Shown: piece after piece, positions 1 through 64,000 of the stretch | Layout: every line of letters begins with the position of its first letter | Numbering within the stretch: position 1 is the stretch's first letter | NCBI GenBank assembly: GCA_949948895.1 | Contig: CATLHE010000001.1 | Span: forward strand, 394,776 to 458,775 | DNA from: an uncultured Christensenella sp. | GTDB taxonomy: Bacteria; Bacillota; Clostridia; Christensenellales; Pumilibacteraceae | Reading direction: 5' to 3' | DNA length: 64,000 nt | Position numbers and translations under genes: made by a program | The notes under the pieces: model-generated | Told to the model about the DNA's origin: nothing | The model's input: the letters and a program-made list of their open reading frames with translations, nothing else | Databases searched by the model: none

Positions 1-2
1 AT

Positions 3-899
3 TTTGATAAAAAAGACCAAACGGGCACTATGCTGTATATGTACAATACCGAACCCAACCGTTCGACATACACTTACGGCAATGAGATCTCGCTTGTCTC
101 CAACACCTATTACCGTCTCGACGTTACGGTAAAGGTACGCGTGAGCGAAGACATCCGCAAAGGCAAAGACAAAGTCGGCGCCAATATCAAACTCACGGGC
201 ACGGCGGAAGAATCGTTCACCAATATCAAAGATACCACTACCCTCGTCGATTCCAAAAATGAAGAAAGCCGTGATTATGAATCGTTTAAGACTTATACGT
301 TCTATATCGCGTCGGGCGACAACGGCGGCGACATTGGGCTTGAGATATCACTCGGCGACGACGACAACTATGTAAGCGGCGTGCTTGTCGTATCCGACGT
401 TACGCTCACTTCCATCAACAATTCGACGTACGACAGCGCGAAAAAGAATCTCGACTCCAAATACGAAATAGCGGTATCGCTTTCTGACGCAAATTCGGGC
501 AACGGCGACGACAATAGCGAACCGCAAAAACCCGAGATCGCTTGGTGGATTATCCCCACCGTCATATTCAGCGTATGCTTGCTTGCAGCCATTGTCCTTA
601 TTATAGTAATGCGCATACGCGACCGCGTCAAAAAGAAAAAGACTACCGTCTACTCCACCGAGTACGACAGAAACGCCGCGCTCGACGAGCTCGATAAGCT
701 CGCGGCAAACAACGACGAAAACGCCGACGGTAAGACCGACGTACCGTACGCCGACGTTGACGATGCGCACACGACTGCGGAAGAAAAAGAAGAAACGACG
801 AGCGAAGAAGCCGAAACTGATAACACGGCGGAAGCTGACGCATCCGAAGTCAAAACAACCGAACAAAAGCCCGCTTCGGACGACGAGCTCGACGACTGA
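3..899 (+). CDS. C-terminal part of a membrane-anchored extracellular protein (5' end outside window)
   Basis: Frame is open back to the window edge (FDKKDQTGTM...). One TM helix (WIIPTVIFSVCLLAAIVLIIVM), a basic stop-transfer KKKK, and an acidic Glu/Thr-rich cytoplasmic tail. Confidence 0.65.
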   Translation, partial: FDKKDQTGTMLYMYNTEPNRSTYTYGNEISLVSNTYYRLDVTVKVRVSEDIRKGKDKVGANIKLTGTAEESFTNIKDTTTLVDSKNEESRDYESFKTYTFYIASGDNGGDIGLEISLGDDDNYVSGVLVVSDVTLTSINNSTYDSAKKNLDSKYEIAVSLSDANSGNGDDNSEPQKPEIAWWIIPTVIFSVCLLAAIVLIIVMRIRDRVKKKKTTVYSTEYDRNAALDELDKLAANNDENADGKTDVPYADVDDAHTTAEEKEETTSEEAETDNTAEADASEVKTTEQKPASDDELDD

Positions 900-953
900 T
901 AATTCCCATTCGTCATTAAGAGTCTGTTACAAAAGAGATAACACCCAAAAGCG

Positions 954-992
954 AAAAGAGCGAAGAATTTAAACAATCTTCGCTCTTTTTTT
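954..992 (+). terminator. Intrinsic terminator
   Basis: AAAAGAGCGAAGA ... TCTTCGCTCTTTTTTT stem followed by a T-run, just after the stop of the first CDS. Confidence 0.85.
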
Positions 993-1032
993 GTTGCTTA
1001 TATTCGGGCTCCGAAACAAATGTGTAGTTTAT

Positions 1033-1389
1033 CTATTTGTTAAAGAACTCACCGCTTCTCAAATCATTTTCACCAAAAAAGGTATGTGATAAATACTTTT
1101 TACTATAAAGGCGTCTATGACTAAATTTAAAAATATCAGCATCTTCTTTAATTCCGATACCCATTCTATTTATGTAAAATACATAGCCTTTTTTAGTGCT
1201 TGTCAAATAAAAGAAGTATGACGCTTCTTCTACAGCGGAAATGTTACTCAAAGAATAATCAAAGCTATATAGTTTAATTTTTCCTTGGGACTCGCTTTCT
1301 TTCAAAATTACTAAAATTTCTCTAAAATCCAAAACCATTCCGCACTCGTGATTGGCAATTAAATTTTGTAAATATGTTTCTATATCCAT
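1033..1389 (-). CDS. Hypothetical protein
   Basis: 118-aa ORF with no competing ORF; no family recognised. Confidence 0.5.
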   Translation of the reverse strand: MDIETYLQNLIANHECGMVLDFREILVILKESESQGKIKLYSFDYSLSNISAVEEASYFFYLTSTKKGYVFYINRMGIGIKEDADIFKFSHRRLYSKKYLSHTFFGENDLRSGEFFNK

Positions 1390-1432
1390 AAATTGTCACC
1401 ATAAACATACTGTTTAAAATCAATATATACGA

Positions 1433-2158
1433 TCAGTAGCCGCCGTCTACGTGAAGCAACGCGCCGTTGATAAACGACGACTTTTCTTCCGCCAAGAACA
1501 ACGCGGCATGACTTACGTCCTCGGGCGTGCCTATCCTGCCAACGGGCGTATTATCGACAATACGTATAAGCGCGTCGGGATGCACGGGATCGTTCATTTC
1601 CGTCGCGATAAGCCCTGCCACGATAGCGTTTACCGTCACATACGCGCCGACCTCGCGCGACAGCGCCTTTGTAAGCCCGTTTACGCCCGCCTTTGCCGCG
1701 CTGTACGCCGTTTCGGTACTCGACCCGCGCTCTGCCCAGAACGAGCTGATATTGATTATGCGCCCGAACCCGCGCGATATCATAGTCGGCAAGAACGCCT
1801 TTGTAACGAGCCACACACCCTTCAGATCCACGCCTATCACGCGGTCAAAATCTGCTTCGCTGTCGCGTTGCATTAGCCCGATATGCGCTATGCCCGCATT
1901 ATTGATAAGCGTATCGACACTGCCGAACGCCACCGCGTCCGCCATTCTCTTGACCGCTTCGGCGTCGGAAACGTCGGCTTGTATAGCCTGACACGCTATC
2001 TCGCGCGCATTGAGCTCGTTCACAAGCTCCATTGCGGCTTTTTCCGACTTGTTATAATTGATAATAACGTTATAACCGGCGTTACCGAAATCGACCGCCA
2101 TTTGCCTGCCGATCCCGCGCGCGCCGCCCGTTATAAGAACAGTCCTCTTTCCTTCCAT
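1433..2158 (-). CDS. SDR-family oxidoreductase (FabG-like)
   Basis: TGGARGIGRQ cofactor motif, NNAG, and a YSAAK active site. Start placed at MEGKRTVLITGG rather than the ORF-track start. Confidence 0.85.
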   Translation of the reverse strand: MEGKRTVLITGGARGIGRQMAVDFGNAGYNVIINYNKSEKAAMELVNELNAREIACQAIQADVSDAEAVKRMADAVAFGSVDTLINNAGIAHIGLMQRDSEADFDRVIGVDLKGVWLVTKAFLPTMISRGFGRIINISSFWAERGSSTETAYSAAKAGVNGLTKALSREVGAYVTVNAIVAGLIATEMNDPVHPDALIRIVDNTPVGRIGTPEDVSHAALFLAEEKSSFINGALLHVDGGY

Positions 2159-2192
2159 CGTATCCTCTTTTGCGGCAACCGAGACTGCCTTA

Positions 2193-3764
2193 CTATTTGA
2201 TATTATCGGGGAGATCGTTTTCAAAAAGCACGACCTTATCGCCCGTTATCGTATCAAGCGCGGCAACGGCTTCGTCGCGCGACGGAAAGCACCGTACAGC
2301 CTCCTCGCTCATACCGCCGTCGATAGCGCCCTTTTTAATATCCGCCGCACGCGATCCCACCAAAAACGCATGATCGCACGCCTCTGCGATATTACTTCCC
2401 AACTCGATATTGCTCTGCTTTTCGACTGCGCCGAGCTCGACAAACCCCGGCGTTATGATTATTCTAGTCGCGTCAAACCGCTTGATAACGTCCAAAGCGT
2501 TAGCCGCGCCGACGGGATTGGAGTTGTAGGCGTCGTCTATTACCGTCACCGCTCCGCGCGAAAGAAGCTCCAGCCTGTGCGCCACGGGCTGTGCTGCGGC
2601 AAGGCTTTTGACTATAGTCTCGGGCTTAACGCCTAATCTCAACGCGACCGCCGCGCACACGCAGGCCAGCTCGGCTATATGCGCGCCGAGAAGCCGCGTT
2701 GTGACCGCATACTCGCCGCCGTCCATAACGAGCGTAAAGCCTGTACCGTCGCCGTCGATCTTAAGGTCTTTATACGACACGCGCGACGATTCGCCCGTTA
2801 TTACCTTTTCGCAACTGCACTGTCTCTCGCCGAGCGCACGGCAATCCTCGTCATAGCCGTTTAACGCCAAGAACCCGTCAGACGGCAAGCTCTCCGCGAG
2901 CTCGTACTTTGTATCGGCTACATTAGCGCGCGTTTTAAGCGTTGCAAGATGCATATCGCCTATAGCCGTGATAATGCCGATATCGGGTCCGACTATGCCG
3001 CAAAGCTCTTTGATATCGCCTTTATACCGCGCGCCCATTTCGGCAATGAATATCTTCTCGTCCGTCAGCTTGTCGTTTAGCGTCTTGCATACGCCCATGG
3101 GCGTGTTATAGCTCTCGGGCGTAGCGAGCACCGAATGATCCTCGCTAAGCATATCCAAAAGCAGGTTTTTGGCGGTGGTCTTGCCGTAACTGCCCGTTAT
3201 GCCTATCACCGTGGGCTTGACTTCGGAAAGCTTCGCTTTGGCGCGCTTGACGAATTTGCGGTTATTTAACCGCTCGACGGGATAGTTGACGGCGTTTGCG
3301 ACAAGCACGACAAACGGCGCGAACAACGCGAGCGCGGCGACCAAGCTTTGACAGTATACGTTGGCATAACTCGCCCAAGCGACGCCCGCCGCAAGTACGA
3401 GCATAATAATCGTATCGGTCAATATAAGCCGTATCACGCGCGGCGTGAACTTAACGCCCTTTCCGCCGTGCCTGACCGACGTTATTATAAACACCGTGCA
3501 TAGGATAATATAAAGCGCGACGGCGCAGTATCTCGCGTATTCGTAAGCCGAAAAGCACCCGAGGTATACCGCCAACGCTATGAGCGAAAACACGCACAGC
3601 GCGATATATCTTATAAGAGTATCGCGGTTTGTAGCTTTCCACCAAGCAACAACGCCTGCGGCTTTATAACCCGAAAGCTGCAGGATCTTGATTATCGGCA
3701 GTCCCGCCGCGCTCGATAAAAGCGCGGACACGGCTAATAAGCATACTGAAATATAAAAATCCAT
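2193..3764 (-). CDS. murF: UDP-N-acetylmuramoyl-tripeptide--D-alanyl-D-alanine ligase (MurF-like) with N-terminal TM helices
   Basis: Mur-ligase P-loop GITGSYGKTTAKN, YNTPMGVCKTLND, and DDAYNSNPVG; several hydrophobic helices precede the ligase. Confidence 0.85.
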   Translation of the reverse strand: MDFYISVCLLAVSALLSSAAGLPIIKILQLSGYKAAGVVAWWKATNRDTLIRYIALCVFSLIALAVYLGCFSAYEYARYCAVALYIILCTVFIITSVRHGGKGVKFTPRVIRLILTDTIIMLVLAAGVAWASYANVYCQSLVAALALFAPFVVLVANAVNYPVERLNNRKFVKRAKAKLSEVKPTVIGITGSYGKTTAKNLLLDMLSEDHSVLATPESYNTPMGVCKTLNDKLTDEKIFIAEMGARYKGDIKELCGIVGPDIGIITAIGDMHLATLKTRANVADTKYELAESLPSDGFLALNGYDEDCRALGERQCSCEKVITGESSRVSYKDLKIDGDGTGFTLVMDGGEYAVTTRLLGAHIAELACVCAAVALRLGVKPETIVKSLAAAQPVAHRLELLSRGAVTVIDDAYNSNPVGAANALDVIKRFDATRIIITPGFVELGAVEKQSNIELGSNIAEACDHAFLVGSRAADIKKGAIDGGMSEEAVRCFPSRDEAVAALDTITGDKVVLFENDLPDNIK

Positions 3765-3765
3765 T

Positions 3766-4494
3766 TTAACTATCCGTTACGAAATTTTTGACAAGTCTTA
3801 CAAACTTAAAGTTGCTGTCGATATAGCTGTAATGCCCGCCGTCCAAAAATACGAGTTCGCTTTCGGCTATGCCGCGATGCAAACGCTTTGCCATATACGG
3901 CGGCGTATCTTTATCGGCTTTGCCCCACACGATAAGCGTCTTGCACTTGATATGTGACAACAGCTTGTCAAGATGCGTATTTACTATGCGCACAAAAACT
4001 TTGCGCCCGTCGCCGTCCGTTTTATTATAATCCTCGGAACCCGCGCCGTCAAGCGGTTTGCCGCGTTTTACACTGCGTTTATACCTTGCTATCTTGATCT
4101 TTTTTGCTACTGACAGTCGGGGCTTTATACCCGCCGAATCGACAAGGATAAGCTTCTTGCACAATTTTTGCGACGCCAATATTATTGCGACCCGCCCGCC
4201 GAAACTATGCCCTATGAGTATCGGGTCTTGTATATCAAGTCCGTCGAGCACGCGCTTTATGTAGACGGCATAATCATATATGCCCCAATCGGGCGGTACG
4301 GTTTTGGGAAACGCTATATTGATAGCGCGAAACCCGAGCGACACTACGGACGCATACGCGCCGTGAAACGATCTCAGGTCCCCGCCCCAACCGTGTAAAA
4401 ACACGATAGTATCGCCGCCTCTTTCCAAGCTCGCCTCATATTCGCACCTAACGCCGTCAAGCGTGTATACCATAGCCGCGCCCCGCAAAGTCAA
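3766..4494 (-). CDS. Alpha/beta-fold hydrolase
   Basis: FLHGWGGD, nucleophile elbow GHSFGGR, late DGGHYS His motif. Confidence 0.85.
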   Translation of the reverse strand: MTLRGAAMVYTLDGVRCEYEASLERGGDTIVFLHGWGGDLRSFHGAYASVVSLGFRAINIAFPKTVPPDWGIYDYAVYIKRVLDGLDIQDPILIGHSFGGRVAIILASQKLCKKLILVDSAGIKPRLSVAKKIKIARYKRSVKRGKPLDGAGSEDYNKTDGDGRKVFVRIVNTHLDKLLSHIKCKTLIVWGKADKDTPPYMAKRLHRGIAESELVFLDGGHYSYIDSNFKFVRLVKNFVTDS

Positions 4495-4922
4495 AACTTT
4501 TTGGTCATGATCATACCGTTTTTGCCTTTGTAGTACCCGCGTCTTATATGCACCGTGACGTATCCCGTCGCTTCGTACAGCTTTATAGCGGGCGTGTTGT
4601 CCTCGCGGACCGTAAGCGTCGACTCAGTCGCGCCGAGGCGCTTTGCCCGAGACTCCATTTCCGTAAGCAACGCCGAAGCGACGCCTTGTCTACGGTATTT
4701 TTCCGATACCGCTATATTGTTTACGTCGCAACAGTCTACGACTATCTCGCACGACGCATACCCTATGAGCTCGCCGTGTTCTTCCGCTACGAGAAAGACC
4801 GTATTGTCTCGCGCTATCTCGTCGCGTATCTGCTCGAGCGTCCACGGGCAATCGATATACGCAGTCTCGGCGGCGAAAACATAGTCCGCGTCGGTATGTT
4901 CCGCTCTGCGGATATTTATCAT
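4491..4922 (-). CDS. rimI: Ribosomal protein S18-alanine N-acetyltransferase (GNAT)
   Basis: GNAT motif A EKYRRQGVASALL, C-terminal LYEATGYV; directly downstream of tsaB with 4-nt overlap. Confidence 0.85.
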   Translation of the reverse strand: MINIRRAEHTDADYVFAAETAYIDCPWTLEQIRDEIARDNTVFLVAEEHGELIGYASCEIVVDCCDVNNIAVSEKYRRQGVASALLTEMESRAKRLGATESTLTVREDNTPAIKLYEATGYVTVHIRRGYYKGKNGMIMTKKF

Positions 4923-5539
4923 AGATCGCCGACGCCGCGCTCGGGCTGAGGTTTTCTCACGTACAGCGGCAAAAGTTCCGCTTCACCGATAGCGTTTTCT
5001 ATGTGTTTTTCGACGGCTATTTTAAGCTCTCGCTCGCCCACACCGGAGAACGCATCGGAAAAGACCGACGCGAGCTTTTTATCCGTGGAAACGGCATGAT
5101 CCGAATGCTCGGCAACGATACGCTTAGCCTCGTCGAGCGTTACGCAGTGCGGCGGCTCTATCTCACTGTCGCCGTCGTACAGCGCGATATAGCAAACGCG
5201 ATTGCCCGCATCCGCTATGGATATGACCCTGCCGCTATTGTTGTTATATGAATTGAGCCGCAGATTGTTTACGGCAAAACACGGCTTGCCCATGGCGTAG
5301 CAGAAAGTCTTTACCGTTGTAAGCCCGATACGAAGCCCCGTAAACGAGCCCGGTCCGATACATGCGCCTATAATATCCAATTTATCGAGAGAAGTCTTTG
5401 CACGGCGCAGTAAGCCGTCTATCATGAGCAACAGCGTCTCAGATCCCGCATTTACTTCGTTCTCGTCGTAATAGGTTTTGCCACCGTAGCCCAATAACGC
5501 TCTCGTTCCTTCCGCCGTATCGATAAACAAATAATTCAT
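4919..5539 (-). CDS. tsaB: tRNA t6A biosynthesis protein TsaB
   Basis: FIDTAEGTRA..., GPGSFTGLRIGLTTVK; tsaE-tsaB-rimI context. Confidence 0.9.
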   Translation of the reverse strand: MNYLFIDTAEGTRALLGYGGKTYYDENEVNAGSETLLLMIDGLLRRAKTSLDKLDIIGACIGPGSFTGLRIGLTTVKTFCYAMGKPCFAVNNLRLNSYNNNSGRVISIADAGNRVCYIALYDGDSEIEPPHCVTLDEAKRIVAEHSDHAVSTDKKLASVFSDAFSGVGERELKIAVEKHIENAIGEAELLPLYVRKPQPERGVGDL

Positions 5540-6681
5540 CTTTTTATCTTGACCTCGCGAACGCCGTCCTTACCGTCGATCTTGACAATAGTGACCGACA
5601 CGGTTTCAAGCCCGTCGAACATGCCTTCTATGTTTTCCCACCACTCGACCGCGCATACGCCGTCGCCGTTTATATATTCGGAAAGCCCCGCCGCTTCCGC
5701 TTCGTCAGCCGAAGCAAGACGGTACGCATCGATATGGTTAAACTTGAGATTTCCCGTATGCTCGTTTAAAAGCGTGAACGTGGGCGAAAGCACCTCGCCC
5801 GCGACGCCGAGCCCCTTGGCAAGCCCCTTACAAAACACGGTCTTACCCGCGCCGAGCTCGCCGCTCAACAGCAATACTTCGCCGCCTTTTAACGTGCCTG
5901 CGACCTTTTTACCGAGCTCTTGCATTTCTTCGGGCGACGCTACGGTATATACTTCCTCACTGCCGCCGAAACTTTCGCCGCTCATATCGCTCTGCGCCGA
6001 GACTTGTGCGCCGTCGGTATCTCCCGCGGCTTTAACGGGCGCGCCCTTGCGCTTTTCTCTGAAAATATAGCTAAACAACCGCTGGAACTGCTTATACAGT
6101 ATAAGCACCGCCGCGGAAATTAAAAGAGTCTTTACAAAATTAAACAGCACCGCCCATTGCCAAACGTCGAGATAAAACTCCATGCCCGCAGTCCAGCTGC
6201 TCGCGCCTGCATACGCCATGAGAAAGAACGGGAACGTAAGCAAGTAGTTTACGGGCACCGACCACACGGCTTGAGCGACACAGGCTATAGCGAGAGTCGC
6301 GAACACCGTTTTGATGTTGCGACGGCGCAAATACACTATAGACGGAATAAGGATATACGGCAGCATTATAATTATGTTTGCAAGCTCGCCTACGCCTACC
6401 GTCTGAGAAAACGTGACCGCGTGCAAAAGTTCTTTGAGTACGCCGACTATAACGCCCGCTATCGGTCCCAAAGCGAATCCCGCCATCATGACAAACGCAT
6501 TGGAAAAGTCTATCTTTAAAAACGGGACCGCCGGGATAAGCGAAAATTCGAATATCGGAAAATACAGCAAGTACGCGAGCGCGGTAAACACCGCCATGCG
6601 CGCTATGTTCTTTGCCGTAAACATTTCTTTTGCCCGCTCTTTTGCGGGGCGCTTGTTTTTCTTTGCCATCGAGTCTCCCAT
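5536..6681 (-). CDS. Fusion protein: ECF transporter S component (RibU-like) N-terminal, TsaE ATPase C-terminal
   Basis: First ~210 aa are multi-TM with FALGPIAGVIVGVLKELLHAV; last ~140 aa carry SGELGAGKTVFCKGLAKGLG, SPTFTLLNEHTG and VEWWEN (TsaE). One uninterrupted frame; AGGAGG RBS upstream of 6681. Confidence 0.85.
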   Translation of the reverse strand: MGDSMAKKNKRPAKERAKEMFTAKNIARMAVFTALAYLLYFPIFEFSLIPAVPFLKIDFSNAFVMMAGFALGPIAGVIVGVLKELLHAVTFSQTVGVGELANIIIMLPYILIPSIVYLRRRNIKTVFATLAIACVAQAVWSVPVNYLLTFPFFLMAYAGASSWTAGMEFYLDVWQWAVLFNFVKTLLISAAVLILYKQFQRLFSYIFREKRKGAPVKAAGDTDGAQVSAQSDMSGESFGGSEEVYTVASPEEMQELGKKVAGTLKGGEVLLLSGELGAGKTVFCKGLAKGLGVAGEVLSPTFTLLNEHTGNLKFNHIDAYRLASADEAEAAGLSEYINGDGVCAVEWWENIEGMFDGLETVSVTIVKIDGKDGVREVKIKR

Positions 6682-6690
6682 GGTTTCCTC

Positions 6691-7569
6691 CTAAATTTTA
6701 GCCGCTTTGAATATCATCGGCGCAAAAAGCGCCGCCCAGATCGCCATTACGAAATACCGTAAAAAGCAATAAAGCATAGGTATGCTTTGCGGTAAAAACA
6801 GCTTGAACGTGTACTGTATACCTATCGTTACTATTCCGCCGAACAGCACACGAAGCACGTATCTCGATTTTTTACCGTTCTCGCGAACGTCGTACTTGAC
6901 GAACCTTTTCTCTATGAAATAGCCTATGTCAAACGCGACAAACGCGCCCAAGCCTTTTAATATATCGGCGCTTTCGTCGAGCTTGCCGAGCCCCGCAAGC
7001 GTTCCGATTATAACGGCGGCTATGACCAAGCCCGGAACGATAAACCATTCTTCTTTATCCTTAAAGAGCGAAAGCAACGCGTTAAACGCAATGGAAAGGA
7101 ATATTCCCGCCGTAAGCCCGCAAAATACGTCGGATAAATAATGCTGTCCCAAATACATGCGCGACACCATGACTAGCAAAGTAAGCATGGTAAATATGAT
7201 CGGTACGGCTTTATGCTTTTTTCCGTACTTGACTGTAAGCATGGTGGAAATACTCGCTATGCTCTCGGTATGTCCCGACGGGAACGAATAGGTCGTTTCT
7301 TTCTTGCTCAGACTTCGCACGTCGTCGTAAGCGTTAAACGGCCGCGCGCGTTTAAAACTTTGTTTCATAACGTTTGTGACAGCCACGCCCAATATGTACA
7401 CGTTAAAGAATCTGAATGCGTACTTTTTGTCGACACACCAATAAAGCACTACCGCTATCAGCAAAAACAGCGTTTCCGTACCGAAAAACGAAAACACTTC
7501 GTTTATAACGGTGAGCGCGGTATTGGCATGCGCTTGCAGCGCACGTATCAGATCAACTTCAAACTGCAT
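6691..7569 (-). CDS. PAP2-family phosphatase
   Basis: KRARPF, SFPSGHTES and SRMYLGQHYLSDV motifs with multiple TM helices. Confidence 0.88.
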   Translation of the reverse strand: MQFEVDLIRALQAHANTALTVINEVFSFFGTETLFLLIAVVLYWCVDKKYAFRFFNVYILGVAVTNVMKQSFKRARPFNAYDDVRSLSKKETTYSFPSGHTESIASISTMLTVKYGKKHKAVPIIFTMLTLLVMVSRMYLGQHYLSDVFCGLTAGIFLSIAFNALLSLFKDKEEWFIVPGLVIAAVIIGTLAGLGKLDESADILKGLGAFVAFDIGYFIEKRFVKYDVRENGKKSRYVLRVLFGGIVTIGIQYTFKLFLPQSIPMLYCFLRYFVMAIWAALFAPMIFKAAKI

Positions 7570-9227
7570 CAGTCTCCGAACCTCGTAACATTTTTACCGT
7601 CCGCCCAGAGTCTTTCTATATTATAAAACTCGCGCGTCTTATCGGTAAATATATGCACGATTACGCCGCCGTAGTCGAGCGCCACCCATTCGCCGTCAAC
7701 GTCGCGGCGCGTAGGGTCGAGCCCGTACTTTTTGGTCAATATGTCCTCGGTATAGCCCATGAGCGCTTTCACCGCCGTAGTGGACGACGCGGAAGCGACA
7801 ACGAAATAATCTGCGATTATAGTCTTGCCACCGAGGTCTATGATATCTATATCGTGCGCCTTATGCAAACTCAGCTCTGCGGCTACCGTAAACGCGATTT
7901 CACGGATCCTGTTCTTTTCTTTATCGGCTACGGGCGCGAGTTCCGCCGACGGTTTTACGGCGACCGATTTATCGGGTTTATTGAACACAGCCATGGCTTT
8001 AGATTTTATCTCGCTGAGTTCGCGCCCGCCGCGCACCACGGGAAGCGTACCCGACTGCGCTTTATCGTAGCTCTGCCGAGGCTGGTCCTCCGTCGCGGTC
8101 TTATCTTTTATTCTCGCGGCATAAAGCGCTATCGCGTCGTCGGTAAATTTGCAAGGAACGGCGTCCTCTCTATAACCCGCGATAAGCGGCAAGATATACG
8201 CCATAGCCTCGTCTTTATCGCGAGCGCACAGCTCGCGCAAGCGATATACTTGGTCATACCGTCTGCCCGCCTCGCTCTTGTCGGCAAGATAGACTATCTC
8301 GTCGAGAAGCGTCATATTGCCGTCCGCGGTAGTATGCACGCGTATCGCGCGCGCTATTTCGTCCGATACCCCGAATTCCTTTTGCGCTATGTACGCGCCT
8401 ATGGGAGCGTGAACGGTGGGCTCGGGATACCCTTCTACGTCGACTGCGCCTGTGTACTCTTTTGCGTCCGTCGATTTTGCAACGTCGTGCAAAATGCACG
8501 CGACTACCGCATCGCGCACAGACCCGCCGTACAGCTTGGCAAGCTCGGCACCGCGCACGGTCGTGCCGTAAATATGCTCTAAACGTTTTTGCGAAAGACC
8601 GTGAGCTTTGAGCGCGGCGACGTACTCTGAATACGGATCGAACAATCCCTTGGCTTCCGCGACCTTACGCACGATATCGGGTACCGATTGGTTAGACTTT
8701 TTGAACGCGGAATCTATCTTTATCTTCGTCGAGCTTATTGCAAGACCGTTGAACTTTGCCGTCTTGAGCTTGACCTTGCGCTTTTTTAGCAATGCGATAT
8801 CGGCGTCACTCGCTTCATACCCGGGTCTCGGCACAACCAAGAACGTAACGAGCGTTTTGAGTTTGTCCAGATCGTGCCAATCGTGCAAGCGTTTGACTTC
8901 TTCGCTTCCTATTACCCAAAACAACGCCGCGTCTTTGTATTTTTTGGCAAAATACGCCGCGGTGTCCACCGAGTAGCTCACGCCTTTTTTGTTTATCTCA
9001 CGGGAACAGACTTCCGTCTTGTCCGAAACAAACAATTTCTTGCACAGCGACAGCCTGACTTTTGCGTCCTCGCTGCCGTCAGTTTTAAACGGCGATATAT
9101 ACGACGGAACGACTATCACTCTGTCGAACGCGCGTTCAAGGTTTTTTACGATATCGTAATGCCCGTAATGCGGCGGATCGAAACTCCCGCCGAAAATAGC
9201 TATTTTTTGTTTTCTCTCAGCTTTCAT
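7569..9227 (-). CDS. Triple fusion: NadD, YqeK HD-domain hydrolase, RsfS
   Basis: GGSFDPPHYGHYDI and ISSTKIK (NadD); CILHDVAKS and IYLADKSE (YqeK HD); DIIDLGGKTIIADYFVVASASS and VALDYGGVIVHIF (RsfS). Single frame. Confidence 0.88.
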   Translation of the reverse strand: MKAERKQKIAIFGGSFDPPHYGHYDIVKNLERAFDRVIVVPSYISPFKTDGSEDAKVRLSLCKKLFVSDKTEVCSREINKKGVSYSVDTAAYFAKKYKDAALFWVIGSEEVKRLHDWHDLDKLKTLVTFLVVPRPGYEASDADIALLKKRKVKLKTAKFNGLAISSTKIKIDSAFKKSNQSVPDIVRKVAEAKGLFDPYSEYVAALKAHGLSQKRLEHIYGTTVRGAELAKLYGGSVRDAVVACILHDVAKSTDAKEYTGAVDVEGYPEPTVHAPIGAYIAQKEFGVSDEIARAIRVHTTADGNMTLLDEIVYLADKSEAGRRYDQVYRLRELCARDKDEAMAYILPLIAGYREDAVPCKFTDDAIALYAARIKDKTATEDQPRQSYDKAQSGTLPVVRGGRELSEIKSKAMAVFNKPDKSVAVKPSAELAPVADKEKNRIREIAFTVAAELSLHKAHDIDIIDLGGKTIIADYFVVASASSTTAVKALMGYTEDILTKKYGLDPTRRDVDGEWVALDYGGVIVHIFTDKTREFYNIERLWADGKNVTRFGD

Positions 9228-10473
9228 ACATAAACTCCGTATCGAGGATGCGAACGGTGTCGCCGTCCTTTATCCCCGCTTTTTTTAACGCTTTCGTAAC
9301 GCCGCCGTCGTCCAGCCTGCGTTGGAAATACGCAAAGCTGTCGCGGTCTTCCAAAACGACCGTTCGCGCAAGCCGCTCTATCATCTCGCCGCCGAGAACG
9401 AACGCGCCGTCGTCCGCGCGGGCAACTGTAAACGCGTCGGGATCGGCGTCGGGATATTTATACGGCTCGTATTCTATAGGCGCAAGCGGCGGAAGCACTG
9501 CGAGCTTGTTTACCGCGGCGCGTATAAGCTCCTTTATCCCGCCGTGCGTAACAGCGCTTATTTCATATATCTCGCCGTCCACCGCGTTTTTAAACGCTTG
9601 TATATTTTCCTTAGGTGCGCTATCGCACTTATTGAGCGCTATTATCTGCGGCACATCTTTCAACTCCGCATTATACTTGAAAAGCTCCGTATTGACGTTG
9701 TTATAATCGGACACGGGATCGCGCCCGTCCGCCGCCGATACGTCCACCACGTGTATAAACAGTCTTGTGCGCTCCACGTGACGCAAGAACGTATGACCGA
9801 GCCCCGCGCCGTCGCTCGCGCCCTCTATAAGACCGGGTATATCCGCTACGGTAAAGTTCCCGTCGTCGGTCGCGCAAACGCCGAGATTGGGCGTGAGCGT
9901 CGTGAACGGGTAATTCGCTATCTTGGGATTGGCACGTGTGAGTACGGAAAGCAACGTCGACTTGCCTGCATTGGGAAATCCGACAAGTCCTACGTCCGCT
10001 ATCGTTTTAAGCTCCAATATGACCGAGTGTTCTTTAGTCGGCTCGCCTTTCTGCGAAAAGCCGGGGGCTTGCCGTCTCGACGACTTGAACCTTGCATTGC
10101 CCTTGCCGCCTTTGCCGCCCGCAAGCACGGTAACACTGTCGCCGCCGTAAAAAAGGTCTGCGATTATGCCGCCCGTTTCTTCGTCGCGCACGACTGTGCC
10201 TCTCGGGACTTTGAGCACAAGGTCCGCGCCGTTCTTGCCGTGACGATTTTTTCCCGAGCCCGCCGTGCCGTTTTCCGCGCGATAATGCTTGCCGAACCTG
10301 AACTCCGAGAGCGACGCGATATTATCGGCGGCACATATAATCACGCTGCCGCCGTCGCCGCCGTCGCCGCCGTCCGGTCCGCCGTTGGGTACGTATTTTT
10401 CGGTGTAGAACGACGTGCATCCGTCGCCGCCGTTACCCGCTTTTATATAGATTTTAGCTCTGTCTATAAACAT
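9217..10473 (-). CDS. obgE: GTPase Obg with C-terminal OCT domain
   Basis: Gly-rich N-terminus GGNGGDGCTSFYTEKYVPNGGPDGGDGG; G1 GFPNAGKST; NKCD; FAYFQRRLDDGGV C-terminal domain. Confidence 0.95.
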   Translation of the reverse strand: MFIDRAKIYIKAGNGGDGCTSFYTEKYVPNGGPDGGDGGDGGSVIICAADNIASLSEFRFGKHYRAENGTAGSGKNRHGKNGADLVLKVPRGTVVRDEETGGIIADLFYGGDSVTVLAGGKGGKGNARFKSSRRQAPGFSQKGEPTKEHSVILELKTIADVGLVGFPNAGKSTLLSVLTRANPKIANYPFTTLTPNLGVCATDDGNFTVADIPGLIEGASDGAGLGHTFLRHVERTRLFIHVVDVSAADGRDPVSDYNNVNTELFKYNAELKDVPQIIALNKCDSAPKENIQAFKNAVDGEIYEISAVTHGGIKELIRAAVNKLAVLPPLAPIEYEPYKYPDADPDAFTVARADDGAFVLGGEMIERLARTVVLEDRDSFAYFQRRLDDGGVTKALKKAGIKDGDTVRILDTEFMYES

Positions 10474-10479
10474 ATCCGA

Positions 10480-11121
10480 TTATTTTTGACCGACTGCGGG
10501 CACGTTAACCGCTCCGCTCCCGTATTTACAAAACTTAGCCACCACGCACTCGTCGCACTCGGGGTTGCGGGCATGACAGCACGCCCGCCCGTGATGGATA
10601 AACAAAAAGTGCGCCGACTTATACTCGCTCTCTTCAAACGCCGCGCAAAGATCGCGCTCTACTGCGTCGGGAGTATTGCCGTCCGAAAGCCCCAGCCTGT
10701 GCGCTACGCGAAATACGTGCGTATCCACCGCTATCGCAGGCTTATCGAACGCGATACTGAGCACCACGTTCGCCGTTTTCCGCCCTACGCCCGCGAGCGA
10801 CGTAAGCTCTTCCATCGTGCTCGGGACTTGTCCGCCGAACTTATCCACGAGGTCGCGACAGCAAGACTTGATATTTTTCGCTTTGGCTTTATACAGTCCG
10901 CACGAGCGAATGAGCTCCTCGAGCTTGTCCGTTTCGAGCGCACAAAACTCTTCGGGCGTATCTGCGACCTTAAAAAGCTTTTCAGTCACAATATTGACGC
11001 GCTTATCCGTGCATTGAGCGCTTAGAATGACGGATATCAAAAGCTCGAAACTGTTTCCGTAGTTCAGCTCGCAAGTCGCGTCGGGATACGCTTTATCGAG
11101 TTCTTCCAAAAGCAAGTTCAT
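10480..11121 (-). CDS. nth: Endonuclease III
   Basis: LILSAQCTDKRVN, HhH LAGVGRKTANVVL, and Fe-S cysteines C-X6-C-X2-C-X5-C near the C-terminus. Confidence 0.93.
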   Translation of the reverse strand: MNLLLEELDKAYPDATCELNYGNSFELLISVILSAQCTDKRVNIVTEKLFKVADTPEEFCALETDKLEELIRSCGLYKAKAKNIKSCCRDLVDKFGGQVPSTMEELTSLAGVGRKTANVVLSIAFDKPAIAVDTHVFRVAHRLGLSDGNTPDAVERDLCAAFEESEYKSAHFLFIHHGRACCHARNPECDECVVAKFCKYGSGAVNVPAVGQK

Positions 11122-11199
11122 AGGTACATTCTAACATAAACGCGCGTAAATGTAAATAATTTGACATACTTCTTTTAAAAAAGAAACGGGCGCGGGAAT

Positions 11200-11463
11200 T
11201 TACCTGTCGTTTTGGTTTCCCGCATTGTACAAAGAGCGATAGCTCGACCCGTCAAACTCGTATACGGCGCGAAGCCCTTGATAATATCCGCGGCTCAAAA
11301 CGTCGCTGCAAGTCGCATAGTCGGTACACTTTACGGACAGCCCGCACCCGCTTCCGAACAGTGTCGGAGTATTGACAAGTCTTGCATACGCGCCGCGGCA
11401 AGTAACGTCGTCGCGGAAACGCATTGCGCCGTTTCTCGATGAAAACGAAAAAATGTATTCCAT
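11200..11463 (-). CDS. DUF3343 (Se/S carrier-like) domain protein
   Basis: 87 aa, LVNTPTLFGSGCGLSVKC motif typical of DUF3343; next to a class-V aminotransferase-fold gene. Confidence 0.7.
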   Translation of the reverse strand: MEYIFSFSSRNGAMRFRDDVTCRGAYARLVNTPTLFGSGCGLSVKCTDYATCSDVLSRGYYQGLRAVYEFDGSSYRSLYNAGNQNDR

Positions 11464-11560
11464 AGCGTCATTATTTCCTCTTTTATGTTCTAAACCGTCA
11501 AATTTCGCATTTACTAATAACGGTCTTAATTCGGTATATGACCTCGGAGCTTGATCGGTT

Positions 11561-12682
11561 ATGATTTATTTTGACAACGCCGCCACCACTTTGCATAAAC
11601 CCGACTGCGTACTGCGCGCAAACGCGTACGCACTCAAAAACCTCTGCGCCAATGCGGGGCGCGGCAGTCATTCCGCCTCGGCAAAAGCCGCGGGCATTTT
11701 GTACGAAGCGCGTAAATCCGTGCGCGCCTACATTGGTTGCGACGAGGTCATTTTTACGTTTAACTGTACCGACGCGCTCAACACTGTAATATTCGGCACG
11801 GCGCGGCGCGGGCACGTAGTGACAACCGCCTACGAGCATAACAGCGTTCTGCGTCCGCTCGAGGAACTGAGTAAGCGCGGCATGATATCGTACACGGTAG
11901 TCGAGCCCGACATGCACGGCGTTATCGATCCCAAAGCGATAGAGCGCGCCATTCGTCCCGACACGTACCTTATAGCCGTCAATCATGTGTCAAACGTAAC
12001 GGGTACGGTCGCGCCTGTTACTCAAATAGGCAACATCGCGCGGCGTTACGGCATACTGTACCTCTTGGACGGCGCTCAGTCCGTCGGGTATATGGACGTA
12101 AACATGCGCGAGATCGGCTGCGATTATATTTGCTTTTCTCCGCACAAAGGCTTGCATGCCACCCAAGGCATAGGCTGTCTGTGCGTAAAAAACGGCGCGC
12201 CGCTCAAACCGTTCAAGTTCGGCGGCACGGGCACGGCGTCGCACACGGTCGAACAGCCGTTTGATATCCCCGAAGGCTTCGAGTGCGGAACGCTGCCCGT
12301 AAACGCCGCTTACGCGCTTATAGCCGCCGTGTCATACAAAAAACGGCAACCGCTATCGGCGACGCGCGATCTTGCGGCGTGCGGCGAAGCCCTGCGCTCG
12401 GGACTCGAAAAAATAAACGGCGTGCGGCTTTACGGAAAGTACAATACCATTCCGTCCATAGCATGCTTTAATATAGAAGGCATGAACGCATCGCTCGTCG
12501 GCGACATACTAAACGAACAGTACGACGTTGCCGTGCGTTGCGGGCTTCACTGCGCGCCGCTCTGTCACCGCTATCTCGGCACGATGGGCACGGGCGCGGT
12601 GCGCGCATCCCTATCCTATTGCAACACCGAAAAGGAAGTCGAGTTTTTCCTTAAAGCAGTCGCCGAAATCGCGGGGCACTAA
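11561..12682 (+). CDS. Cysteine desulfurase-family PLP enzyme (aminotransferase class V)
   Basis: IYFDNAATTLHKP start, SFSPHKG-type Lys motif (CFSPHKGLHATQGIG), RCGLHCAPLCHRYLGTMGTGAVRASLSYCNT. Confidence 0.88.
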   Translation: MIYFDNAATTLHKPDCVLRANAYALKNLCANAGRGSHSASAKAAGILYEARKSVRAYIGCDEVIFTFNCTDALNTVIFGTARRGHVVTTAYEHNSVLRPLEELSKRGMISYTVVEPDMHGVIDPKAIERAIRPDTYLIAVNHVSNVTGTVAPVTQIGNIARRYGILYLLDGAQSVGYMDVNMREIGCDYICFSPHKGLHATQGIGCLCVKNGAPLKPFKFGGTGTASHTVEQPFDIPEGFECGTLPVNAAYALIAAVSYKKRQPLSATRDLAACGEALRSGLEKINGVRLYGKYNTIPSIACFNIEGMNASLVGDILNEQYDVAVRCGLHCAPLCHRYLGTMGTGAVRASLSYCNTEKEVEFFLKAVAEIAGH

Positions 12683-12693
12683 CGCTTATACCG

Positions 12694-12948
12694 TCAGCCT
12701 TTTATCATACTGACGAGCTCTGCGAGTTTCGCTCTTGCGCTTTCGTCGAGATTGGGCGACACAAACGATACAAACTCGTCCAACTGCGCGGCGGAAAACG
12801 ACCCGTCGCTTTTGGCGGCAGACACGTTTTTCATGAGCTCCTGCATCAACTGAGCCTCGTTCATTCCGTCGTACTTGGACGACTGCGGCGCCGAAGAAGG
12901 AGCTTCTTCTTTTACGGCGTCACCTTTAAAACCTTTTAAACTACGCAT
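12694..12948 (-). CDS. Hypothetical protein
   Basis: Small ORF; start placed at MRSLKGFKG. No family recognised. Confidence 0.5.
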   Translation of the reverse strand: MRSLKGFKGDAVKEEAPSSAPQSSKYDGMNEAQLMQELMKNVSAAKSDGSFSAAQLDEFVSFVSPNLDESARAKLAELVSMIKG

Positions 12949-13006
12949 AAAACACCTCGAAATATTGTATGAGGCACAGCGCAAAAAAGTGCCGAGGGAG
13001 GCAATC

Positions 13007-13234
13007 GTGAACTACAAACAACTTTTACCGCTACTGCTAAAGGGCAAGCTCGGCGAGCGCGAAAAAACGCTGTTAAAGCTGACCGAAAATCCCGATCCCA
13101 ATATGCTCGGTTCGCTCATAACTCAGATGTACGAACAAAAAACGCCGCGACAGGACGTGTACGCGACGTTTAAAAAGATCATCCCCGCCGAAATTTTAGG
13201 CAGACTGATCAAGTATTTCGGCAACGCCAAGTGA
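13007..13234 (+). CDS. Small hypothetical protein (GTG start)
   Basis: GAGGGAGGCAATCGTG: Shine-Dalgarno plus GTG start, giving VNYKQLLPLLLKGKLG... in frame with the track ORF 12875..13234. Confidence 0.55.
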   Translation: MNYKQLLPLLLKGKLGEREKTLLKLTENPDPNMLGSLITQMYEQKTPRQDVYATFKKIIPAEILGRLIKYFGNAK

Positions 13235-13235
13235 T

Positions 13236-14192
13236 CTAGCGCATGCTCTTGTATATCAAGTACGCCACCCTGAACGACATGGCGTCGTTAAAGTTTCTGA
13301 TATTAAGCCCCGTCATTTTTTCTATTTTATCCAAACGGTAAATAAGCGTGTTCCTGTGCACGTACATACTGCGGCTCGCTTCGGAAATATTGAGCGAGTG
13401 CTGTATAAACGCGTCGGCGGCTGTCATGAGTTCCTCGTCGGCTAGCACCGTCTTGTAATTTTTTTCGAGCACCGTTTTTACGTATTTTTCCATCGCTATC
13501 GGCGAAAGCTCGGACAGCGCGCGTATCAACGCGTATTCTTTGTAAGAATACACGTCGCTCTTGGGATCGAATTCCGCGCCGCTTAACAGCGCCGATCTAG
13601 CATAGCCGTAATACACGGGCAATTCGGACAAACCGTGCGCAACTCCGCCCACGCCGATCTTGACGTTTTCGTCTATCTCTTCCGCAAAATTCTCCCTAAG
13701 TACTACCGCGAACTCACCCGCCGATTGATAATCGTCGCCGTCAGATTTTTTACAGAACGCGGTAATACCGCCCGACATATCGGCTACGAAATCGTCGCCG
13801 CACGCCATTGCCGAAAGATAGTCGAACACGCTTTTGCTTCGCGTCTTGCAATATATAGCAAACACGTAGTAATCGGACTTGCCCACTCGCACGGCGGGCT
13901 CCTGTCCGTTGCCGCACAAAAACTCACGCAACGCGTTCACGCCGTCATGCGCAGAAGCGGGCGCAGTCGCTATCTCTTTTAACAGCCTCGCTATCACAAG
14001 TTTATCTTCGCCGACGCCGTTTATTGCAAACGCTACGTTCTCGCCGTCACACGGCACGATAAATACTGTGCGGTCGTTTTTCTCGTCGCAAAAAGCGTCG
14101 CCTTTCGAAAGCTCCGCATATTCGGCATTTACGACAAAAACATCAACGCCGAAAATGCCGTTTATTTTTTGTTCTATCTCGCCTTTCGTCAT
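13236..14192 (-). CDS. PucR-type C-terminal HTH regulator
   Basis: C-terminal SLNISEASRSMYVHRNTLIYRLDKIEKMTGLNI matches PucR/CdaR-type HTH. Start at MTKGEIEQ, overlapping metY by 4 nt. Confidence 0.8.
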   Translation of the reverse strand: MTKGEIEQKINGIFGVDVFVVNAEYAELSKGDAFCDEKNDRTVFIVPCDGENVAFAINGVGEDKLVIARLLKEIATAPASAHDGVNALREFLCGNGQEPAVRVGKSDYYVFAIYCKTRSKSVFDYLSAMACGDDFVADMSGGITAFCKKSDGDDYQSAGEFAVVLRENFAEEIDENVKIGVGGVAHGLSELPVYYGYARSALLSGAEFDPKSDVYSYKEYALIRALSELSPIAMEKYVKTVLEKNYKTVLADEELMTAADAFIQHSLNISEASRSMYVHRNTLIYRLDKIEKMTGLNIRNFNDAMSFRVAYLIYKSMR

Positions 14193-15457
14193 GCTTTTTT
14201 CACGGCGCGGAGCGCGTTCTCCACGTCCTCTATTATATCGTCCGCGTTTTCGAGCCCGACGCTCAGTCTTATGAGCGACGGAGATATACCCGCCGCCGTC
14301 AATGCTTCGTCGGAAAGCTGACGGTGCGTGCTCGACGCGGGATGCAATGCGCAAGACCTAAGGTCTGCAACGTGAACGAGCAACGACACCAACTTTAACG
14401 AGTTCATGAACTTGATGCAATTTTCGCGACTGTCAAGTTCGAACGATATGACGCCGCTTCCCTTGCCGCCCAGATATTTAACGGCAAGCTCGCGCTCGGG
14501 ATCGCCCTTGAGCATGGGATAAGAAATGCTTTTCACTTCCTTTCTGCTCTTTAAATACTCGGCGACTTTCAATGCGTTTTCACAGTGTCTGTCCATACGC
14601 ACGCAAAGCGTTTCCATACCGAGATTGGTAAGCCACGCGTTAAACGGCGACGCTTGCGAGCCCATGTCGCGCATAAGCTGAACACGCGCCTTCGTGATAA
14701 ACGCCGAGCTGCCGCAGTCGCGCGAGTACACGAGCCCGTGATAGCTCGCGTCGGGTTCCGTAAAGCCTTTGAACCTGCCGTTTGAATAATCGAACTTGCC
14801 GCCGTCTACTATGAACCCGCCGACCGAAGTATCATGCCCGTCCAAATACTTTGTCGAGCTGTGAATGACGATATCCGCGCCGAACTCGAACGGACGGCAA
14901 AGATACGGCGTTGCAAACGTGGAATCGATGATAAGCGGCACGCCTTTTTTATGCGCTATCGCCGCTATCTTTTCTATATCGGTCACTATGAGCGCGGGGT
15001 TTGCGAGAGTTTCGCAAAACAGCGCTTTCGTATTATCGTCTATCGCCTTTTCGACCGCGTTAAGATCGCGGAAATCGACGAACTTGGTGTCCACGCCCAA
15101 CCTTCTCAGCGTGACGTCAAACAGATTGAACGTACCGCCGTAAATAGCCGTCGACGATACGATATTATCGCCCGAAGAACACAAATTTAATACGGAAAGC
15201 ATGGAAGCCGCCTGTCCGCTCGAAGTCATCATGGCGCCGACGCCACCCTCTAACGCGGCGAGCTTGGCTTCCGCAAACCCTATCGTGGGATTGCCGAGGC
15301 GGGTATAAAAATATCCGTCGTCTTTAAGATCGAACAAGTCGCCGACCTGCTCCGTCGTATCGTAGCGAAACGCCGTGCTCATAGTGATGGGCGCTACGCG
15401 CGGCTCGCCGTTTTTCGGATGATATCCCTCGTGTATGCATTGTGTTTCTTTACGCAT
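14189..15457 (-). CDS. metY: O-acetylhomoserine aminocarboxypropyltransferase/sulfhydrylase-type PLP enzyme
   Basis: TQCIHEGYHP, TRLGNPT, SSTKYLDGH Lys motif, SCALHPASSTHRQL, RLSVGLE. Confidence 0.88.
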   Translation of the reverse strand: MRKETQCIHEGYHPKNGEPRVAPITMSTAFRYDTTEQVGDLFDLKDDGYFYTRLGNPTIGFAEAKLAALEGGVGAMMTSSGQAASMLSVLNLCSSGDNIVSSTAIYGGTFNLFDVTLRRLGVDTKFVDFRDLNAVEKAIDDNTKALFCETLANPALIVTDIEKIAAIAHKKGVPLIIDSTFATPYLCRPFEFGADIVIHSSTKYLDGHDTSVGGFIVDGGKFDYSNGRFKGFTEPDASYHGLVYSRDCGSSAFITKARVQLMRDMGSQASPFNAWLTNLGMETLCVRMDRHCENALKVAEYLKSRKEVKSISYPMLKGDPERELAVKYLGGKGSGVISFELDSRENCIKFMNSLKLVSLLVHVADLRSCALHPASSTHRQLSDEALTAAGISPSLIRLSVGLENADDIIEDVENALRAVKKA

Positions 15458-15477
15458 GACTTCTCCCTCGCTACGTA

Positions 15478-16542
15478 TTACTTTACTATCGTGACCCAGC
15501 CGAACGGATCTTCGAGTCTTCCCGTCTGTATGCCCGTAAGCGTATCGAACAACAGTTTTGACACTTTGCCCGCTTCGCCCTTTTTGCCTATGATATAGTC
15601 GCCGTTAACGTCGCCCAATCTATCAACTGGCGAAATGACCGCCGCCGTACCCGTTCCGAATATCTCGGTGAGCGCGCCGCTCTTTGCGCCGTCCATTACT
15701 TCGTCAATGCTTATACGCCGTTCCTGTACGGGTATATCCATCGATTTTAAAAGCTTGATGCACGAGTCGCGCGTAATACCCGGCAGTATCGACCCGTTGA
15801 GTTCGGGCGTCACGACCGTGCCGTCTATAACGAAAAATATATTCATAGACCCGACTTCTTCCACGTATTTACGTTCCGTTCCGTCAAGCCACAGCACTTG
15901 ATCGTAGCCCGCCGACTTGGCTTCTTCGCCCGCGAGTATGCTCGCCGCATAGTTGCCGACCACCTTGTACGCGCCCGTGCCGCCCTTGCTTGCGCGCACG
16001 TACTCGCGCTCCACTTTTAAAGCGACTGGTGCAAAGCCGTGAGCGTAATACGCGCCCGACGGAGAAAGTATAACGGCAAACTTGTAATTTTTGGCGGCGT
16101 GCACGCCGAGCGACTCGTCGTTGGCAAATACGTACGGACGGATATAAAGGCTTGTGCCTGCGTCCGTTGGTATCCAATCGCGCTCTACGGATATCAGATC
16201 GACGAGCGCGGAAAACGCTTCTTCCTCGTCGATCGGCGGTATGCACAGTCTTTCGCACGACGACCGCATACGCTTGAAATTATCGCGAGCGCGAAACAGT
16301 CTTACCGTGCCGCTTTCTTTATCGCGGTAGGCTTTAAGCCCCTCGAATACCGCCTGTCCGTAATGCAGTACTGACGAGCACGGCAAAAGAACGAACCCGT
16401 CGTACGGACAGATCTTGCCTTTGCCCCATTTCCCACCGTCGTATTCGCGCACGTACATATAATCGGTAAACAGCTTGCCGAATGATTTGACCTCGGTAGG
16501 TTTGGCTTTGAGCGTTTTGCACTTTATCATCTCGGTATTCAT
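15478..16542 (-). CDS. ilvE: Branched-chain amino acid aminotransferase
   Basis: YGQAVFEGLKAYR, RPYVFAND, EVGSMNIFFVIDG, GSILPGITRDS. Confidence 0.9.
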   Translation of the reverse strand: MNTEMIKCKTLKAKPTEVKSFGKLFTDYMYVREYDGGKWGKGKICPYDGFVLLPCSSVLHYGQAVFEGLKAYRDKESGTVRLFRARDNFKRMRSSCERLCIPPIDEEEAFSALVDLISVERDWIPTDAGTSLYIRPYVFANDESLGVHAAKNYKFAVILSPSGAYYAHGFAPVALKVEREYVRASKGGTGAYKVVGNYAASILAGEEAKSAGYDQVLWLDGTERKYVEEVGSMNIFFVIDGTVVTPELNGSILPGITRDSCIKLLKSMDIPVQERRISIDEVMDGAKSGALTEIFGTGTAAVISPVDRLGDVNGDYIIGKKGEAGKVSKLLFDTLTGIQTGRLEDPFGWVTIVK

Positions 16543-17153
16543 CTATCCGCCTCCGAATCGGTTATCCGTTCTCCCAAAAAGTTTACAGTTGCGCCGAGCG
16601 GCGACAACCGCGCCGCGACATCCGCATCTGTCGGCGCTATCGCAACAAACCCGACGCGCTCGTTAAAAACAATGCTCTCTTGCTTACAGCCCATTCCTCG
16701 CAATAACGGCTGTATTTTCTTGTACGCGTCGCCGTCGCATTCTATCCCGTACGCCGCTTTGATCTCGAAGCCACTAAGCCCCGCCGCGGCGATTACCGAC
16801 TCCGCGCTGTCGCGGTAAGCGTGAGTAAGACCGCCCGCACCAAGCTTTATTCCGCCGAAGTATCTTACTACGGCTATCATGGAGCGTCGAGCGCCGCTCG
16901 ACGCGAGCGCAGTGTAAATGGGCTTGCCTGCCGTGCCCTGCGGCTCTCCGTCGTCGTCGTACCCGAACTCCCGTCCGGCGTCGTCGGCTATAAACGCATA
17001 ACACACGTGCCGCGCGTCGCGATGACGCTTTTTGAGCTCAAGCGCAAATTCTTTCGCCTCGTCGCGCGAACTCGCTCCGCGCGATATGGCGATGAACCGC
17101 GAGCGCTTGACCAGCGTTTCAGTCTCGCCGTCGTTTAATCGGTATAACATCAA
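16539..17153 (-). CDS. yigZ: YigZ/IMPACT-family protein
   Basis: KRSRFIA, ARHVCYAF, DDGEPQGTAGKPI, VRYFGGIKLGAGGL. Confidence 0.92.
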   Translation of the reverse strand: MMLYRLNDGETETLVKRSRFIAISRGASSRDEAKEFALELKKRHRDARHVCYAFIADDAGREFGYDDDGEPQGTAGKPIYTALASSGARRSMIAVVRYFGGIKLGAGGLTHAYRDSAESVIAAAGLSGFEIKAAYGIECDGDAYKKIQPLLRGMGCKQESIVFNERVGFVAIAPTDADVAARLSPLGATVNFLGERITDSEADR

Positions 17154-18361
17154 TACTTCACTTTGAGCTTGGTCTTTTTACCTTTGCCGAGAACAAACTC
17201 TCGCGCGCCCGTAAAGTCTAAAAGCTTTGCCGCAACGTTATCGACTTTCTTATCGTCTATACGCACGCCGCCGCCCTCGATGAGCCGTCTCGCCTCGCTT
17301 TTGGACGCGCAGACTTTGGTCGCGACCATGATATCTACTACCGTCGTATCGGGCGTCGCGGAGATCTCCGCGGTGGGCATTTCGGAACTTGCGCCCTCGA
17401 AAGCCGCGAGCGCCTGCGATTGTGCTTTTTCCGCTTCCGCTTCGCCGTGTATGAGCTTGACCACTTCGTACGCGAGCCGCTTTTTGGCGTTATTCATGCG
17501 CTCGTCGCGGTGCGCGCAAAGCTCTTTTATTTCGGAAAGCTCCATAAAAGTCAACAGCTTCAAGCAGTTTTCTACTTCTTCGTCGTCCACGTTGCGGAAG
17601 TACTGATACATTTCGTACGGCGTCGCTTTGTTCGCGTCAAGCCACAGCGCGCCCTTTTGGGTCTTGCCCATCTTCTTGCCGTCCTTGGTCTCCAAAAGCG
17701 AACAAGTAAGCGCGTACGCGTCCTTTCTCTCTACGCGGCGGATAAAGTCCGCGCCTGCGAGTATATTGCTCCATTGATCGTTGCCGCCTATCTCGAGCTC
17801 GCAACCGTAATCGGAAAACAACCGCAAAAAGTCGTACGCCTGCATGGGCATGTAGTTAAACTCCAAAAAGCTGAGTCCTTTTTCGAGCCGCGTTTTAAAG
17901 CACTCCGCCGTGAGCATTTTATTCACTGACAGATACGCGCCGTAATCGCGCAAAAAGTCGATATAATTGAGCTTGGTGAGCCAATCGGCGTTATTAACTA
18001 TCCGCGCGGCGTTCTCACCCTCGAAGCTCACAAAACGCGCCAACTGCGGCTTTATCTTTTCCACATTGCCCGCGATCGTTTCTTTGGTCATCATCTGCCG
18101 CATATCGTTGCGGTTGGACGGATCGCCCACCATGGCGGTGCCGCCGCCCACGAGAAGAATGGGCTTATGCCCTGCGCGCTGCAAGTGCGCCGCCGCCATA
18201 AGCGGTATCACGTGACCTATGTGCAAACTGTCGGCGGTCGGATCGAACCCGCAGTAAAAAGTCACCGACTTAGAGCCGAGCATTTTATACAGATCGTCTT
18301 TATAAACCGTTTGCTTTACAAACCCGCGTTCTTCCAAGATATCGAATACGTTTCGTTTCAT
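17150..18361 (-). CDS. tyrS: Tyrosyl-tRNA synthetase
   Basis: FDPTADSLHIGH (HIGH), GDPSNR, GGNDQWSNI, KMGKTQKGA (KMSKS-like), C-terminal S4-like region. Confidence 0.95.
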   Translation of the reverse strand: MKRNVFDILEERGFVKQTVYKDDLYKMLGSKSVTFYCGFDPTADSLHIGHVIPLMAAAHLQRAGHKPILLVGGGTAMVGDPSNRNDMRQMMTKETIAGNVEKIKPQLARFVSFEGENAARIVNNADWLTKLNYIDFLRDYGAYLSVNKMLTAECFKTRLEKGLSFLEFNYMPMQAYDFLRLFSDYGCELEIGGNDQWSNILAGADFIRRVERKDAYALTCSLLETKDGKKMGKTQKGALWLDANKATPYEMYQYFRNVDDEEVENCLKLLTFMELSEIKELCAHRDERMNNAKKRLAYEVVKLIHGEAEAEKAQSQALAAFEGASSEMPTAEISATPDTTVVDIMVATKVCASKSEARRLIEGGGVRIDDKKVDNVAAKLLDFTGAREFVLGKGKKTKLKVKY

Positions 18362-18362
18362 A

Positions 18363-19547
18363 CTATTCTCCGATTTTTGTTTTTATCAGTTCGGCTAATA
18401 TCTTTACGCCCTTCTCGATTCGTTGTACGCTCGAAGACGAAAAGTTGAGCCGCATTGTGTTTCTGCCTCTGCCGTCGGCGTAGAACTCGTTGCCTTGAAT
18501 ATACGCTACGTTTCGTTCCACAGCCTCGGGCAGCATCGCCGCCGCGTCTATATCCTGCGGCAGTTCCGCCCATATAAACAAGCCCCCGTCGGGACGAGTA
18601 TATCGCACCGAACTCGGCATGTATTTATCCAAAGCGTTTAAAAACGCGTCTTTACGCTCGCGATACACCGCTATGTTACGCTCGAGCGTTTTATCAAAAC
18701 ACCCGCGCTTTAAATACTCCGCTACTATCATTTGGCACAGAGCGGGGCTTTGAACGTCCGCGCCCTGCTTGCCTATGGATATTTTGCGTATCACATCTTT
18801 GTCGCCGAACGCCACGGCTACGCGCAACGACGGCGCTATCGTTTTTGAAAAGCTGGTTAAATACACGACGCTTCCGTGCTCGTCAAACGCCTTGAGCGGC
18901 GGAACCTCTTCGCCGTCGTAACGAAGTCTGCCGTACGGATCGTCTTCCAATATGACCGCACCGTACTTCTCGCATAACCGAAGTATGCTTTTTCTATTTT
19001 CGACGGTGTACGTTTTGCCTGTGGGATTGGAAAAAGTTGGCACTACGTACAGCAGCTTAGGGCGGTACGTTTTGAGCTTGGCTTCGAGATCGCTTATGAC
19101 CAAACCGTCTGCGTCCGCGTCTACGCCCACGACGTTTGCTTCGTAAGTTTTTGCTATCTGCAAAAACGCGAGGTACGTGGGGTTTTCGACAAGCACGGTA
19201 TCGCCTTTATTGACAAAAGCTTTGAGCATGAGGTCTATGCCTTGCTGACCTCCGCTTACCACTTGGATGTTTTCGGGCTTTGCTTTAAGTCCCAGCGTTT
19301 CGAGATAGGCAATAAGCCGCTCGTTAAGCTCCGCAACGCCCTCCGTCGGACCGTATTGGAGCAAGCTTACGGCATTTTCGCCCGACAAAAGATCGCGCGC
19401 TATCTCGCGCACCTCGTCTATCGGCAAACACTCCGCAGCGGGCATGCCGCCCGCAAACGAGATAACCTCGGGACGCTTCGTAAGTTTTAATATCTCACGC
19501 GTCGCCGTGCCGTTTAAATTTTTGATTCTGTCGCTGAAATCGTACAT
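18363..19547 (-). CDS. PLP-dependent aminotransferase (class I/II, 2-aminoadipate/MocR-like)
   Basis: ISFAGGMPAAECLP, LQYGPTEG, SFSKTIAPSLRVA, PDGGLFIWAELP. Confidence 0.88.
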   Translation of the reverse strand: MYDFSDRIKNLNGTATREILKLTKRPEVISFAGGMPAAECLPIDEVREIARDLLSGENAVSLLQYGPTEGVAELNERLIAYLETLGLKAKPENIQVVSGGQQGIDLMLKAFVNKGDTVLVENPTYLAFLQIAKTYEANVVGVDADADGLVISDLEAKLKTYRPKLLYVVPTFSNPTGKTYTVENRKSILRLCEKYGAVILEDDPYGRLRYDGEEVPPLKAFDEHGSVVYLTSFSKTIAPSLRVAVAFGDKDVIRKISIGKQGADVQSPALCQMIVAEYLKRGCFDKTLERNIAVYRERKDAFLNALDKYMPSSVRYTRPDGGLFIWAELPQDIDAAAMLPEAVERNVAYIQGNEFYADGRGRNTMRLNFSSSSVQRIEKGVKILAELIKTKIGE

Positions 19548-19548
19548 T

Positions 19549-20130
19549 CTATCCTACCGCCGACCCGTAAACGGAGTACGGCAATTTTTTGACTATATAA
19601 TACGTTAAAAGTCCCGTGAACGCGCCCGCAAGCAGTCCCGCCGCCATGAGTATGGGAAGCAGTATAACAAGGTCTACGCCCGTGATTGCGCTTGCCATAA
19701 GCACTTGCATGGCATTAAACGCCACCGCGCCGACAAGACTTATCCCCGCTACGGACATCTTGTCGAAAACAAGTTTCATCAAAACGATCTCTACCGTGAG
19801 CGACACAAGCCCCGACGGAACGGAATACATAAGCCCCGTGAGCCCGCCGCCTAGCGTCGCGCCGAGCAGGCATTTGAGTATCATCACCGCATAAGCGTCG
19901 CCCACACCGAGCATGATAAGCGCAAATAACGGCGCGATATTGGACAGCCCGAGTTTTGCGCCGGGCGCCAACGGGAACGACGGCAACGCGCTCTCTATAA
20001 GCGATACGACCAGCGCGACCGCAACAAGAAAAGCTATCGCGGTAAGCCGCCTCGTATCATTGCGCTCGCCTCGCTTGGGCGCGCCCGCGGGTTTCATGCA
20101 AACGCTCTTACTTAACGGGAGTTTTTTCAT
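19549..20130 (-). CDS. Gx transporter-family membrane protein (heptaprenyl diphosphate synthase component I-like; EetB-like)
   Basis: PLAPGAKLGLSNIAPLFALIMLGVGDAYAVMILKCLLGATLGGG. Start at MKKLPLSKS, overlapping the NusG-II gene by 4 nt. Confidence 0.75.
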   Translation of the reverse strand: MKKLPLSKSVCMKPAGAPKRGERNDTRRLTAIAFLVAVALVVSLIESALPSFPLAPGAKLGLSNIAPLFALIMLGVGDAYAVMILKCLLGATLGGGLTGLMYSVPSGLVSLTVEIVLMKLVFDKMSVAGISLVGAVAFNAMQVLMASAITGVDLVILLPILMAAGLLAGAFTGLLTYYIVKKLPYSVYGSAVG

Positions 20131-20513
20131 TGTCTTCCAAGCTCCCAATCGAGATCGCCCTTGCCGTTTATCGTTATAACAAAGTTGTTCGGCAAGCAAA
20201 CTATGCTCTGTCCCGCGCGGCTTATTTTGCCCGTATGTTCGCACGTTCCGTCGCGGCAATCGGAATCGGTCACCCATACATAACCGTCTTTTATGTGCAC
20301 GGTCATATGTTCGAGTTTTATTTCCGCATTCTTGCCGAGCGAATACTCATGGCTTACGCCGTTTTCGGTAATGACGACCGTCTCGGCGGACGGAGCTCGA
20401 AACACCAACCACGATATGACGCCGATAAGCGCCGCCAAGACCGCGACTATGACTGCGTCGATAACGGTGAACGGCTTTGATTTTTTTACGCGTTTTACGG
20501 TTTCAAGGTTCAT
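20127..20513 (-). CDS. NusG domain II-containing protein (EetA-like)
   Basis: N-terminal TM followed by ENGVSHEYSLGKNAEIKLEHMTVHIKDGYVWVTDSDCRDGTCEHTGKISRAGQSIVCLPNNFVITING (NusG-II type). Confidence 0.82.
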   Translation of the reverse strand: MNLETVKRVKKSKPFTVIDAVIVAVLAALIGVISWLVFRAPSAETVVITENGVSHEYSLGKNAEIKLEHMTVHIKDGYVWVTDSDCRDGTCEHTGKISRAGQSIVCLPNNFVITINGKGDLDWELGRQ

Positions 20514-21697
20514 ACGCCGCTCTCTATATCATCGACTCGTTCGTAGGCTTTATAGCCGTCGTACTCGTCGGTTTTATACAGTTCAACGTTGCCTACGATT
20601 ATAAACCTTTTTTCGGTAAAAATCAACCCTTTGTAGCCGACCTTTTGCAAAAGCCTCGCGCCATCGGCAAGCCCGAGCGCGACTACGGCGGTAGCAAGCA
20701 CGTCGCACATGGCGCTGCTCTTGCCGATAACGGTAGCCGATATCACGTTATCGCCCGCATTTTTCCATTGCCCGTCCGAATATATAAGCCCTGCGGGAAC
20801 GCCGGACGGCGTTATTATGTGCGGCACAAAAACCTCGTTATCGCCCGCGCCATCATATATGTAATATCTCATATAGTCGCCGGAAGTCACCGCCGACGCG
20901 TCGCCTTTTTCCGTAAACGCGCAAACGTACCCGCGCGCAAGCGTCTCGGCGGCGCGCGGTCTTGGCGACACTACGCCCACCCTCCAATCGCTTTTATTTC
21001 CGCGTTCTATGTAGCTTCCGTAAAAATACGCGTTGCCCGAAATATCGAGGAGCGCGGAGCTAATATCGTACTCTTTTAATATCTCCACGCATTTATCGAC
21101 GGCGTAGCCCTTGGCGATACCGCCGAAATCGAGTTTGACGCGCGCATCGGACTTTACGAGATAGTACTTGCCGTCGCGCTCGAATGCGTCTATATGCTCA
21201 ACGCCGCAGTATTCGAGCGCGCTTTGCACTTCTTCTACGGTAGGCAGACTTAGCGGCGAAACATGCGTTCCGTCTATACTCGGACGATATTCCGCCAGTG
21301 ACTCCGCATCCACGTGCCAAAGCTCGGCAAGCGGCATTATCGTCGGGTCGTACGCGCCGTCGGTGAGCGCGGCGTATTCTTTTGCTTCAATAAAAATCTT
21401 ATAACAGTGTTCGCCCACTTCTATATCGGCGTTTGCTCCCGACGCATTGAACTTTGCGACATCGCTATCCGCCCGCGTAGTCGAGCACTGCTTGTTGATA
21501 TCGGAAATAACGCCGCACATCCTTTGATAAGCGTACTCGGCGCGTCCGCCCATTATGCGCGCGGAAAACATAATATCGCCCGAAAACGCTTCCACTTCGC
21601 CGAACACGGTGTAACCGCTCGCGGCACAGCCGAAAACGCCGAAAACGGCAAACATCACGGCGAGCGCGGCGCATATTGTCGAAAACAATTTTTTCAC
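20510..21697 (-). CDS. apbE: FAD:protein FMN transferase (ApbE) lipoprotein, GTG start
   Basis: Lipobox VFGCAAS; DGAYDPTIMPLAELW; KLDFGGIAKGYAVDKCVEIL; LLDISGNAYFYG. First codon is GTG (CAC on + strand at 21695-21697). Confidence 0.9.
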   Translation of the reverse strand: MKKLFSTICAALAVMFAVFGVFGCAASGYTVFGEVEAFSGDIMFSARIMGGRAEYAYQRMCGVISDINKQCSTTRADSDVAKFNASGANADIEVGEHCYKIFIEAKEYAALTDGAYDPTIMPLAELWHVDAESLAEYRPSIDGTHVSPLSLPTVEEVQSALEYCGVEHIDAFERDGKYYLVKSDARVKLDFGGIAKGYAVDKCVEILKEYDISSALLDISGNAYFYGSYIERGNKSDWRVGVVSPRPRAAETLARGYVCAFTEKGDASAVTSGDYMRYYIYDGAGDNEVFVPHIITPSGVPAGLIYSDGQWKNAGDNVISATVIGKSSAMCDVLATAVVALGLADGARLLQKVGYKGLIFTEKRFIIVGNVELYKTDEYDGYKAYERVDDIESGV

Positions 21698-21703
21698 ACT
21701 ATA

Positions 21704-21731
21704 ATTATATCATCGATTCGCCAAAAGTCAA
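21704..21731 (-). promoter_or_regulatory. Predicted sigma-A promoter of apbE operon
   Basis: Minus strand TTGACT-16 nt-TATAAT; the -10 ends about 6 nt before the GTG start. Confidence 0.7.
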
Positions 21732-21828
21732 TGACTTTAAAAGCTTCGCTGTTATATGGGCTTTACGCTTTTGCAATATTCTTGCCGATTTTTCTACAAC
21801 ATACGCCTTTATTTTGGCAAGCGTTCGC

Positions 21829-21857
21829 TTGATTTGAATGACAAAAAATGCTATACT
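21829..21857 (+). promoter_or_regulatory. Predicted sigma-A promoter of birA
   Basis: TTGATT-17 nt-TATACT, 6 nt before ATG at 21864. Confidence 0.68.
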
Positions 21858-21863
21858 TTTATC

Positions 21864-22592
21864 ATGACGATAAACTCCGAATACATACGGAAACTGACCG
21901 GCTTTAAAGTATACGCCGTTAAACGCTGTAACGCGACGTTCGACGATATAGGCGAAAACGACGCTATAATCGCGCTCAGCCAAAACCACGGCGCAGGGCG
22001 CGGCGATCATACGTTTTACTCTCCGCCCGGAGGACTGTACATAGTCATGCGCGAGCGCGGACTGTCCATAGATCCGCACACGCTCACCCCTGCCGTCGGG
22101 CTTGCCGTTCACGATACCGTAAAGTCGGTGCTTGGCGTAGAGACAAGGCTCAAATGGGTCAACGACGTAATGCTCGGCAATAAAAAAATATGCGGCATTC
22201 TGTGCCGTTCGCCGCGACGCGCCGAATATCTTATCGGCATGGGCATAAACTACGCGACCGATATCGCCGCGCTCATGAAAGCGGGACTTACAGAAGCGGG
22301 AACGCTCAACGCGCCCGAAAAACTCGCTACGGAATTTTGCGCGCAGCTCATCAGAAACGTACACCTCGCCGCACTCTCGCCATTCGACTACGTAAGGTAC
22401 AACGACCTTTGCGACACCGTCGGCAAGATGATAAGCTTTACCCAAAACGGCATCACAGTACAGGGCTTTGCCGAAGGAATTGAAACGGACGGCACGCTCA
22501 TAGTAAGGATCGGCAAAGCCACCGTCGCGGTCGACGCGGGCGAAGTATCGATAGTCCGCGAAATCCCGCCGCAGGCGCTGGCAAACATGTAA
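21864..22592 (+). CDS. birA: Biotin--[acetyl-CoA-carboxylase] ligase (no N-terminal HTH)
   Basis: LSQNHGAGRGDHTFYSPPGGLYIVM, KWVNDVMLGNKKICGIL, GMGINYATD. Confidence 0.88.
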   Translation: MTINSEYIRKLTGFKVYAVKRCNATFDDIGENDAIIALSQNHGAGRGDHTFYSPPGGLYIVMRERGLSIDPHTLTPAVGLAVHDTVKSVLGVETRLKWVNDVMLGNKKICGILCRSPRRAEYLIGMGINYATDIAALMKAGLTEAGTLNAPEKLATEFCAQLIRNVHLAALSPFDYVRYNDLCDTVGKMISFTQNGITVQGFAEGIETDGTLIVRIGKATVAVDAGEVSIVREIPPQALANM

Positions 22593-22610
22593 CGAGTAGA
22601 TCCATAATAC

Positions 22611-22643
22611 AAAAAAGCGTCGGTATATAGCCGACGTTTTTTA
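22611..22643. terminator. Intrinsic terminator (possibly bidirectional)
   Basis: AAAAAAGCGTCGG-TATATAG-CCGACGTTTTTT between convergent genes. Confidence 0.85.
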
Positions 22644-22668
22644 ATAGATTCTCCGGACTCTCACCCAT

Positions 22669-23694
22669 TTAACCGAGTTTGATTTTTTTACACAGTGTTT
22701 TATACGCTTTACGCATAAACACGGCGCGAGGTCGCCACGGCAACAGATATACCCAAGGCAGGTACGAGCGATATCGCAGCTTTTTGTATAAATTTTTATC
22801 GAAAGCCTTGATATGATCCCACATGGCTTTAAGCGCCGCCTTGCGCTCTTTTGATACTTTCGCGCCGCAAAAGAACGACGAATTGACGACCATGACGAAC
22901 AGACTGTGGATCATGTAATCGTATAAGCCGTCGGGCAGTTTTTTCAAGGTATCGAGATCGTAATACTCGATCATATCGTGCGTCACTCGGAGCTGTTGTT
23001 CGTACCGTTCGACAAACACGTCTATGTTTACAGACTGATCGGCTCTGCCGATAAAATAATGATAAAGATCGGCGTCGACGTAAAATAAAGTTTTTACATA
23101 CGGTAACGGCTGATACGCGAAGATATTATCTACGTAAAAAGTATGCTCGGGCAAAACGAGTCCCGCCTCTTTCAAGACCGAAAGCTTGTACATTAGCGCG
23201 TGCATGAGCAGCATTTTGCTCATGCGGAATTTCTTTGCGCTCTCCCACCCGCATAAAACATTTACGGGCAAGTGTTCGTTAAATCTCGAAACGTAAAACG
23301 TTCCGTCCTCTACGTGATCGTATATGAAATTTGTTACGTAAAGATCGGGCTCTACTCCGTTTTCCGTATTCCGTTTTAAAACCGCCAAAAGCTCTTTCAA
23401 CGCGTCGGCGTCAAGCCAATCGTCCGAATCGACGACTTTAAAATACACGCCCGTAGCGGCTTTTATGCCCGCGTTGACGCCCGAACCGTGACCGCCGTTT
23501 TCTTTATCCACCACGCGCACGATATCGGGATACTTTTTAGCATACTCGTCGGCAATGGCAAGCGTGCCGTCGGTAGACCCGTCGTTCACAATAACAATCT
23601 CCACGTCGTCGCCGCCGACGAGCAGACTGTCTATACACTTATTCAGATACTGTGCAGAGTTATAGCACGGTACGGTAAAGGTTATCAGCTTCAT
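22669..23694 (-). CDS. Family 2 glycosyltransferase
   Basis: TFTVPCYNSAQYLNKCIDSLL, VNDGSTDGT, ENGGHGSGVNAGI, VVDSDDWLD. Confidence 0.9.
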   Translation of the reverse strand: MKLITFTVPCYNSAQYLNKCIDSLLVGGDDVEIVIVNDGSTDGTLAIADEYAKKYPDIVRVVDKENGGHGSGVNAGIKAATGVYFKVVDSDDWLDADALKELLAVLKRNTENGVEPDLYVTNFIYDHVEDGTFYVSRFNEHLPVNVLCGWESAKKFRMSKMLLMHALMYKLSVLKEAGLVLPEHTFYVDNIFAYQPLPYVKTLFYVDADLYHYFIGRADQSVNIDVFVERYEQQLRVTHDMIEYYDLDTLKKLPDGLYDYMIHSLFVMVVNSSFFCGAKVSKERKAALKAMWDHIKAFDKNLYKKLRYRSYLPWVYLLPWRPRAVFMRKAYKTLCKKIKLG

Positions 23695-23750
23695 ATTCTT
23701 GTTTGTAATCCTTTACGCTTTTGTGTGTTTCTATACCGTCCGCAGCTTTA

Positions 23751-25745
23751 TCATTCGATCGCAGGTTTCCCGTATTTTGTGCGAACGGCGTTGAATTCCG
23801 CAAGCGTCTTAGCCTCTTTGGCTTCGAGTTTTGCGGCCTTCGCTTCTTTTTTGGCTTCGAGCTTAGCCTTTTGCTCGTCGTCGAGCATATCGTACTTTCT
23901 TTGTTTTTCGGCAAGACGCTCTTCGCGTTTTTTATCCGCCGCGGCTTTTTTTGCTTCCGCGGCGACGCGCTTGATCTCCAAACGCTTTTGATATTCGGCT
24001 TCTTCCTTCTCGAAGTCCAAACCTTTCTTTTCGCAACGCGATCTCAGCTCAGCTATCCTGGCTTTTTCGGACTGCTCCGCCGCTTCGCGCTCCTCGCGTT
24101 CCAAAGTCTCCATCGGGTCTATGTACTCTACGCCGTCCGCTTCCGCTTTTGCCATGCGGTTCTGCTTGATGGCGCGCTTGTCGATCGAGCCGAACTTTTC
24201 GACGCCCATGAATATAAACAGTATGACGATAGCCACATAGCACAGCGTTTCCGCGCCGATAAACAGCCACGGCATTGCCGTTTGTATAAGCTCGGTGGGC
24301 GCGGCGTTGGGATCGTAACCGACAAGCCCGAGCACGCCGTTGAGTATACCCGTAGCTATACCCGTCATACCTGCCATTATAGCTCCGTAAATCGTCATTG
24401 TCAAGCCGTCGGTACGAACTTCGTGCACGGCTTCCTGATGATCGAGTACATCTGCAAGAAGCGCGAGCGACAAATACATCGCGGGAGTGGAGCCGAGCGC
24501 TTTTAAAACGAACGACGCGACTACTACGGTAAAGTTTGTGGGCGCTATAAAGCCTATCGCGCCGCCTATGACGGACAGTATAGACCCGAACAAGATCGAT
24601 CTGCCTTTTCCAACCTTATTGGCGAGCGGCCAAGCAATAAACATGCCGAGCGCGGTTGGTATCGCGCCCACTATCGACATCGTGCCGCTGTACGTTCCGC
24701 CTATCGCGTTGGAGTAATTGCCGTTGGCATCGTGGAACATTTCTTGACAGTAGTATATTTGCGATACGTTCTTGACCATACCGCCGAGCTGATACAGGAA
24801 GAAGAATACTATTATTATCCACCAATACTTGTCTTTAAAGCATACCCTTGCCTGCTCGGATATCCGCGCGGCGGGCTTTTTGTCGCTTTCCGACGAGGTA
24901 AACGATTCTTCGGTTATGCGCTCGCGCGTAAAGTAGTACTCGACGATAATGCCTATCACGTTGAGCACGAGTATCGCGATAATAAATATTTTCCAATGAT
25001 TATACGACGACAGCTGATCGTAAATTATAGCGCCGCCCTCGCCGTGCGTGTAGTAAAGTATCTTGCCCGCTTCGCTAAGCACGGGGAAACTGTCCGCCGC
25101 CGTCGGGCTCATATCGTATACAAAAAGATTGCCCAAAAAGAACGGCAGGATCATCGAGCACAAGCCCATTGCCGCAAGCGCCGTCGCATTGGATATGGTT
25201 GCCAATAGCGACCTGTCTTTGCTGTTTCTCGTGGAAAGATTGACGAGCGCCGAGTGCGAAGTATAATAGAACGGATAAGCTACGGCAAACCACAGGTTAT
25301 ACCCCATGGCGAGAAGTATCGCGGCGGTCATTTGCTTGGACGCCGAAGAATCGGCGTTTGCAAACGGCGTAAACACGAAAGTGACAAGTAGCGCGAGTAT
25401 GCCCAGCGGAATAGCGAGAAGCAACAGCGGTCTCGCTTTGCCCGCTTTCGTTTTGTTTCTGTCCATGAGCCGCCCGACGACTATATTGCCGAGCACTACC
25501 AAAATGACGGAAACCACAGGCAATAGCGTCATAAACATTTTACCCCACGCGCCCCAATTATTTATATCGAGCACGTCGGTCATGTACTTATTGAGATACC
25601 CTGCGAGCACCGAGTTCGCAAGCAAAGCAAGCGTCGGACCTATAAAGTACCCGAGTCCGCCCTCCGGAAATATCTTCACGTTTGCGGACTTGACTTTTGT
25701 CGAGAGCAGTGATTTTTCGAATATGCTCTTGCCGCTCTTAGCCAT
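23751..25745 (-). CDS. MFS transporter, GPH (MelB-like) type, with long charged coiled-coil C-terminal tail
   Basis: 12-TM-type ORF with GRLMDRNKTKAGKARPLLL, plus about 150 C-terminal residues dominated by K/E/A. Confidence 0.82.
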   Translation of the reverse strand: MAKSGKSIFEKSLLSTKVKSANVKIFPEGGLGYFIGPTLALLANSVLAGYLNKYMTDVLDINNWGAWGKMFMTLLPVVSVILVVLGNIVVGRLMDRNKTKAGKARPLLLLAIPLGILALLVTFVFTPFANADSSASKQMTAAILLAMGYNLWFAVAYPFYYTSHSALVNLSTRNSKDRSLLATISNATALAAMGLCSMILPFFLGNLFVYDMSPTAADSFPVLSEAGKILYYTHGEGGAIIYDQLSSYNHWKIFIIAILVLNVIGIIVEYYFTRERITEESFTSSESDKKPAARISEQARVCFKDKYWWIIIVFFFLYQLGGMVKNVSQIYYCQEMFHDANGNYSNAIGGTYSGTMSIVGAIPTALGMFIAWPLANKVGKGRSILFGSILSVIGGAIGFIAPTNFTVVVASFVLKALGSTPAMYLSLALLADVLDHQEAVHEVRTDGLTMTIYGAIMAGMTGIATGILNGVLGLVGYDPNAAPTELIQTAMPWLFIGAETLCYVAIVILFIFMGVEKFGSIDKRAIKQNRMAKAEADGVEYIDPMETLEREEREAAEQSEKARIAELRSRCEKKGLDFEKEEAEYQKRLEIKRVAAEAKKAAADKKREERLAEKQRKYDMLDDEQKAKLEAKKEAKAAKLEAKEAKTLAEFNAVRTKYGKPAIE

Positions 25746-25810
25746 TTTCTCCTATTCTCCTTTTTTCGGCTGTTTGTATTATATCAAACGCGAACGCAAC
25801 AGTCAATAGT

Positions 25811-28354
25811 TTATTTACTATCCATTATCACGCATGAAAACTTATGATTGCCGCCGCCGAGCATGCGCGTCGCGCCGTCGGGCGTTACGAGCTTACATTC
25901 GGTGTTTTGCGGCACGGTCACGCTTATATCGAATCTCTCGCCGTCTGTCTTCCAATCGACGAATATTCTTCCGTACGGCGTCCTTGTTCCGCCCTTGGCA
26001 TACCGTATATCCCCGCCCAAGATCGGCTTTACAGTGAACTTTTTGTAACCGCTCGTTACGGACTCTATACCGAGCACACGCCTATACAAAAAATTACCGA
26101 CCGAGCCGAACACGTAATGGTTGTACGAGACCATGCCGCCCGCTATCCCGTCGTCCGCCATATCGCATTCGCCGTTTTCGTTGAGTCCGTCCCAACGCTC
26201 CCAAAGCGTGGTCGCGCCCGCCTTGACTTCGTACAGCCACGACGGACAGTCTGTGCATTTAAGCATTTTATACGCGGTGTCTACGTAACCGTTATCGGCA
26301 AGCGCAGACAGAACGAAGGGCGTTGCGGGGATTCCCGTCGCTATGCGATAGCCGTTTTGCTCGACCATGCGATTGAGATTAGCCGCCGCGTTTTCTCTCG
26401 CGTCTCCCGAAAACATACCGAAAGCAAGCGGCAAAACGTAACCCGTTTGAAACTCATTTTTGAGCTTGCCGTTGCCGTCGGTGAATACTTTTTCGTATGC
26501 GTTTTTGACTTTGCCCGCGAGCTTTTTATAGCGCGCCGAATCGTTCGCGTAACCCAAGATATCCGCGATCTCCGACAGTTTGGATGCGCAGTTGTATAGG
26601 CTTGCAGTCGCCGTCCACTTGGAGCGTTTTTGCCACTGCGACATTTTGGGAACGTCGGGCGACACCCAATCGCCGTAATGCAACGAGTGCGGCGTGTGCC
26701 AGATATATCGATATTTACCTACGCCGAACCCCGCCCAAAACTTACACGCTTTTACGTACTTTTTCATAGACGGGTACATTTTTTCGAGCGTCGTAATATC
26801 GCCTCTCACGAGGTACTCGGCATACGGCACGAGTATACACGCGTCACCCCAAAAATCGATAGCCATGGCGGGCATTGTCGTCGGGAATCCGTAGCCTTGC
26901 GCGGGAACTGTGCAATGGAACCCGCCCGTTTTGAGCTGCTCGTCGCGCATATCGTTGAGCCATTTGTTAAGAAACGCCGAAGTATCGAAATCAAAGCACG
27001 CCGTCGGCGCAAACATAGCTATATCGCCCGTCCACCCCATTCGCTCGTCGCGTTGCGGACAGTCGGTAGGTATTTCCACAAAGTTCGATTTTGCGCTCCA
27101 TATTATGTTTTCGTTGAGCTTGTTGAGCATGGGCTCGGAGCACTCGAATTCGCCTATCAAAGGAATATCCGAATATATCGCCTGCGCCGAAACCGACACG
27201 TTCTCGCGCGATATGCCGCGCACCGAAACGTATTGAAAACCCATATACGTAAAGCGCGGCGAATACTCCTGCTCGCCGTCCTTGCACGTATACTCTATCG
27301 TCGCTTTTGCCGTCCGCAAAATAGCCGTATTGAGCGAGCCGTCGCGGTTAAGAACCTCGGCGTGACGAACTGTGATCTTTTGCCCGTCTTTGCCGTTTAT
27401 CTTGAGCCGCACCACGCCCGCAAAATTGCGCGGAAATTTATAAATAAGCTCGTCGCCGCGCTCAGTTACAGAAACGGGTTCGAAGCTCTCGAACCTTTTA
27501 ACGAAAGGACCGACGTCGGCAATTATGCGCGGCGCTATCTTAACCTTTTCAACTGCGGCGGGTCTATATTCAAGCTCCGATAAACCCCTGCGCGCGTCGT
27601 AGATCTCGCCGTCGTAGAGGTCGGCGGCTATCACTCTGCCGTTTGTCGTGACGCCCCAGCTCTCGTCCGTCGCTATTACTTCGCTCGTTCCGTCCTCGTA
27701 CTCGATACGGAGCTCTGCAAGCAAAGCCTGTCTCGGCGCGGTCACTCTGTTCCGCCGCGAAAACACGTACGAGCCTACAGCCCAGCCTCCCGCGACCTCG
27801 AAAAATAACTCGTTGCCTTCCGCGGACAGCGCTTCAGTCACGTCGTAAGCTTGGTATCTGAGCGTATGCTTGTAGGAAGTGAATCCGGGCGCAAAATATC
27901 TGTCGCCCACTTTGCTTCCGTTGAGTTCTATCTCGTAAACGCCGAGCGCAGTTGCGTACAGCCGCGCGCGAGCGACCTTGCCGTGAACCGAAAAGCTTTT
28001 ATGAAAAGTCATCGGCTTGGGCGACACTCGTTTTTCCTTAAACTTGTACGCGCCGTCGGTTATCCACTTCGCGCGCCATGCCTCGTCGAGCCTGCCCGTT
28101 TCAAACATTATCTCGCGGCTATCCTCGCTCCCGTCCTTGCCCGAAACTTTAAGCTCCGCTTTATACGTCGTAAACGGTTTAAGCTCGCCCGTAAACTCAC
28201 AGTAGAGCTTTCCCGTAACGTCGAGGACAGACCCCGCCGCGGTTATTTGCGCATGCGATACTTCGCCGTCGCATAAATATTCGAAACGCGGCGGCTCGTC
28301 GGTTATTCCGTCGTCCGACAGTCCGAAGCATTTGAACTCGGTTATCTTTACCAT
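25811..28354 (-). CDS. Alpha-L-rhamnosidase (GH78)
   Basis: FVEIPTDCPQRDERMGWTGD, GDWVSPD, CPSWLYEVKAGATTLWERWDG, SYNHYVFGSVGNFLYRRVLGI. Confidence 0.92.
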   Translation of the reverse strand: MVKITEFKCFGLSDDGITDEPPRFEYLCDGEVSHAQITAAGSVLDVTGKLYCEFTGELKPFTTYKAELKVSGKDGSEDSREIMFETGRLDEAWRAKWITDGAYKFKEKRVSPKPMTFHKSFSVHGKVARARLYATALGVYEIELNGSKVGDRYFAPGFTSYKHTLRYQAYDVTEALSAEGNELFFEVAGGWAVGSYVFSRRNRVTAPRQALLAELRIEYEDGTSEVIATDESWGVTTNGRVIAADLYDGEIYDARRGLSELEYRPAAVEKVKIAPRIIADVGPFVKRFESFEPVSVTERGDELIYKFPRNFAGVVRLKINGKDGQKITVRHAEVLNRDGSLNTAILRTAKATIEYTCKDGEQEYSPRFTYMGFQYVSVRGISRENVSVSAQAIYSDIPLIGEFECSEPMLNKLNENIIWSAKSNFVEIPTDCPQRDERMGWTGDIAMFAPTACFDFDTSAFLNKWLNDMRDEQLKTGGFHCTVPAQGYGFPTTMPAMAIDFWGDACILVPYAEYLVRGDITTLEKMYPSMKKYVKACKFWAGFGVGKYRYIWHTPHSLHYGDWVSPDVPKMSQWQKRSKWTATASLYNCASKLSEIADILGYANDSARYKKLAGKVKNAYEKVFTDGNGKLKNEFQTGYVLPLAFGMFSGDARENAAANLNRMVEQNGYRIATGIPATPFVLSALADNGYVDTAYKMLKCTDCPSWLYEVKAGATTLWERWDGLNENGECDMADDGIAGGMVSYNHYVFGSVGNFLYRRVLGIESVTSGYKKFTVKPILGGDIRYAKGGTRTPYGRIFVDWKTDGERFDISVTVPQNTECKLVTPDGATRMLGGGNHKFSCVIMDSK

Positions 28355-28357
28355 CGT

Positions 28358-29179
28358 TTACTCCGCCAAATCGAGTATGCCGTCTCTTACCCGCACTCCG
28401 AATAAGTCCGCAAGCTCTTTCATTTCCGAGTCTTTTATCGTGTTTATTCGCGGACGGTTGCACGTGAGCATATATATCTGCGCCGCTTTCTCCACCGTTT
28501 CGATAAGCCCGAAAGTTTCGTCCATTGTCTTGCCCGCGCCGTAAATACCGTGCATAGCCCATATGACGAGCCTAAACTCTTTCATTTTTTTCGCGGTGGC
28601 TTCGCCTATCGAATTGGTGCCGCAAAGCATCCACGGCAAGATACCCACGCCGTCGGGAAATACAACTACGCACTCAGTGCACATCTCCCAAAGCGTATGG
28701 GTAAACTTTTTCTCGTCGAGCTCGTGAACGAAATTCATAGCGAGCGTATTGGTCGGATGACTGTGCATGACGACGCGGTTTTCGGGATCGACTTTGAGCC
28801 GCTGCGCGTGACACATGAGGTGGGACGGAAGTTCGCTCGTAAACTTGCCGCCGTCCTTATACCCCCACAAAAGCTCGGCAACGTCGCCGTCACCCGCGAT
28901 ACGTATTATACCGAGATTGGTCTCGGGATCTGCGGCGACATTTTTAAAATACTTGCCCGTGCCCGTGACGATGAATATTTTTCCGACGAGCGACGGCACT
29001 TTAAACCCAATCGGTATTTTGCGAATGACCTTAGAAATATCCAAATATTCGGCTACCGCTTTTTCGTCAAGCAAATAGCTTATGTTTCCGCCGTTGCGCT
29101 CGTCCCAGCCGAGGCGGTACATATTGGCTGTCGTGCTTTTCATTTCCTCCACGAACGGAGCAGTCATGATATCTTTCAT
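28358..29179 (-). CDS. rhaD: Rhamnulose-1-phosphate aldolase
   Basis: RLGWDERNGGNISYLLD, TGTGKYFKN, VMHSHPTNTLAM, WAMHGIYGAGKTMDETFGLIE. Confidence 0.92.
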   Translation of the reverse strand: MKDIMTAPFVEEMKSTTANMYRLGWDERNGGNISYLLDEKAVAEYLDISKVIRKIPIGFKVPSLVGKIFIVTGTGKYFKNVAADPETNLGIIRIAGDGDVAELLWGYKDGGKFTSELPSHLMCHAQRLKVDPENRVVMHSHPTNTLAMNFVHELDEKKFTHTLWEMCTECVVVFPDGVGILPWMLCGTNSIGEATAKKMKEFRLVIWAMHGIYGAGKTMDETFGLIETVEKAAQIYMLTCNRPRINTIKDSEMKELADLFGVRVRDGILDLAE

Positions 29180-30411
29180 CGTTTATTTAAAACCTCTCTT
29201 TCGTACTGTTTGATTTCCGTCAGATAATCGCTTTTTAAGCCTTGACGCTTTAAGTACTCGTTCCATACCGCGCCGAGCGGCAGGTCTTTTATCGCTTCCT
29301 GTTTTACCATGAGCTCGGTAAACGCCGAATCGTCTTGCAATTTTTTAAGCTCGGCGTGCGGCAAAAGAAGAGCGTACAGCAAAGCCTTTTGCACGGCGCG
29401 CTGACCGGTGACCCAAGCAGATAATCTATTTATGCTCGCGTCGAAATAATCGAGCGCTATCTTGACCTTTTCCGTCGCGTCGTTTCGCACTATCTCTTTT
29501 GCTATCTCTTTGAGTTCGTCTTCGAACAGCACGACGTGATCGCTGTCCCACCTGACGCCGCGCGTCACGTGAAGAGCTACCGTATCGTAAAACGCGAGCA
29601 ACGCGGGAATCTTGTCGCTTACGTATTCGAGCGGATGGTAATGCCCGTTGTCGAGCAGACAGCAAATACCGTTGAGCGCGGCATAGTTTTGATAAAACTC
29701 GTTACTGCCTACGGTGTAGCTCTCGACGCCTATGCCGAACACCTTGCTCTCCACCGCTATCTTGACTTTGTTCTTGTCGTACTTAACGGACAGTATCTCG
29801 TCGAGCGATTCTTTGAGCCTGAGTCGCGGCGTAAAGCGGTCTGCAGGCACGTCTTTGAATCCGTCGGGGATCCAGATATTCATGACTGTGGGCGTGCCGA
29901 ACTCTTCGGCGAAATACTCGGATATTTTTATGCACGCCTTGCAATGGTCTATCCAAAATTTGCGTATCTTTCTATCGGGCGACGACAGCGTGAGCCCGTC
30001 TTTTACATTTTTGTGACTGAACATCGTCGGGTTGAAATCGATACCGTCCATCTTCAAGCGCTTGGCAAATTCCACCCACGCTTTGAAATGCTTGAGCGAG
30101 TATGTATCTCTATCCGCTTTGTCGCCGTTTAATACCGCGTAGCTCGCGTGAAGGTTGAGCCGTTTTTTGCCCGGCATGAGCGAAAACGCTTTTTCTATAT
30201 CTGCGGTAAGCTCTTGAAAATTCCGCGCTCTCCCCGCATAGTTGCCGGTGGTCTGTATACCGCCGCTCAAAGAGCCGCCGCCGTCAAGGCCTATAACGTC
30301 GTCGCCCTGCCAGCAGTGCACGCTTACGGGTATTTCCATGAGCGCGGCTATTGCCCTTTCAGTGTCCACGCACATCTCGGCGTATGCTTTTTTTGCAAGT
30401 TCGTACATCAT
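29176..30411 (-). CDS. rhaA: L-rhamnose isomerase
   Basis: VSVHCWQGDDVIGLDGGGSLSGGIQTTGNYAGRA; ATGA overlap with rhaB stop supports start at 30411. Confidence 0.93.
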   Translation of the reverse strand: MMYELAKKAYAEMCVDTERAIAALMEIPVSVHCWQGDDVIGLDGGGSLSGGIQTTGNYAGRARNFQELTADIEKAFSLMPGKKRLNLHASYAVLNGDKADRDTYSLKHFKAWVEFAKRLKMDGIDFNPTMFSHKNVKDGLTLSSPDRKIRKFWIDHCKACIKISEYFAEEFGTPTVMNIWIPDGFKDVPADRFTPRLRLKESLDEILSVKYDKNKVKIAVESKVFGIGVESYTVGSNEFYQNYAALNGICCLLDNGHYHPLEYVSDKIPALLAFYDTVALHVTRGVRWDSDHVVLFEDELKEIAKEIVRNDATEKVKIALDYFDASINRLSAWVTGQRAVQKALLYALLLPHAELKKLQDDSAFTELMVKQEAIKDLPLGAVWNEYLKRQGLKSDYLTEIKQYEREVLNKR

Positions 30412-31712
30412 TCCGTCCCCGATTGTATTTTGATATTTCCTATAGCGGTCGCCTCTATCGGCAACGCTATTACTTTTACTCCGCACGCTTGTTCCGTCAG
30501 CGCGTTGAGGTAATCGTTTTTTGCGCCTCCGCCCACTATGTACAGCGATCCGTACTTGACGCCCGTATTGTCGCTCAGTTCGTCGAGCGCGTCGCAGTAG
30601 CTTTTAGCGAGCGACAGATACGCGCTGTTAAAGTACCCGTATGCGTCTCGCGGTCTGCGCTCGAGCGCACTGTCAAACGCGTCTTTCATGGAAGCGGGCG
30701 CGCGGAAAATATCCGCGTTTACGTCCACCGTCTCTTTAAACCCGCTCGCTCTCGCGCCCTTTACTATCTCGCTCCACGGCGCGTCTTTACACAGCTCGTC
30801 GCGCAGGCGGTTTACCACCCACATGCCCATGATATTTTTTTGATAGCGCACGTATCCCACGCCGCCCTCGTTTGAGTAGTTGGCGCGCATGCTCTTTTCG
30901 TCGGTAAGCGCCGACGGGAGTTTAACGCCCAACAGCGACCATGTGCCGCTCGATATATACGGCGCGTTGCCGTCGAACGGTATGCCCTCGACCGCGCTCG
31001 CCGTATCGTGGCTTGCCGCAAGCACTACGCGGGTATTGCCGCCGACTCGCGCCGCTATCTCGGGTCTAAGCATGCCGACCGCCGTTTTCGCACGGTCTAT
31101 CTTACCGAACAGCTTTTTGGGAAGCCCGAGCGCGGAAATGAGCTCGCCGTCGTACTCGCCCGTCGTCGCGTCGACAAGCCCCGTAGTCGTCGCGTTGGTA
31201 TACTCGTGTCTTTTTATTCCCGTAAGTTTATATGTAAGATATTCGGGTATCATTAAAAAGTCGGTTGCTTTATCGAGCCTGCCTTTATTATTATCGTCAA
31301 ACAGCTGATACACCGTATTAAACGGCTGAAACTGTATACCCGTTCTTGCATACAGCGCCGAAAAAGGCAGTATTTCATGCACGCGCTTTACCGCTTGTTC
31401 CGTGCGTTCCGCGCGGTATGATATACAATCGCCCGACCGCTCGTCGCCGTTTAAAAGCACGTAATCCACGCCCCAAGTATCTATGGCGAGCGACGCTATA
31501 TGCGGATATTTTTCAAACGCCGCTTTTATCCCGATGACTACGCTTTCAAAAAGCTTATCGATATCCCAACACAAAAGCCCGCCGCGGCGCGTAACGCCGT
31601 TAGCAAAACGGTACACCTCGTCGGTCTCTATTTTCCCACCGTCGCCGCGGTACCCTATTATATGGCGACCGCTCGACGCGCCTATGTCTACGGCAAGATA
31701 ATATTGCTTCAT
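30408..31712 (-). CDS. rhaB: Rhamnulokinase (FGGY family)
   Basis: YLAVDIGASSGRHI, IDTWGVDYVLL, SSGTWSLLGV, YIVGGGAKNDYLN; start at MKQYYLAVD. Confidence 0.92.
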   Translation of the reverse strand: MKQYYLAVDIGASSGRHIIGYRGDGGKIETDEVYRFANGVTRRGGLLCWDIDKLFESVVIGIKAAFEKYPHIASLAIDTWGVDYVLLNGDERSGDCISYRAERTEQAVKRVHEILPFSALYARTGIQFQPFNTVYQLFDDNNKGRLDKATDFLMIPEYLTYKLTGIKRHEYTNATTTGLVDATTGEYDGELISALGLPKKLFGKIDRAKTAVGMLRPEIAARVGGNTRVVLAASHDTASAVEGIPFDGNAPYISSGTWSLLGVKLPSALTDEKSMRANYSNEGGVGYVRYQKNIMGMWVVNRLRDELCKDAPWSEIVKGARASGFKETVDVNADIFRAPASMKDAFDSALERRPRDAYGYFNSAYLSLAKSYCDALDELSDNTGVKYGSLYIVGGGAKNDYLNALTEQACGVKVIALPIEATAIGNIKIQSGTE

Positions 31713-31723
31713 GATACCGTTTA

Positions 31724-31752
31724 ATATTATCACATAAGCTTTGCGTTTTCAA
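31724..31752 (-). promoter_or_regulatory. Predicted rhaB promoter with overlapping dyads
   Basis: Minus strand TTGAAA-17 nt-TAATAT. Perfect 10-bp inverted repeat AAGCTTTGCG (31736-31745) / CGCAAAGCTT (31790-31799), and inner AATGCG-TAACG-CGCATT (31751-31767). Confidence 0.65.
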
Positions 31753-31829
31753 TGCGTAACGCGCATTTTGACTAATATTTGAACGATTGCGCAAAGCTTC
31801 GGTCGTGAAACGTCCACTGTCATCCGCGC

Positions 31830-31858
31830 TTGACAAAACGCGAATTTTGCTGTAAAAT
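31830..31858 (+). promoter_or_regulatory. Predicted promoter of deoR-type gene
   Basis: TTGACA-17 nt-TAAAAT. Confidence 0.72.
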
Positions 31859-31872
31859 GAGGGTCAAATAAA

Positions 31873-32679
31873 ATGTTTCGGAAAAAGCCCATGTTTGTAA
31901 ACGAACGCGCAAACCAAATAATCGAATACTTAAAGATCCACAAGAAAGCCACGATCGGCGAACTTGCCGCCGCGCTTTTTGCGAGCGAGTCGACCATACG
32001 CCGCGATCTTACCGAAATGCAGGAATCGGGATTGGTAGCCCGCTATCACGGCGGAGCTATACTGCTCGACGGCGTGGGCGAAGTCTCTTTGTTTGTGCGC
32101 GCCGAAAAAGACGCGGAGGAAAAGGACGAGTGCGCCAATATCGCCATAAATCATTTTTCGTCCATGTTCATGAACGCGAAAACGGTGTTCATAGACAACT
32201 CGTCCACCTGCCTCGTGCTCGCCAAAAAACTAGATTTTACAAATAAAACGGTAATCACGAACGGACTTCAGATAGCTTTACAGCTCTCGCAAAAGCCGGA
32301 CATACAGTTGATAATGCCGGGCGGTCATGTACACTTAAGCACCAGCGCGATCACGGGCTCGCTCGCTACGAGAACGCTGAGCGACTTCGGTATCGATCTC
32401 ATGCTCTCGTCGTGCGCGGGGCTTAACGCTACGGGCGCGTATGAGCTGTCGCTCGAAACGGCGCAACTCAAGCAAGTTGCGGCAAACCAAAGCAAGCACC
32501 GCGTATTGCTTGCGACTACAAACAAGCTTCTCACCGACGCGTCGTACCGCGTGAACGCGCTCGACGCATACGACTTTATATTTACCACCGCCGATGACGC
32601 GCTTGTCAAAACTCTCGCGACGAGCGGCGCAAATATCATCAACAATAAGCTAAATAGCGTACCCCCCCCCCATGGCTAA
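31873..32679 (+). CDS. DeoR-family transcriptional regulator (probable rhamnose operon regulator)
   Basis: NERANQIIEYLKIHKKATIGELAAALFASESTIRRDLTEMQESGLVARYHGGAIL; DeoR C-terminal FIDNSSTCLVLAKKL, VMPGG. Confidence 0.88.
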   Translation: MFRKKPMFVNERANQIIEYLKIHKKATIGELAAALFASESTIRRDLTEMQESGLVARYHGGAILLDGVGEVSLFVRAEKDAEEKDECANIAINHFSSMFMNAKTVFIDNSSTCLVLAKKLDFTNKTVITNGLQIALQLSQKPDIQLIMPGGHVHLSTSAITGSLATRTLSDFGIDLMLSSCAGLNATGAYELSLETAQLKQVAANQSKHRVLLATTNKLLTDASYRVNALDAYDFIFTTADDALVKTLATSGANIINNKLNSVPPPHG

Positions 32680-32813
32680 ACTCGGCACACGCGAATAAAG
32701 CTCGCTTTAAGCCCATATCGCCACGGTGTCACATCCGATTTGGTTTTACAGTAAAAATGTCGGAGCAAGCAAGTATTTTTGCTCCTTGAATAAAATTCCC
32801 ATCAAAAAATCCG

Positions 32814-32845
32814 CGCTCCGTAACGCATCGGAATGCGGATTTTTT
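32814..32845. terminator. Intrinsic terminator, likely bidirectional
   Basis: AAAAAATCCGC ... GCGGATTTTTT between convergent genes. Confidence 0.85.
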
Positions 32846-32857
32846 GTTGTCTCAAAT

Positions 32858-35311
32858 TTACCAGCCCATGATTCTGTTGTGCCAATAGTCTGCGCCTGCT
32901 CTGAATGTTAGCCCGCCTATTACAACGAACATATCGCCGCCGCGGTCGTTATCCAGGTATTCGCGGTCGAGCCCCTGCGTCGAAAACTCGCACTGCGGAT
33001 CGCGATCGGGCACATAGGTAAAGCGGAACTCGTACATCGAGTACGTGCCGTCTGCGCGTTTCAAAAGGTACCAGCCTTGCGTTGTCGCCGCCGTTCCCCA
33101 ATCGCCGCCGCCGTCTATATTTGTAATAAACAGCTCGAGAGTATCGCTCGTGCCCGACTGATTGCCGAGGTCCATTTTGCTCGTATCCCAATTGACGTCG
33201 GGGATGGCGTATATCATGTATTCGGCTGTCTTTTGCTCATACTCGACCGTGACCGTCTTTACGCCCACAGTCGTCATATCGGGCTCGGACACGGTATACT
33301 CGCTCTCGTCGAGCGTCTTTTGTGCGCCGTTAGCATAGTGCGCCGTGACTACAAGTCCGCTGTATTCAAAAGTTCCGTTGACCAAATACTCGCGCTTTGC
33401 GGCGGAATGATCTACGGTTATCCTGTCGAGCCTTGCCGCGACTACTGTTATATCATACTCCGCCGTCTTGCCGCCGTACTTGACCGTGACCGTGTGAGTA
33501 CCGACCGTATCCATATCGTATCCGTCGAACGTGCAAGCCGAAGCGTCAACGACTTCGCTCGAGCCGTCCTCGAAGTTTACAGTGACTATTAATCCCGCGG
33601 CTGTAAACGCGTCGCCCGCTTCAAACTCTTTCTTTGCGGCGGAATCGTTGAGAGATATTCCCACGATTACGCCAATAGGTTCCGCTACCGTAATTGTGTA
33701 CGTTGCGCTCTTGCCGCCGTAAGACACGGTAACGGGATAGCCGCCTGCAACAGTCAGATCGTATCCCGAGAACGAGCAATCGGATAGCGATACGTTACTA
33801 CGCGTTCCGTTGTTCATTACCGCCGTCACAATAAGCCCCGCCGCGCTGAACTCGTCGCCTACGAGATAGGACGTCTTTACGTTGGAATAGTCAAGCTCGA
33901 TCGATGCGAGCGATACCGCCGTCACGTTTACGGTGTACGACGCGGTCTTACCTGCGTACGTCACGATTATCGTCTTTTCGCCCGCAACGTTTCCATTATA
34001 GCCCTCGAACGTCGCTTGAGTATGCGCATCGACAAGCTGTTCGGAAACGCCGCTCATGCGATGAAGCGTGACGACGATGCCCGTCGCGTCGAACCCGTCG
34101 CCTACGAAATACTCGGTCTTGGCTTCCGTAGCGTCGACCGTGATATAGTCGATCTCATCCCAACCGATAACAACGTAGTGCCACACATTATCGGCGACCG
34201 TAAACACCGCGCCGCCAATCGTTATTTGAAGCGCGCCGCCGGACACGATAGCCGCTTCTCCGACGCACTTAACAAAGGTGCTCGTATACCCGTCGGGCGA
34301 GTACGTATACATAAACTCGTCCATGACGGTAGACCCGTCGGCTTTTTTGTTGACCGTCCAACCGACCGTTTCGGCGGCTTCGGTATTGCTTCCGCCGCCC
34401 TTGATCTCCGTAACGTACAGTATAAGAGCCTCGCCGCTCTCATTTGCGTCGGTAAAAGTCATCACTTTGTTTTGTTCGTACTGCGACGGCGACTTGGGAA
34501 GCACGCACACATTGACTTCGTCGATAACGGTTTGACCGCCGTACTGCGCCGTGACCGTCACGCCCGTATTGCCAACCGTATCAAACGCCGCAGTATCCGC
34601 TTCGAACTCGGTCACGGGATGCGTTTCGCCGTTGTTCATTACCACCGTGACGGTCAGTCCCGTTTTATCGAAACTGCCGCCCACACCGTAAACAGTGCGA
34701 ACGCCTTTCAGCCCGAACTCCAAAGATTTAGGCGCGAGCGCGACTACGTTTACCTTATACGTCGCTACCGCTCCGCGGTATGCTACGGAAATGATCTTTT
34801 CGCCAAGCGTTTCGCTGTCGAAGCCCGTTATCTCGCACTCGGAGAGCTTTATCGGTTTTGACTCGCCGAAACTGAGTATCGGCGTTACGACAAGTCCCGT
34901 CGCGCTGAACTCGTCGCCTTGAACAAACTCCGTCTTGGCTTTTGACGCGTCGAGTATCAATTCCGTTACGTTGACTTCGACTACCGTTACGGTATAATGC
35001 GCGGAAGCGCCCATAAACTTTATCGTGACTTTTTTCTCGCCCGCTTTACTCATATCGGGCGCGGAAACTTCGTACTCGGCATGCGTTGCGATATATCGTT
35101 TGCCGTCTACTATTGCTATAACAGTCAAGCCGTCAGTAGTAAAGCTCTCGCCCACGCCGAACGTGGTTCTCACGTTTGCGGTATCCAATTCGAGCTTGAC
35201 GGACGACTCATCTTTTTTGCCGCACGCCGCCAAAGCAAACACCGCCGCTAACAGCGAAGCTATGACCGCCAAGATCAATACTATTCTTTTATTTAGCTTT
35301 TTCTCGTTCAT
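32858..35311 (-). CDS. Surface lipoprotein with seven bacterial Ig-like (group 3-type) repeats and two copies of an unidentified domain
   Basis: Lipobox LAAC; repeats of LDxSxAKTEYxVGDxFxxxGLxVTxxxxxG...YDxxxxGxxxVTVxYGGKTAxYxVxV; unidentified domain at aa ~291-384 and ~722-817. Confidence 0.8.
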   Translation of the reverse strand: MNEKKLNKRIVLILAVIASLLAAVFALAACGKKDESSVKLELDTANVRTTFGVGESFTTDGLTVIAIVDGKRYIATHAEYEVSAPDMSKAGEKKVTIKFMGASAHYTVTVVEVNVTELILDASKAKTEFVQGDEFSATGLVVTPILSFGESKPIKLSECEITGFDSETLGEKIISVAYRGAVATYKVNVVALAPKSLEFGLKGVRTVYGVGGSFDKTGLTVTVVMNNGETHPVTEFEADTAAFDTVGNTGVTVTAQYGGQTVIDEVNVCVLPKSPSQYEQNKVMTFTDANESGEALILYVTEIKGGGSNTEAAETVGWTVNKKADGSTVMDEFMYTYSPDGYTSTFVKCVGEAAIVSGGALQITIGGAVFTVADNVWHYVVIGWDEIDYITVDATEAKTEYFVGDGFDATGIVVTLHRMSGVSEQLVDAHTQATFEGYNGNVAGEKTIIVTYAGKTASYTVNVTAVSLASIELDYSNVKTSYLVGDEFSAAGLIVTAVMNNGTRSNVSLSDCSFSGYDLTVAGGYPVTVSYGGKSATYTITVAEPIGVIVGISLNDSAAKKEFEAGDAFTAAGLIVTVNFEDGSSEVVDASACTFDGYDMDTVGTHTVTVKYGGKTAEYDITVVAARLDRITVDHSAAKREYLVNGTFEYSGLVVTAHYANGAQKTLDESEYTVSEPDMTTVGVKTVTVEYEQKTAEYMIYAIPDVNWDTSKMDLGNQSGTSDTLELFITNIDGGGDWGTAATTQGWYLLKRADGTYSMYEFRFTYVPDRDPQCEFSTQGLDREYLDNDRGGDMFVVIGGLTFRAGADYWHNRIMGW

Positions 35312-35339
35312 TTCGACCCCGCATCAAATAGTCGTTTCT

Positions 35340-36050
35340 CTAATACGTACCGTACCGAGATAAATAATCGAGTAGACTCGGATAAAAAATATCGTCGTCC
35401 AACTGCTTCTGCGCGTTCTCGGACTTATCGACTACAACAGTTCTCGCGCACACATACTCGTCGTACAAGTAACCGTTGAGCCCCGACAAATACGAATAGT
35501 CGAGAACGAGATCGTCGCTGTCGTGCATGGCAAGCCCATACACGCCCGCGCCCGTGACCCTATACGATCTTACGGCTTGCGTTCCGTCGGTAGGATCGGA
35601 AAGCGTCACGGAATACAGATCGGTCGAGAGCTGGTCGTATGTATAACTGCCCTTGACGTCCACAGCTATCTGAGCAAACCTTCCGCCCCACTCGCCGGGG
35701 TTGCCCAATACAACTGTATATTCGTATTCGTAAGTAAAATCGCGTTTGAGTTTGAGACGCTGATCCATATTGTACGAAATACGGTGACCTTCCATATTCG
35801 AATTTATCGGGTACTCTGTGCTGAGCATGTGCATGCGATCGGTCTTGCTTACGTTGCCCGCGTCATGAGTTATCCTGAGCGCGTCCGCTTCGGAAGCGCC
35901 CAAGGTTTCCTGATATGTGAACGTACCTATGAGCTCGCTCTTTTCTGTCGGCTTGGATTTACCTCCGCCGTCGGAACTGCCGCACGCCGCAAGCCCGCAA
36001 AGCGACAGCGCGGCGATAGCGGCAAACATAATCTTCGTTGTTTTTTTCAC
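35340..36050 (-). CDS. Lipoprotein, paralogous to N-terminal part of the 43507..46587 protein (cassette A)
   Basis: Lipobox LAAC; shared SELIG.F, QRL.LKRD.TYEY, .SVTLSDP..G segments. Confidence 0.7.
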   Translation of the reverse strand: MKKTTKIMFAAIAALSLCGLAACGSSDGGGKSKPTEKSELIGTFTYQETLGASEADALRITHDAGNVSKTDRMHMLSTEYPINSNMEGHRISYNMDQRLKLKRDFTYEYEYTVVLGNPGEWGGRFAQIAVDVKGSYTYDQLSTDLYSVTLSDPTDGTQAVRSYRVTGAGVYGLAMHDSDDLVLDYSYLSGLNGYLYDEYVCARTVVVDKSENAQKQLDDDIFYPSLLDYLSRYGTY

Positions 36051-36060
36051 GGTTATCTCC

Positions 36061-37152
36061 TTACTGTAATGCGAGTATCGCGCCCGTCCATGCGGAGTGC
36101 GGTGCCGAAAAGCCGTGACCGTCTATTGTTACCTGCAAGTCGTCGCCTACCTGCTTTTCATCTATACCGTTTGCAAACGTCGCATTCGATACAAAATGGC
36201 TTACGTAACCGTCTATGTAATAAGCAAAGTCGTACACGCGCGTCACGCCCTCGGCGTCGGTATAAACGTATTTGCCGCGCGCGTTTGACGCTCCGCTCTC
36301 ACCGTCCGAGCCGTCCGTCTCGGGCTTTGTAACCAAAAGCGTGAGAGACTCTTTTCCGTCCTCGTCGATATTGGTAAACTCGATGGCGCGCGACGGAGAG
36401 TCGAGTACGATCAATTCATCTTCCACCGCGGTATACGCAAACGCCGTAGACACATTGCCACAACGCACCGTCACGTTGCTCACGCCTTTTACGGAAGACT
36501 CGGAAAGCCAAACCGAATAATTGCTCGGCGACGCGACTACCGTAGTCGTCCACTCGGGATGTTCGTCCTGCATGGTAAGCTGTTTGGGCGTGCCGCTGAG
36601 CTCAGCCCACATGACAAAGCCCTCGAGCTCCACGCGCCCGTCTTCGCCAACGTTTATCGCGGACGGAAGACTCCGCACGTCGATATGCTTTACCCCGAAC
36701 ACGGTAACGGGATAATATCCCTCGTAAGTGGTGTTGCCGTCTTCGTAATACACTCGCGCAGCTTTGACGCCAGCCGTACTCGTATCGACGTCGAGCTTGC
36801 AATCCTCGCGTATTTTGCCGTCTATCACGAGCGCGAAGCCGATTGGATCGGGCGTTTCGCCCACCACATACTCGACGCGCGCATCTTCCGTCACCAAAGC
36901 CGACGCTTTCTTGACCACTATTTCCGCAACGGCATTGCCGCGCGACGCCCAAGAAAGAAGCACCGAAAACGTAACGACCGTCGCTATCGTGGTACAGCCG
37001 TAAATAAGGTATTTCCACTTATTGCGCCCGAAATGTATCTTTTCGCCGAGCTTGATAAAAAACGATTTTAACTTCCCGCCGAGCTTGACGAAAAACGCGC
37101 ATAGCTTATCTTTAAACGCGGAAAGCTTTTGCTTCATGCTTGCCTTGCTCAT
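36061..37152 (-). CDS. Single-TM protein with Ig-like ectodomain and unidentified C-terminal domain (cassette A)
   Basis: Basic N-terminus, TM YLIYGCTTIATVVTFSVLLSW, VEYVVGETPDPIGF Ig-like segment; paralogous to 46595..48202. Confidence 0.7.
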   Translation of the reverse strand: MSKASMKQKLSAFKDKLCAFFVKLGGKLKSFFIKLGEKIHFGRNKWKYLIYGCTTIATVVTFSVLLSWASRGNAVAEIVVKKASALVTEDARVEYVVGETPDPIGFALVIDGKIREDCKLDVDTSTAGVKAARVYYEDGNTTYEGYYPVTVFGVKHIDVRSLPSAINVGEDGRVELEGFVMWAELSGTPKQLTMQDEHPEWTTTVVASPSNYSVWLSESSVKGVSNVTVRCGNVSTAFAYTAVEDELIVLDSPSRAIEFTNIDEDGKESLTLLVTKPETDGSDGESGASNARGKYVYTDAEGVTRVYDFAYYIDGYVSHFVSNATFANGIDEKQVGDDLQVTIDGHGFSAPHSAWTGAILALQ

Positions 37153-37595
37153 GCGTTATCCTCCCTCTTACTCGTCGAGAAAAACGCGCCGACTACAACG
37201 CAAACAATGGCGACGACGTACACAGCTATGCCCGCGATACTGCGTGGAACGCCTATCGCGTTTGCTTCCACGTCGCCCATATTGTGAACGGTAAAATAAA
37301 TACCTATCGGAGACAGACAGGGCGTAAAAAACTTGACCGCCGCTATCACGAGTGCAAATATAGCTATTATGTACAAAGCGTCGACAAACATCGGACGGTT
37401 GCCCATAAACAGCGAGTTGATCAAAATACAGCATATCGACCATATAGCTATTATCATAAGCGCCACAACCCATTTATCGGAAACAAAGTGAAACGCGTCG
37501 AAAGTAACAGCATACATGATGAATGCGACTATAGTCAGCAACAGCGCGGCGGCAAGTATGTAAAATCCCGCTCTCGGAGCTTTAATCTTTATCAT
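37149..37595 (-). CDS. Four-TM membrane protein (cassette A)
   Basis: Four hydrophobic segments; similar to 48199..49173 (IVAF..Y, IF.MGN+P-type loop, PC...IG). Overlaps both neighbours. Confidence 0.68.
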   Translation of the reverse strand: MIKIKAPRAGFYILAAALLLTIVAFIMYAVTFDAFHFVSDKWVVALMIIAIWSICCILINSLFMGNRPMFVDALYIIAIFALVIAAVKFFTPCLSPIGIYFTVHNMGDVEANAIGVPRSIAGIAVYVVAIVCVVVGAFFSTSKREDNA

Positions 37596-40500
37596 CGCCG
37601 TCGCCCTCCGTTTTTATTTCATTGTCCGCATACGCCGTCGAACCGTCTTCCGCGTCGCACGATATACTGATATCCGCGTTATCGGCAGTCTCCGCCTGTT
37701 CCGTACAGTGACCGCCTTGCGCCGACGCTTTGGCTTTTCTATCGCTCAGCACGCGCAAAACTACCGCGAGCACGGCAAGAACGCCGCACAAAACACCCGT
37801 ACCTATCGCTCCGCCGACAAGAGCTTTTTGCCACCAAAACACCTGTTCTTTTACAACAGTATTGGCGTCGTAGCCGTTGAGCGCGCTGCTGTTAGCCAAA
37901 GAATACATATAGTAGTGCATGTTTTCGGACAAGGCTTCGCACAGCTTGGGATCGCTTTTTACTTTGCTCTTATTGTTATAGTCGGGCCAGAAATTTGTGA
38001 GAAGGCTCTCGGCATTGGAAGTCGCCATAAACGTAACGTTGTTGATTACCGCGTCTTGCGGGTTAAAGAACCGTCCGCCTACGACCATATCCGTCGATAT
38101 AAGACCTTTGTATCCCCACTCGCCGCGGAGTATATTTTTCATCAGTCCCGTGTGCGCGTTTACGCCGCACGCGCCGACGCGCGAGAACGACGACATGAGC
38201 CCTATCGCGTTTACGGTGTGACCGTCGGCGTTTACGTATTTGACGTCCTCGCTCAAGCCCTGAAACGCTCTCAGCTCAAGCTCTCTCGCCGATTGCTCTT
38301 CCATAAACTGACACAGTCCTTCGCGGTACGATTCCTGCGTATTAAACGCGAAGTGTTTTGCTGAAAGTATCGCGCCTTTTGCGAGCCCGCCGCGAACGAA
38401 TGAAGTACCCAATATATTCGTGAGCATGGGGTCTTCGCTGTAATACTCGTGATTGCGCGAGTTGAACGGCGTGCGGTGAAGATTCATACCGGGCGCCCAG
38501 ATAATGGGGTTGCGGCTCCAAAGCATATCCTCGCCGTACATTCTGCCCTGTTCTTCCAATAACTCTTTATTGAACGTAGCCGCAGTCATCGGCTCGCAAC
38601 ACATATCGCAAGACATGTACCCGTAGTTAGGATCGCTTTCGGGCACAGCCATGACGCCGCTCGACGGTGCTTTACTGCCGATAGAGCGCGTCACGTTACC
38701 GTTGGGACCGTCTATCTGCCACACTTCGGGCGCGTTCACCGACTTAAAGAGCTTACAGCTCGCGCCGCCGTACGGCGCAAACGCCCACGCTTCGTCAAAC
38801 GTGATCTGACTGACTAAATACTCCCAACGCTCGTCGTCGTATGACGCGAACTTCATTTCCGCGATGGACAGATTTTCGAGCGGATTGCCCTCGTCGTCCT
38901 CTTCGGTGGAGTGATCGACCCCGAACTTTACGTCGGACGAACCGGTGGTAAACTGATAAACGCGGCTGTCCAAATACAGATTCATCGAGCTAGGCACGTC
39001 GAGTCTGACGTACGATTTGGGAAAAGTTCCAGCCCAATCGCTGCGAGAAAGGTATGTTACCGTATTCGGTTTATAGTAGTTGTAATCCGCATCGGCAAGC
39101 TGATTGCTTACCGTCTTTCCGCTTTCGGTCACCGAAAGAAGCTCGACGTTCACGCCGTTTGTATCAAACGCTATACCGCTGTCGTTTGCGGGATGCCACG
39201 CCGCGGCTTTATCGACGGACGGCGACTCACCGACTTCCGAGTACAGTTTGGACTCGTCGACGCCCTTTTTAAGCAACACGCTGTTGAGCGCGTCGTGCGC
39301 GCCGTTGCCTACCGCAAAGTAATACGTATCGTTTTCGAGTATATACCCGCCCGTAGCGCTTCCGTTTGCGACCGTCTTATCATAGCTCGCCAAGTATTTA
39401 AGCGCAAACTCGACGGTAACCGTGCGTTCCTCGTTCGCGTCGAGCTCTGTCTTCTCAAAACCGACGAGCTGTATCGCGCTCTTTTCGACGCCGTGTTCTT
39501 TGTCGTACTCCGTGTACGGCGATTGCGCATAAACTTGAACTACCGTTTTTGCGGCGCGCTCGCCCGTATTTTTGACCGCTATATCTATCTTTGCCGTCTT
39601 GCTCTCGGTATCCACTTCGAGCGAGCCGTCTACAATCTCTTGCGTAAACGTAGAATACGACAAGCCGTAACCGAACGTATACGACACTTCGTCCTCGTAC
39701 TTCCAAAGCGAAGTCGTCGCGCCGTGCCCCTGCCCTATGGGTGAAGCCGCTCTGCCTCTGCCTTCCACGACGTCGGCATAACGCGTTTCGTAGTAATAGT
39801 AGCCCGTATACAAGCCTTCCGCAAGCACGACGTAGTGGCTGTTGTCCGCATTGTTGTAACGCGACGTATCCGACCACTCGAATTTGCCGTTGCCGCTCGG
39901 CGACGTGATACCGAAGTTTTGCGCCGCGGGCGACGCGGAAGCGTCGACCGCGTAGGTGTCGGGAAGGCTTCCCGACGGCGAAGCTTTGCCGCTTATCACG
40001 CGCGCCACGCCGTTCATTCCGTAACTGCCGGGCAATCCTATCCAAAGCACCGAATCGACGTTAGGATCGTTTTTGAGATCGTCTATCTCCATAGCTACCG
40101 CGCTGTTCACGAGCACGATAACTTTATCCGATATCTGAGCCGCGACGCTTATAAGATCGCGCTCGTCTTGCGAAAGCCCGACAGCGCTTTTCGATCCGTC
40201 GCTTTTATCCGAAACGCCGTATTCACCGGGCAGGTATTCGCGACCCTCGCCGCTAGACCTTCCCACGACGACAAAACACGCGTCGTCGTACATTTGATAC
40301 TGCCCGCATTCGGAAAGCGTGATACGCGGCTCGTTTATCGCAAAAGGCGCGCCCGAGCTTCCGTTTGCCTCGCTGCCCGCGACAAGCGAAGGAAAATTCT
40401 TGCCGCTGTACGCGTTTACGAGCGCGGGGTTTATCGTGATGTTTTGGTTTTTGAACGCGGCTTCTATCGTGATCGGAAGGGATATCTTGCCGTCCGCGGT

Positions 40501-40947
40501 CTTGACAGTTTGCTTGCGGATTGGGCTTCCGACTATCCCGCCGTAAAACGCAAGCGAAGTATCGCGAAGATTGCCGCTCTTGTCGTACGTATACGCGCGC
40601 GAGCCCAAAACGGTGACTTTTATTTCCTCGTCGGAATCGGCGGAACGAAGCGGCAGTGCGCCGTTCTCGTTTTTAAGAAGCACGCACCCCTCTTCGCCTA
40701 TTCGCTCCGCAACGTTCTTTCTCGCCGTAAGCATTTCCACGGTGTTCTCGTAATCGGACTTAAACCCGTAAGCTTCCGCACTGCCCGCAAGAGCGGTGTT
40801 CACGCCGAGCACGTTGTTTATGAGCGCGGTATAGTCGCTTATTTTGCCTATGGAGCTTGCGCCTATCAAGAGCGCGCACAAAAACGCGCACAGCACGGCA
40901 AAACCGCGAACTAAATTATACTTGTTTACTTTACTTCTCTTTTTCAT
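37582..40947 (-). CDS. GH3-family glycosidase, permuted domain order, N- and C-terminal TM anchors (cassette A)
   Basis: GCVLLKNENGALPL (GH3 C domain) and FGYGLSYSTF/Fn3-like part come first; the barrel-type part MNLHRTPFNSRNHEYYSEDPMLTN, SAKHFAFN, KGLISTDMV follows. Hydrophobic segments near both termini. Confidence 0.88.
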   Translation of the reverse strand: MKKRSKVNKYNLVRGFAVLCAFLCALLIGASSIGKISDYTALINNVLGVNTALAGSAEAYGFKSDYENTVEMLTARKNVAERIGEEGCVLLKNENGALPLRSADSDEEIKVTVLGSRAYTYDKSGNLRDTSLAFYGGIVGSPIRKQTVKTADGKISLPITIEAAFKNQNITINPALVNAYSGKNFPSLVAGSEANGSSGAPFAINEPRITLSECGQYQMYDDACFVVVGRSSGEGREYLPGEYGVSDKSDGSKSAVGLSQDERDLISVAAQISDKVIVLVNSAVAMEIDDLKNDPNVDSVLWIGLPGSYGMNGVARVISGKASPSGSLPDTYAVDASASPAAQNFGITSPSGNGKFEWSDTSRYNNADNSHYVVLAEGLYTGYYYYETRYADVVEGRGRAASPIGQGHGATTSLWKYEDEVSYTFGYGLSYSTFTQEIVDGSLEVDTESKTAKIDIAVKNTGERAAKTVVQVYAQSPYTEYDKEHGVEKSAIQLVGFEKTELDANEERTVTVEFALKYLASYDKTVANGSATGGYILENDTYYFAVGNGAHDALNSVLLKKGVDESKLYSEVGESPSVDKAAAWHPANDSGIAFDTNGVNVELLSVTESGKTVSNQLADADYNYYKPNTVTYLSRSDWAGTFPKSYVRLDVPSSMNLYLDSRVYQFTTGSSDVKFGVDHSTEEDDEGNPLENLSIAEMKFASYDDERWEYLVSQITFDEAWAFAPYGGASCKLFKSVNAPEVWQIDGPNGNVTRSIGSKAPSSGVMAVPESDPNYGYMSCDMCCEPMTAATFNKELLEEQGRMYGEDMLWSRNPIIWAPGMNLHRTPFNSRNHEYYSEDPMLTNILGTSFVRGGLAKGAILSAKHFAFNTQESYREGLCQFMEEQSARELELRAFQGLSEDVKYVNADGHTVNAIGLMSSFSRVGACGVNAHTGLMKNILRGEWGYKGLISTDMVVGGRFFNPQDAVINNVTFMATSNAESLLTNFWPDYNNKSKVKSDPKLCEALSENMHYYMYSLANSSALNGYDANTVVKEQVFWWQKALVGGAIGTGVLCGVLAVLAVVLRVLSDRKAKASAQGGHCTEQAETADNADISISCDAEDGSTAYADNEIKTEGDGDDKD

Positions 40948-40959
40948 GTGTAGTAACCG

Positions 40960-43455
40960 TTACTCCGCTTGGTTTATATCGTAATGACTGCCGAGCGAAT
41001 CGGATGCGTTTTCGGGACTGCGCATATTTATGACGGTTATGACAACGTCTCCGTCTATGGTGTATTCGGGTGAGCCGCCGTACGCGCCGACCGAGAAGTT
41101 TGCAATACTCAAATCGAAACCGCTCTTTAATGCAATCGACGATACGCTATTGAATGCGGCAAACTCGCTCGCCGTCGTATTATCGGGATCGTAATAAGAA
41201 AGCTCGGCGCTGCCTTTTACCAAATTGAGCGAGCCGCCCTGTATGCCCCAACCCTTGCTCTTTACGATGAGTTTTCCCGCTATTCCGCCCTCTTCGCTTC
41301 CGACGGTGACGGTAACCGCTTGCAACGCGCCGCAATTATCGCCAGGTGCAGCAGTAATATCGAGCGTGCCGTACACGTTTACGGCTACCGATTGCAAAGC
41401 TCCGTTACTACTATTGGGTGCTACGGTTATATTCAGATTACCATATACGTCAACAGTAGAAGCTCCGCCCCAGCTGATTATCCCCGCCGCAAAATTGTTT
41501 ATCTCCAAGGTTCCGTGCTCTCCAACCTCAACTTTGTCGCCCCCTCTATGAAGCGAAATACCGCAGTTACCGGAACCGTTTTGAGTAATGGTTAGTTTTC
41601 CGCTGAGAATCTTATAATCGAGGTCGCGATTACCGTCACTGTTTATACCCTCTGAGGTAGTAGTTATATTAACGTTGGGCTGAACGGTGTTTTCCGCATT
41701 GCCTACTATTAGTTTGTTATTTTCTCCGTTGCTTCCGACGGCTATCCTCGGAAGATCCGCGTCGCTTTCTATTATCAATACCGTACCTATGGAAACAGAG
41801 TCGGTAACGGTGAGCTTGCCCTCGCCCGCGATCTTGAGATTATGGTCCACACCCCATTCGTCCGCAAATGTCAAAGTCGAAATCGTAGCGTCGCCGTCTA
41901 CGCTCAATATCACGTGCTCGTCGCGCGTTGTTATAGATAGCGCGCCGCTGTAATTGTCGGTCACGCGGATAATAAACTCTTGCTTTACGGGATCGTACGT
42001 AATGCCATTGTCGAGATTTTCCTCTTTATAGCAATCCGCGACCTCATACTTCGTTCCGTTTACTATCACATACCTATTGCCGAAATAACCTACTTCGCTA
42101 CCGCGCGTACCGCAGTCGTTGTCGCACACCCTGTAAAATTTATTATCGGTCGTATCGAACTCCGTTTTATCTTTGCCGTACGCGTGACCGAGCGCGGTGA
42201 TTATGCCGTCGGTATATTTGTCTCCGCATTCACATTCGTGATCGGTATGCCCGTCCGCCGTACACGTGGGTGCAACGACCGTTTCGGTATAGTCGTGATC
42301 GGCTTGGGTGCTTTCTATCTTGCCGTCGCAAACCGAGCAGTTGTGCCAATGCTTGCCGTCGTCCTTTTGCCACGCCGTTTCCGCGGTATGGGCGGATTCC
42401 GTGCTATCTATCTTGTTTCCGCACACCGAGCAGTTGTGCCAATGCTTACCGCCGTCCTTTTGCCATACCGTTTCCGCCGTATGCTCACCCGTAGCGGGTA
42501 TAACGACCGAACCGGATATGACCTGCGTGCAAGCCGCATCCGAATAATATACGCCGCTCTTTTCCCAATACTCGATATTGCCGTCCGCGCCGCAAGTCGC
42601 TTCTTTGCGCTCGTGATGAACGACTACGCCGAGTTGCGGTATCTCTGTATTTTCGTTGCGCGTCTCGCCGCACTCGCATTCTTCGTGCTTGACGCCGGGC
42701 GAAGTCGTTGTGGCTTCGGTATCAATCGTCCATTCAAATTCGTGATCGGCTTCCGTGCTTTCTATCTTATTGCCGCACACCGAGCAGTTGTGCCAATGCT
42801 TGCCGTCGCCCTTTTGCCACGCCGACGCCGCCGTATGCTCGCCCGTAGGCTGTAAAACAGTATCTTCGAGATTTATCTCGTGCTTACCCTCTGCGTCCGA
42901 ATAGTACTTTGTGCCGTCGGTATAATAGGCTATATTGCCCGCTGTATTGCAGGTAGGCGCTTGCGCGGGCACCAAAGTCAGCCCCGGCGCGGGCGTGCCG
43001 CTGCCCGTCGGCGGCACGGTTTCGGGAACGGTCGCGAAACCGCATTCGCATTCTTTATGCCGCGAGCCCGACTGCGTTTCGGTCGGCACTCTGTCGTATA
43101 TCCAATCGCCGTCTAGATCGTGCGCTTCTTTTTGCGTAGCGGGCAGCGTGCAGACCGTGCAAACTTTCCAGTGCCCACTCTCGTCGTCGTATTCGAAATC
43201 GCCCGCGGTATGTCCGTCGGGATCGATCCTCACGCTTCCGAGTGTTATCTCGTTTTTACCGTCCTTATCCGAGTAATATTTTACTCCGTCGGTATAATAA
43301 CCGCTATGCCCGGGCTGTGTGCAGGTTTGCGGCACGGGTTCTACGTAACGAATGGTTTTGCCGTCTTTATCGCCGCATGCGGCGAGCCCCGCGCAAGCGG
43401 AAAGCCCCATTACCGCAGCAAGCGCCGCGGTGACAATACGTTTGTTTCTCATCAT
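40960..43455 (-). CDS. Large surface lipoprotein with Cys-rich repeats and Cthe_2159-like beta-helix C-terminus
   Basis: Lipobox LAAC; four HW(H/K)xCxxC repeats and three HxECECG motifs; C-terminal short-strand repeats (LTFADEWGVDHNLKIAGEGKLTVTDSVSIG...). Confidence 0.72.
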   Translation of the reverse strand: MMRNKRIVTAALAAVMGLSACAGLAACGDKDGKTIRYVEPVPQTCTQPGHSGYYTDGVKYYSDKDGKNEITLGSVRIDPDGHTAGDFEYDDESGHWKVCTVCTLPATQKEAHDLDGDWIYDRVPTETQSGSRHKECECGFATVPETVPPTGSGTPAPGLTLVPAQAPTCNTAGNIAYYTDGTKYYSDAEGKHEINLEDTVLQPTGEHTAASAWQKGDGKHWHNCSVCGNKIESTEADHEFEWTIDTEATTTSPGVKHEECECGETRNENTEIPQLGVVVHHERKEATCGADGNIEYWEKSGVYYSDAACTQVISGSVVIPATGEHTAETVWQKDGGKHWHNCSVCGNKIDSTESAHTAETAWQKDDGKHWHNCSVCDGKIESTQADHDYTETVVAPTCTADGHTDHECECGDKYTDGIITALGHAYGKDKTEFDTTDNKFYRVCDNDCGTRGSEVGYFGNRYVIVNGTKYEVADCYKEENLDNGITYDPVKQEFIIRVTDNYSGALSITTRDEHVILSVDGDATISTLTFADEWGVDHNLKIAGEGKLTVTDSVSIGTVLIIESDADLPRIAVGSNGENNKLIVGNAENTVQPNVNITTTSEGINSDGNRDLDYKILSGKLTITQNGSGNCGISLHRGGDKVEVGEHGTLEINNFAAGIISWGGASTVDVYGNLNITVAPNSSNGALQSVAVNVYGTLDITAAPGDNCGALQAVTVTVGSEEGGIAGKLIVKSKGWGIQGGSLNLVKGSAELSYYDPDNTTASEFAAFNSVSSIALKSGFDLSIANFSVGAYGGSPEYTIDGDVVITVINMRSPENASDSLGSHYDINQAE
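42312..42840. repeat. Intragenic near-identical repeats encoding DGKHWHNCSVCGNKI
   Basis: Three copies of (c)accgagcagttgtgccaatgctt(g/a)ccg(t/c)cg(t/c)ccttttgcca(c/t)(g/a)ccg near 42325, 42425 and 42780. Confidence 0.85.
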
Positions 43456-43506
43456 TTCCTCCCGAATATCATAAGTTACGGACTCGACCTTAAAAGATCG
43501 AGATAT

Positions 43507-46500
43507 CTACACTTTTCCGCTTTGTCTCAGCACCCCGTTATTTTCTATCGTGAGATGGAGTTCCCACGTAGCGGGTTCCCAAGGCTCCAAGCCGCACTTG
43601 TACCCGTCCACGACCAAAAGTCCGTTGTTCACGAGTTTTGCGTACTCGTCGCCGCCGCCCTTGGTCCAGCACTGAATGGGTACGTCGCAGTTTTTAAACA
43701 CCAATTTCGCAGAATCGGTCACCGTTATCACCTCGTCGCCACTCTCGGCGTTTATGCCGCGTCCCATGGTGTCTGAGTTCTTCCAATCCTGACCGTTCTC
43801 GATAACGATGTCGCAGTTTTGCGCAGTGACTATCGCGCCGCGCTCCAACGCCAATACGCCGCTTCTGCACATTGCGCGCATGTAAATACTTCCGCCGTTG
43901 AGAAGCATATTTTGCACTTTTGCGGCGTAGTTCACGTCCCACCACGAATTGAAGAACGTATTTACAAGCTCGATACTTCCCACGTCGTAGCGTCCGCTTA
44001 CGGTGCGTATCGTAACGGGATTGAGCGCTTCTATGCAATACCCGCTGTCGGCGGTTATTTTAAGCGCGCCCGCGTCGACCGTAACGTCGCCCCGTCTTAT
44101 GCCCGCGCTGTCCACCGAGCCGCTATCGACACGGATATCGGTAACGCCGCCGTTAAATACCATTTGACGGTTCACCGACTTATCGTCGGCGTCTTTCGCG
44201 TCGTCGCCCGTAATGCCGTACGCGCTCGCTTCTATAACAACCGCGCCGTCGTTTACGGTAAAGCTTTGATCTTTGTCGCCTTTGAGATAGACGCCGTTCA
44301 AAAAGCCTTTTGCGGTAAGCGTGCCGTCAACAACGATATCGCCCTGAGTAACGACCGCCGTCTTTTTGCTCGCGGTGTTCCCGACATATACGATATTGAG
44401 TTTGCCGCCGTTTACTATTTCGAGCGACGCGCATACAAGGCTGTCGTCGTCGGTCGCGTTATAAGTAAAGAGATTGACCGTCGCGCCGTCCACTGTGAGC
44501 TTGCCGCCTGCGTAAATATTGCCGTAAACGTTTACCGTGCCGTCACCCGTTATCAAAATATCCGAATTGGTGCGCACCGTGCCGCGGTTTCTCATAAAGT
44601 CGCGTATCACGTTGTTTATGCTCGACTCGCCCGTCGCCGTCACGGTAAGCTTGCCTATGCCGCCGTCGGTGACGAATATGCCGTCTATGGACGCGCCGTC
44701 CATCGTAACGTCGTACGAATTGTCGGCGTTTCGCACGACCGTATAGCCGTCGCCCTCCAATGACGGAACGCTCGCGCTGAACGTGTTGCCGTTTACATAC
44801 AGCTTATCGCCGAACGCGTTGGCATCGTTATCCTCGATCTTTTCAAGCGCGAGAGCGTATCTGAACTCGCCCGTCGAAAACTCGACCGCGCCGTCGTCTC
44901 TGTTTACAGGCGGATAAATGCCGTATACTACGCTGTCGCGATCGTGATACCATTCCGCCGACTTGACCAAAGAGAACAGAGCGGAAGCCGCGGGTCTTTG
45001 ACCTTCTTCGCCGTAAATATCGGTGCGGGCTATCGCGCGCGTCACCGAATACTCCGCCGTTCCCGCAAGCTGTATCGTACCGTCGAACACAGTAACGCAT
45101 ACGGGCGAATCGTAATCGAAAATATCGGTTACCGCGACCGATACGATATAGCGGTCGCCGTCTGCCGCCTTGACAGGCGCTACGTCGTACTTTTCCTTAT
45201 CCCCGACCGTGATGTAGGCTTTTAAAAGTCCGAAGTCTTCGGCTGCATCAAACTCGAACACGAGCGAGGGCACGCCGCTTTGAATAGCGAGCGAAGGCAC
45301 CGTCTGCCAAGTGAATCCATCTACAGGTTTATCGAAGTTGTGAAGCGTGATACCGTCGCGAAGCCACCAATCGGTGTGGTAAACGTTTTCGCCCGCGCCG
45401 CCTCGCGACGCAAAAATCAAGCTGTTTGCTGCGGCGCTCGGCGTGATCGACGCTCCCGCATTTTTCGCAGTGACGAGCATGCTTGCCGCCAAATGATTCA
45501 CAGCTCTCGCGCCGTAATCGGTTTTGTCGCCCGATTTTATTACAAGCTCTTCCAAGTAATTCGCCGCGTCAAACTCGATATTGCTATCGCTTATCGATAT
45601 GGCGAGTTTCCGTCCAAATGCCGAATAGCTTATAGGATAAACGAACAGGTTTCCGCCGTTTACCTTTTCTTTATCGGATACGGTTGCGCCGTCTACCGTG
45701 ATCGAATCGATATCCGAAGCCGTCTTGACGCAAACGGCGATACCGTCGCCCACTCTGAGATTTACGCCGTAGCCGCTTACCGTTTTTACAGGCATATCCG
45801 CGTGTTTCGGTTTTCCTTTTTCGGGATCGGGCGGCGTAGGTATATCGGGATCGCTCGGCGTTACCGACGACGAATAACTGTAATAGGGCGCGACGTCGTT
45901 CATGAAATCGGTGTATAACATATCCGAATGAAGAACGCGCTCGCCGTCCGTGCGCTCCACGGAGACCGTGCGGCCTTTGACGTACCTATCGAACTCCGCT
46001 TCGCTTTCGGCTACGCTCGCAAGATCGAGCTTGTAGCTTGCCGAGCTCGAAAGCTTCCAAGAATAAACATTTCCCTCGCCCGTGATAAACGCGCCGTATA
46101 TCGATTCTTCGCCGCGAACTGGATCGGAAAGCGTGACGGAAAATTTCTCTTCGTCCGTCTCTATGTACTCGAACGTTCCGTACGCCGTAGCCTCGAGCTT
46201 GGCAAGATCGACGTTAGCCGACTGCGACACTATCCTTACCGTGATCGATACGGAATACTCGTAAGTGTAGTCGCGCTTGAGCCTGAGCCGCTGATACGGC
46301 GTGTAACGCGCTCCAATGTCGGTAACGGTATTCAGAGGATAAACGCTTGAAGTGTAAATATACGTATTGCCGTCGTCATCAAGCTCGCCCACAAGCTCGA
46401 TATCGTTTGTGAGCGTCACGTTCTCCGACTCATTGGATTCAAACAGCCCGATCAGCTCGCTGCGTTTGCCGTTGTCTTTTTTGTCTCCGTCGTCTTTCTT

Positions 46501-46587
46501 ATCGCATGCGACAAAAGCAAACCCGAAAAGAGCAAGCGCAACGGCGACTATGACAGTGTACAGTATTTTTGACCCGTGTCTTTTCAT
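43507..46587 (-). CDS. Large surface lipoprotein, cassette B: paralog of 35340..36050 plus long beta-helix-like C-terminus
   Basis: Lipobox FVAC; KRSELIGLFESNE, QRLRLKRDYTYEY, FSVTLSDPVRGEE; later G-x-L-T-V/I-x repeats resembling Cthe_2159-type domains. Confidence 0.72.
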   Translation of the reverse strand: MKRHGSKILYTVIVAVALALFGFAFVACDKKDDGDKKDNGKRSELIGLFESNESENVTLTNDIELVGELDDDGNTYIYTSSVYPLNTVTDIGARYTPYQRLRLKRDYTYEYSVSITVRIVSQSANVDLAKLEATAYGTFEYIETDEEKFSVTLSDPVRGEESIYGAFITGEGNVYSWKLSSSASYKLDLASVAESEAEFDRYVKGRTVSVERTDGERVLHSDMLYTDFMNDVAPYYSYSSSVTPSDPDIPTPPDPEKGKPKHADMPVKTVSGYGVNLRVGDGIAVCVKTASDIDSITVDGATVSDKEKVNGGNLFVYPISYSAFGRKLAISISDSNIEFDAANYLEELVIKSGDKTDYGARAVNHLAASMLVTAKNAGASITPSAAANSLIFASRGGAGENVYHTDWWLRDGITLHNFDKPVDGFTWQTVPSLAIQSGVPSLVFEFDAAEDFGLLKAYITVGDKEKYDVAPVKAADGDRYIVSVAVTDIFDYDSPVCVTVFDGTIQLAGTAEYSVTRAIARTDIYGEEGQRPAASALFSLVKSAEWYHDRDSVVYGIYPPVNRDDGAVEFSTGEFRYALALEKIEDNDANAFGDKLYVNGNTFSASVPSLEGDGYTVVRNADNSYDVTMDGASIDGIFVTDGGIGKLTVTATGESSINNVIRDFMRNRGTVRTNSDILITGDGTVNVYGNIYAGGKLTVDGATVNLFTYNATDDDSLVCASLEIVNGGKLNIVYVGNTASKKTAVVTQGDIVVDGTLTAKGFLNGVYLKGDKDQSFTVNDGAVVIEASAYGITGDDAKDADDKSVNRQMVFNGGVTDIRVDSGSVDSAGIRRGDVTVDAGALKITADSGYCIEALNPVTIRTVSGRYDVGSIELVNTFFNSWWDVNYAAKVQNMLLNGGSIYMRAMCRSGVLALERGAIVTAQNCDIVIENGQDWKNSDTMGRGINAESGDEVITVTDSAKLVFKNCDVPIQCWTKGGGDEYAKLVNNGLLVVDGYKCGLEPWEPATWELHLTIENNGVLRQSGKV

Positions 46588-46594
46588 GTCTACC

Positions 46595-48202
46595 TCACAG
46601 TCCCATTATCGCCCCGAGCCATTCCTCCTCGGGCGCGGTAAAGGTATCGGTTATCACGCCTTCGCCGCGTTCGAAGAACGAAACGTGGGCAAACAGCGTG
46701 CCTCTCGTGTACGAGTTGTACTTGTTGGGATCGTCGTCGGGCAACGCCTCGTTGACAACGATGTCGCTCACCGACGCGTCGGCGGTTATGTCGCTGCTGT
46801 GCGTGGACGACAGCGGAACGTAAGTCCAAGTCCACGCCTGCATATAGAACGACATTTTATGAGATACGCCGCTGCGATCGGTGTAAATATAAACGCCGTA
46901 GCTGTATCCGTTGCCCGTGCCCAAAAGCGGGTTCATATCGTAGCTGCAAATGTAAAGCGTAAGAGACGGCAGCGCAGTCTCGGGTTCCGTAGGTTCGGTC
47001 GAATCGTCCGCCGTCGGCTCGGTAGGTTCATCGGTATCTGGCGTGTCGGTAGGATCGGTCGGCTCCGTCGGTTCTTCCAATTCGGGAGCCCTGTACGTGA
47101 AATGAAGTATCCTATCGTCCGAACCTATTACCACTTTAAACCCGTTATCGTCTACGATATTGCCGTTTACCACCGCGCTCTGCCATTCCGCACGGTTTGC
47201 TACAAACGTATTTCCGTCCACAGTAGCTGAGTATTTTTCGCCGTCAAAAGCTTCCGCAACGTACGACGAACCGAACGCTTCCTCTTTGTCTTTAAGTTCG
47301 TAAGAGAACGCGTACTCGGTCTCGGTCTCGCCGTCGTTGTAGACATAATATCCTGAGGACTTACCCACGCCGTGCGTCTGATAACTCGGCGTTTTTTGAG
47401 TGACGATAAGCGTAAGACCTTCGGCGCTTTCTTCGGTCGGCGTGTCTGTTACGTTCTCGCCGTCCTGCCCGTCGTCAAGCGCTTCGGGCGCGGACTTTTG
47501 GAACTTGACTATATCTTTCGTCGATTCGACGATATAGCTCTTGCCCGCCGCATTATAAAAGGAGAAGGACGCCGAAACGTTGCCGCAATAGTACGATATG
47601 CCGTAAAACCCGCGCGTCGAGAGATCCTCGGTAAGAGTGTACGTATAAGTATTTTCGTCGAGCTCTATTCGATACCCGCCGTCTACCGCTTTCACGTCGC
47701 CGAAAACGTCGGTCTCAGGTTTTTCCGCGAGAATGGCGTGCATTTTGAAATGCTCGTCGGCAACGGCACTGTCGCCGTCTACGGCTATGCTATTCGGATA
47801 GCTTTCTATATCGAGACTGCGCACAAAATATACGCGGCAATCAAACTCGGCAACATAGCTCAAATACTCGCTTGCTTGATAAATTATCCTTACCGTTTTA
47901 TCTCCCGCCGACGAAAAATCGGCGTTTATCTGACATTCCTCGATGGGTATGCGCTTCGATCCTATATCGAGTTCCGCGCCGTCGGGATTGAACGACTGAC
48001 GAACAAGATACTCCGTCGCGAGTTCGTTTTCGCATACGAGAGTAGCGTTTTTCATTTGCACCACTTGCTCGACCTTGCCCTTCATCATCCACGTCAGCAA
48101 GCATGCCGCAAGTATCACGGTGGCTATTCCCGACAAACCGTATACAAAATACTGTAAATGCTTTTTCACAAACGCGAGAGCTTTTCCGATCATTTCGTTC
48201 AT
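46595..48202 (-). CDS. Single-TM protein with Ig-like ectodomain, two copies of unidentified domain and TPE-rich linker (cassette B)
   Basis: TM YFVYGLSGIATVILAACLLTW; linker EEPTEPTDPTDTPDTDEPTEPTADDSTEPTEPE between domain copies at aa ~258-345 and ~410-535. Confidence 0.72.
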   Translation of the reverse strand: MNEMIGKALAFVKKHLQYFVYGLSGIATVILAACLLTWMMKGKVEQVVQMKNATLVCENELATEYLVRQSFNPDGAELDIGSKRIPIEECQINADFSSAGDKTVRIIYQASEYLSYVAEFDCRVYFVRSLDIESYPNSIAVDGDSAVADEHFKMHAILAEKPETDVFGDVKAVDGGYRIELDENTYTYTLTEDLSTRGFYGISYYCGNVSASFSFYNAAGKSYIVESTKDIVKFQKSAPEALDDGQDGENVTDTPTEESAEGLTLIVTQKTPSYQTHGVGKSSGYYVYNDGETETEYAFSYELKDKEEAFGSSYVAEAFDGEKYSATVDGNTFVANRAEWQSAVVNGNIVDDNGFKVVIGSDDRILHFTYRAPELEEPTEPTDPTDTPDTDEPTEPTADDSTEPTEPETALPSLTLYICSYDMNPLLGTGNGYSYGVYIYTDRSGVSHKMSFYMQAWTWTYVPLSSTHSSDITADASVSDIVVNEALPDDDPNKYNSYTRGTLFAHVSFFERGEGVITDTFTAPEEEWLGAIMGL

Positions 48203-49173
48203 TTCGCGTTTCCCCCATCGGCGGTAGATTTTTCGTTCGCCTTCTTTGCCGCGGCGCCCTTGCTTGCGGTCTTACCAGCCGTGCTCTTGCTCGCGGTTTT
48301 GCTTGCTGTTTTGTCCGCCGCGCTTTTGCTCGTTGTCGTTTTGGCGGCTGTTGTCTTACCGGAAGAAGTCTTACGCGCGGCAGGCTTTTTGACCGTCGGC
48401 GTAGCGACTTCCGTCTCTATTTGCTCGGTTTGTTCGTACGTGTCGGAAGCGACGGGCTCCGCCCTTTCGACGGGCTCTGCGCGATCCGCTATATCGGTTG
48501 AAGCGGCTTCATCTTTTGCCGCTTGTTCTTCTTGTACTTGCGCGTTATTTTCTTCCGCGTTTTCGGCGGCAATCGCATCTTTGGTTTCGATATTTACCGC
48601 CTCGCCGCCGTCCGCTTTAACTTCGGACATAGCTTGCTCGGCGAATTCAGACGCGGGTTGCTCGGAAGCAGTTGTTTCCGCAGCTTCTGCCGCCGCCGTT
48701 TTCGACTTTTTCTTTTTGCCGAACGACCATTCCGCGGGCATGAATGCCGCGGCTATCACGAACACAGCCGACAGCACGTAAAACACGGCGGTCATGATGG
48801 AAGTGTTTGTTATCGCTCTGTTCTTTTCGACGTTGCCCATTATAAGATCGCCCGCGCCTAGCGTATAGCCTATGGCGTTTACGCAAGGCAGCATGAGTTT
48901 TAACAGCGCGTAAATGAGAAAGAACGCGATAGCGGGATAAATGATAAGCGTCCAAAACGGCTTATCGCCTTTGAACAGCATGTTGAGCGCAAGAAACACC
49001 ATGCACCACATAGCGAATATCGTGAAAGTTATCGTCATGCGGTCGTGCTCGAACGGCTCGATCTTGTACGTTTTAAAGTACAGACAGAACGCGACTATCG
49101 AAAGGATAAACGCAACGCATATCGCAATAAAGCCGAGCCCCGGCTTTTTCAGCTTTAGACCGAGCTTAGCCAT
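48199..49173 (-). CDS. Four-TM membrane protein with long Lys/Ala/Ser/Thr-rich histone H1-like C-terminal tail (cassette B)
   Basis: Start at MAKLGLKLKKPG; four TM helices, acidic middle, then AARKTSSGKTTAAKTTTSKSAADKTASKTASKSTAGKTASKGAAAKKANEKS. Confidence 0.7.
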   Translation of the reverse strand: MAKLGLKLKKPGLGFIAICVAFILSIVAFCLYFKTYKIEPFEHDRMTITFTIFAMWCMVFLALNMLFKGDKPFWTLIIYPAIAFFLIYALLKLMLPCVNAIGYTLGAGDLIMGNVEKNRAITNTSIMTAVFYVLSAVFVIAAAFMPAEWSFGKKKKSKTAAAEAAETTASEQPASEFAEQAMSEVKADGGEAVNIETKDAIAAENAEENNAQVQEEQAAKDEAASTDIADRAEPVERAEPVASDTYEQTEQIETEVATPTVKKPAARKTSSGKTTAAKTTTSKSAADKTASKTASKSTAGKTASKGAAAKKANEKSTADGGNAK

Positions 49174-52100
49174 TGTCATTGCCCTCCACTTTCGATTTTG
49201 CAGTATCTTCTGCAATCTGTAATTCGTCGTCCGTTCGAGATATTTTATTGTCTTCAATATCGTCCGTAGCCGCGTCGGAAGATACGGTCAGATTGGCGTC
49301 GCCGGCATTCTCCGCAACGGGTTTTTTGCGTTTTTTGATAACCAATTCAAACACAACGGCTAGCGCCGCCAATACTATCGCAAGCCCGCCCGTCGTCGCG
49401 ATAAGAGCGACCAAAGCGTGTTGCCACGGCGATACGGTCTCCGTTACGGTGTCGCCCGGCGCATAACCGTTGAGCGCGCTGCTATTGGCTATCGAGTACA
49501 TATAGTAATGCATATTCTCGTACAGCGCGGTCATGAGCTCGGGACAGCTCTTGACAAGCTGTTTATTCTTATAACTCGCCCAATCGGGATGTTCCAAGAA
49601 AGTCTCGCCGCTCGAAGTCGCCATAAACGTTACGTTGTTGACTACGCTGTCCTGCGGATTGAAAAAGCCCGTGCGCGACACCATGTCGGTGGAAATAAGT
49701 CCCTTAAAGCCCCACTCGCCGCGCAGTATGTTTTTCATAAGTCCCGTATGAGCGTTCACGCCGCATACGCCCACGCGCGAGAACGACGACATCAGTCCGA
49801 GCGCGCCGAGCGTATTGCCCGACGTGTTTATGTACTCTATGTCTTCGCTTAGTCCTTGGAACGCTCGAAGCTCCATCTCGCGCCCCGTCTGCTCGTCAAA
49901 GAACTGAACGAGCCCCTCGCGGTACGATTCCTGCGTATTAAAAGCAAAGTGCTTGGCGGAGAGTATCGCGCCCTTTTTGAGCCCGCCCGTGACGAACGCC
50001 GAACCCAAAAGATTGGTAAGCATGGGGTCTTCGCTGTAATACTCGTGATTACGCGAATTGAACTGCGTGCGGTGAAGATTCATACCGGGCGCCCACATTA
50101 TGGGGTTGCGGCTCCAAAGCGTGTCTTCTCCGAATATCTCGCCCTCTTCTTCCAAGAGCTGTTTGTTGAACGTAGCCGCGACAACGGGTGCGCACGGCAT
50201 ATCGGCGCTTCGGTATCCCGCGTTGGGATCGGACTCGCTAACAGCCATAACTCCTCTGTCGGGAGCGAGCGTGGAATACCCGCGGTTTACGTTGCCGTTG
50301 GGTCCGTCTATCTGCCACACTTCGGGCGCGTTGACCGAGCGGAACGCTTCGCACTTGGTGCCGCCGAGCGGCGCGAACTGCCACGCTTCGTCAAACGTTA
50401 TCTGCTGTAAAAGATAGTCCCAGCTCTCGTCGTCGTACGCTTTGCCTTTGTACGACGCTATATCCGTGTTTTCGAGCGGCACGCCCGTATTCTCGTCTTC
50501 TTCGTCGGTATGATCGACGCCGAATATCACGTAATCGGGCGTTTCTCCGACCTGACCGAAGTCATAAACGCTCGCATTGTACGCCAAGTATTTATCCATG
50601 GCGGGAGTACTTTCGAGCCTTGTATACGAGCGCGGATAAGTGCCCGCCCAATCGGAACGCGAAAGATATTTTATCGTATCTTTCTTGAAATAGTTGTAAT
50701 CGGCGTCCGCCATTTGGTTGCCTATCACCGTGCCGTTTGCGGACTTTGCGAGCGTCTCGCCGTTTACGCCGTACGAGTCGAACGGGAACGCTTTTAAGTT
50801 TGTCGTGCCTATTTTTTGATCTGCGATATCCCAAACGAATACGCCGCTCTCGTTGATAGAACTGCCCTCTTCGATATACAAAAGCGATTCGTCTACGCCT
50901 TGCCCCACCGCAAGAATATTGTTTAACGCTTCATGCGCTCCGTTGCCTATCGCAAAGTAATGCGTGCCGTCTTCCAAAATGTAGCCGCCCGTAACGCCGT
51001 CGTGCACATACGTTTTGTCATAGGTCGCAAAATATTTGAGGCTCGCGGTGAGCTCCACGGTCGTTTGCGCTTGGGGCTGTATGACTCCCGTCTTTTCAAA
51101 CGCGACAAGCTGTATGGCGCTCTTTTCAACGCCGTGCGCTCTGTCGTAATCGGTATAGGGCATTTGAACGTAAAGCGTCACGACCTCCTTGCCAGCTACG
51201 TCGCCTGTGTTTGTCACCTTTACGCGAAGAGATACCGTCTCGTCAACGTCGTTGTATACGAACGAGTTTTCCACTATCTCCTGTTCGAACGTGGTGTACG
51301 AAAGCCCGTACCCAAACGGATAAGTCACCTCGTCGCCGTAATCCCAACGCGACGCGCCGTCCACAGCGCCCACGCTCGAAGCGGCGTTACTGTTTTTTCT
51401 GCCCGCGATATTCGCCGCGTCCAATACCGCGTCGTTATAGCGCGTCTCGTAATAATAATAGCCGGTATATATGCCTTCCGCCATTACCACATAATGCCCG
51501 TTGCTCGGCGCGGTGTACTTACCGTCTTTCCATGCGAATTTATCGACGCCGTCGGGATCGCCGTCGCCGAAGTTTCTCGCGGCGGGCGCATTGGACGCAT
51601 TCACCGCGTAAGTATCGGTGAGCTTGCCGCTCGGCGCGGACTTACCCACGATAACGCGCGCTACTCCGCCCAAGCCGTAAGACCCGGGAAGCCCTATCCA
51701 CAAAACGGAATTGACGCGCTCGTCGTTTTTGAGCTCGTCTATTTCCATCGCGACCGCGCTGTTTATAAGCACGATAACGTTGCCGTGAGATATACTGTCG
51801 GCTACTTCTATAAGCTTGCGCTCCTCGTCGCTTAGCCCTATCGCGCTCTTTTGCGTGCTGCCCGCTTTGACGCCGCTCTTGCCTGGGAGATAGTCTCTGC
51901 CTTCTCCGCTCGTCCTGCCTATAACGACGATGCAAGCGTCGTCATAATCGGCATAATCGCCCGTGTCTAGCAAATTGACTTCGGGCTCGTTAATGGAATA
52001 CGCGCCGCCCGCGCTGTCAGCCGCTTCCGAGCCTTCGGGGAACGGCGAGTAATTCTTGGACGAATAAAACCGCTTCATCGCGGGGTTTATCGCTATGTTT

Positions 52101-52597
52101 TCCGCCGTCAGCGCGGTCTCCAAAGTCACGGGCGAATCGATACGCTTCGTGCCGCTGCCGTCTTTTATAGTTACGCTCTGCTCGTATATAACGCTTCCCG
52201 TGATACCGCCGTAAAACGTCAAACGCGTATCGCGGAGCGATCCGTCGCTTTTGTATGTATACGGACGGTTGCCGAGAACGGTAACGCGCTTGCCGTTATC
52301 CGCGTTTGCTTTTATGGGCAGCGCGCCGTCGTTTTTGAGCAGTACGCACCCTTCTTCCGCGAGCTGTTCCGCGATCCTCACGCGCTCGGTGAGCATGTCG
52401 GTTATGGAATCGTATTCGGACATATACGAATACGTTTCAGAAGAGCCGACCTTTGCGGACACTCCGCCCAAAAACTCGTCCACTTTCGGTTTATAGCTCG
52501 GAGACGTCGCTATGCCGTATGCGCCCCAGATAAGCGCGCATAAAAATGCGGCAAATGTGGCGAAGCCTCTGAAAATTTTCGTCGATATTTTCATCAT
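49166..52597 (-). CDS. GH3-family glycosidase, permuted domain order, N- and C-terminal TM anchors (cassette B)
   Basis: Same order as 37582..40947: GCVLLKNDGALPI first, GYGLSYTTF, then NLHRTQFNSRNHEYYSEDPMLTN, SAKHFAFN, KGLISTDMV; C-terminal TM ALIATTGGLAIVLAALAVVFELVI. Confidence 0.88.
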   Translation of the reverse strand: MMKISTKIFRGFATFAAFLCALIWGAYGIATSPSYKPKVDEFLGGVSAKVGSSETYSYMSEYDSITDMLTERVRIAEQLAEEGCVLLKNDGALPIKANADNGKRVTVLGNRPYTYKSDGSLRDTRLTFYGGITGSVIYEQSVTIKDGSGTKRIDSPVTLETALTAENIAINPAMKRFYSSKNYSPFPEGSEAADSAGGAYSINEPEVNLLDTGDYADYDDACIVVIGRTSGEGRDYLPGKSGVKAGSTQKSAIGLSDEERKLIEVADSISHGNVIVLINSAVAMEIDELKNDERVNSVLWIGLPGSYGLGGVARVIVGKSAPSGKLTDTYAVNASNAPAARNFGDGDPDGVDKFAWKDGKYTAPSNGHYVVMAEGIYTGYYYYETRYNDAVLDAANIAGRKNSNAASSVGAVDGASRWDYGDEVTYPFGYGLSYTTFEQEIVENSFVYNDVDETVSLRVKVTNTGDVAGKEVVTLYVQMPYTDYDRAHGVEKSAIQLVAFEKTGVIQPQAQTTVELTASLKYFATYDKTYVHDGVTGGYILEDGTHYFAIGNGAHEALNNILAVGQGVDESLLYIEEGSSINESGVFVWDIADQKIGTTNLKAFPFDSYGVNGETLAKSANGTVIGNQMADADYNYFKKDTIKYLSRSDWAGTYPRSYTRLESTPAMDKYLAYNASVYDFGQVGETPDYVIFGVDHTDEEDENTGVPLENTDIASYKGKAYDDESWDYLLQQITFDEAWQFAPLGGTKCEAFRSVNAPEVWQIDGPNGNVNRGYSTLAPDRGVMAVSESDPNAGYRSADMPCAPVVAATFNKQLLEEEGEIFGEDTLWSRNPIMWAPGMNLHRTQFNSRNHEYYSEDPMLTNLLGSAFVTGGLKKGAILSAKHFAFNTQESYREGLVQFFDEQTGREMELRAFQGLSEDIEYINTSGNTLGALGLMSSFSRVGVCGVNAHTGLMKNILRGEWGFKGLISTDMVSRTGFFNPQDSVVNNVTFMATSSGETFLEHPDWASYKNKQLVKSCPELMTALYENMHYYMYSIANSSALNGYAPGDTVTETVSPWQHALVALIATTGGLAIVLAALAVVFELVIKKRKKPVAENAGDANLTVSSDAATDDIEDNKISRTDDELQIAEDTAKSKVEGNDNG

Positions 52598-52663
52598 CTC
52601 TCCATTGTAGTCGTCTCAAATAAATTCACGCATGCGCCCACTTCGACACATGTACTTAGCCCG

Positions 52664-52691
52664 ATTATAACATGCGATTTTTAAAAGTAAA
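52664..52691 (-). promoter_or_regulatory. Predicted promoter of the GH3 surface operon
   Basis: Minus strand TTTACT-16 nt-TATAAT, about 67 nt upstream of 52597. Confidence 0.55.
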
Positions 52692-52743
52692 CGGTACGCT
52701 CGATTTTTGAAAATATCAAAGCAAAGCGTCCTTTTAAATCGTC

Positions 52744-52779
52744 ACAAATGAGCAGAATTTGTCATATACGAGCAGAATT
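52744..52779. promoter_or_regulatory. Operator-like direct repeats
   Basis: GAGCAGAATT at 52750-52759 and 52770-52779 (20-bp period); the first lies in the dyad ACAAAT-GAGCAGA-ATTTGT. Confidence 0.5.
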
Positions 52780-52899
52780 AAATGTTATTTTCATAAAAAT
52801 ACCGATTTTGCGAGCGTATTTTCACCGTTTTTGACCGTTTGACTATCGTTTATCCGCATTACAGTGCGCCGCCGCCGCGCCGAGCGAGCTTGCTCGGGC

Positions 52900-52928
52900 T
52901 TGCAAAAAACGAACGAATATGCTAAACT
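52900..52928 (+). promoter_or_regulatory. Predicted promoter of GH128-like gene
   Basis: TTGCAA-17 nt-TAAACT upstream of GGAG-TCGGCAT-ATG. Confidence 0.6.
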
Positions 52929-52958
52929 CGAACAAAGTCTGAAATGCGGAGTCGGCAT

Positions 52959-54194
52959 ATGTACAAAGGTTGCAAAAAAGTTATATCGATCGCGCTAGCC
53001 GCGCTGTCTGCGCTCGGTCTTTTTGCTTGCTCGCCAAAAAACGACGGAGACAACGATAGCAATTCTTCCGCGCCGCACCGCGACGAAGTCGGCGCAGTAG
53101 TCAAGAAAGGCGTTTCGGTCTCGCGGTACAACGACGGCAAATCGGCGTCGGCAAACAAGATAAAAGACCTCGACGCGGGTTGGTATTATACTTGGGGTCC
53201 GTCTACCAATAATCTTTATATCGACGAATACGCCGAATTTGTGCCGATGGTCCACGGCAAAGCGCACGTCACGCCCGCCGTGCTTTCGGAAATAAAAGAA
53301 AAATACGAAGACGGCGCGTACACTCACCTTTTGACTTTTAACGAGCCCGATCTTCCCGATCAAGCCAATATGACCGTCGAAGAAGCTTTGTCGTATTGGA
53401 ACGACCTGGAAGAGATAGGCATACCGCTATCAAGCCCCGCCGTCAGCTATTACGACAAAACGGACGGCAACGCTTGGCTGGACGAGTTCATGGAAAAAGC
53501 CGACGAGCGCGGATACCGCGTCGATTTTATAGCCGTGCATATTTATCAATCGTTCTATTCGGCAAATGCGGTGACCGATCTTCGCGACACGCTTACCGCG
53601 CTTTACGATAAGTACGGCTTACCCGTATGGCTCACCGAGTTTGGCGCGATTGACATTATTTCGCGCGATTCACAGCACGTTCCGCCCGGACAAAAGGGCA
53701 CGGTAAGCCCGAGCTGTACGGAGCAGAACGCGCAAAAATATATCACGCAAGCGACGAACATGCTCGAAACTTGCGGATTCGTAGAGCGGTACAGCTGGTT
53801 CGTAGACAATTTCGCGGGGCTTTACGGCGACGCTCGGCCTTGGGAAGCGCCGTACACGACGCTCTATAACGACGACGACAGCATATCTGGCGTAGGTCAA
53901 ATGTATAAAGGCGTAGCGTCCAACTACCCGCTCCAACTCGAAACGACGACACTACCCAAAGCGCAGTTAAACAAAAACTACCGTCAACAGATCCTCGTTG
54001 CGGGCGGAACGGGCGACTACCGCTTTACGGCTACGGGACTTCCCGCAGGGCTCAAATGTTACGCCAACGGCGTCATAAGCGGCACGCCGACGACAAAAGG
54101 CTCTTACCCCGTCAAAGTGACCGTCACCGATTCGGGCGCGATCGGCAGGAAGCAGACGAGAACGCACCGCTTTGTATTACAAATAACAAACTGA
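52959..54194 (+). CDS. Lipoprotein with GH128-like (Asl1-type) glycoside hydrolase catalytic domain and C-terminal putative Ig (He_PIG-like) domain
   Basis: Lipobox LFAC; GWYYTWGPSTNN, LLTFNEPDLPDQANMTVEEALSYWNDLE, LPVWLTEFGAID, RYSWFVDN; C-terminal GLPAGLKCYANGVISGTPTTKGSYPVKVTVTDS. Confidence 0.82.
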   Translation: MYKGCKKVISIALAALSALGLFACSPKNDGDNDSNSSAPHRDEVGAVVKKGVSVSRYNDGKSASANKIKDLDAGWYYTWGPSTNNLYIDEYAEFVPMVHGKAHVTPAVLSEIKEKYEDGAYTHLLTFNEPDLPDQANMTVEEALSYWNDLEEIGIPLSSPAVSYYDKTDGNAWLDEFMEKADERGYRVDFIAVHIYQSFYSANAVTDLRDTLTALYDKYGLPVWLTEFGAIDIISRDSQHVPPGQKGTVSPSCTEQNAQKYITQATNMLETCGFVERYSWFVDNFAGLYGDARPWEAPYTTLYNDDDSISGVGQMYKGVASNYPLQLETTTLPKAQLNKNYRQQILVAGGTGDYRFTATGLPAGLKCYANGVISGTPTTKGSYPVKVTVTDSGAIGRKQTRTHRFVLQITN

Positions 54195-54207
54195 AAAAAA
54201 GCAATAT

Positions 54208-54234
54208 AAAACCGAGCATGACGCTCGGTTTTTT
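54208..54234 (+). terminator. Intrinsic terminator
   Basis: AAAACCGAGC-ATGAC-GCTCGGTTTTTT. Confidence 0.9.
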
Positions 54235-54251
54235 CGTGCATATTTTGTTTT

Positions 54252-55163
54252 TCAACGCTTTTTTTCTTTCCTGCGCTTGTCGTTTATTACTTCGAGCGCA
54301 GCTTCGTCGATGACCGCTATCCCCTCTTCTTTGGCTATGTTCACCATTTGCGTCAGCGCAGCTTTTAAGAATATGCGCGGGATCATGACGAGCTTTGCGC
54401 ATGCCTCGTCGGTAAAAGTCACTTCGGGATCGATACGCTTTGCCGCGTACTTGACCGAATCGAGATCGCCGTCTTTGGCTTGTATTTTTTCGGGGAACGG
54501 CTTTTTAAACGGCGAACACCAAAAGTTTGTGCTGTCGCGATAACCGTAATCGACGGGCACGCTCGGGAAGTTTTTTGCCGTCACGCCGCCGACGATGGAA
54601 TCGTAATAACGCTCTTTCATAAGTATTTTATCTATCTTCAAAATGAAATGCGCGCCGAACTTGCTCGTTATGCCGTTAAAATCACGGTACGGCGGCTCAT
54701 ACCCTTCAAGCTGTCCAGCTTTATCCAAGTGCGCGTCCTCGAGCGAACTGTCCCATGTGCACTCGAATACTTGAAACGCCTCTTTGACTACCAAAGGTCT
54801 GTCGCCGTCTGTCTGACCTTTTTCAAGCGTAAAAATGCAGTCTTTCATTTTTTCGTCGGTCGTGTCGCCTGGGAATCCCAGTCTCACCGCCTCGCGGAAA
54901 TACCTGCGGTCATCGGGAATAAAGTTGAGCGACACGCGACTACCGCGCAAAATGTTCTGCGCTGTGTTCGAGCTGTTGCGGCACTCGAGTATCATGGCGT
55001 AATACTCTTTACCCGCGATATAGTAAGGAAAACACAGCGAGTACGAGCCGAGATTGGTCTTGCCGTTTTCCGAGACAGTACCGACGAGGATAGTCGGCAT
55101 GGGAAAAAACGCCGACGTCTGATAGAAATTATCCACTATTCGCAGATCTTTGAATGAACTCAT
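54252..55163 (-). CDS. Flavin reductase-like (FMN-binding split barrel) protein with C-terminal PCP_red-like segment
   Basis: FFPMPTILVGTVSENGKTNLGSYSLCFPYYI flavin reductase-type N-terminus; C-terminal FTDEACAKLVMIPRIFLKAALTQMVNIAKEEGIAVIDEAALEVI. Confidence 0.68.
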   Translation of the reverse strand: MSSFKDLRIVDNFYQTSAFFPMPTILVGTVSENGKTNLGSYSLCFPYYIAGKEYYAMILECRNSSNTAQNILRGSRVSLNFIPDDRRYFREAVRLGFPGDTTDEKMKDCIFTLEKGQTDGDRPLVVKEAFQVFECTWDSSLEDAHLDKAGQLEGYEPPYRDFNGITSKFGAHFILKIDKILMKERYYDSIVGGVTAKNFPSVPVDYGYRDSTNFWCSPFKKPFPEKIQAKDGDLDSVKYAAKRIDPEVTFTDEACAKLVMIPRIFLKAALTQMVNIAKEEGIAVIDEAALEVINDKRRKEKKR

Positions 55164-55199
55164 ATTTCCTCCGATAATTTTATTTATATGATTTCAGTT

Positions 55200-56120
55200 T
55201 TATTTATCTTTCCTACTTTCAAGCAGATTTTTGGCAAACTCGCGCGTATCGCCGTAACTGTCATATACGCACTCGCGAGCGCGCTCGTCCGTCAGTTGCC
55301 CACATGCCGCCATTAGCTTTACCGCGTCAAAACGGCAACACCCGCACCGAGAATAATAAACGGCGTCCAAAAGCTCGCAAGGCAGATCCGCACCGTGCTC
55401 AAACGCATTTATGATATCCATGCCCATACAGTGCCGTTCGTCCTCGTCTGCCGTCGCTTTGAATTTTTCGGATAATTCAAGTTCTTCTGCCGTAGGGCGC
55501 CTCGATAGAACGACGGCTTCTTCCGCGCGAGCTTTCCCGCCCCACCCGCTTGATTCGTCGTTTAAAAGAGCATAAAACGCATCGAAATCATCGACGGTAT
55601 ACGCGGTATTTAATCGGTACAGTTTATCCAAGTCGGTCTTTATCTTGTCGAAAGCGGCACGACCGTCGAGTTCTGCCAACGCTATGCAAAGCCGTTCATA
55701 CTGTTCGGCGTCGGTATCGACTCGCCAATAGCGTTTGCGCTTGACGGCAAGACGCTCAAGCAAATGATCGTATTTCTCGCAAAGCGCGGTCTTTGCCGCA
55801 ACACTGCCGCGCTTTGCAAACTCAAAAAGCAACCTGCAATAATGCACAAAGTCCCAAAAGTCCCAGCCGTCACGGCACGACTTGCGCATGAACGCCGAAA
55901 CGACGGGCGCGACAAAATACCCGTCGTCGCCATACTGTGCCGCCAATGAATAAATATATTCGGCGCGAGAGCCCTCGCTTTGCGCGTCATAAGAATAATT
56001 ATGTAAACAAGCGCGCAAAACCGCCGCGCGATATTTTTCTTTACGATCGCTCGTCGATAACTCGGTAAAGCATCGACCAAGTCCCATCCTAATATATTTA
56101 TCGAACTCTTTGACCGTCAT
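55200..56120 (-). CDS. Hypothetical protein
   Basis: 306-aa ORF with plausible start and composition; helical, possibly HEAT-like. No confident family. Confidence 0.55.
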   Translation of the reverse strand: MTVKEFDKYIRMGLGRCFTELSTSDRKEKYRAAVLRACLHNYSYDAQSEGSRAEYIYSLAAQYGDDGYFVAPVVSAFMRKSCRDGWDFWDFVHYCRLLFEFAKRGSVAAKTALCEKYDHLLERLAVKRKRYWRVDTDAEQYERLCIALAELDGRAAFDKIKTDLDKLYRLNTAYTVDDFDAFYALLNDESSGWGGKARAEEAVVLSRRPTAEELELSEKFKATADEDERHCMGMDIINAFEHGADLPCELLDAVYYSRCGCCRFDAVKLMAACGQLTDERARECVYDSYGDTREFAKNLLESRKDK

Positions 56121-56209
56121 ATAATAAGAATTATACGCCTTAAAAAAACACTTGTCAATACAGTCCGCAAATCGAAACAGCGTTATCTAATTATGATAGT
56201 CACAAAAAA

Positions 56210-56383
56210 CTAATCGTTCGGGAGCAGCCGCCCGTTATCGTTCCATTCGCCGTACGTCTTGCCCAGCCTTGTGTTGTCGATAAACTTTTTCAATCGCGCA
56301 ACGAAAAGCTCGGGATCCTTTTTCTTTATTTGAATGGTTTCTATGCGAACGCGGCGGTACAGCGGCGGAAAGCGGTTTTTATA
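56210..56383 (-). pseudogene. Possible C-terminal gene remnant
   Basis: Stop-to-stop frame YKNRFPPLYRRVRIETIQIKKKDPELFVARLKKFIDNTRLGKTYGEWNDNGRLLPND* has protein-like composition but no obvious start. Confidence 0.4.
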
Positions 56384-56418
56384 TCAATTAAGTTTTTGGG
56401 AACCATAGCCGAAACGCT

Positions 56419-56979
56419 TTACTTTATCTTTTCCCAATAATCGAAGTACTTGTCATAACTGCCTATCAAAGGCTCGTCGCTCTTTGTATAGCCGAGCCGT
56501 TTAAGCGCTTTTATCCGCTCGGGCGAACTCGGAAAACCTTTCGTCGCGAGCTTGCCGCAATGGAACAGATCGAAAAAGTCTTTTTCTATCGCTTCCAATA
56601 TCTGCGCTATGCAATTTTCTTTTTCGCAGTCGCTACGAAGATCGAGCCGTATAAGTCCCGTATTACCGAAATGATCGTCCGCGTCTCTATGGAACGCCTC
56701 GATAGTGCCGATGACCTCACTCGTCTTTTTATCGATTACGCTCCACCTTACGAACCAGCCTTTCGAGTACGCCTCTTCCCAAAAATCAACGGCTTGGCTA
56801 ATGCGCTCCGAAGTAGTATAGTAAAAATCGTCGCCGTGACAGTTGTCGGAATTGAACAGCGGCACGGCTTTTTTATCGCTGTAAATTTTGAGCAAGTCCG
56901 CCGCATCGCCACGTTCCAATCGGCGTATCGTATAGTCCTCGGTCTCGAAAGAAGGACAAAATTCATACACGTTTTTCAT
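56419..56979 (-). CDS. GNAT-family N-acetyltransferase
   Basis: ETEDYTIRRLERGDAADLLKIYSDKKAV, W.VIDK.TSEVIGTIEAF.RDADDHFGNTGLIRLDLRSD. Confidence 0.72.
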   Translation of the reverse strand: MKNVYEFCPSFETEDYTIRRLERGDAADLLKIYSDKKAVPLFNSDNCHGDDFYYTTSERISQAVDFWEEAYSKGWFVRWSVIDKKTSEVIGTIEAFHRDADDHFGNTGLIRLDLRSDCEKENCIAQILEAIEKDFFDLFHCGKLATKGFPSSPERIKALKRLGYTKSDEPLIGSYDKYFDYWEKIK

Positions 56980-57032
56980 AACTCACCTCGTAATGTTTGT
57001 TGATAATATTTACGCACCGCGATACATGCAAT

Positions 57033-58088
57033 TCAGTCCAATGCGATAAGATCCGAACTTTCGTATCTGTTGTGACCGGATGACGATTTTTTATATTTCC
57101 AACAAGTTATCGCGTCTTGCAAAGTTCTGCCTTGGTTATCGGCAAAAAAATCCCGAATGTAAGTATTATATTCGAACTGCTCGCCTATATCGGACTTATT
57201 GCTCTTCTTTTGCGCCATGATATCTTTGTACGCGGCTATCGCGTCGCGATACGTTTTGCCAGAATTCGCTTTGAGCCATTTCTGAAAAAGAACGTTAAAA
57301 GTAAACGTACTGCCGATTTGACTTTTGAAAAATTCCCTATGCCGTTCCGAACATACAAAATTCTGCTCTATCAAGGTATCCGGCGTTATCTCGAGCGGTA
57401 TTGCCGTTTTACTCCTAGAATTTTGTTTTTTCAAGCGCTCGCCCGTATTCAAAAAAACCGTTATCCGCTCAGTCAGCTCCGCTTTACTTCCCGTCGTCTG
57501 CAAGCCGTTAGCCTTGCAAAACCCGACGAGCTCCTCTTTCAGATAGTAGAACTGCCTGAATACCTCGCTATCCGTTTCTATCGATAATTCGGGTCTTACC
57601 ATATTACACGGCACTTGCCCCTTAACGTTTTCGCATTCTAAATACTTGGTAACCATATAATCGACCTCATCGTCGTCTACATTGTACTTATATAAATCTT
57701 CATGCAAAATCCAAGCAAAATAATATGAAATTGCCGTAAAAAACGATACCGTAATCCCTTCGAATCCGGTTTTGTCTTCTTTTACCGCAAGCCTTATTTC
57801 AGGGACACTTTCGTCGTCGTCGAAATTAGGGTAATCGTCAAACTCCCAAAAATGAAACAAATACCCGACTCTTTTATTCTGCCGACTTATCAAATAACTT
57901 TTGTATTCAAAGTCGACATAGAGCGTTATCGGAAAACTGTAATTCGATTCCAACCATTCTACTATATCCGTCAATCTTTCTTTTAATGCAACGGGTATTT
58001 TGCTGTCGAAGTAGATATTAAGATTTCCCTCGATATTATCGTCGACGTTTAATTTGACGCTTTTCGCTTTATCCCACACGGTCGTCAT
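57033..58088 (-). CDS. SAP-domain / DUF6434-like protein with additional N-terminal domain
   Basis: SAP-like YYLKEELVGFCKANGLQTTGSKAELTERI; then TFTFNVLFQKWLKANSGKTYRDAIAAYKDI, resembling DUF6434. Confidence 0.62.
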   Translation of the reverse strand: MTTVWDKAKSVKLNVDDNIEGNLNIYFDSKIPVALKERLTDIVEWLESNYSFPITLYVDFEYKSYLISRQNKRVGYLFHFWEFDDYPNFDDDESVPEIRLAVKEDKTGFEGITVSFFTAISYYFAWILHEDLYKYNVDDDEVDYMVTKYLECENVKGQVPCNMVRPELSIETDSEVFRQFYYLKEELVGFCKANGLQTTGSKAELTERITVFLNTGERLKKQNSRSKTAIPLEITPDTLIEQNFVCSERHREFFKSQIGSTFTFNVLFQKWLKANSGKTYRDAIAAYKDIMAQKKSNKSDIGEQFEYNTYIRDFFADNQGRTLQDAITCWKYKKSSSGHNRYESSDLIALD

Positions 58089-58089
58089 A

Positions 58090-59388
58090 TCAGCCCCCAT
58101 TTTGCTCGGCATAAGATTTTTTAAACGTACGCGCAAGAATGTATATCCCGATAGAAATAAACGTCGCGCCTATTACCGGCAAAACTATCCATATAGGCAC
58201 AAATCCTTTTTTAGCAAAAGCGGTAGATTGTTCAAGCGTCAAAACATCCGCGCCGTTTATCGCAATAGCGCAAGCGTTTAATTGGTTTGTATGACTTGAA
58301 AATTCTTCGTCGTCGCGGCGCACGCGATACACAATCTCGTCGCCGACGGCGACGGAATTTAACAGATCTTCTCTACCCTTTACCGCTTCGGCTTTTACGC
58401 ACAAATACTTTTTATCGTTTTCGAGGTATATCTCATAACGCCCGACCTTTGCATTAAACTCCACATAATCCACCGTAGCCGTATATTTCTGAGTATTATT
58501 TTCGTGATAATACGCAGTATCCATAATAAACGGCATGCTTACGGCAATCGCCCACATCACGGGAATGATAAACAATACGCAACTTACAACTATTGCGGCT
58601 ATTTTCTTCTTTTTCTCTTTACGCGCGGCGTCGGCGATTTTAATCCCAATATATCCGCCGAACATATTTCTTATAATGTCTATGTTGGGCAATATTACGA
58701 CATGCTTCGACATTAGTTTTATCATAAAAATATCTTTGTATATTACGGCGTTACTAATTTCCGCGTTTCTATACGTAGTAACATTACCGTTAGCGCCGTT
58801 TGTAAATATAAATTCGTCCGGTCTTTGCTCTATGGTAACTTGAATTTTTCCGTCTTTACTTACCATATTAAAATCGTCGACATGAAATTTTATGCTTTTT
58901 CCTATCGATATGCAATTAATTATAACAATTCCGGAAACGAACCCTAAAGCCAAATAACCAAAAATGACTATGCTGTCGTTATCGTTTAAAATCGTATATC
59001 CCGTTGCCCAACATACGACGCTCGCTACAATTAAAAGTATCGCGGGGAACAACCACCGCTTCGCATAATAAAAATGAAATTGCCGTATGCGTTTTTTGCT
59101 GTCATTTAACGATATTTCATACGAAATTCGTTTCAAACTATCCGACGTTTTTTGTTCCGAATTCGTTTGCGCTTTATCGAAAGCCGGATCACCGTTGACC
59201 AGTTCGTCAAGCGAAATATCAAATAATTGCGCCAATAAAATCAAATTATCTATATCAGGAATCGCCTCACCGCATTCCCACTTAGAGACTGCTTGTCGAG
59301 AAACAAATAGTTTATCCCCAAGCTGTTCTTGTGACAAACCGTGTCGCTTTCGCAAATTTATGAGTCTTTCGGCAAATTCCTTTTCCAT
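58090..59388 (-). CDS. XRE-family regulator fused to a membrane domain
   Basis: LINLRKRHGLSQEQLGDKLFVSRQAVSKWECGEAIPDIDNLILLAQLF followed by several TM segments. Confidence 0.82.
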   Translation of the reverse strand: MEKEFAERLINLRKRHGLSQEQLGDKLFVSRQAVSKWECGEAIPDIDNLILLAQLFDISLDELVNGDPAFDKAQTNSEQKTSDSLKRISYEISLNDSKKRIRQFHFYYAKRWLFPAILLIVASVVCWATGYTILNDNDSIVIFGYLALGFVSGIVIINCISIGKSIKFHVDDFNMVSKDGKIQVTIEQRPDEFIFTNGANGNVTTYRNAEISNAVIYKDIFMIKLMSKHVVILPNIDIIRNMFGGYIGIKIADAARKEKKKKIAAIVVSCVLFIIPVMWAIAVSMPFIMDTAYYHENNTQKYTATVDYVEFNAKVGRYEIYLENDKKYLCVKAEAVKGREDLLNSVAVGDEIVYRVRRDDEEFSSHTNQLNACAIAINGADVLTLEQSTAFAKKGFVPIWIVLPVIGATFISIGIYILARTFKKSYAEQNGG

Positions 59389-59463
59389 AACGCCATTATA
59401 GCACTTATATGAAATAAATTCAAGTATATCTTGGATTGCAACGCGTCAACCGTAAGTTGCGCA

Positions 59464-59754
59464 CTAAACATTTTCAATATCATCAAGCGCAACGCGGACT
59501 TCGTATGCTTTTCTTGCCGCAAGCATAAATCTGTGACTTGTGCCACGCCCCGCATGTCGCATATACCACAGCATGAGCATGTCGCGCTTTGTCAAAGTGC
59601 CGACTATTTCTTTGCATGCTTCAAACTCCGCTTTAAGCTCGTCGATAGTCTTTCCGTAGTTATCGATACCGTCATAATGTTCTATGTCATGCACCATGTC
59701 GGCAAACGCCTGCGCGGTAGTCTTACTCGCCTGCTCCGTTATGATCTCGCTCAT
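59464..59754 (-). CDS. Hypothetical protein divergent from XRE gene
   Basis: 96-aa ORF, GGTGG RBS, good divergent promoter (TTGACA-18 nt-TATTAT). Confidence 0.6.
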   Translation of the reverse strand: MSEIITEQASKTTAQAFADMVHDIEHYDGIDNYGKTIDELKAEFEACKEIVGTLTKRDMLMLWYMRHAGRGTSHRFMLAARKAYEVRVALDDIENV

Positions 59755-59801
59755 AAATTACCACCATAATATCATAATATTGCGTCATTAGGCACACACA
59801 A

Positions 59802-59888
59802 ATAATACCATACCCGTTAGGTACATGTCAAGTATTTGGTACCAGCTAGGTACATATCGAGTATTTGGTACCGGTTAGGTAATATAAT
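59802..59888. promoter_or_regulatory. Divergent promoter pair with three 29-bp-spaced operator dyads
   Basis: Sites TACCCGTTAGGTA 59811-59823, TACCAGCTAGGTA 59840-59852, TACCGGTTAGGTA 59869-59881. Minus promoter TTGACA 59826-59831 / TATTAT 59802-59807; plus -10 TATAAT 59883-59888. Confidence 0.72.
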
Positions 59889-59905
59889 TTTATAGAGGTG
59901 ATTTT

Positions 59906-60130
59906 ATGATTACTATCGAGCAGATTCGCGCCAAGCTCCAAGAGGCAATACGCACGAGCGGGCTTAAACAAAGCGAAATAGCGCGGCGTTTAGGGATTAA
60001 ACACACTCAAATATCTTGCTATCTAAACGGATCTAAAATGCCCTCGCTCGAAACTTTTGCCAATATTTGCGTCGTGCTTGACGTCGAACCCAACGACATA
60101 CTTTGTTTTGAAGATTATAAATCCGAATAA
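59906..60130 (+). CDS. Small XRE/Cro-type regulator (paralog 1)
   Basis: LKQSEIARRLGIKHTQISCYLNGSKMPSLETFANICVVLDVEPNDIL; RBS AGAGGTG. Confidence 0.85.
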   Translation: MITIEQIRAKLQEAIRTSGLKQSEIARRLGIKHTQISCYLNGSKMPSLETFANICVVLDVEPNDILCFEDYKSE

Positions 60131-60165
60131 CTATACTATATAGACCTGCCGACATACGCAAATCA

Positions 60166-60204
60166 AAAATGACTATGCGAACAGAACCGTTCGATAGTCA
60201 TTTT
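60166..60204 (+). terminator. Terminator-like hairpin between paralogous XRE genes
   Basis: AAAATGACTATGCGAAC-AGAACC-GTTCGATAGTCATTTT (one bulged base). Confidence 0.7.
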
Positions 60205-60248
60205 ACAAATTGGGTTAATATGATTTAAGACTTAATAGGGGTAAATAT

Positions 60249-60473
60249 ATGATTACGATCGATCAAATTCGAATGAAACTTATCGACGCCATTAAAACAA
60301 GCGGCAAAACTCAAACCGAGATCGCAAAGAGCATAGGCATTAGACCGACGCAGATCAGCTCTTATATCAACGGGCGTAAACTACCCGCTCTCGATACGCT
60401 CGCTAACCTATGCGTCGTGCTTGACGTCGAACCTAATGAAATACTCTGCTTTGACGATCACACGCACAATTAA
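60249..60473 (+). CDS. Small XRE/Cro-type regulator (paralog 2)
   Basis: Same length and pattern as the previous gene: KTQTEIAKSIGIRPTQISSYINGRKLPALDTLANLCVVLDVEPNEIL. Confidence 0.85.
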   Translation: MITIDQIRMKLIDAIKTSGKTQTEIAKSIGIRPTQISSYINGRKLPALDTLANLCVVLDVEPNEILCFDDHTHN

Positions 60474-60560
60474 ATGTTAATGCCTAGCCGCACGTAAATT
60501 TTCAGTAAAGGCATTTTTATCGTTACTCTATCTGCTCTATTATAAATAAAGCTATTTAGC

Positions 60561-60801
60561 ATCAACTCCGATACAACGTCCACCACAAATAAAAAACCTG
60601 CTTTGTTTATCTTAATCGAAACATTACAAGGGGTGGATTGCCGCGGATTCGCGGCGAGCTTTGCGCTACGCGCAAGCGCTTAGCGAACTTGCGCCCCATT
60701 TTGTTACGGGATATCGTACTCTCTTCTACTTTCGGCTCTGCGTGAATTATTATTTTTCGTCGGCGCATCGAATCCGATACCCCGTCCACCACAAAAAAAC
60801 C
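60561..60801. repeat. Direct repeat pair flanking a hairpin-rich segment
   Basis: ATCAACTCCGATACAACGTCCACCACAAATAAAAAACC (60561-60598) and ATCGAATCCGATACCCCGTCCACCACAAAAAAACC (60767-60801); GCCGCG-GATT-CGCGGC and TTGCGC-TAC-GCGCAA hairpins between. Confidence 0.6.
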
Positions 60802-60832
60802 GTTTGCAAAGCAAACGGCTTTTTTGTGGTGG
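60786..60832. terminator. Long bidirectional terminator-like hairpin
   Basis: CCACCACAAAAAAACCGTTTGC-AAA-GCAAACGGCTTTTTTGTGGTGG, 21 of 22 pairs. Confidence 0.75.
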
Positions 60833-60898
60833 AGCGGTAGTAACCTAAAACGAATTTTATACGATAAAATAAAATTTATCGTAAAGTTTGTCCGTTTC

Positions 60899-61369
60899 CT
60901 AACTATGAATTTCTATATGCTTACTGTAAACTACATAATGCGGTGGTAGCTTTTCATCTTCCGTTTCATTATCAGCTGTTTCAAAAAATCTATATTGTTC
61001 GCTTTCTTTGTCATAATGCGCGTAGCTATTCTGAATAAATATTTGAATTATAACACCGTTATCCAAAGTGATAATTACATCGCATAACGGGTTCATTTCG
61101 ACAGCGAGTACTTTTCCGCTTTCGATTTCCGATTTGTATTTAGTAAGATTGTAATACTCGTCATTGTTTTTCTCATTTTTGCCGTCCCATGATTGATAAT
61201 CGAATGTTGTTAAAAGAATATCATCATCTTTTATAATTCTCGTTAGGCATTGAGCATGAAGAGAATACTGTCCGAAATCAAACATCAGCATTTCGCAAGT
61301 ACATCGAATTGCATTCAATTTCAACCCAACAATATTCTTTATCAATTTTTCCAATTTAATAAAAGACAT
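60899..61369 (-). CDS. Hypothetical protein
   Basis: 156-aa ORF, AT-rich local composition; no family recognised. Confidence 0.5.
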   Translation of the reverse strand: MSFIKLEKLIKNIVGLKLNAIRCTCEMLMFDFGQYSLHAQCLTRIIKDDDILLTTFDYQSWDGKNEKNNDEYYNLTKYKSEIESGKVLAVEMNPLCDVIITLDNGVIIQIFIQNSYAHYDKESEQYRFFETADNETEDEKLPPHYVVYSKHIEIHS

Positions 61370-61464
61370 AAAATCTCCAAATCACTGTTTATAGTAAATA
61401 GATTATAACATATTGAAAAACCAAAATCAATGCTTTTATCGAGTAATTATTAAAATGGCACTGT

Positions 61465-61520
61465 GGCGGGTGCTTGATAATAACAAGCGCGGCGCTGCGC
61501 GCCGCGATCAAGCACCCGCC
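61465..61520. repeat. Two-tier perfect inverted repeat
   Basis: GGCGGGTGCTTGAT (61465-61478) / ATCAAGCACCCGCC (61507-61520) enclosing CGCGGCGC-TGC-GCGCCGCG. Confidence 0.85.
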
Positions 61521-61549
61521 GAAACGAAAGAACCGACCGAACAAACCGC

Positions 61550-61621
61550 AACGCCGAGCGGACAAAGGCGTCGCCGCTGAACCGCTTGGCGATCGCCTTT
61601 GTGTTCTCGCTCGGCGGCGTT
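61550..61621. repeat. Large imperfect hairpin
   Basis: AACGCCGAGCG..ACAAAGGCG ... CGCCTTTGT..CGCTCGGCGGCGTT. Confidence 0.7.
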
Positions 61622-62045
61622 ATGCGGTAGTTTGTCGTGTCGGTAAATTGTTGTGCGGCGGTATGCTTTATTTTGCGTTGCCCGTTACGACGGCTTACGG
61701 CGATTTCCACTATCTCGGTATATATGTGTGGGCTTATATAAAATATTTTCAAAAAATACCCTTACATAATGCTGTTTTCGTGGCTTTAATATAGAGAGTG
61801 TTTTATTCCAAACATTAGAATTTGATTAAATTTTTGCAAAAGGGGTTGTATTTTGCAAAAAAGTGTCCTTGGTATAGTGTAGGGATATTTGTGCATACGA
61901 CCGAACTTTTACTGCTTTTTGACCTATAAATTATGGACGGTAAAAATATTTACAAGAAATTTTTGCCGTTATAGGGTGAAATTTTATATTAGTTAGTGGA
62001 GGGCGTAAAACCTTTCATATAAAAATCTATAAGGAGGTTTATTCA

Positions 62046-62177
62046 ATGCTCAATACAAAGCTCGACGTCGTTGTTGTCGGAACGCCCGACATAACGAAGC
62101 TGCCTACAAGCGAACAAAGAGCATTCTTTGAAACGCTGTACGCAAGAGTTTTGGAATTGGCAAAGAAAAAGGAGTAA
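62046..62177 (+). CDS. 43-aa small protein upstream of rep (absent from supplied ORF track)
   Basis: AAGGAGG RBS then MLNTKLDVVVVGTPDITKLPTSEQRAFFETLYARVLELAKKKE*. Confidence 0.65.
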   Translation: MLNTKLDVVVVGTPDITKLPTSEQRAFFETLYARVLELAKKKE

Positions 62178-62415
62178 CACCCTTTAAGGGCAATAACAAC
62201 AACCGAATAGAGAGATAGCTTAATATATAGTTTATTTAATCGATTGCGTACTGCCACAGGTCGAGCATAGAGCGTCCGAATAAAAAAGGAGCGTGCCGCA
62301 AGGAAAAGAGAGCAAGTACAAAATAAAGCAAAAGCTACTGTTTTGTATTTGTCCTTTTTTCTTTGCCGTAAATTCCGAAACACCACCCACAAAAAACAAA
62401 AAAGGAGAACGCACT

Positions 62416-63288
62416 ATGCCGTATAGAAATTGCAAAATCTATTCCGACGGCGGTCATTACATAGCCATACCGAGCGAAAACTTTTCGCACGGCAAAAAGC
62501 GGTCGAAGTCACCGATAAAAGAACAGCCCCACAAAGCCGAGTTTGAAACGGCTTACAAAAACAGTCAAGCATTGCCGAAAAAGGAACGCAAGGACTTTAT
62601 AACCGAACAAATAAAGAACGAGTTTAATTCGTCCGAACAAGCAAAGCAATATGTCGAACAGCAAACCGAGCGCAAGAAAACAAACGCCATAAAACGCCGA
62701 GTAAGATTATTTCGTAAAGTGCATTTGCAAGAGTGGAATTACTTTGTAACATTTACATATTCTAATGAGCTTCACGACGAAAATACTTTTAAGAAAAAGC
62801 TAATGAATACGCTTAAACACCTTGTAAGCCGTAAAGGTTGGAAATACATAGGCGTATGGGAACGAAGCCCCGAAAAGCAAAGACTTCATTTTCACGGAAT
62901 ATTTTACATACCCGAAATGATTGGCGAATTAAAAGCCGTAACCGATTACGATACCGTATCTCACCGAAAACAAACAACATACCAAAACACGCATTTTCTG
63001 AAACACTTCGGGCGAAACGATTTTAAGGCGTTAATGCCCTACGATATTGACCGTTCCGTTAGGTATATACTCAAATACATAGAAAAGAGCGGCGAAAGAT
63101 TATGCTACGGTGGAAAATTGCCGACATACATAAAGAGCCATATACTCGATGACGATGTACTTTGTCCGTATGGAGTGGCAAACAAAAAGCTATTGTTATT
63201 CGACGATTTCACTTGTATTGACGACGACGGCGTAGTTATGGGCAAGGCTTCGCCGGAAGTAATAAAAAATATGCCCAAGTGCAATTAA
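62416..63288 (+). CDS. HUH-type rolling-circle replication-associated protein
   Basis: WNYFVTFTYSNEL (motif 1), RLHFHGIFYIPE (HxH motif 2), SVRYILKYIEKSG (YxxKY motif 3); AAAGGAGAA RBS. Confidence 0.85.
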   Translation: MPYRNCKIYSDGGHYIAIPSENFSHGKKRSKSPIKEQPHKAEFETAYKNSQALPKKERKDFITEQIKNEFNSSEQAKQYVEQQTERKKTNAIKRRVRLFRKVHLQEWNYFVTFTYSNELHDENTFKKKLMNTLKHLVSRKGWKYIGVWERSPEKQRLHFHGIFYIPEMIGELKAVTDYDTVSHRKQTTYQNTHFLKHFGRNDFKALMPYDIDRSVRYILKYIEKSGERLCYGGKLPTYIKSHILDDDVLCPYGVANKKLLLFDDFTCIDDDGVVMGKASPEVIKNMPKCN

Positions 63289-63291
63289 CTC

Positions 63292-63482
63292 TTTTGTCTT
63301 TCGCGGTGGGAGCGTAAACGATTTCGGCTGCGCCGTCAAGGGAAAAAATTTTGCAAAGAACAGTAAAATAAAAGACACTGACGCAAAATATTTTCGTGAT
63401 CCTTGACGGCGACGAGAGAATAGTAACGGTTTTAGCAATTCACAGCCGAAACCGTTTGTTTCGCTCCCGTCGAAAGACAAAA
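63292..63482. repeat. ~190-nt multi-tier intergenic palindrome
   Basis: Outer TTTTGTCTTTCG..GGGAGCG..TTTCGGCTG / CAGCCGAAA..CGCTCCC..CGAAAGACAAAA; inner CGCCGTCAAGG (63331-63341) / CCTTGACGGCG (63401-63411); innermost AAAAAATTTTGC / GCAAAATATTTT. Confidence 0.8.
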
Positions 63483-63513
63483 TAAAAAAACAATCTAAAA
63501 GGAGATTTCTCAA

Positions 63514-63993
63514 ATGAAAACAGCAGTAATTTATGCTCGATATTCGAGTGACAGCCAAACCGAGCAAAGTATTGACGGACAACTCCGAGTATGTACGGAA
63601 TACGCCAAGAACAACGACATACTCATACTCGACACCTACATAGACCGCGCTATGACGGGTACGAATGATAATCGCCCCGATTTTCAGCGTATGATTAAAG
63701 ACAGTGCGAAAAAGACGTTTCAAATCGTACTTGTTTACAAATTCGACCGTTTTAGCCGTAACAAATACGAAACGGCTATGCACAAGAAAACGCTCAAAGA
63801 TAACGGCGTTAAAGTCGTATCGGCTACCGAGTATATTCCCGACAGCCCCGAAGCAATTATACTCGAAAGTATGCTCGAAGGGTTTGAGCATACAAATGGA
63901 CACAATAAATTAAAATCAGAATTAAAGCAGTCAATTCAATGTAAAATAACAATGCCGCCATTGAGCAAATCTCTAATGGCGGCATTGTTGTAG
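63514..63993 (+). pseudogene. Serine recombinase (resolvase N-terminal domain) truncated after the catalytic domain
   Basis: AVIYARYSSDSQTEQSIDGQLR, DRAMTGTNDNRPDFQRM, VYKFDRFSRN, ILESMLEGF, then a short unrelated tail ending at 63993; no recombinase or zinc-ribbon domains follow. Confidence 0.8.
63948..63989. repeat. 15-bp perfect inverted repeat at the recombinase breakpoint
   Basis: AACAATGCCGCCATT (63948-63962) / AATGGCGGCATTGTT (63975-63989). Confidence 0.75.
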
Positions 63994-64000
63994 CTAAAAA

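Follow-up and report, generated by a model that had tools for sequence, protein, structure and literature searches.

The locus studied here, a 64,000-nucleotide stretch of DNA from an uncultured Christensenella sp. (hereafter the window), raises the question of what protein part recurs five times in three of its gene products, and what it does there. An earlier note had read these recurrences as copies of one unrecognised domain, and translation placed all five segments at the coordinates that it gave, on the minus strand, in the open reading frames 32858..35311, 36061..37152 and 46595..48202. The copies, with the limits adopted here and, in brackets, those of the earlier note, are:

Copy A: 36064..36408 by profile (36064-36381), minus strand, C-terminus of 36061..37152; profile match, also modelled within the full-length protein.
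Copy B: 47165..47476 by profile (47168-47431), minus strand, middle of 46595..48202; profile match.
Copy C: 46598..46999 by profile (46598-46975), minus strand, C-terminus of 46595..48202; profile match.
Copy D: 34160..34486 by profile (34160-34441), minus strand, between Big_3 repeats of 32858..35311; profile match.
Copy E: 32861..33202 for the structure model (32861-33148), minus strand, C-terminus of 32858..35311; profile match of 115 bits.

The segment starts first proposed were roughly right in position, but the true start of the domain lies about 10-15 residues earlier, and these added N-terminal residues hold a short strand preceding the L-x-L-x-V-T strand. The C-terminal Trp box is likewise present, though amended to W(H)xxx(I/V)(L/M)(G/N)(W/L), with the final W/L absent in copy B. 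The beta7-beta8 hairpin is longer in copy C.

In pairwise comparison, copy A was clearly related to copies B, C, D and E, and copy D to copy E (score reached in 0/1000 shuffles), while the comparisons B-C, B-E, C-D and C-E were not significant. Because these four pairs are too diverged for pairwise comparison, relatedness was tested by profiles. HMMs trained without the positional class of the copy sought recovered each window copy, with E-values (Z=10,000) of 4e-6 for C, 5e-14 for B, 1e-15 for D, 1e-20 for E and 7e-21 for A, and the best reversed-sequence decoy of the family profile had an E-value of 0.4. Thus, no segment failed to align at profile level, a single domain family unites all five as had been claimed, and chance resemblance is ruled out by the leave-one-class-out profiles and the reversed decoys. 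A profile of the five copies recovered those five alone, with no sixth copy in the window or in the remainder of the 1.86-Mb assembly, and it found related copies in congeners; with relatives included, the family comprises 69 unique copies. These data indicate that the domain family is real; it is absent from the curated libraries searched.

All five copies are encoded by two paralogous minus-strand operons, each of which is probably one transcript, judging from the tight same-strand spacing. Each of the two includes genes for a membrane-anchored GH3 with swapped domains, a 4-TM protein, lipoproteins and a single-pass protein whose Ig stalk ends in the domain:

Operon I GH3: 37582..40947, minus strand, membrane-anchored, domain order GH3_C - Fn3 - GH3_N (Pfam).
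Operon I 4-TM protein: 37149..37595, minus strand, small (hydropathy of homologues; profile found beside most GH3 of the same type).
Operon I stalk protein: 36061..37152, minus strand, single-pass membrane protein with two Ig-like domains and copy A (AlphaFold2).
Operon I first lipoprotein: 35340..36050, minus strand, 236 aa, no family (sequence, Pfam).
Operon I second lipoprotein: 32858..35311, minus strand, seven Big_3 stretches and copies D and E (PF07523, E=2.5e-69).
Operon II GH3: 49166..52597, minus strand, membrane-anchored, swapped order as in operon I (Pfam, GH3 tree).
Operon II 4-TM protein: 48199..49257 as the listed ORF, minus strand, real start probably internal (sequence, homologues).
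Operon II stalk protein: 46595..48202, minus strand, single-pass membrane protein carrying copies B and C and paralogous to 36061..37152 (homologue comparison).
Operon II first lipoprotein: 43507..46587, minus strand, 1026 aa, N-terminus related to 35340..36050 (blastp of relatives).
Operon II second lipoprotein: 40960..43455, minus strand, repeated CxxC segments, C-terminal part repeat-rich (sequence; homologues at several clade loci).

The GH3s have both GH3_N and GH3_C above the Pfam cut-off, and their homologues have one hydrophobic segment at either end. Since the DGPNG, KHFAFN and STD motifs are conserved, the GH3s of both operons are presumably active. The lipoprotein 32858..35311 has a lipobox-like LAAC close to its N-terminus, and a weak Big_3 signal was found in 3 of 11 members of the stalk-protein family. 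The surface topology of the operon proteins is a prediction. In 40960..43455, the CxxC segments include 'HWHNCSVCG' repeats, and Pfam gives no confident family. Divergent from operon II lies 52944..54194, which encodes a predicted secreted glycosyl hydrolase (Glyco_hydro_cc PF11790 plus He_PIG) with a homologue close to the GH3 at several clade loci, mainly of operon-II type.

Structure predictions cover copy E alone and copy A inside 36061..37152. The AlphaFold2 model of copy E (pLDDT 91.7, pTM 0.84, 39-row alignment) has strands at residues 9-14, 21-31, 39-48, 54-64, 70-73, 80-83, 91-95 and 98-102; after these roughly eight strands comes a helix (104-112) that bears the conserved Trp. In the full-length model, copy A shows the same strand order and C-terminal Trp helix behind a TM helix and two Ig-like domains, so that the two predictions agree. 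Foldseek with the copy E model returned nothing at E<=0.001 either from the PDB (best E 0.2, listed TM-scores <=0.44) or from viral models (best E 0.15), the listed TM-scores of both sets together being at most 0.47. The fold may therefore be new with respect to the PDB and the viral models, which the fold searches covered.

Sequence and family searches gave a similar picture. No match was found among PDB sequences, and in the Pfam/NCBIfam scan of 39 members any one family appeared in at most two, none significantly. Big_3 (PF07523) matched 0/39 copies at E<=1, though the flanking repeats do match. The best Foldseek matches in the PDB were not Ig domains and had low TM-scores, in a search that bears on Ig-like and Fn3 folds alike. 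A family or structure match to carbohydrate-binding modules, sought by PDB sequence, Pfam and Foldseek, was not found. For cohesin/dockerin, there was one weak match to NF041540 dockerin_GC in 1/39 members (E=0.0026) and none in Pfam. The domain also differs from DUF1735, being mostly C-terminal, hosted by Bacillota and free of Pfam matches. As the earlier note had supposed, the domain cannot be assigned to a known family: it has no match in Pfam, NCBIfam or PDB sequences and none that convinces among PDB folds, and a known Ig, CBM or cohesin family was rejected as its identity. Our literature search found nothing specific on the domain or on this GH3 system. The domain is a mostly beta, predicted extracellular module of about 100-110 residues, undescribed before.

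To place the domain in its genomic context, contigs of public genomes were scanned with a GH3 alignment, yielding 79 related GH3 loci. Among loci with a GH3 of >=52% identity (the clade), the domain profile matched 28 of 29, always downstream and on the same strand, and it matched 0 of the 50 loci with a GH3 of <=41% identity. The sole miss is L096, cut off by its contig end within the stalk protein. Of the positive loci, 13 belong to genomes that gave training sequences and 15 were unseen; all untruncated clade loci outside the training genomes were domain-positive (15/15). In the GH3 tree, a single branch with support 100 sets all domain carriers apart (one change). Within the genus, the domain occurs in 6/20 genomes, exactly those with the clade GH3. 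Sampled searches found it in 8/396 genomes of the order, 2/391 of the class and 1/399 of the phylum, each count including the window's own genome. Public records assign some carriers to Bacilli or Erysipelotrichaceae, and weak, unproven matches occur in G034 and G179. Phage or plasmid spread was rejected, as tblastn with copy E gave no match.

The earlier note had called the domain a reusable ectodomain, and this generality did not hold up: the domain is dedicated to accessory proteins of the operons of one membrane-anchored GH3 clade, with one known exception. That exception, G199, is a 98%-complete genome with no clade GH3, in which a large Big_3-containing protein (L072:7019-11281) has three or four diverged copies; either the enzyme was lost or these copies may represent a second use of the domain.

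The stalk protein follows the same boundary (29/29 clade loci, 0/50 others), as do homologues of the 236-aa lipoprotein (27/29 and 0/50). The unnamed 4-TM protein lies directly downstream of the swapped-domain GH3 at nearly all loci, inside the clade and also outside it (43/50), among them loci of Lachnospiraceae, of Bifidobacterium aerophilum and of a Chloroflexota MAG. With the stalk protein and the 236-aa lipoprotein limited to the clade and the 4-TM protein found outside it as well, a widespread GH3/4-TM pair carries surface accessories in this clade alone. The 4-TM protein is a candidate uncharacterised partner of swapped-domain GH3 enzymes.

The domain was expected at C-termini or between Ig-like blocks, and this is where it lies: copies A, C and E are C-terminal, D lies between Big_3 repeats and B is mid-protein. 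In 36/42 proteins, the last copy ends within 10 residues of the C-terminus. In the copy tree, which was read for position grouping only and in which automatic anchored/lipoprotein labels err (L079 and L080 are Big_3 lipoproteins), copies cluster broadly by operon position, with many forks weakly supported. The loops beta2-beta3 and beta4-beta5 are 0.24-0.57 identical within a positional class and 0.06-0.21 between classes, a contrast to which rapid loop divergence among old paralogues may add; 'YQ....G' (class B) and 'NPLLGTGNGYS' (class C) are examples. Little difference of this kind is seen in strands beta2 and beta3 or in the beta3-beta4 turn, and beta4 and the beta5-beta7 region also set class C apart from the remaining classes. 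Judged by strand order, and provided that successive strands pair as antiparallel hairpins, the two loops would share one pole, and class-specific loops at one pole are as expected for putative position-specific binding sites. The most conserved residues of the domain are core-type hydrophobics and Gly, not an invariant polar or aromatic site.

Rhamnose genes lie beside operon I, with a regulator between them and the operon (all Pfam):

GH78: 25811..28354, minus strand.
Class II aldolase: 28358..29179, minus strand.
RhaA: 29176..30486, minus strand.
FGGY kinase: 30408..31733, minus strand.
DeoR-type regulator: 31873..32679, plus strand.

One strong GH78 match was found in each of the 11 domain-bearing genomes, and RhaA in 10/11. 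GH78 and/or RhaA lie within about 25 kb of the clade GH3 in six genomes (G000, G001, G018, G114, G245 and G405), rhamnose genes and the clade GH3 are on separate contigs in G006, G074 and G275, and contig ends preclude judging the distance in G003 and G015. GH78 alpha-L-rhamnosidase genes occur near 9/29 clade loci and 21/50 other GH3 loci, distant taxa included. Since GH78 lies near non-clade GH3 loci as well, the rhamnose link belongs to the GH3 system and not to the domain. This proximity to swapped-domain GH3 hints at rhamnosyl-glucoside substrates. A rutinosidase belonging to GH3 has been documented in Acremonium (PMC10591481). The GH78 25811..28354 has no evident signal peptide in its sequence, and we hypothesize that the GH3 frees a rhamnosyl-glucose disaccharide, whose import and cleavage by a cytoplasmic GH78 would fit.

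What, then, does the domain do? Binding of carbohydrates or partners, which the earlier note had raised, is plausible as a putative function and consistent with the class-specific loops. The domain is most likely a binding tip; a glycan could well be what it binds, and protein partners are a somewhat less likely answer. Our tentative first choice, which stops short of being probable, is a C-terminal tip that serves the anchored GH3 by capturing or positioning a sugar substrate or the surface that displays it. In its favour are the presence of the domain at 28/29 clade and 0/50 other loci, the matching distributions of the stalk protein and of the domain within the genus, the single branch in the GH3 tree, the C-terminal placement, the class-specific loops, the nearby rhamnose genes and the conserved GH3 active-site motifs. 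Binding, the glycan as ligand and the GH3 substrate are all things we infer, whereas the domain family with its predicted structure, its near-exclusive tie to one GH3 clade, its placement, its loops and the linkage to rhamnose genes are shown. The operon would then hold the GH3 on the outer side of the membrane together with tethered arms, in which the domain would tip Ig-type stalks and sometimes form inner beads too, one such stalk belonging to the single-pass membrane protein and the rest to lipoproteins. The products would be imported, plausibly via the nearby MFS_2 transporter, and rhamnosyl-linked parts would be cut by GH78 and catabolised by RhaA, the kinase and the aldolase. Several observations weigh against this reading: no CBM family or structure matches, conservation falls on the core instead of an invariant polar or aromatic site, the class-specific loops suit protein partners just as well, diverged copies occur in G199 although it has no clade GH3, the rhamnose genes are on other contigs in three genomes, and GH78 also accompanies non-clade GH3.

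It is a serious possibility, if a lesser one, that the domain serves assembly, each positional class docking on a different operon protein (GH3, 4-TM or lipoproteins) to form a surface complex with no sugar contact. The strict co-occurrence with one GH3 clade fits such docking, as do the broad clustering of copies by operon position, loops that follow position and not genome, and the sharing of the domain by a membrane protein and lipoproteins. However, the clade-specific GH3 insertions are 6-12 residues long, none longer than 12 as an obvious dock, so that a large GH3 insertion was rejected as docking partner, and the 4-TM protein occurs outside the clade without the domain.

We consider it unlikely that the domain merely ends and stabilises the Ig stalks without binding anything. 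A plain cap should not retain class-specific loops, internal copies (B and D) exist too and many Ig-stalk proteins lack the domain, although its C-terminal place in most proteins, its conservation centred on core positions and the precedent of the DUF1735 spacer of Bacteroidota loci (PMC11216935) would suit such a role. It is very unlikely that the domain belongs, far diverged and missed by the searches, to a known family of Ig-like, carbohydrate-binding or cohesin type: a beta-rich, extracellular domain adjoining glycosidases and Big_3 repeats would accord with it, but no Pfam/NCBIfam family reached significance or more than 2/39 members, no PDB sequence matched and the best PDB fold stayed at E 0.2 with listed TM-scores <=0.44.

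For the preferred reading of a glycan-binding tip, a bolder version can be framed, which we regard as decidedly improbable: a new fold serving as an interchangeable, position-coded tip in a Gram-positive surface complex that gathers rhamnosyl-glucosides (e.g. plant flavonoid rutinosides or saponins) for the anchored GH3. If true, such a complex would match Sus-type glycan capture in function while consisting of unrelated parts. The family is well delimited and cleanly associated in the genomes, its confidently predicted structure has no match among solved structures, and the family offers a way into a surface system of several proteins in gut Clostridia, a little-studied group. Because the GH3 and 4-TM core is widespread, the ligand of the accessory tips would help explain this commoner core. 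Overall, the domain is probably a binding component dedicated to a still unstudied system by which gut bacteria harvest sugars.

Compared with known systems, Big_3 (PF07523) alternates with the domain in 32858..35311 and gives a weak signal in stalk proteins, but the domain itself has no Big_3 match and has a C-terminal Trp helix. As a functional class, the CBMs of glycosidase systems are similar in being non-catalytic beta modules encoded with a glycosidase, with variable loops on a conserved core; different from them, the present domain matches no known family in sequence or fold and is not fused to an enzyme, and CBM-like binding is here putative. The DUF1735 spacer of Bacteroidota PULs is likewise a role-unassigned domain of membrane-tethered proteins, near-confined to glycan-utilisation loci (PMC11216935), yet it is N-terminal, Ig-like and Bacteroidota-only (PMC11216935), whereas the present domain sits at C-termini, showed no Ig-like fold in the fold search and occurs in Bacillota. 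Finally, the GH3 and 4-TM genes of both operons belong to the pairs of an anchored GH3_C - Fn3 - GH3_N enzyme with a 4-TM protein, from which these operons differ in their domain-bearing Ig-stalk accessories, a feature of one clade only.

Follow-up and report, generated by a model that had tools for sequence, protein, structure and literature searches.

Paired gene cassettes encoding a permuted, membrane-anchored GH3 enzyme probably harvest rhamnose-bearing plant compounds at the surface of a gut bacterium

The 64-kb window (the whole stretch of DNA analysed, from an uncultured Christensenella sp.) contains two cassettes, A and B, that share a four-gene order: a glycoside hydrolase family 3 (GH3) enzyme, a protein with four transmembrane helices (4-TM), a single-TM ectodomain protein and a lipoprotein (Table 1). 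The preliminary description of this DNA had matched the two cassettes gene by gene by eye, and this pairing holds: all eight open reading frames (ORFs) are present on the minus strand, BLASTP detects homology in all four A/B pairs, and both of the peptide pairs it cited were located in the proteins. Cassette genes overlap by 4–14 nt or nearly abut, with gaps of 7–10 nt. The extensions specific to B are also confirmed; that of LP_B is still a separate downstream gene at locus L106. The best site of a promoter scan lies 67 bp upstream of GH3_B, the scan overall being at chance level.

Table 1. Genes of cassettes A and B and of their surroundings in the 64-kb window
Feature	Position	Strand	Basis
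MFS_2/GPH-type sugar transporter	23751..25745	-	Pfam PF13347 9e-52; homologs adjoin L021, L025, L029, L124, L125, L127
GH78 alpha-L-rhamnosidase, lacking an apparent signal peptide, inferred to be cytosolic	25811..28354	-	Pfam PF17389 2.6e-101; linked at many loci
RhaD (rhamnulose-1-phosphate aldolase type)	28358..29179	-	Sequence; 69-78% homologs adjoin cassettes
RhaA (L-rhamnose isomerase type)	29176..30486	-	Sequence; 66-81% homologs adjoin cassettes and rhamnoside-operon GH3s
RhaB (rhamnulokinase type)	30408..31733	-	Sequence; homologs adjoin cassettes L015, L016, L019
DeoR-type regulator next to rhamnose genes	31873..32679	+	Sequence; homologs adjoin cassettes and rhamnoside-operon GH3s
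Y: Big_3-repeat lipoprotein, TM1 C-terminal domain x2, starts 28 nt after LP_A	32858..35311	-	Pfam Big_3 2.5e-69; BLASTP vs TM1_A 1e-5; profile matches
LP_A: small lipoprotein, predicted beta-strand-rich, 236 aa	35340..36050	-	AlphaFold pLDDT 88
TM1_A: single-TM, Ig-like domains and C-terminal beta domain, 363 aa	36061..37152	-	AlphaFold pLDDT 88; Big_3 in 3/19 family members
TM4_A: 4-TM partner, 148 aa; conserved TM3-TM4 loop PCLSPIGIYFTVHNMGDVEANAIGVPR	37149..37595	-	
GH3_A: permuted, TM-anchored at both ends, 1121 aa; acid/base E234, nucleophile D953	37582..40947	-	
X: 831-aa lipoprotein between cassettes	40960..43455	-	51 nt from LP_B, 12 nt from GH3_A; homologs adjoin cassettes L015, L026, L036
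LP_B: lipoprotein, N-terminal LP domain and ~780-aa extension	43507..46587	-	30% vs LP_A over 243 aa, E=2e-19
TM1_B: single-TM ectodomain protein, C-terminal domain x2, 535 aa	46595..48202	-	27% vs TM1_A over 349 aa, E=6e-30; domain copies
TM4_B: 4-TM partner, cytoplasmic tail K/A/T-rich, 324 aa	48199..49173	-	32% vs TM4_A, E=4e-18; no Pfam family; 4-TM family profile match E=1e-27
GH3_B: permuted GH3 (GH3_C - Fn3-like - GH3_N), TM helix N- and C-terminal, 1143 aa	49166..52597	-	Pfam PF01915/PF14310/PF00933, permuted order; 57% vs GH3_A over 1139 aa, E=0
GH128-type endo-beta-1,3-glucanase, secreted, divergently oriented to cassette B	52944..54194	+	Pfam PF11790 3e-48; PDB 6uaq E=2e-42; conserved at B-type loci

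The order GH3–4TM–single-TM–lipoprotein recurs in other gut Clostridia, at some 20 loci, and is kept in all relatives with at least 54% GH3 identity and sufficient flanking sequence. The small genes are similar between A and B and stay beside GH3 elsewhere, the opposite of what would have refuted the preliminary description. Trees of the four genes are congruent, indicating joint inheritance as one surface unit. The proposal that the products form one functional complex at the surface is borne out as far as co-inheritance goes, while the physical complex itself is predicted. Recent tandem duplication, in contrast, does not stand: in midpoint-rooted trees, A and B fall into distinct clades of old origin. 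Because all four trees give the same old B clade and two other genomes carry A and B on separate contigs, a fresh duplication was rejected, and "tandem duplication" is a misleading label for so old a split. Apparent exceptions to the gene order proved to be artefacts. A seemingly wrong-strand GH3 in L027 came from ORF picking, GH3 and 4-TM partner both being intact, and the 4-TM gene seemingly lost from L016, L017, L026 and L027 forms one ORF with GH3 in L016 and is masked by overlapping ORFs in the others.

The GH3 call was correct, with PF00933 (GH3_N) and PF01915 (GH3_C) above the Pfam cut-off in GH3_A and GH3_B, but the preliminary description missed that the cassette enzymes are circularly permuted and anchored at both ends by a TM helix, with the catalytic residues kept. 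Their domain order (GH3_C 88–359, Fn3-like 468–547, GH3_N 788–954) corresponds to the permuted alpha/beta-sandwich–FnIII–TIM barrel of GlyA1, the best PDB match (5k6l). Permuted GH3s as such are already known; BrGH3A and a P. barengoltzii enzyme (probably 5wug) belong to the same subfamily. The acid/base E143, the nucleophile D709 and most of the -1 subsite residues of GlyA1 align with the cassette GH3s. The corresponding Glu and Asp (E234 and D953 in GH3_A) are invariant in all 21 cassette GH3s and in 48/48 permuted TM-GH3s, and five further GlyA1 subsite residues are retained in 21/21. Two glycon-site residues differ, neither of them a requirement for membership of the permuted subfamily by domain order: Y677 of GlyA1 is replaced by F in 21/21 cassette enzymes, and W710 by M in 20/21 and by Y in the other one. 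The specificity of the cassette GH3s therefore cannot be deduced by comparison with known enzymes. Those permuted GH3s that have been characterised are soluble. No TM helix is mentioned in the papers on GlyA1 and BrGH3A, whereas the cassette GH3s carry one at either terminus; their dedicated 4-TM partner further sets them apart from GlyA1-type enzymes.

This partnership extends beyond the cassettes, all of which carry a 4-TM gene. Such a gene lies directly downstream of 20 of the 22 non-cassette permuted GH3s, as against none of the 20 ordinary GH3s, and 45 of 52 four-TM genes are situated behind a permuted GH3. Distances among the GH3s correlate with those among the 4-TM proteins (r=0.85; 0/2000 permutations as high). 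The four-gene cassette is real, but its earlier description overlooked that the conserved core is the permuted GH3 with its 4-TM gene, to which single-TM and lipoprotein genes were added in particular lineages. The core pair has multiplied many-fold in related bacteria; searches across genomes count 30–46 GH3-domain genes per genome of 1.5–2.0 Mb. TM4_A, TM4_B and five distant 4-TM relatives have no match above cut-off in Pfam or NCBIfam. Mere hydrophobicity was ruled out as the source of their likeness by hhalign (E=2.8e-11 versus at least 0.08 for controls, namely reversed profiles and sensor-kinase TM regions).

For the small cassette genes, NCBIfam gave only scores below cut-off, and PDB fold searches with TM1_A and LP_A returned nothing at E<0.001 (for LP_A, no match with E<0.7). 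Weak lipoprotein matches in eleven other genomes (E about 1e-4 to 1e-3) reach no further than the initial part of the profile, and we dismissed them as signal-peptide-like similarity. In the literature, we came across no account of the 4-TM, single-TM or lipoprotein families, nor of a doubly anchored GH3 family that is almost always accompanied by a 4-TM gene of its own.

Much functional information is held by neighbours absent from the preliminary description (23751–35311 and 52944–54194). GH78, RhaB/A/D, the sugar transporter and the DeoR regulator are repeatedly linked to cassettes. GH78 is present in 12/12 cassette genomes and lies no more than about 12 kb from a cassette in five of the eight informative ones (P about 2e-6), several contigs being too short to be informative; its ortholog is on a different contig from the cassette in G552, G006 and G008. 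Seven GH3–4TM pairs form the sister group of the cassette clade in the GH3 tree (SH-aLRT 93); of these, 7/7 are linked to GH78 and 3/7 also to RhaB and RhaA. This context favours rhamnosides over plain glucan as the likely substrates. The earlier term "glucan-processing" finds some support in a GH128 gene conserved beside type B, but the link to GH78 and L-rhamnose catabolism is broader and statistically stronger.

We favour, with moderate confidence, the explanation that each cassette encodes a surface exo-beta-glycosidase complex that supplies import and rhamnose catabolism, both the complex and its substrate being predictions. The permuted GH3 would be extracellular, held to the membrane by a helix at either end, with the small 4-TM protein as its dedicated partner; the conserved TM3–TM4 loop of this partner is predicted to face outward beside the enzyme. 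The single-TM Ig-type protein and the small lipoprotein would be the remaining members of the complex, with probable roles as a spacer and in substrate capture. The enzyme would cleave beta-glycosyl units off rhamnose-bearing substrates, either plant rhamnoglucosides, for example rutinosides, or rhamnose-containing glycans. Released rhamnosyl sugars would then be imported by the MFS_2 transporter and cut by the cytosolic GH78, and the resulting rhamnose would enter RhaA–RhaB–RhaD. Type B would be another version, of ancient divergence, that is coupled with the GH128 endo-beta-1,3-glucanase. It is genomic context, namely linkage to GH78, RhaB/A/D and the transporter, that suggests a rutinosidase or rhamnoglucosidase role, and a GH3 acting on another sugar could merely neighbour rhamnose genes. 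Precedent for the substrate class comes from the Acremonium fungal GH3 rutinosidase alphaRbetaG II, which acts on rutinosides; the available part of its report describes no membrane partner (PMC10591481).

Harvest of beta-1,3-glucan, in which GH128 (elsewhere GH16) would cut outside, the tethered GH3 would trim oligosaccharides at the membrane and accessory proteins would bind glucan, seems to us rather unlikely. The neighbour of cassette B, outside the four-gene unit, has a GH128 catalytic domain (Glyco_hydro_cc, PF11790) that matches PDB structures of endo-beta-1,3-glucanases (6uaq and relatives); it is conserved and divergent at B-type cassettes (40–59% identity), which speaks for beta-1,3-glucan being among the substrates. 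In addition, two more permuted GH3s of the same genome adjoin GH16-like secreted proteins (assigned by eye), and BrGH3A, likewise permuted, favours laminaribiose over cellobiose (PMC11233000). GH128 was, however, seen only beside type B and L020, whereas type A and the sister clade adjoin rhamnose genes.

Those rhamnose genes would also fit use of a pectin or rhamnogalacturonan-type polysaccharide, which we consider improbable. Here the candidate is GENE5, a ~665-aa lipoprotein added at type A loci (beside L016–L019, L022, L026 and L075) that may be beta-helix pectinase-like; Pfam gives a single weak hit for it, to a family resembling pectate lyases (5e-4), which falls below the curated cut-off; three other members are unmatched, and a search of the 64-kb window did not find GENE5. 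Very improbable, in our judgment, is a sensor role, with the GH3–4TM pair reading outside glycosides and signalling inward: LytTR/GHKL two-component genes adjoin several permuted GH3s and the cytoplasmic tails are charged, but the catalytic residues are invariant throughout the permuted TM-GH3s and Pfam finds no cytoplasmic signalling domain.

SusC/SusD-type loci of Bacteroidetes are multi-gene surface glycan systems, expanded many-fold and equipped with local regulators and glycosidases. The cassettes compare with them in how they would work, as a multi-gene surface glycan system; no homolog of SusC or SusD was seen here, no outer membrane is expected in the cassette hosts, and the membrane component is the enzyme itself. 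We tentatively suggest, as a possibility, that the permuted GH3, anchored at both termini, and its 4-TM protein constitute a new kind of glycosidase complex integral to the membrane. In it, the 4-TM protein may have a role beyond anchoring (e.g., orienting the enzyme or passing on released sugar). The complex may have expanded in small-genome gut Clostridia, as a SusCD-type counterpart, until single genomes had dozens of paralogous pairs; the four-gene cassette would be its more elaborate form, extended by two additional surface subunits. A family of doubly anchored GH3s with their own 4-TM subunit would provide uncultured herbivore-gut Clostridia with a recognisable surface glycan-harvest system. 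This would help account for 30–46 GH3-domain genes in genomes of 1.5–2 Mb and would offer a first functional handle, rhamnosides, on three nameless protein families.

All eight genes that the preliminary description assigned to the two cassettes lie exactly where it placed them. The order is the same in B and A, on the minus strand: a GH3 enzyme, a 4-TM protein (TM4), a single-TM ectodomain protein (TM1) and a lipoprotein (LP), with neighbors overlapping by 4–14 nt or standing 7–10 nt apart. The paralogy proposed for every A/B pair is borne out by BLASTP (GH3, 57% identity; TM4, 32%, 4e-18; TM1, 27%, 6e-30; LP_A against the LP_B N-domain, 30%, 2e-19). Two further lipoprotein genes, X and Y, adjoin the cassettes. 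X contains EHTAxxxWQKDxGKHWHNCSVCGxKI-type repeats with paired cysteines, N-terminal to a beta-strand-rich region. The domain common to TM1 and Y is unnamed, C-terminal and ~100 aa long (LTLxVT...F...W), with two copies in TM1_B and two in Y. Intervals of 12–51 nt make it possible that GH3_B to Y constitute one transcription unit; the top site of a promoter scan lies 67 bp upstream of GH3_B, though the scan overall did no better than chance.

Features in the window and at related loci
Feature	Position or locus	Context	Description
X	40960-43455	between cassettes B and A	lipoprotein gene, 831 aa
Y	32858-35311	after LP_A	Big_3-repeat lipoprotein, C-terminal domain in common with TM1
Joined frame	L016:10013-13678		GH3 and 4-TM, 1221 aa
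Permuted GH3	L011:4525-8241	own genome, C10	TM-anchored, without cassette
Permuted GH3	L012:7435-10761	own genome, C12	TM-anchored, without cassette
LytTR/GHKL neighbors	L029, L030, L033, L069, L070, L021, L025, L026; L012:863-3105 (own genome)	permuted GH3 loci

GH3_A and GH3_B have the permuted domain order GH3_C, Fn3-like, GH3_N. Such enzymes are of an already known kind, and among solved structures the best match is GlyA1 (5k6l), a permuted enzyme from the rumen. Whereas the GlyA1 and BrGH3A (PMC11233000) papers mention no transmembrane helix, both cassette enzymes bear a hydrophobic helix at each terminus. The acid/base Glu and nucleophile Asp of GlyA1 align with identical residues in 21/21 cassette GH3s, as do subsite residues D532, R597, K630, H631 and R641; Y677 is replaced by F in all 21, and W710, which follows the nucleophile, by M in 20 of 21. 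Judged from these residues, the cassette GH3s are expected to be active and to have an altered −1 pocket.

The true core of the system is the GH3–4TM pair. Small 4-TM genes follow even distant permuted GH3s of other Clostridia (about 30–36% identity); their products show no BLAST similarity to TM4, but profile comparison relates them at E=2.8e-11, against 0.08–0.55 for the reversed-profile and sensor-kinase controls. A 4-TM gene lies directly downstream of 20/22 non-cassette permuted GH3s sampled from the family and of 0/20 ordinary GH3s from the same and neighboring genomes (canonical order shown for 16; only the N-domain matched in 4). Among 52 strong 4-TM matches in 15 genomes, at least 39 abut a permuted GH3 match, and for at least 6 others such a match lies close upstream. 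The distance matrices of GH3 and 4-TM show a correlation of r=0.85 across 48 pairs, and of r=0.78 across the 27 non-cassette pairs, each above all 2000 permutations. At one locus the two genes form a single open frame, possibly through a sequencing indel.

Two more permuted GH3s of the window's genome, on contigs C10 and C12, each end in a charged C-terminal tail (K/A/T-rich in C10) and adjoin GH16-like secreted proteins; a 4-TM gene was found immediately after neither of them. LytTR response regulators and GHKL-type histidine kinases adjoin many permuted GH3 loci.

Searching 85,462 species genomes with the two GH3s returned 31 loci. Wherever identity reaches 57% and the flank is long enough, the 4-TM, TM1 and LP genes follow in order. 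Two further cassettes (L079 and L080, ~55%; L080 ends before LP) come from a different genus of the same family, and one known locus (L025/L068) from another family of the order. The records that carry a name are MAGs labeled Clostridia, Clostridiales, Bacilli or Christensenella, and the titles of several point to rumen, rabbit and deer gut samples. One and the same B clade (window B, L023, L024, L027, L036) appears in the tree of each of the four genes; the set is thus co-inherited, and the A/B split predates the window genome. Cassettes A and B occupy separate contigs in G007 and G522, and G682 carries a B-like cassette and an A cassette no more than ~16 kb apart. Because LP and its extension are consecutive genes at L106, their fusion in LP_B is apparently derived.

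The structure of LP_A is confidently predicted as a beta-strand-rich domain (pLDDT 88), for which a PDB fold search found no solved relative. TM1_A comprises a cytoplasmic helix, one TM helix, Ig-like domains and a C-terminal beta domain; Big_3 matched in 3/19 TM1 family members. Both subunits may bind substrate.

The window's genome has 7 GH3_C-domain matches, and seven genomes of 1.5-2.0 Mb (G013, G017, G032, G033, G034, G038, G047) have 30–46 each, most of those listed falling in open frames roughly 1000 aa long. Some longer frames, of about 2000-2300 aa, hold two GH3 matches apiece (e.g., G006:C6).

Rhamnosides are the best-supported substrate class, given the linkage of GH78 and Rha genes to cassettes and to sister GH3–4TM pairs. 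Y is followed directly by genes for a DeoR regulator, RhaB, RhaA, RhaD (Rha names assigned from sequence and synteny), a GH78 alpha-L-rhamnosidase that lacks an apparent signal peptide, and an MFS_2 transporter; relatives of at least one of these flank cassettes L015, L016, L019, L021, L024, L025 and L036. The GH78 ortholog occurs in 12/12 cassette genomes (family-wide, GH78 at that strength in 28/74) and within about 12 kb of a cassette in 5/8 genomes whose contigs permit judgement (P about 2e-6 under a simple uniform model taking genomes as independent). In a 48-GH3 tree, the sister of the cassette clade comprises seven GH3–4TM pairs; GH78 is linked to each of them, and RhaB and RhaA to three. 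A fungal GH3 rutinosidase offers a precedent (PMC10591481). Type B cassettes are additionally accompanied by a conserved divergent GH128 gene, and so may act on, or together with, beta-1,3-glucan.

In the open-licence literature searched, two-end membrane anchoring with an obligate-looking 4-TM partner is undescribed, as are the large expansion of the GH3–4TM pair and the two further subunits. We propose that the products form a physical complex at the cell surface, where two helices would hold GH3 beside its 4-TM partner and LP and TM1 would present a rhamnosylated substrate. GH3 would free beta-linked sugar units from it, and the rhamnosyl sugar would be imported by the transporter; the final steps, by GH78 and then RhaA/B/D, would be cytosolic.
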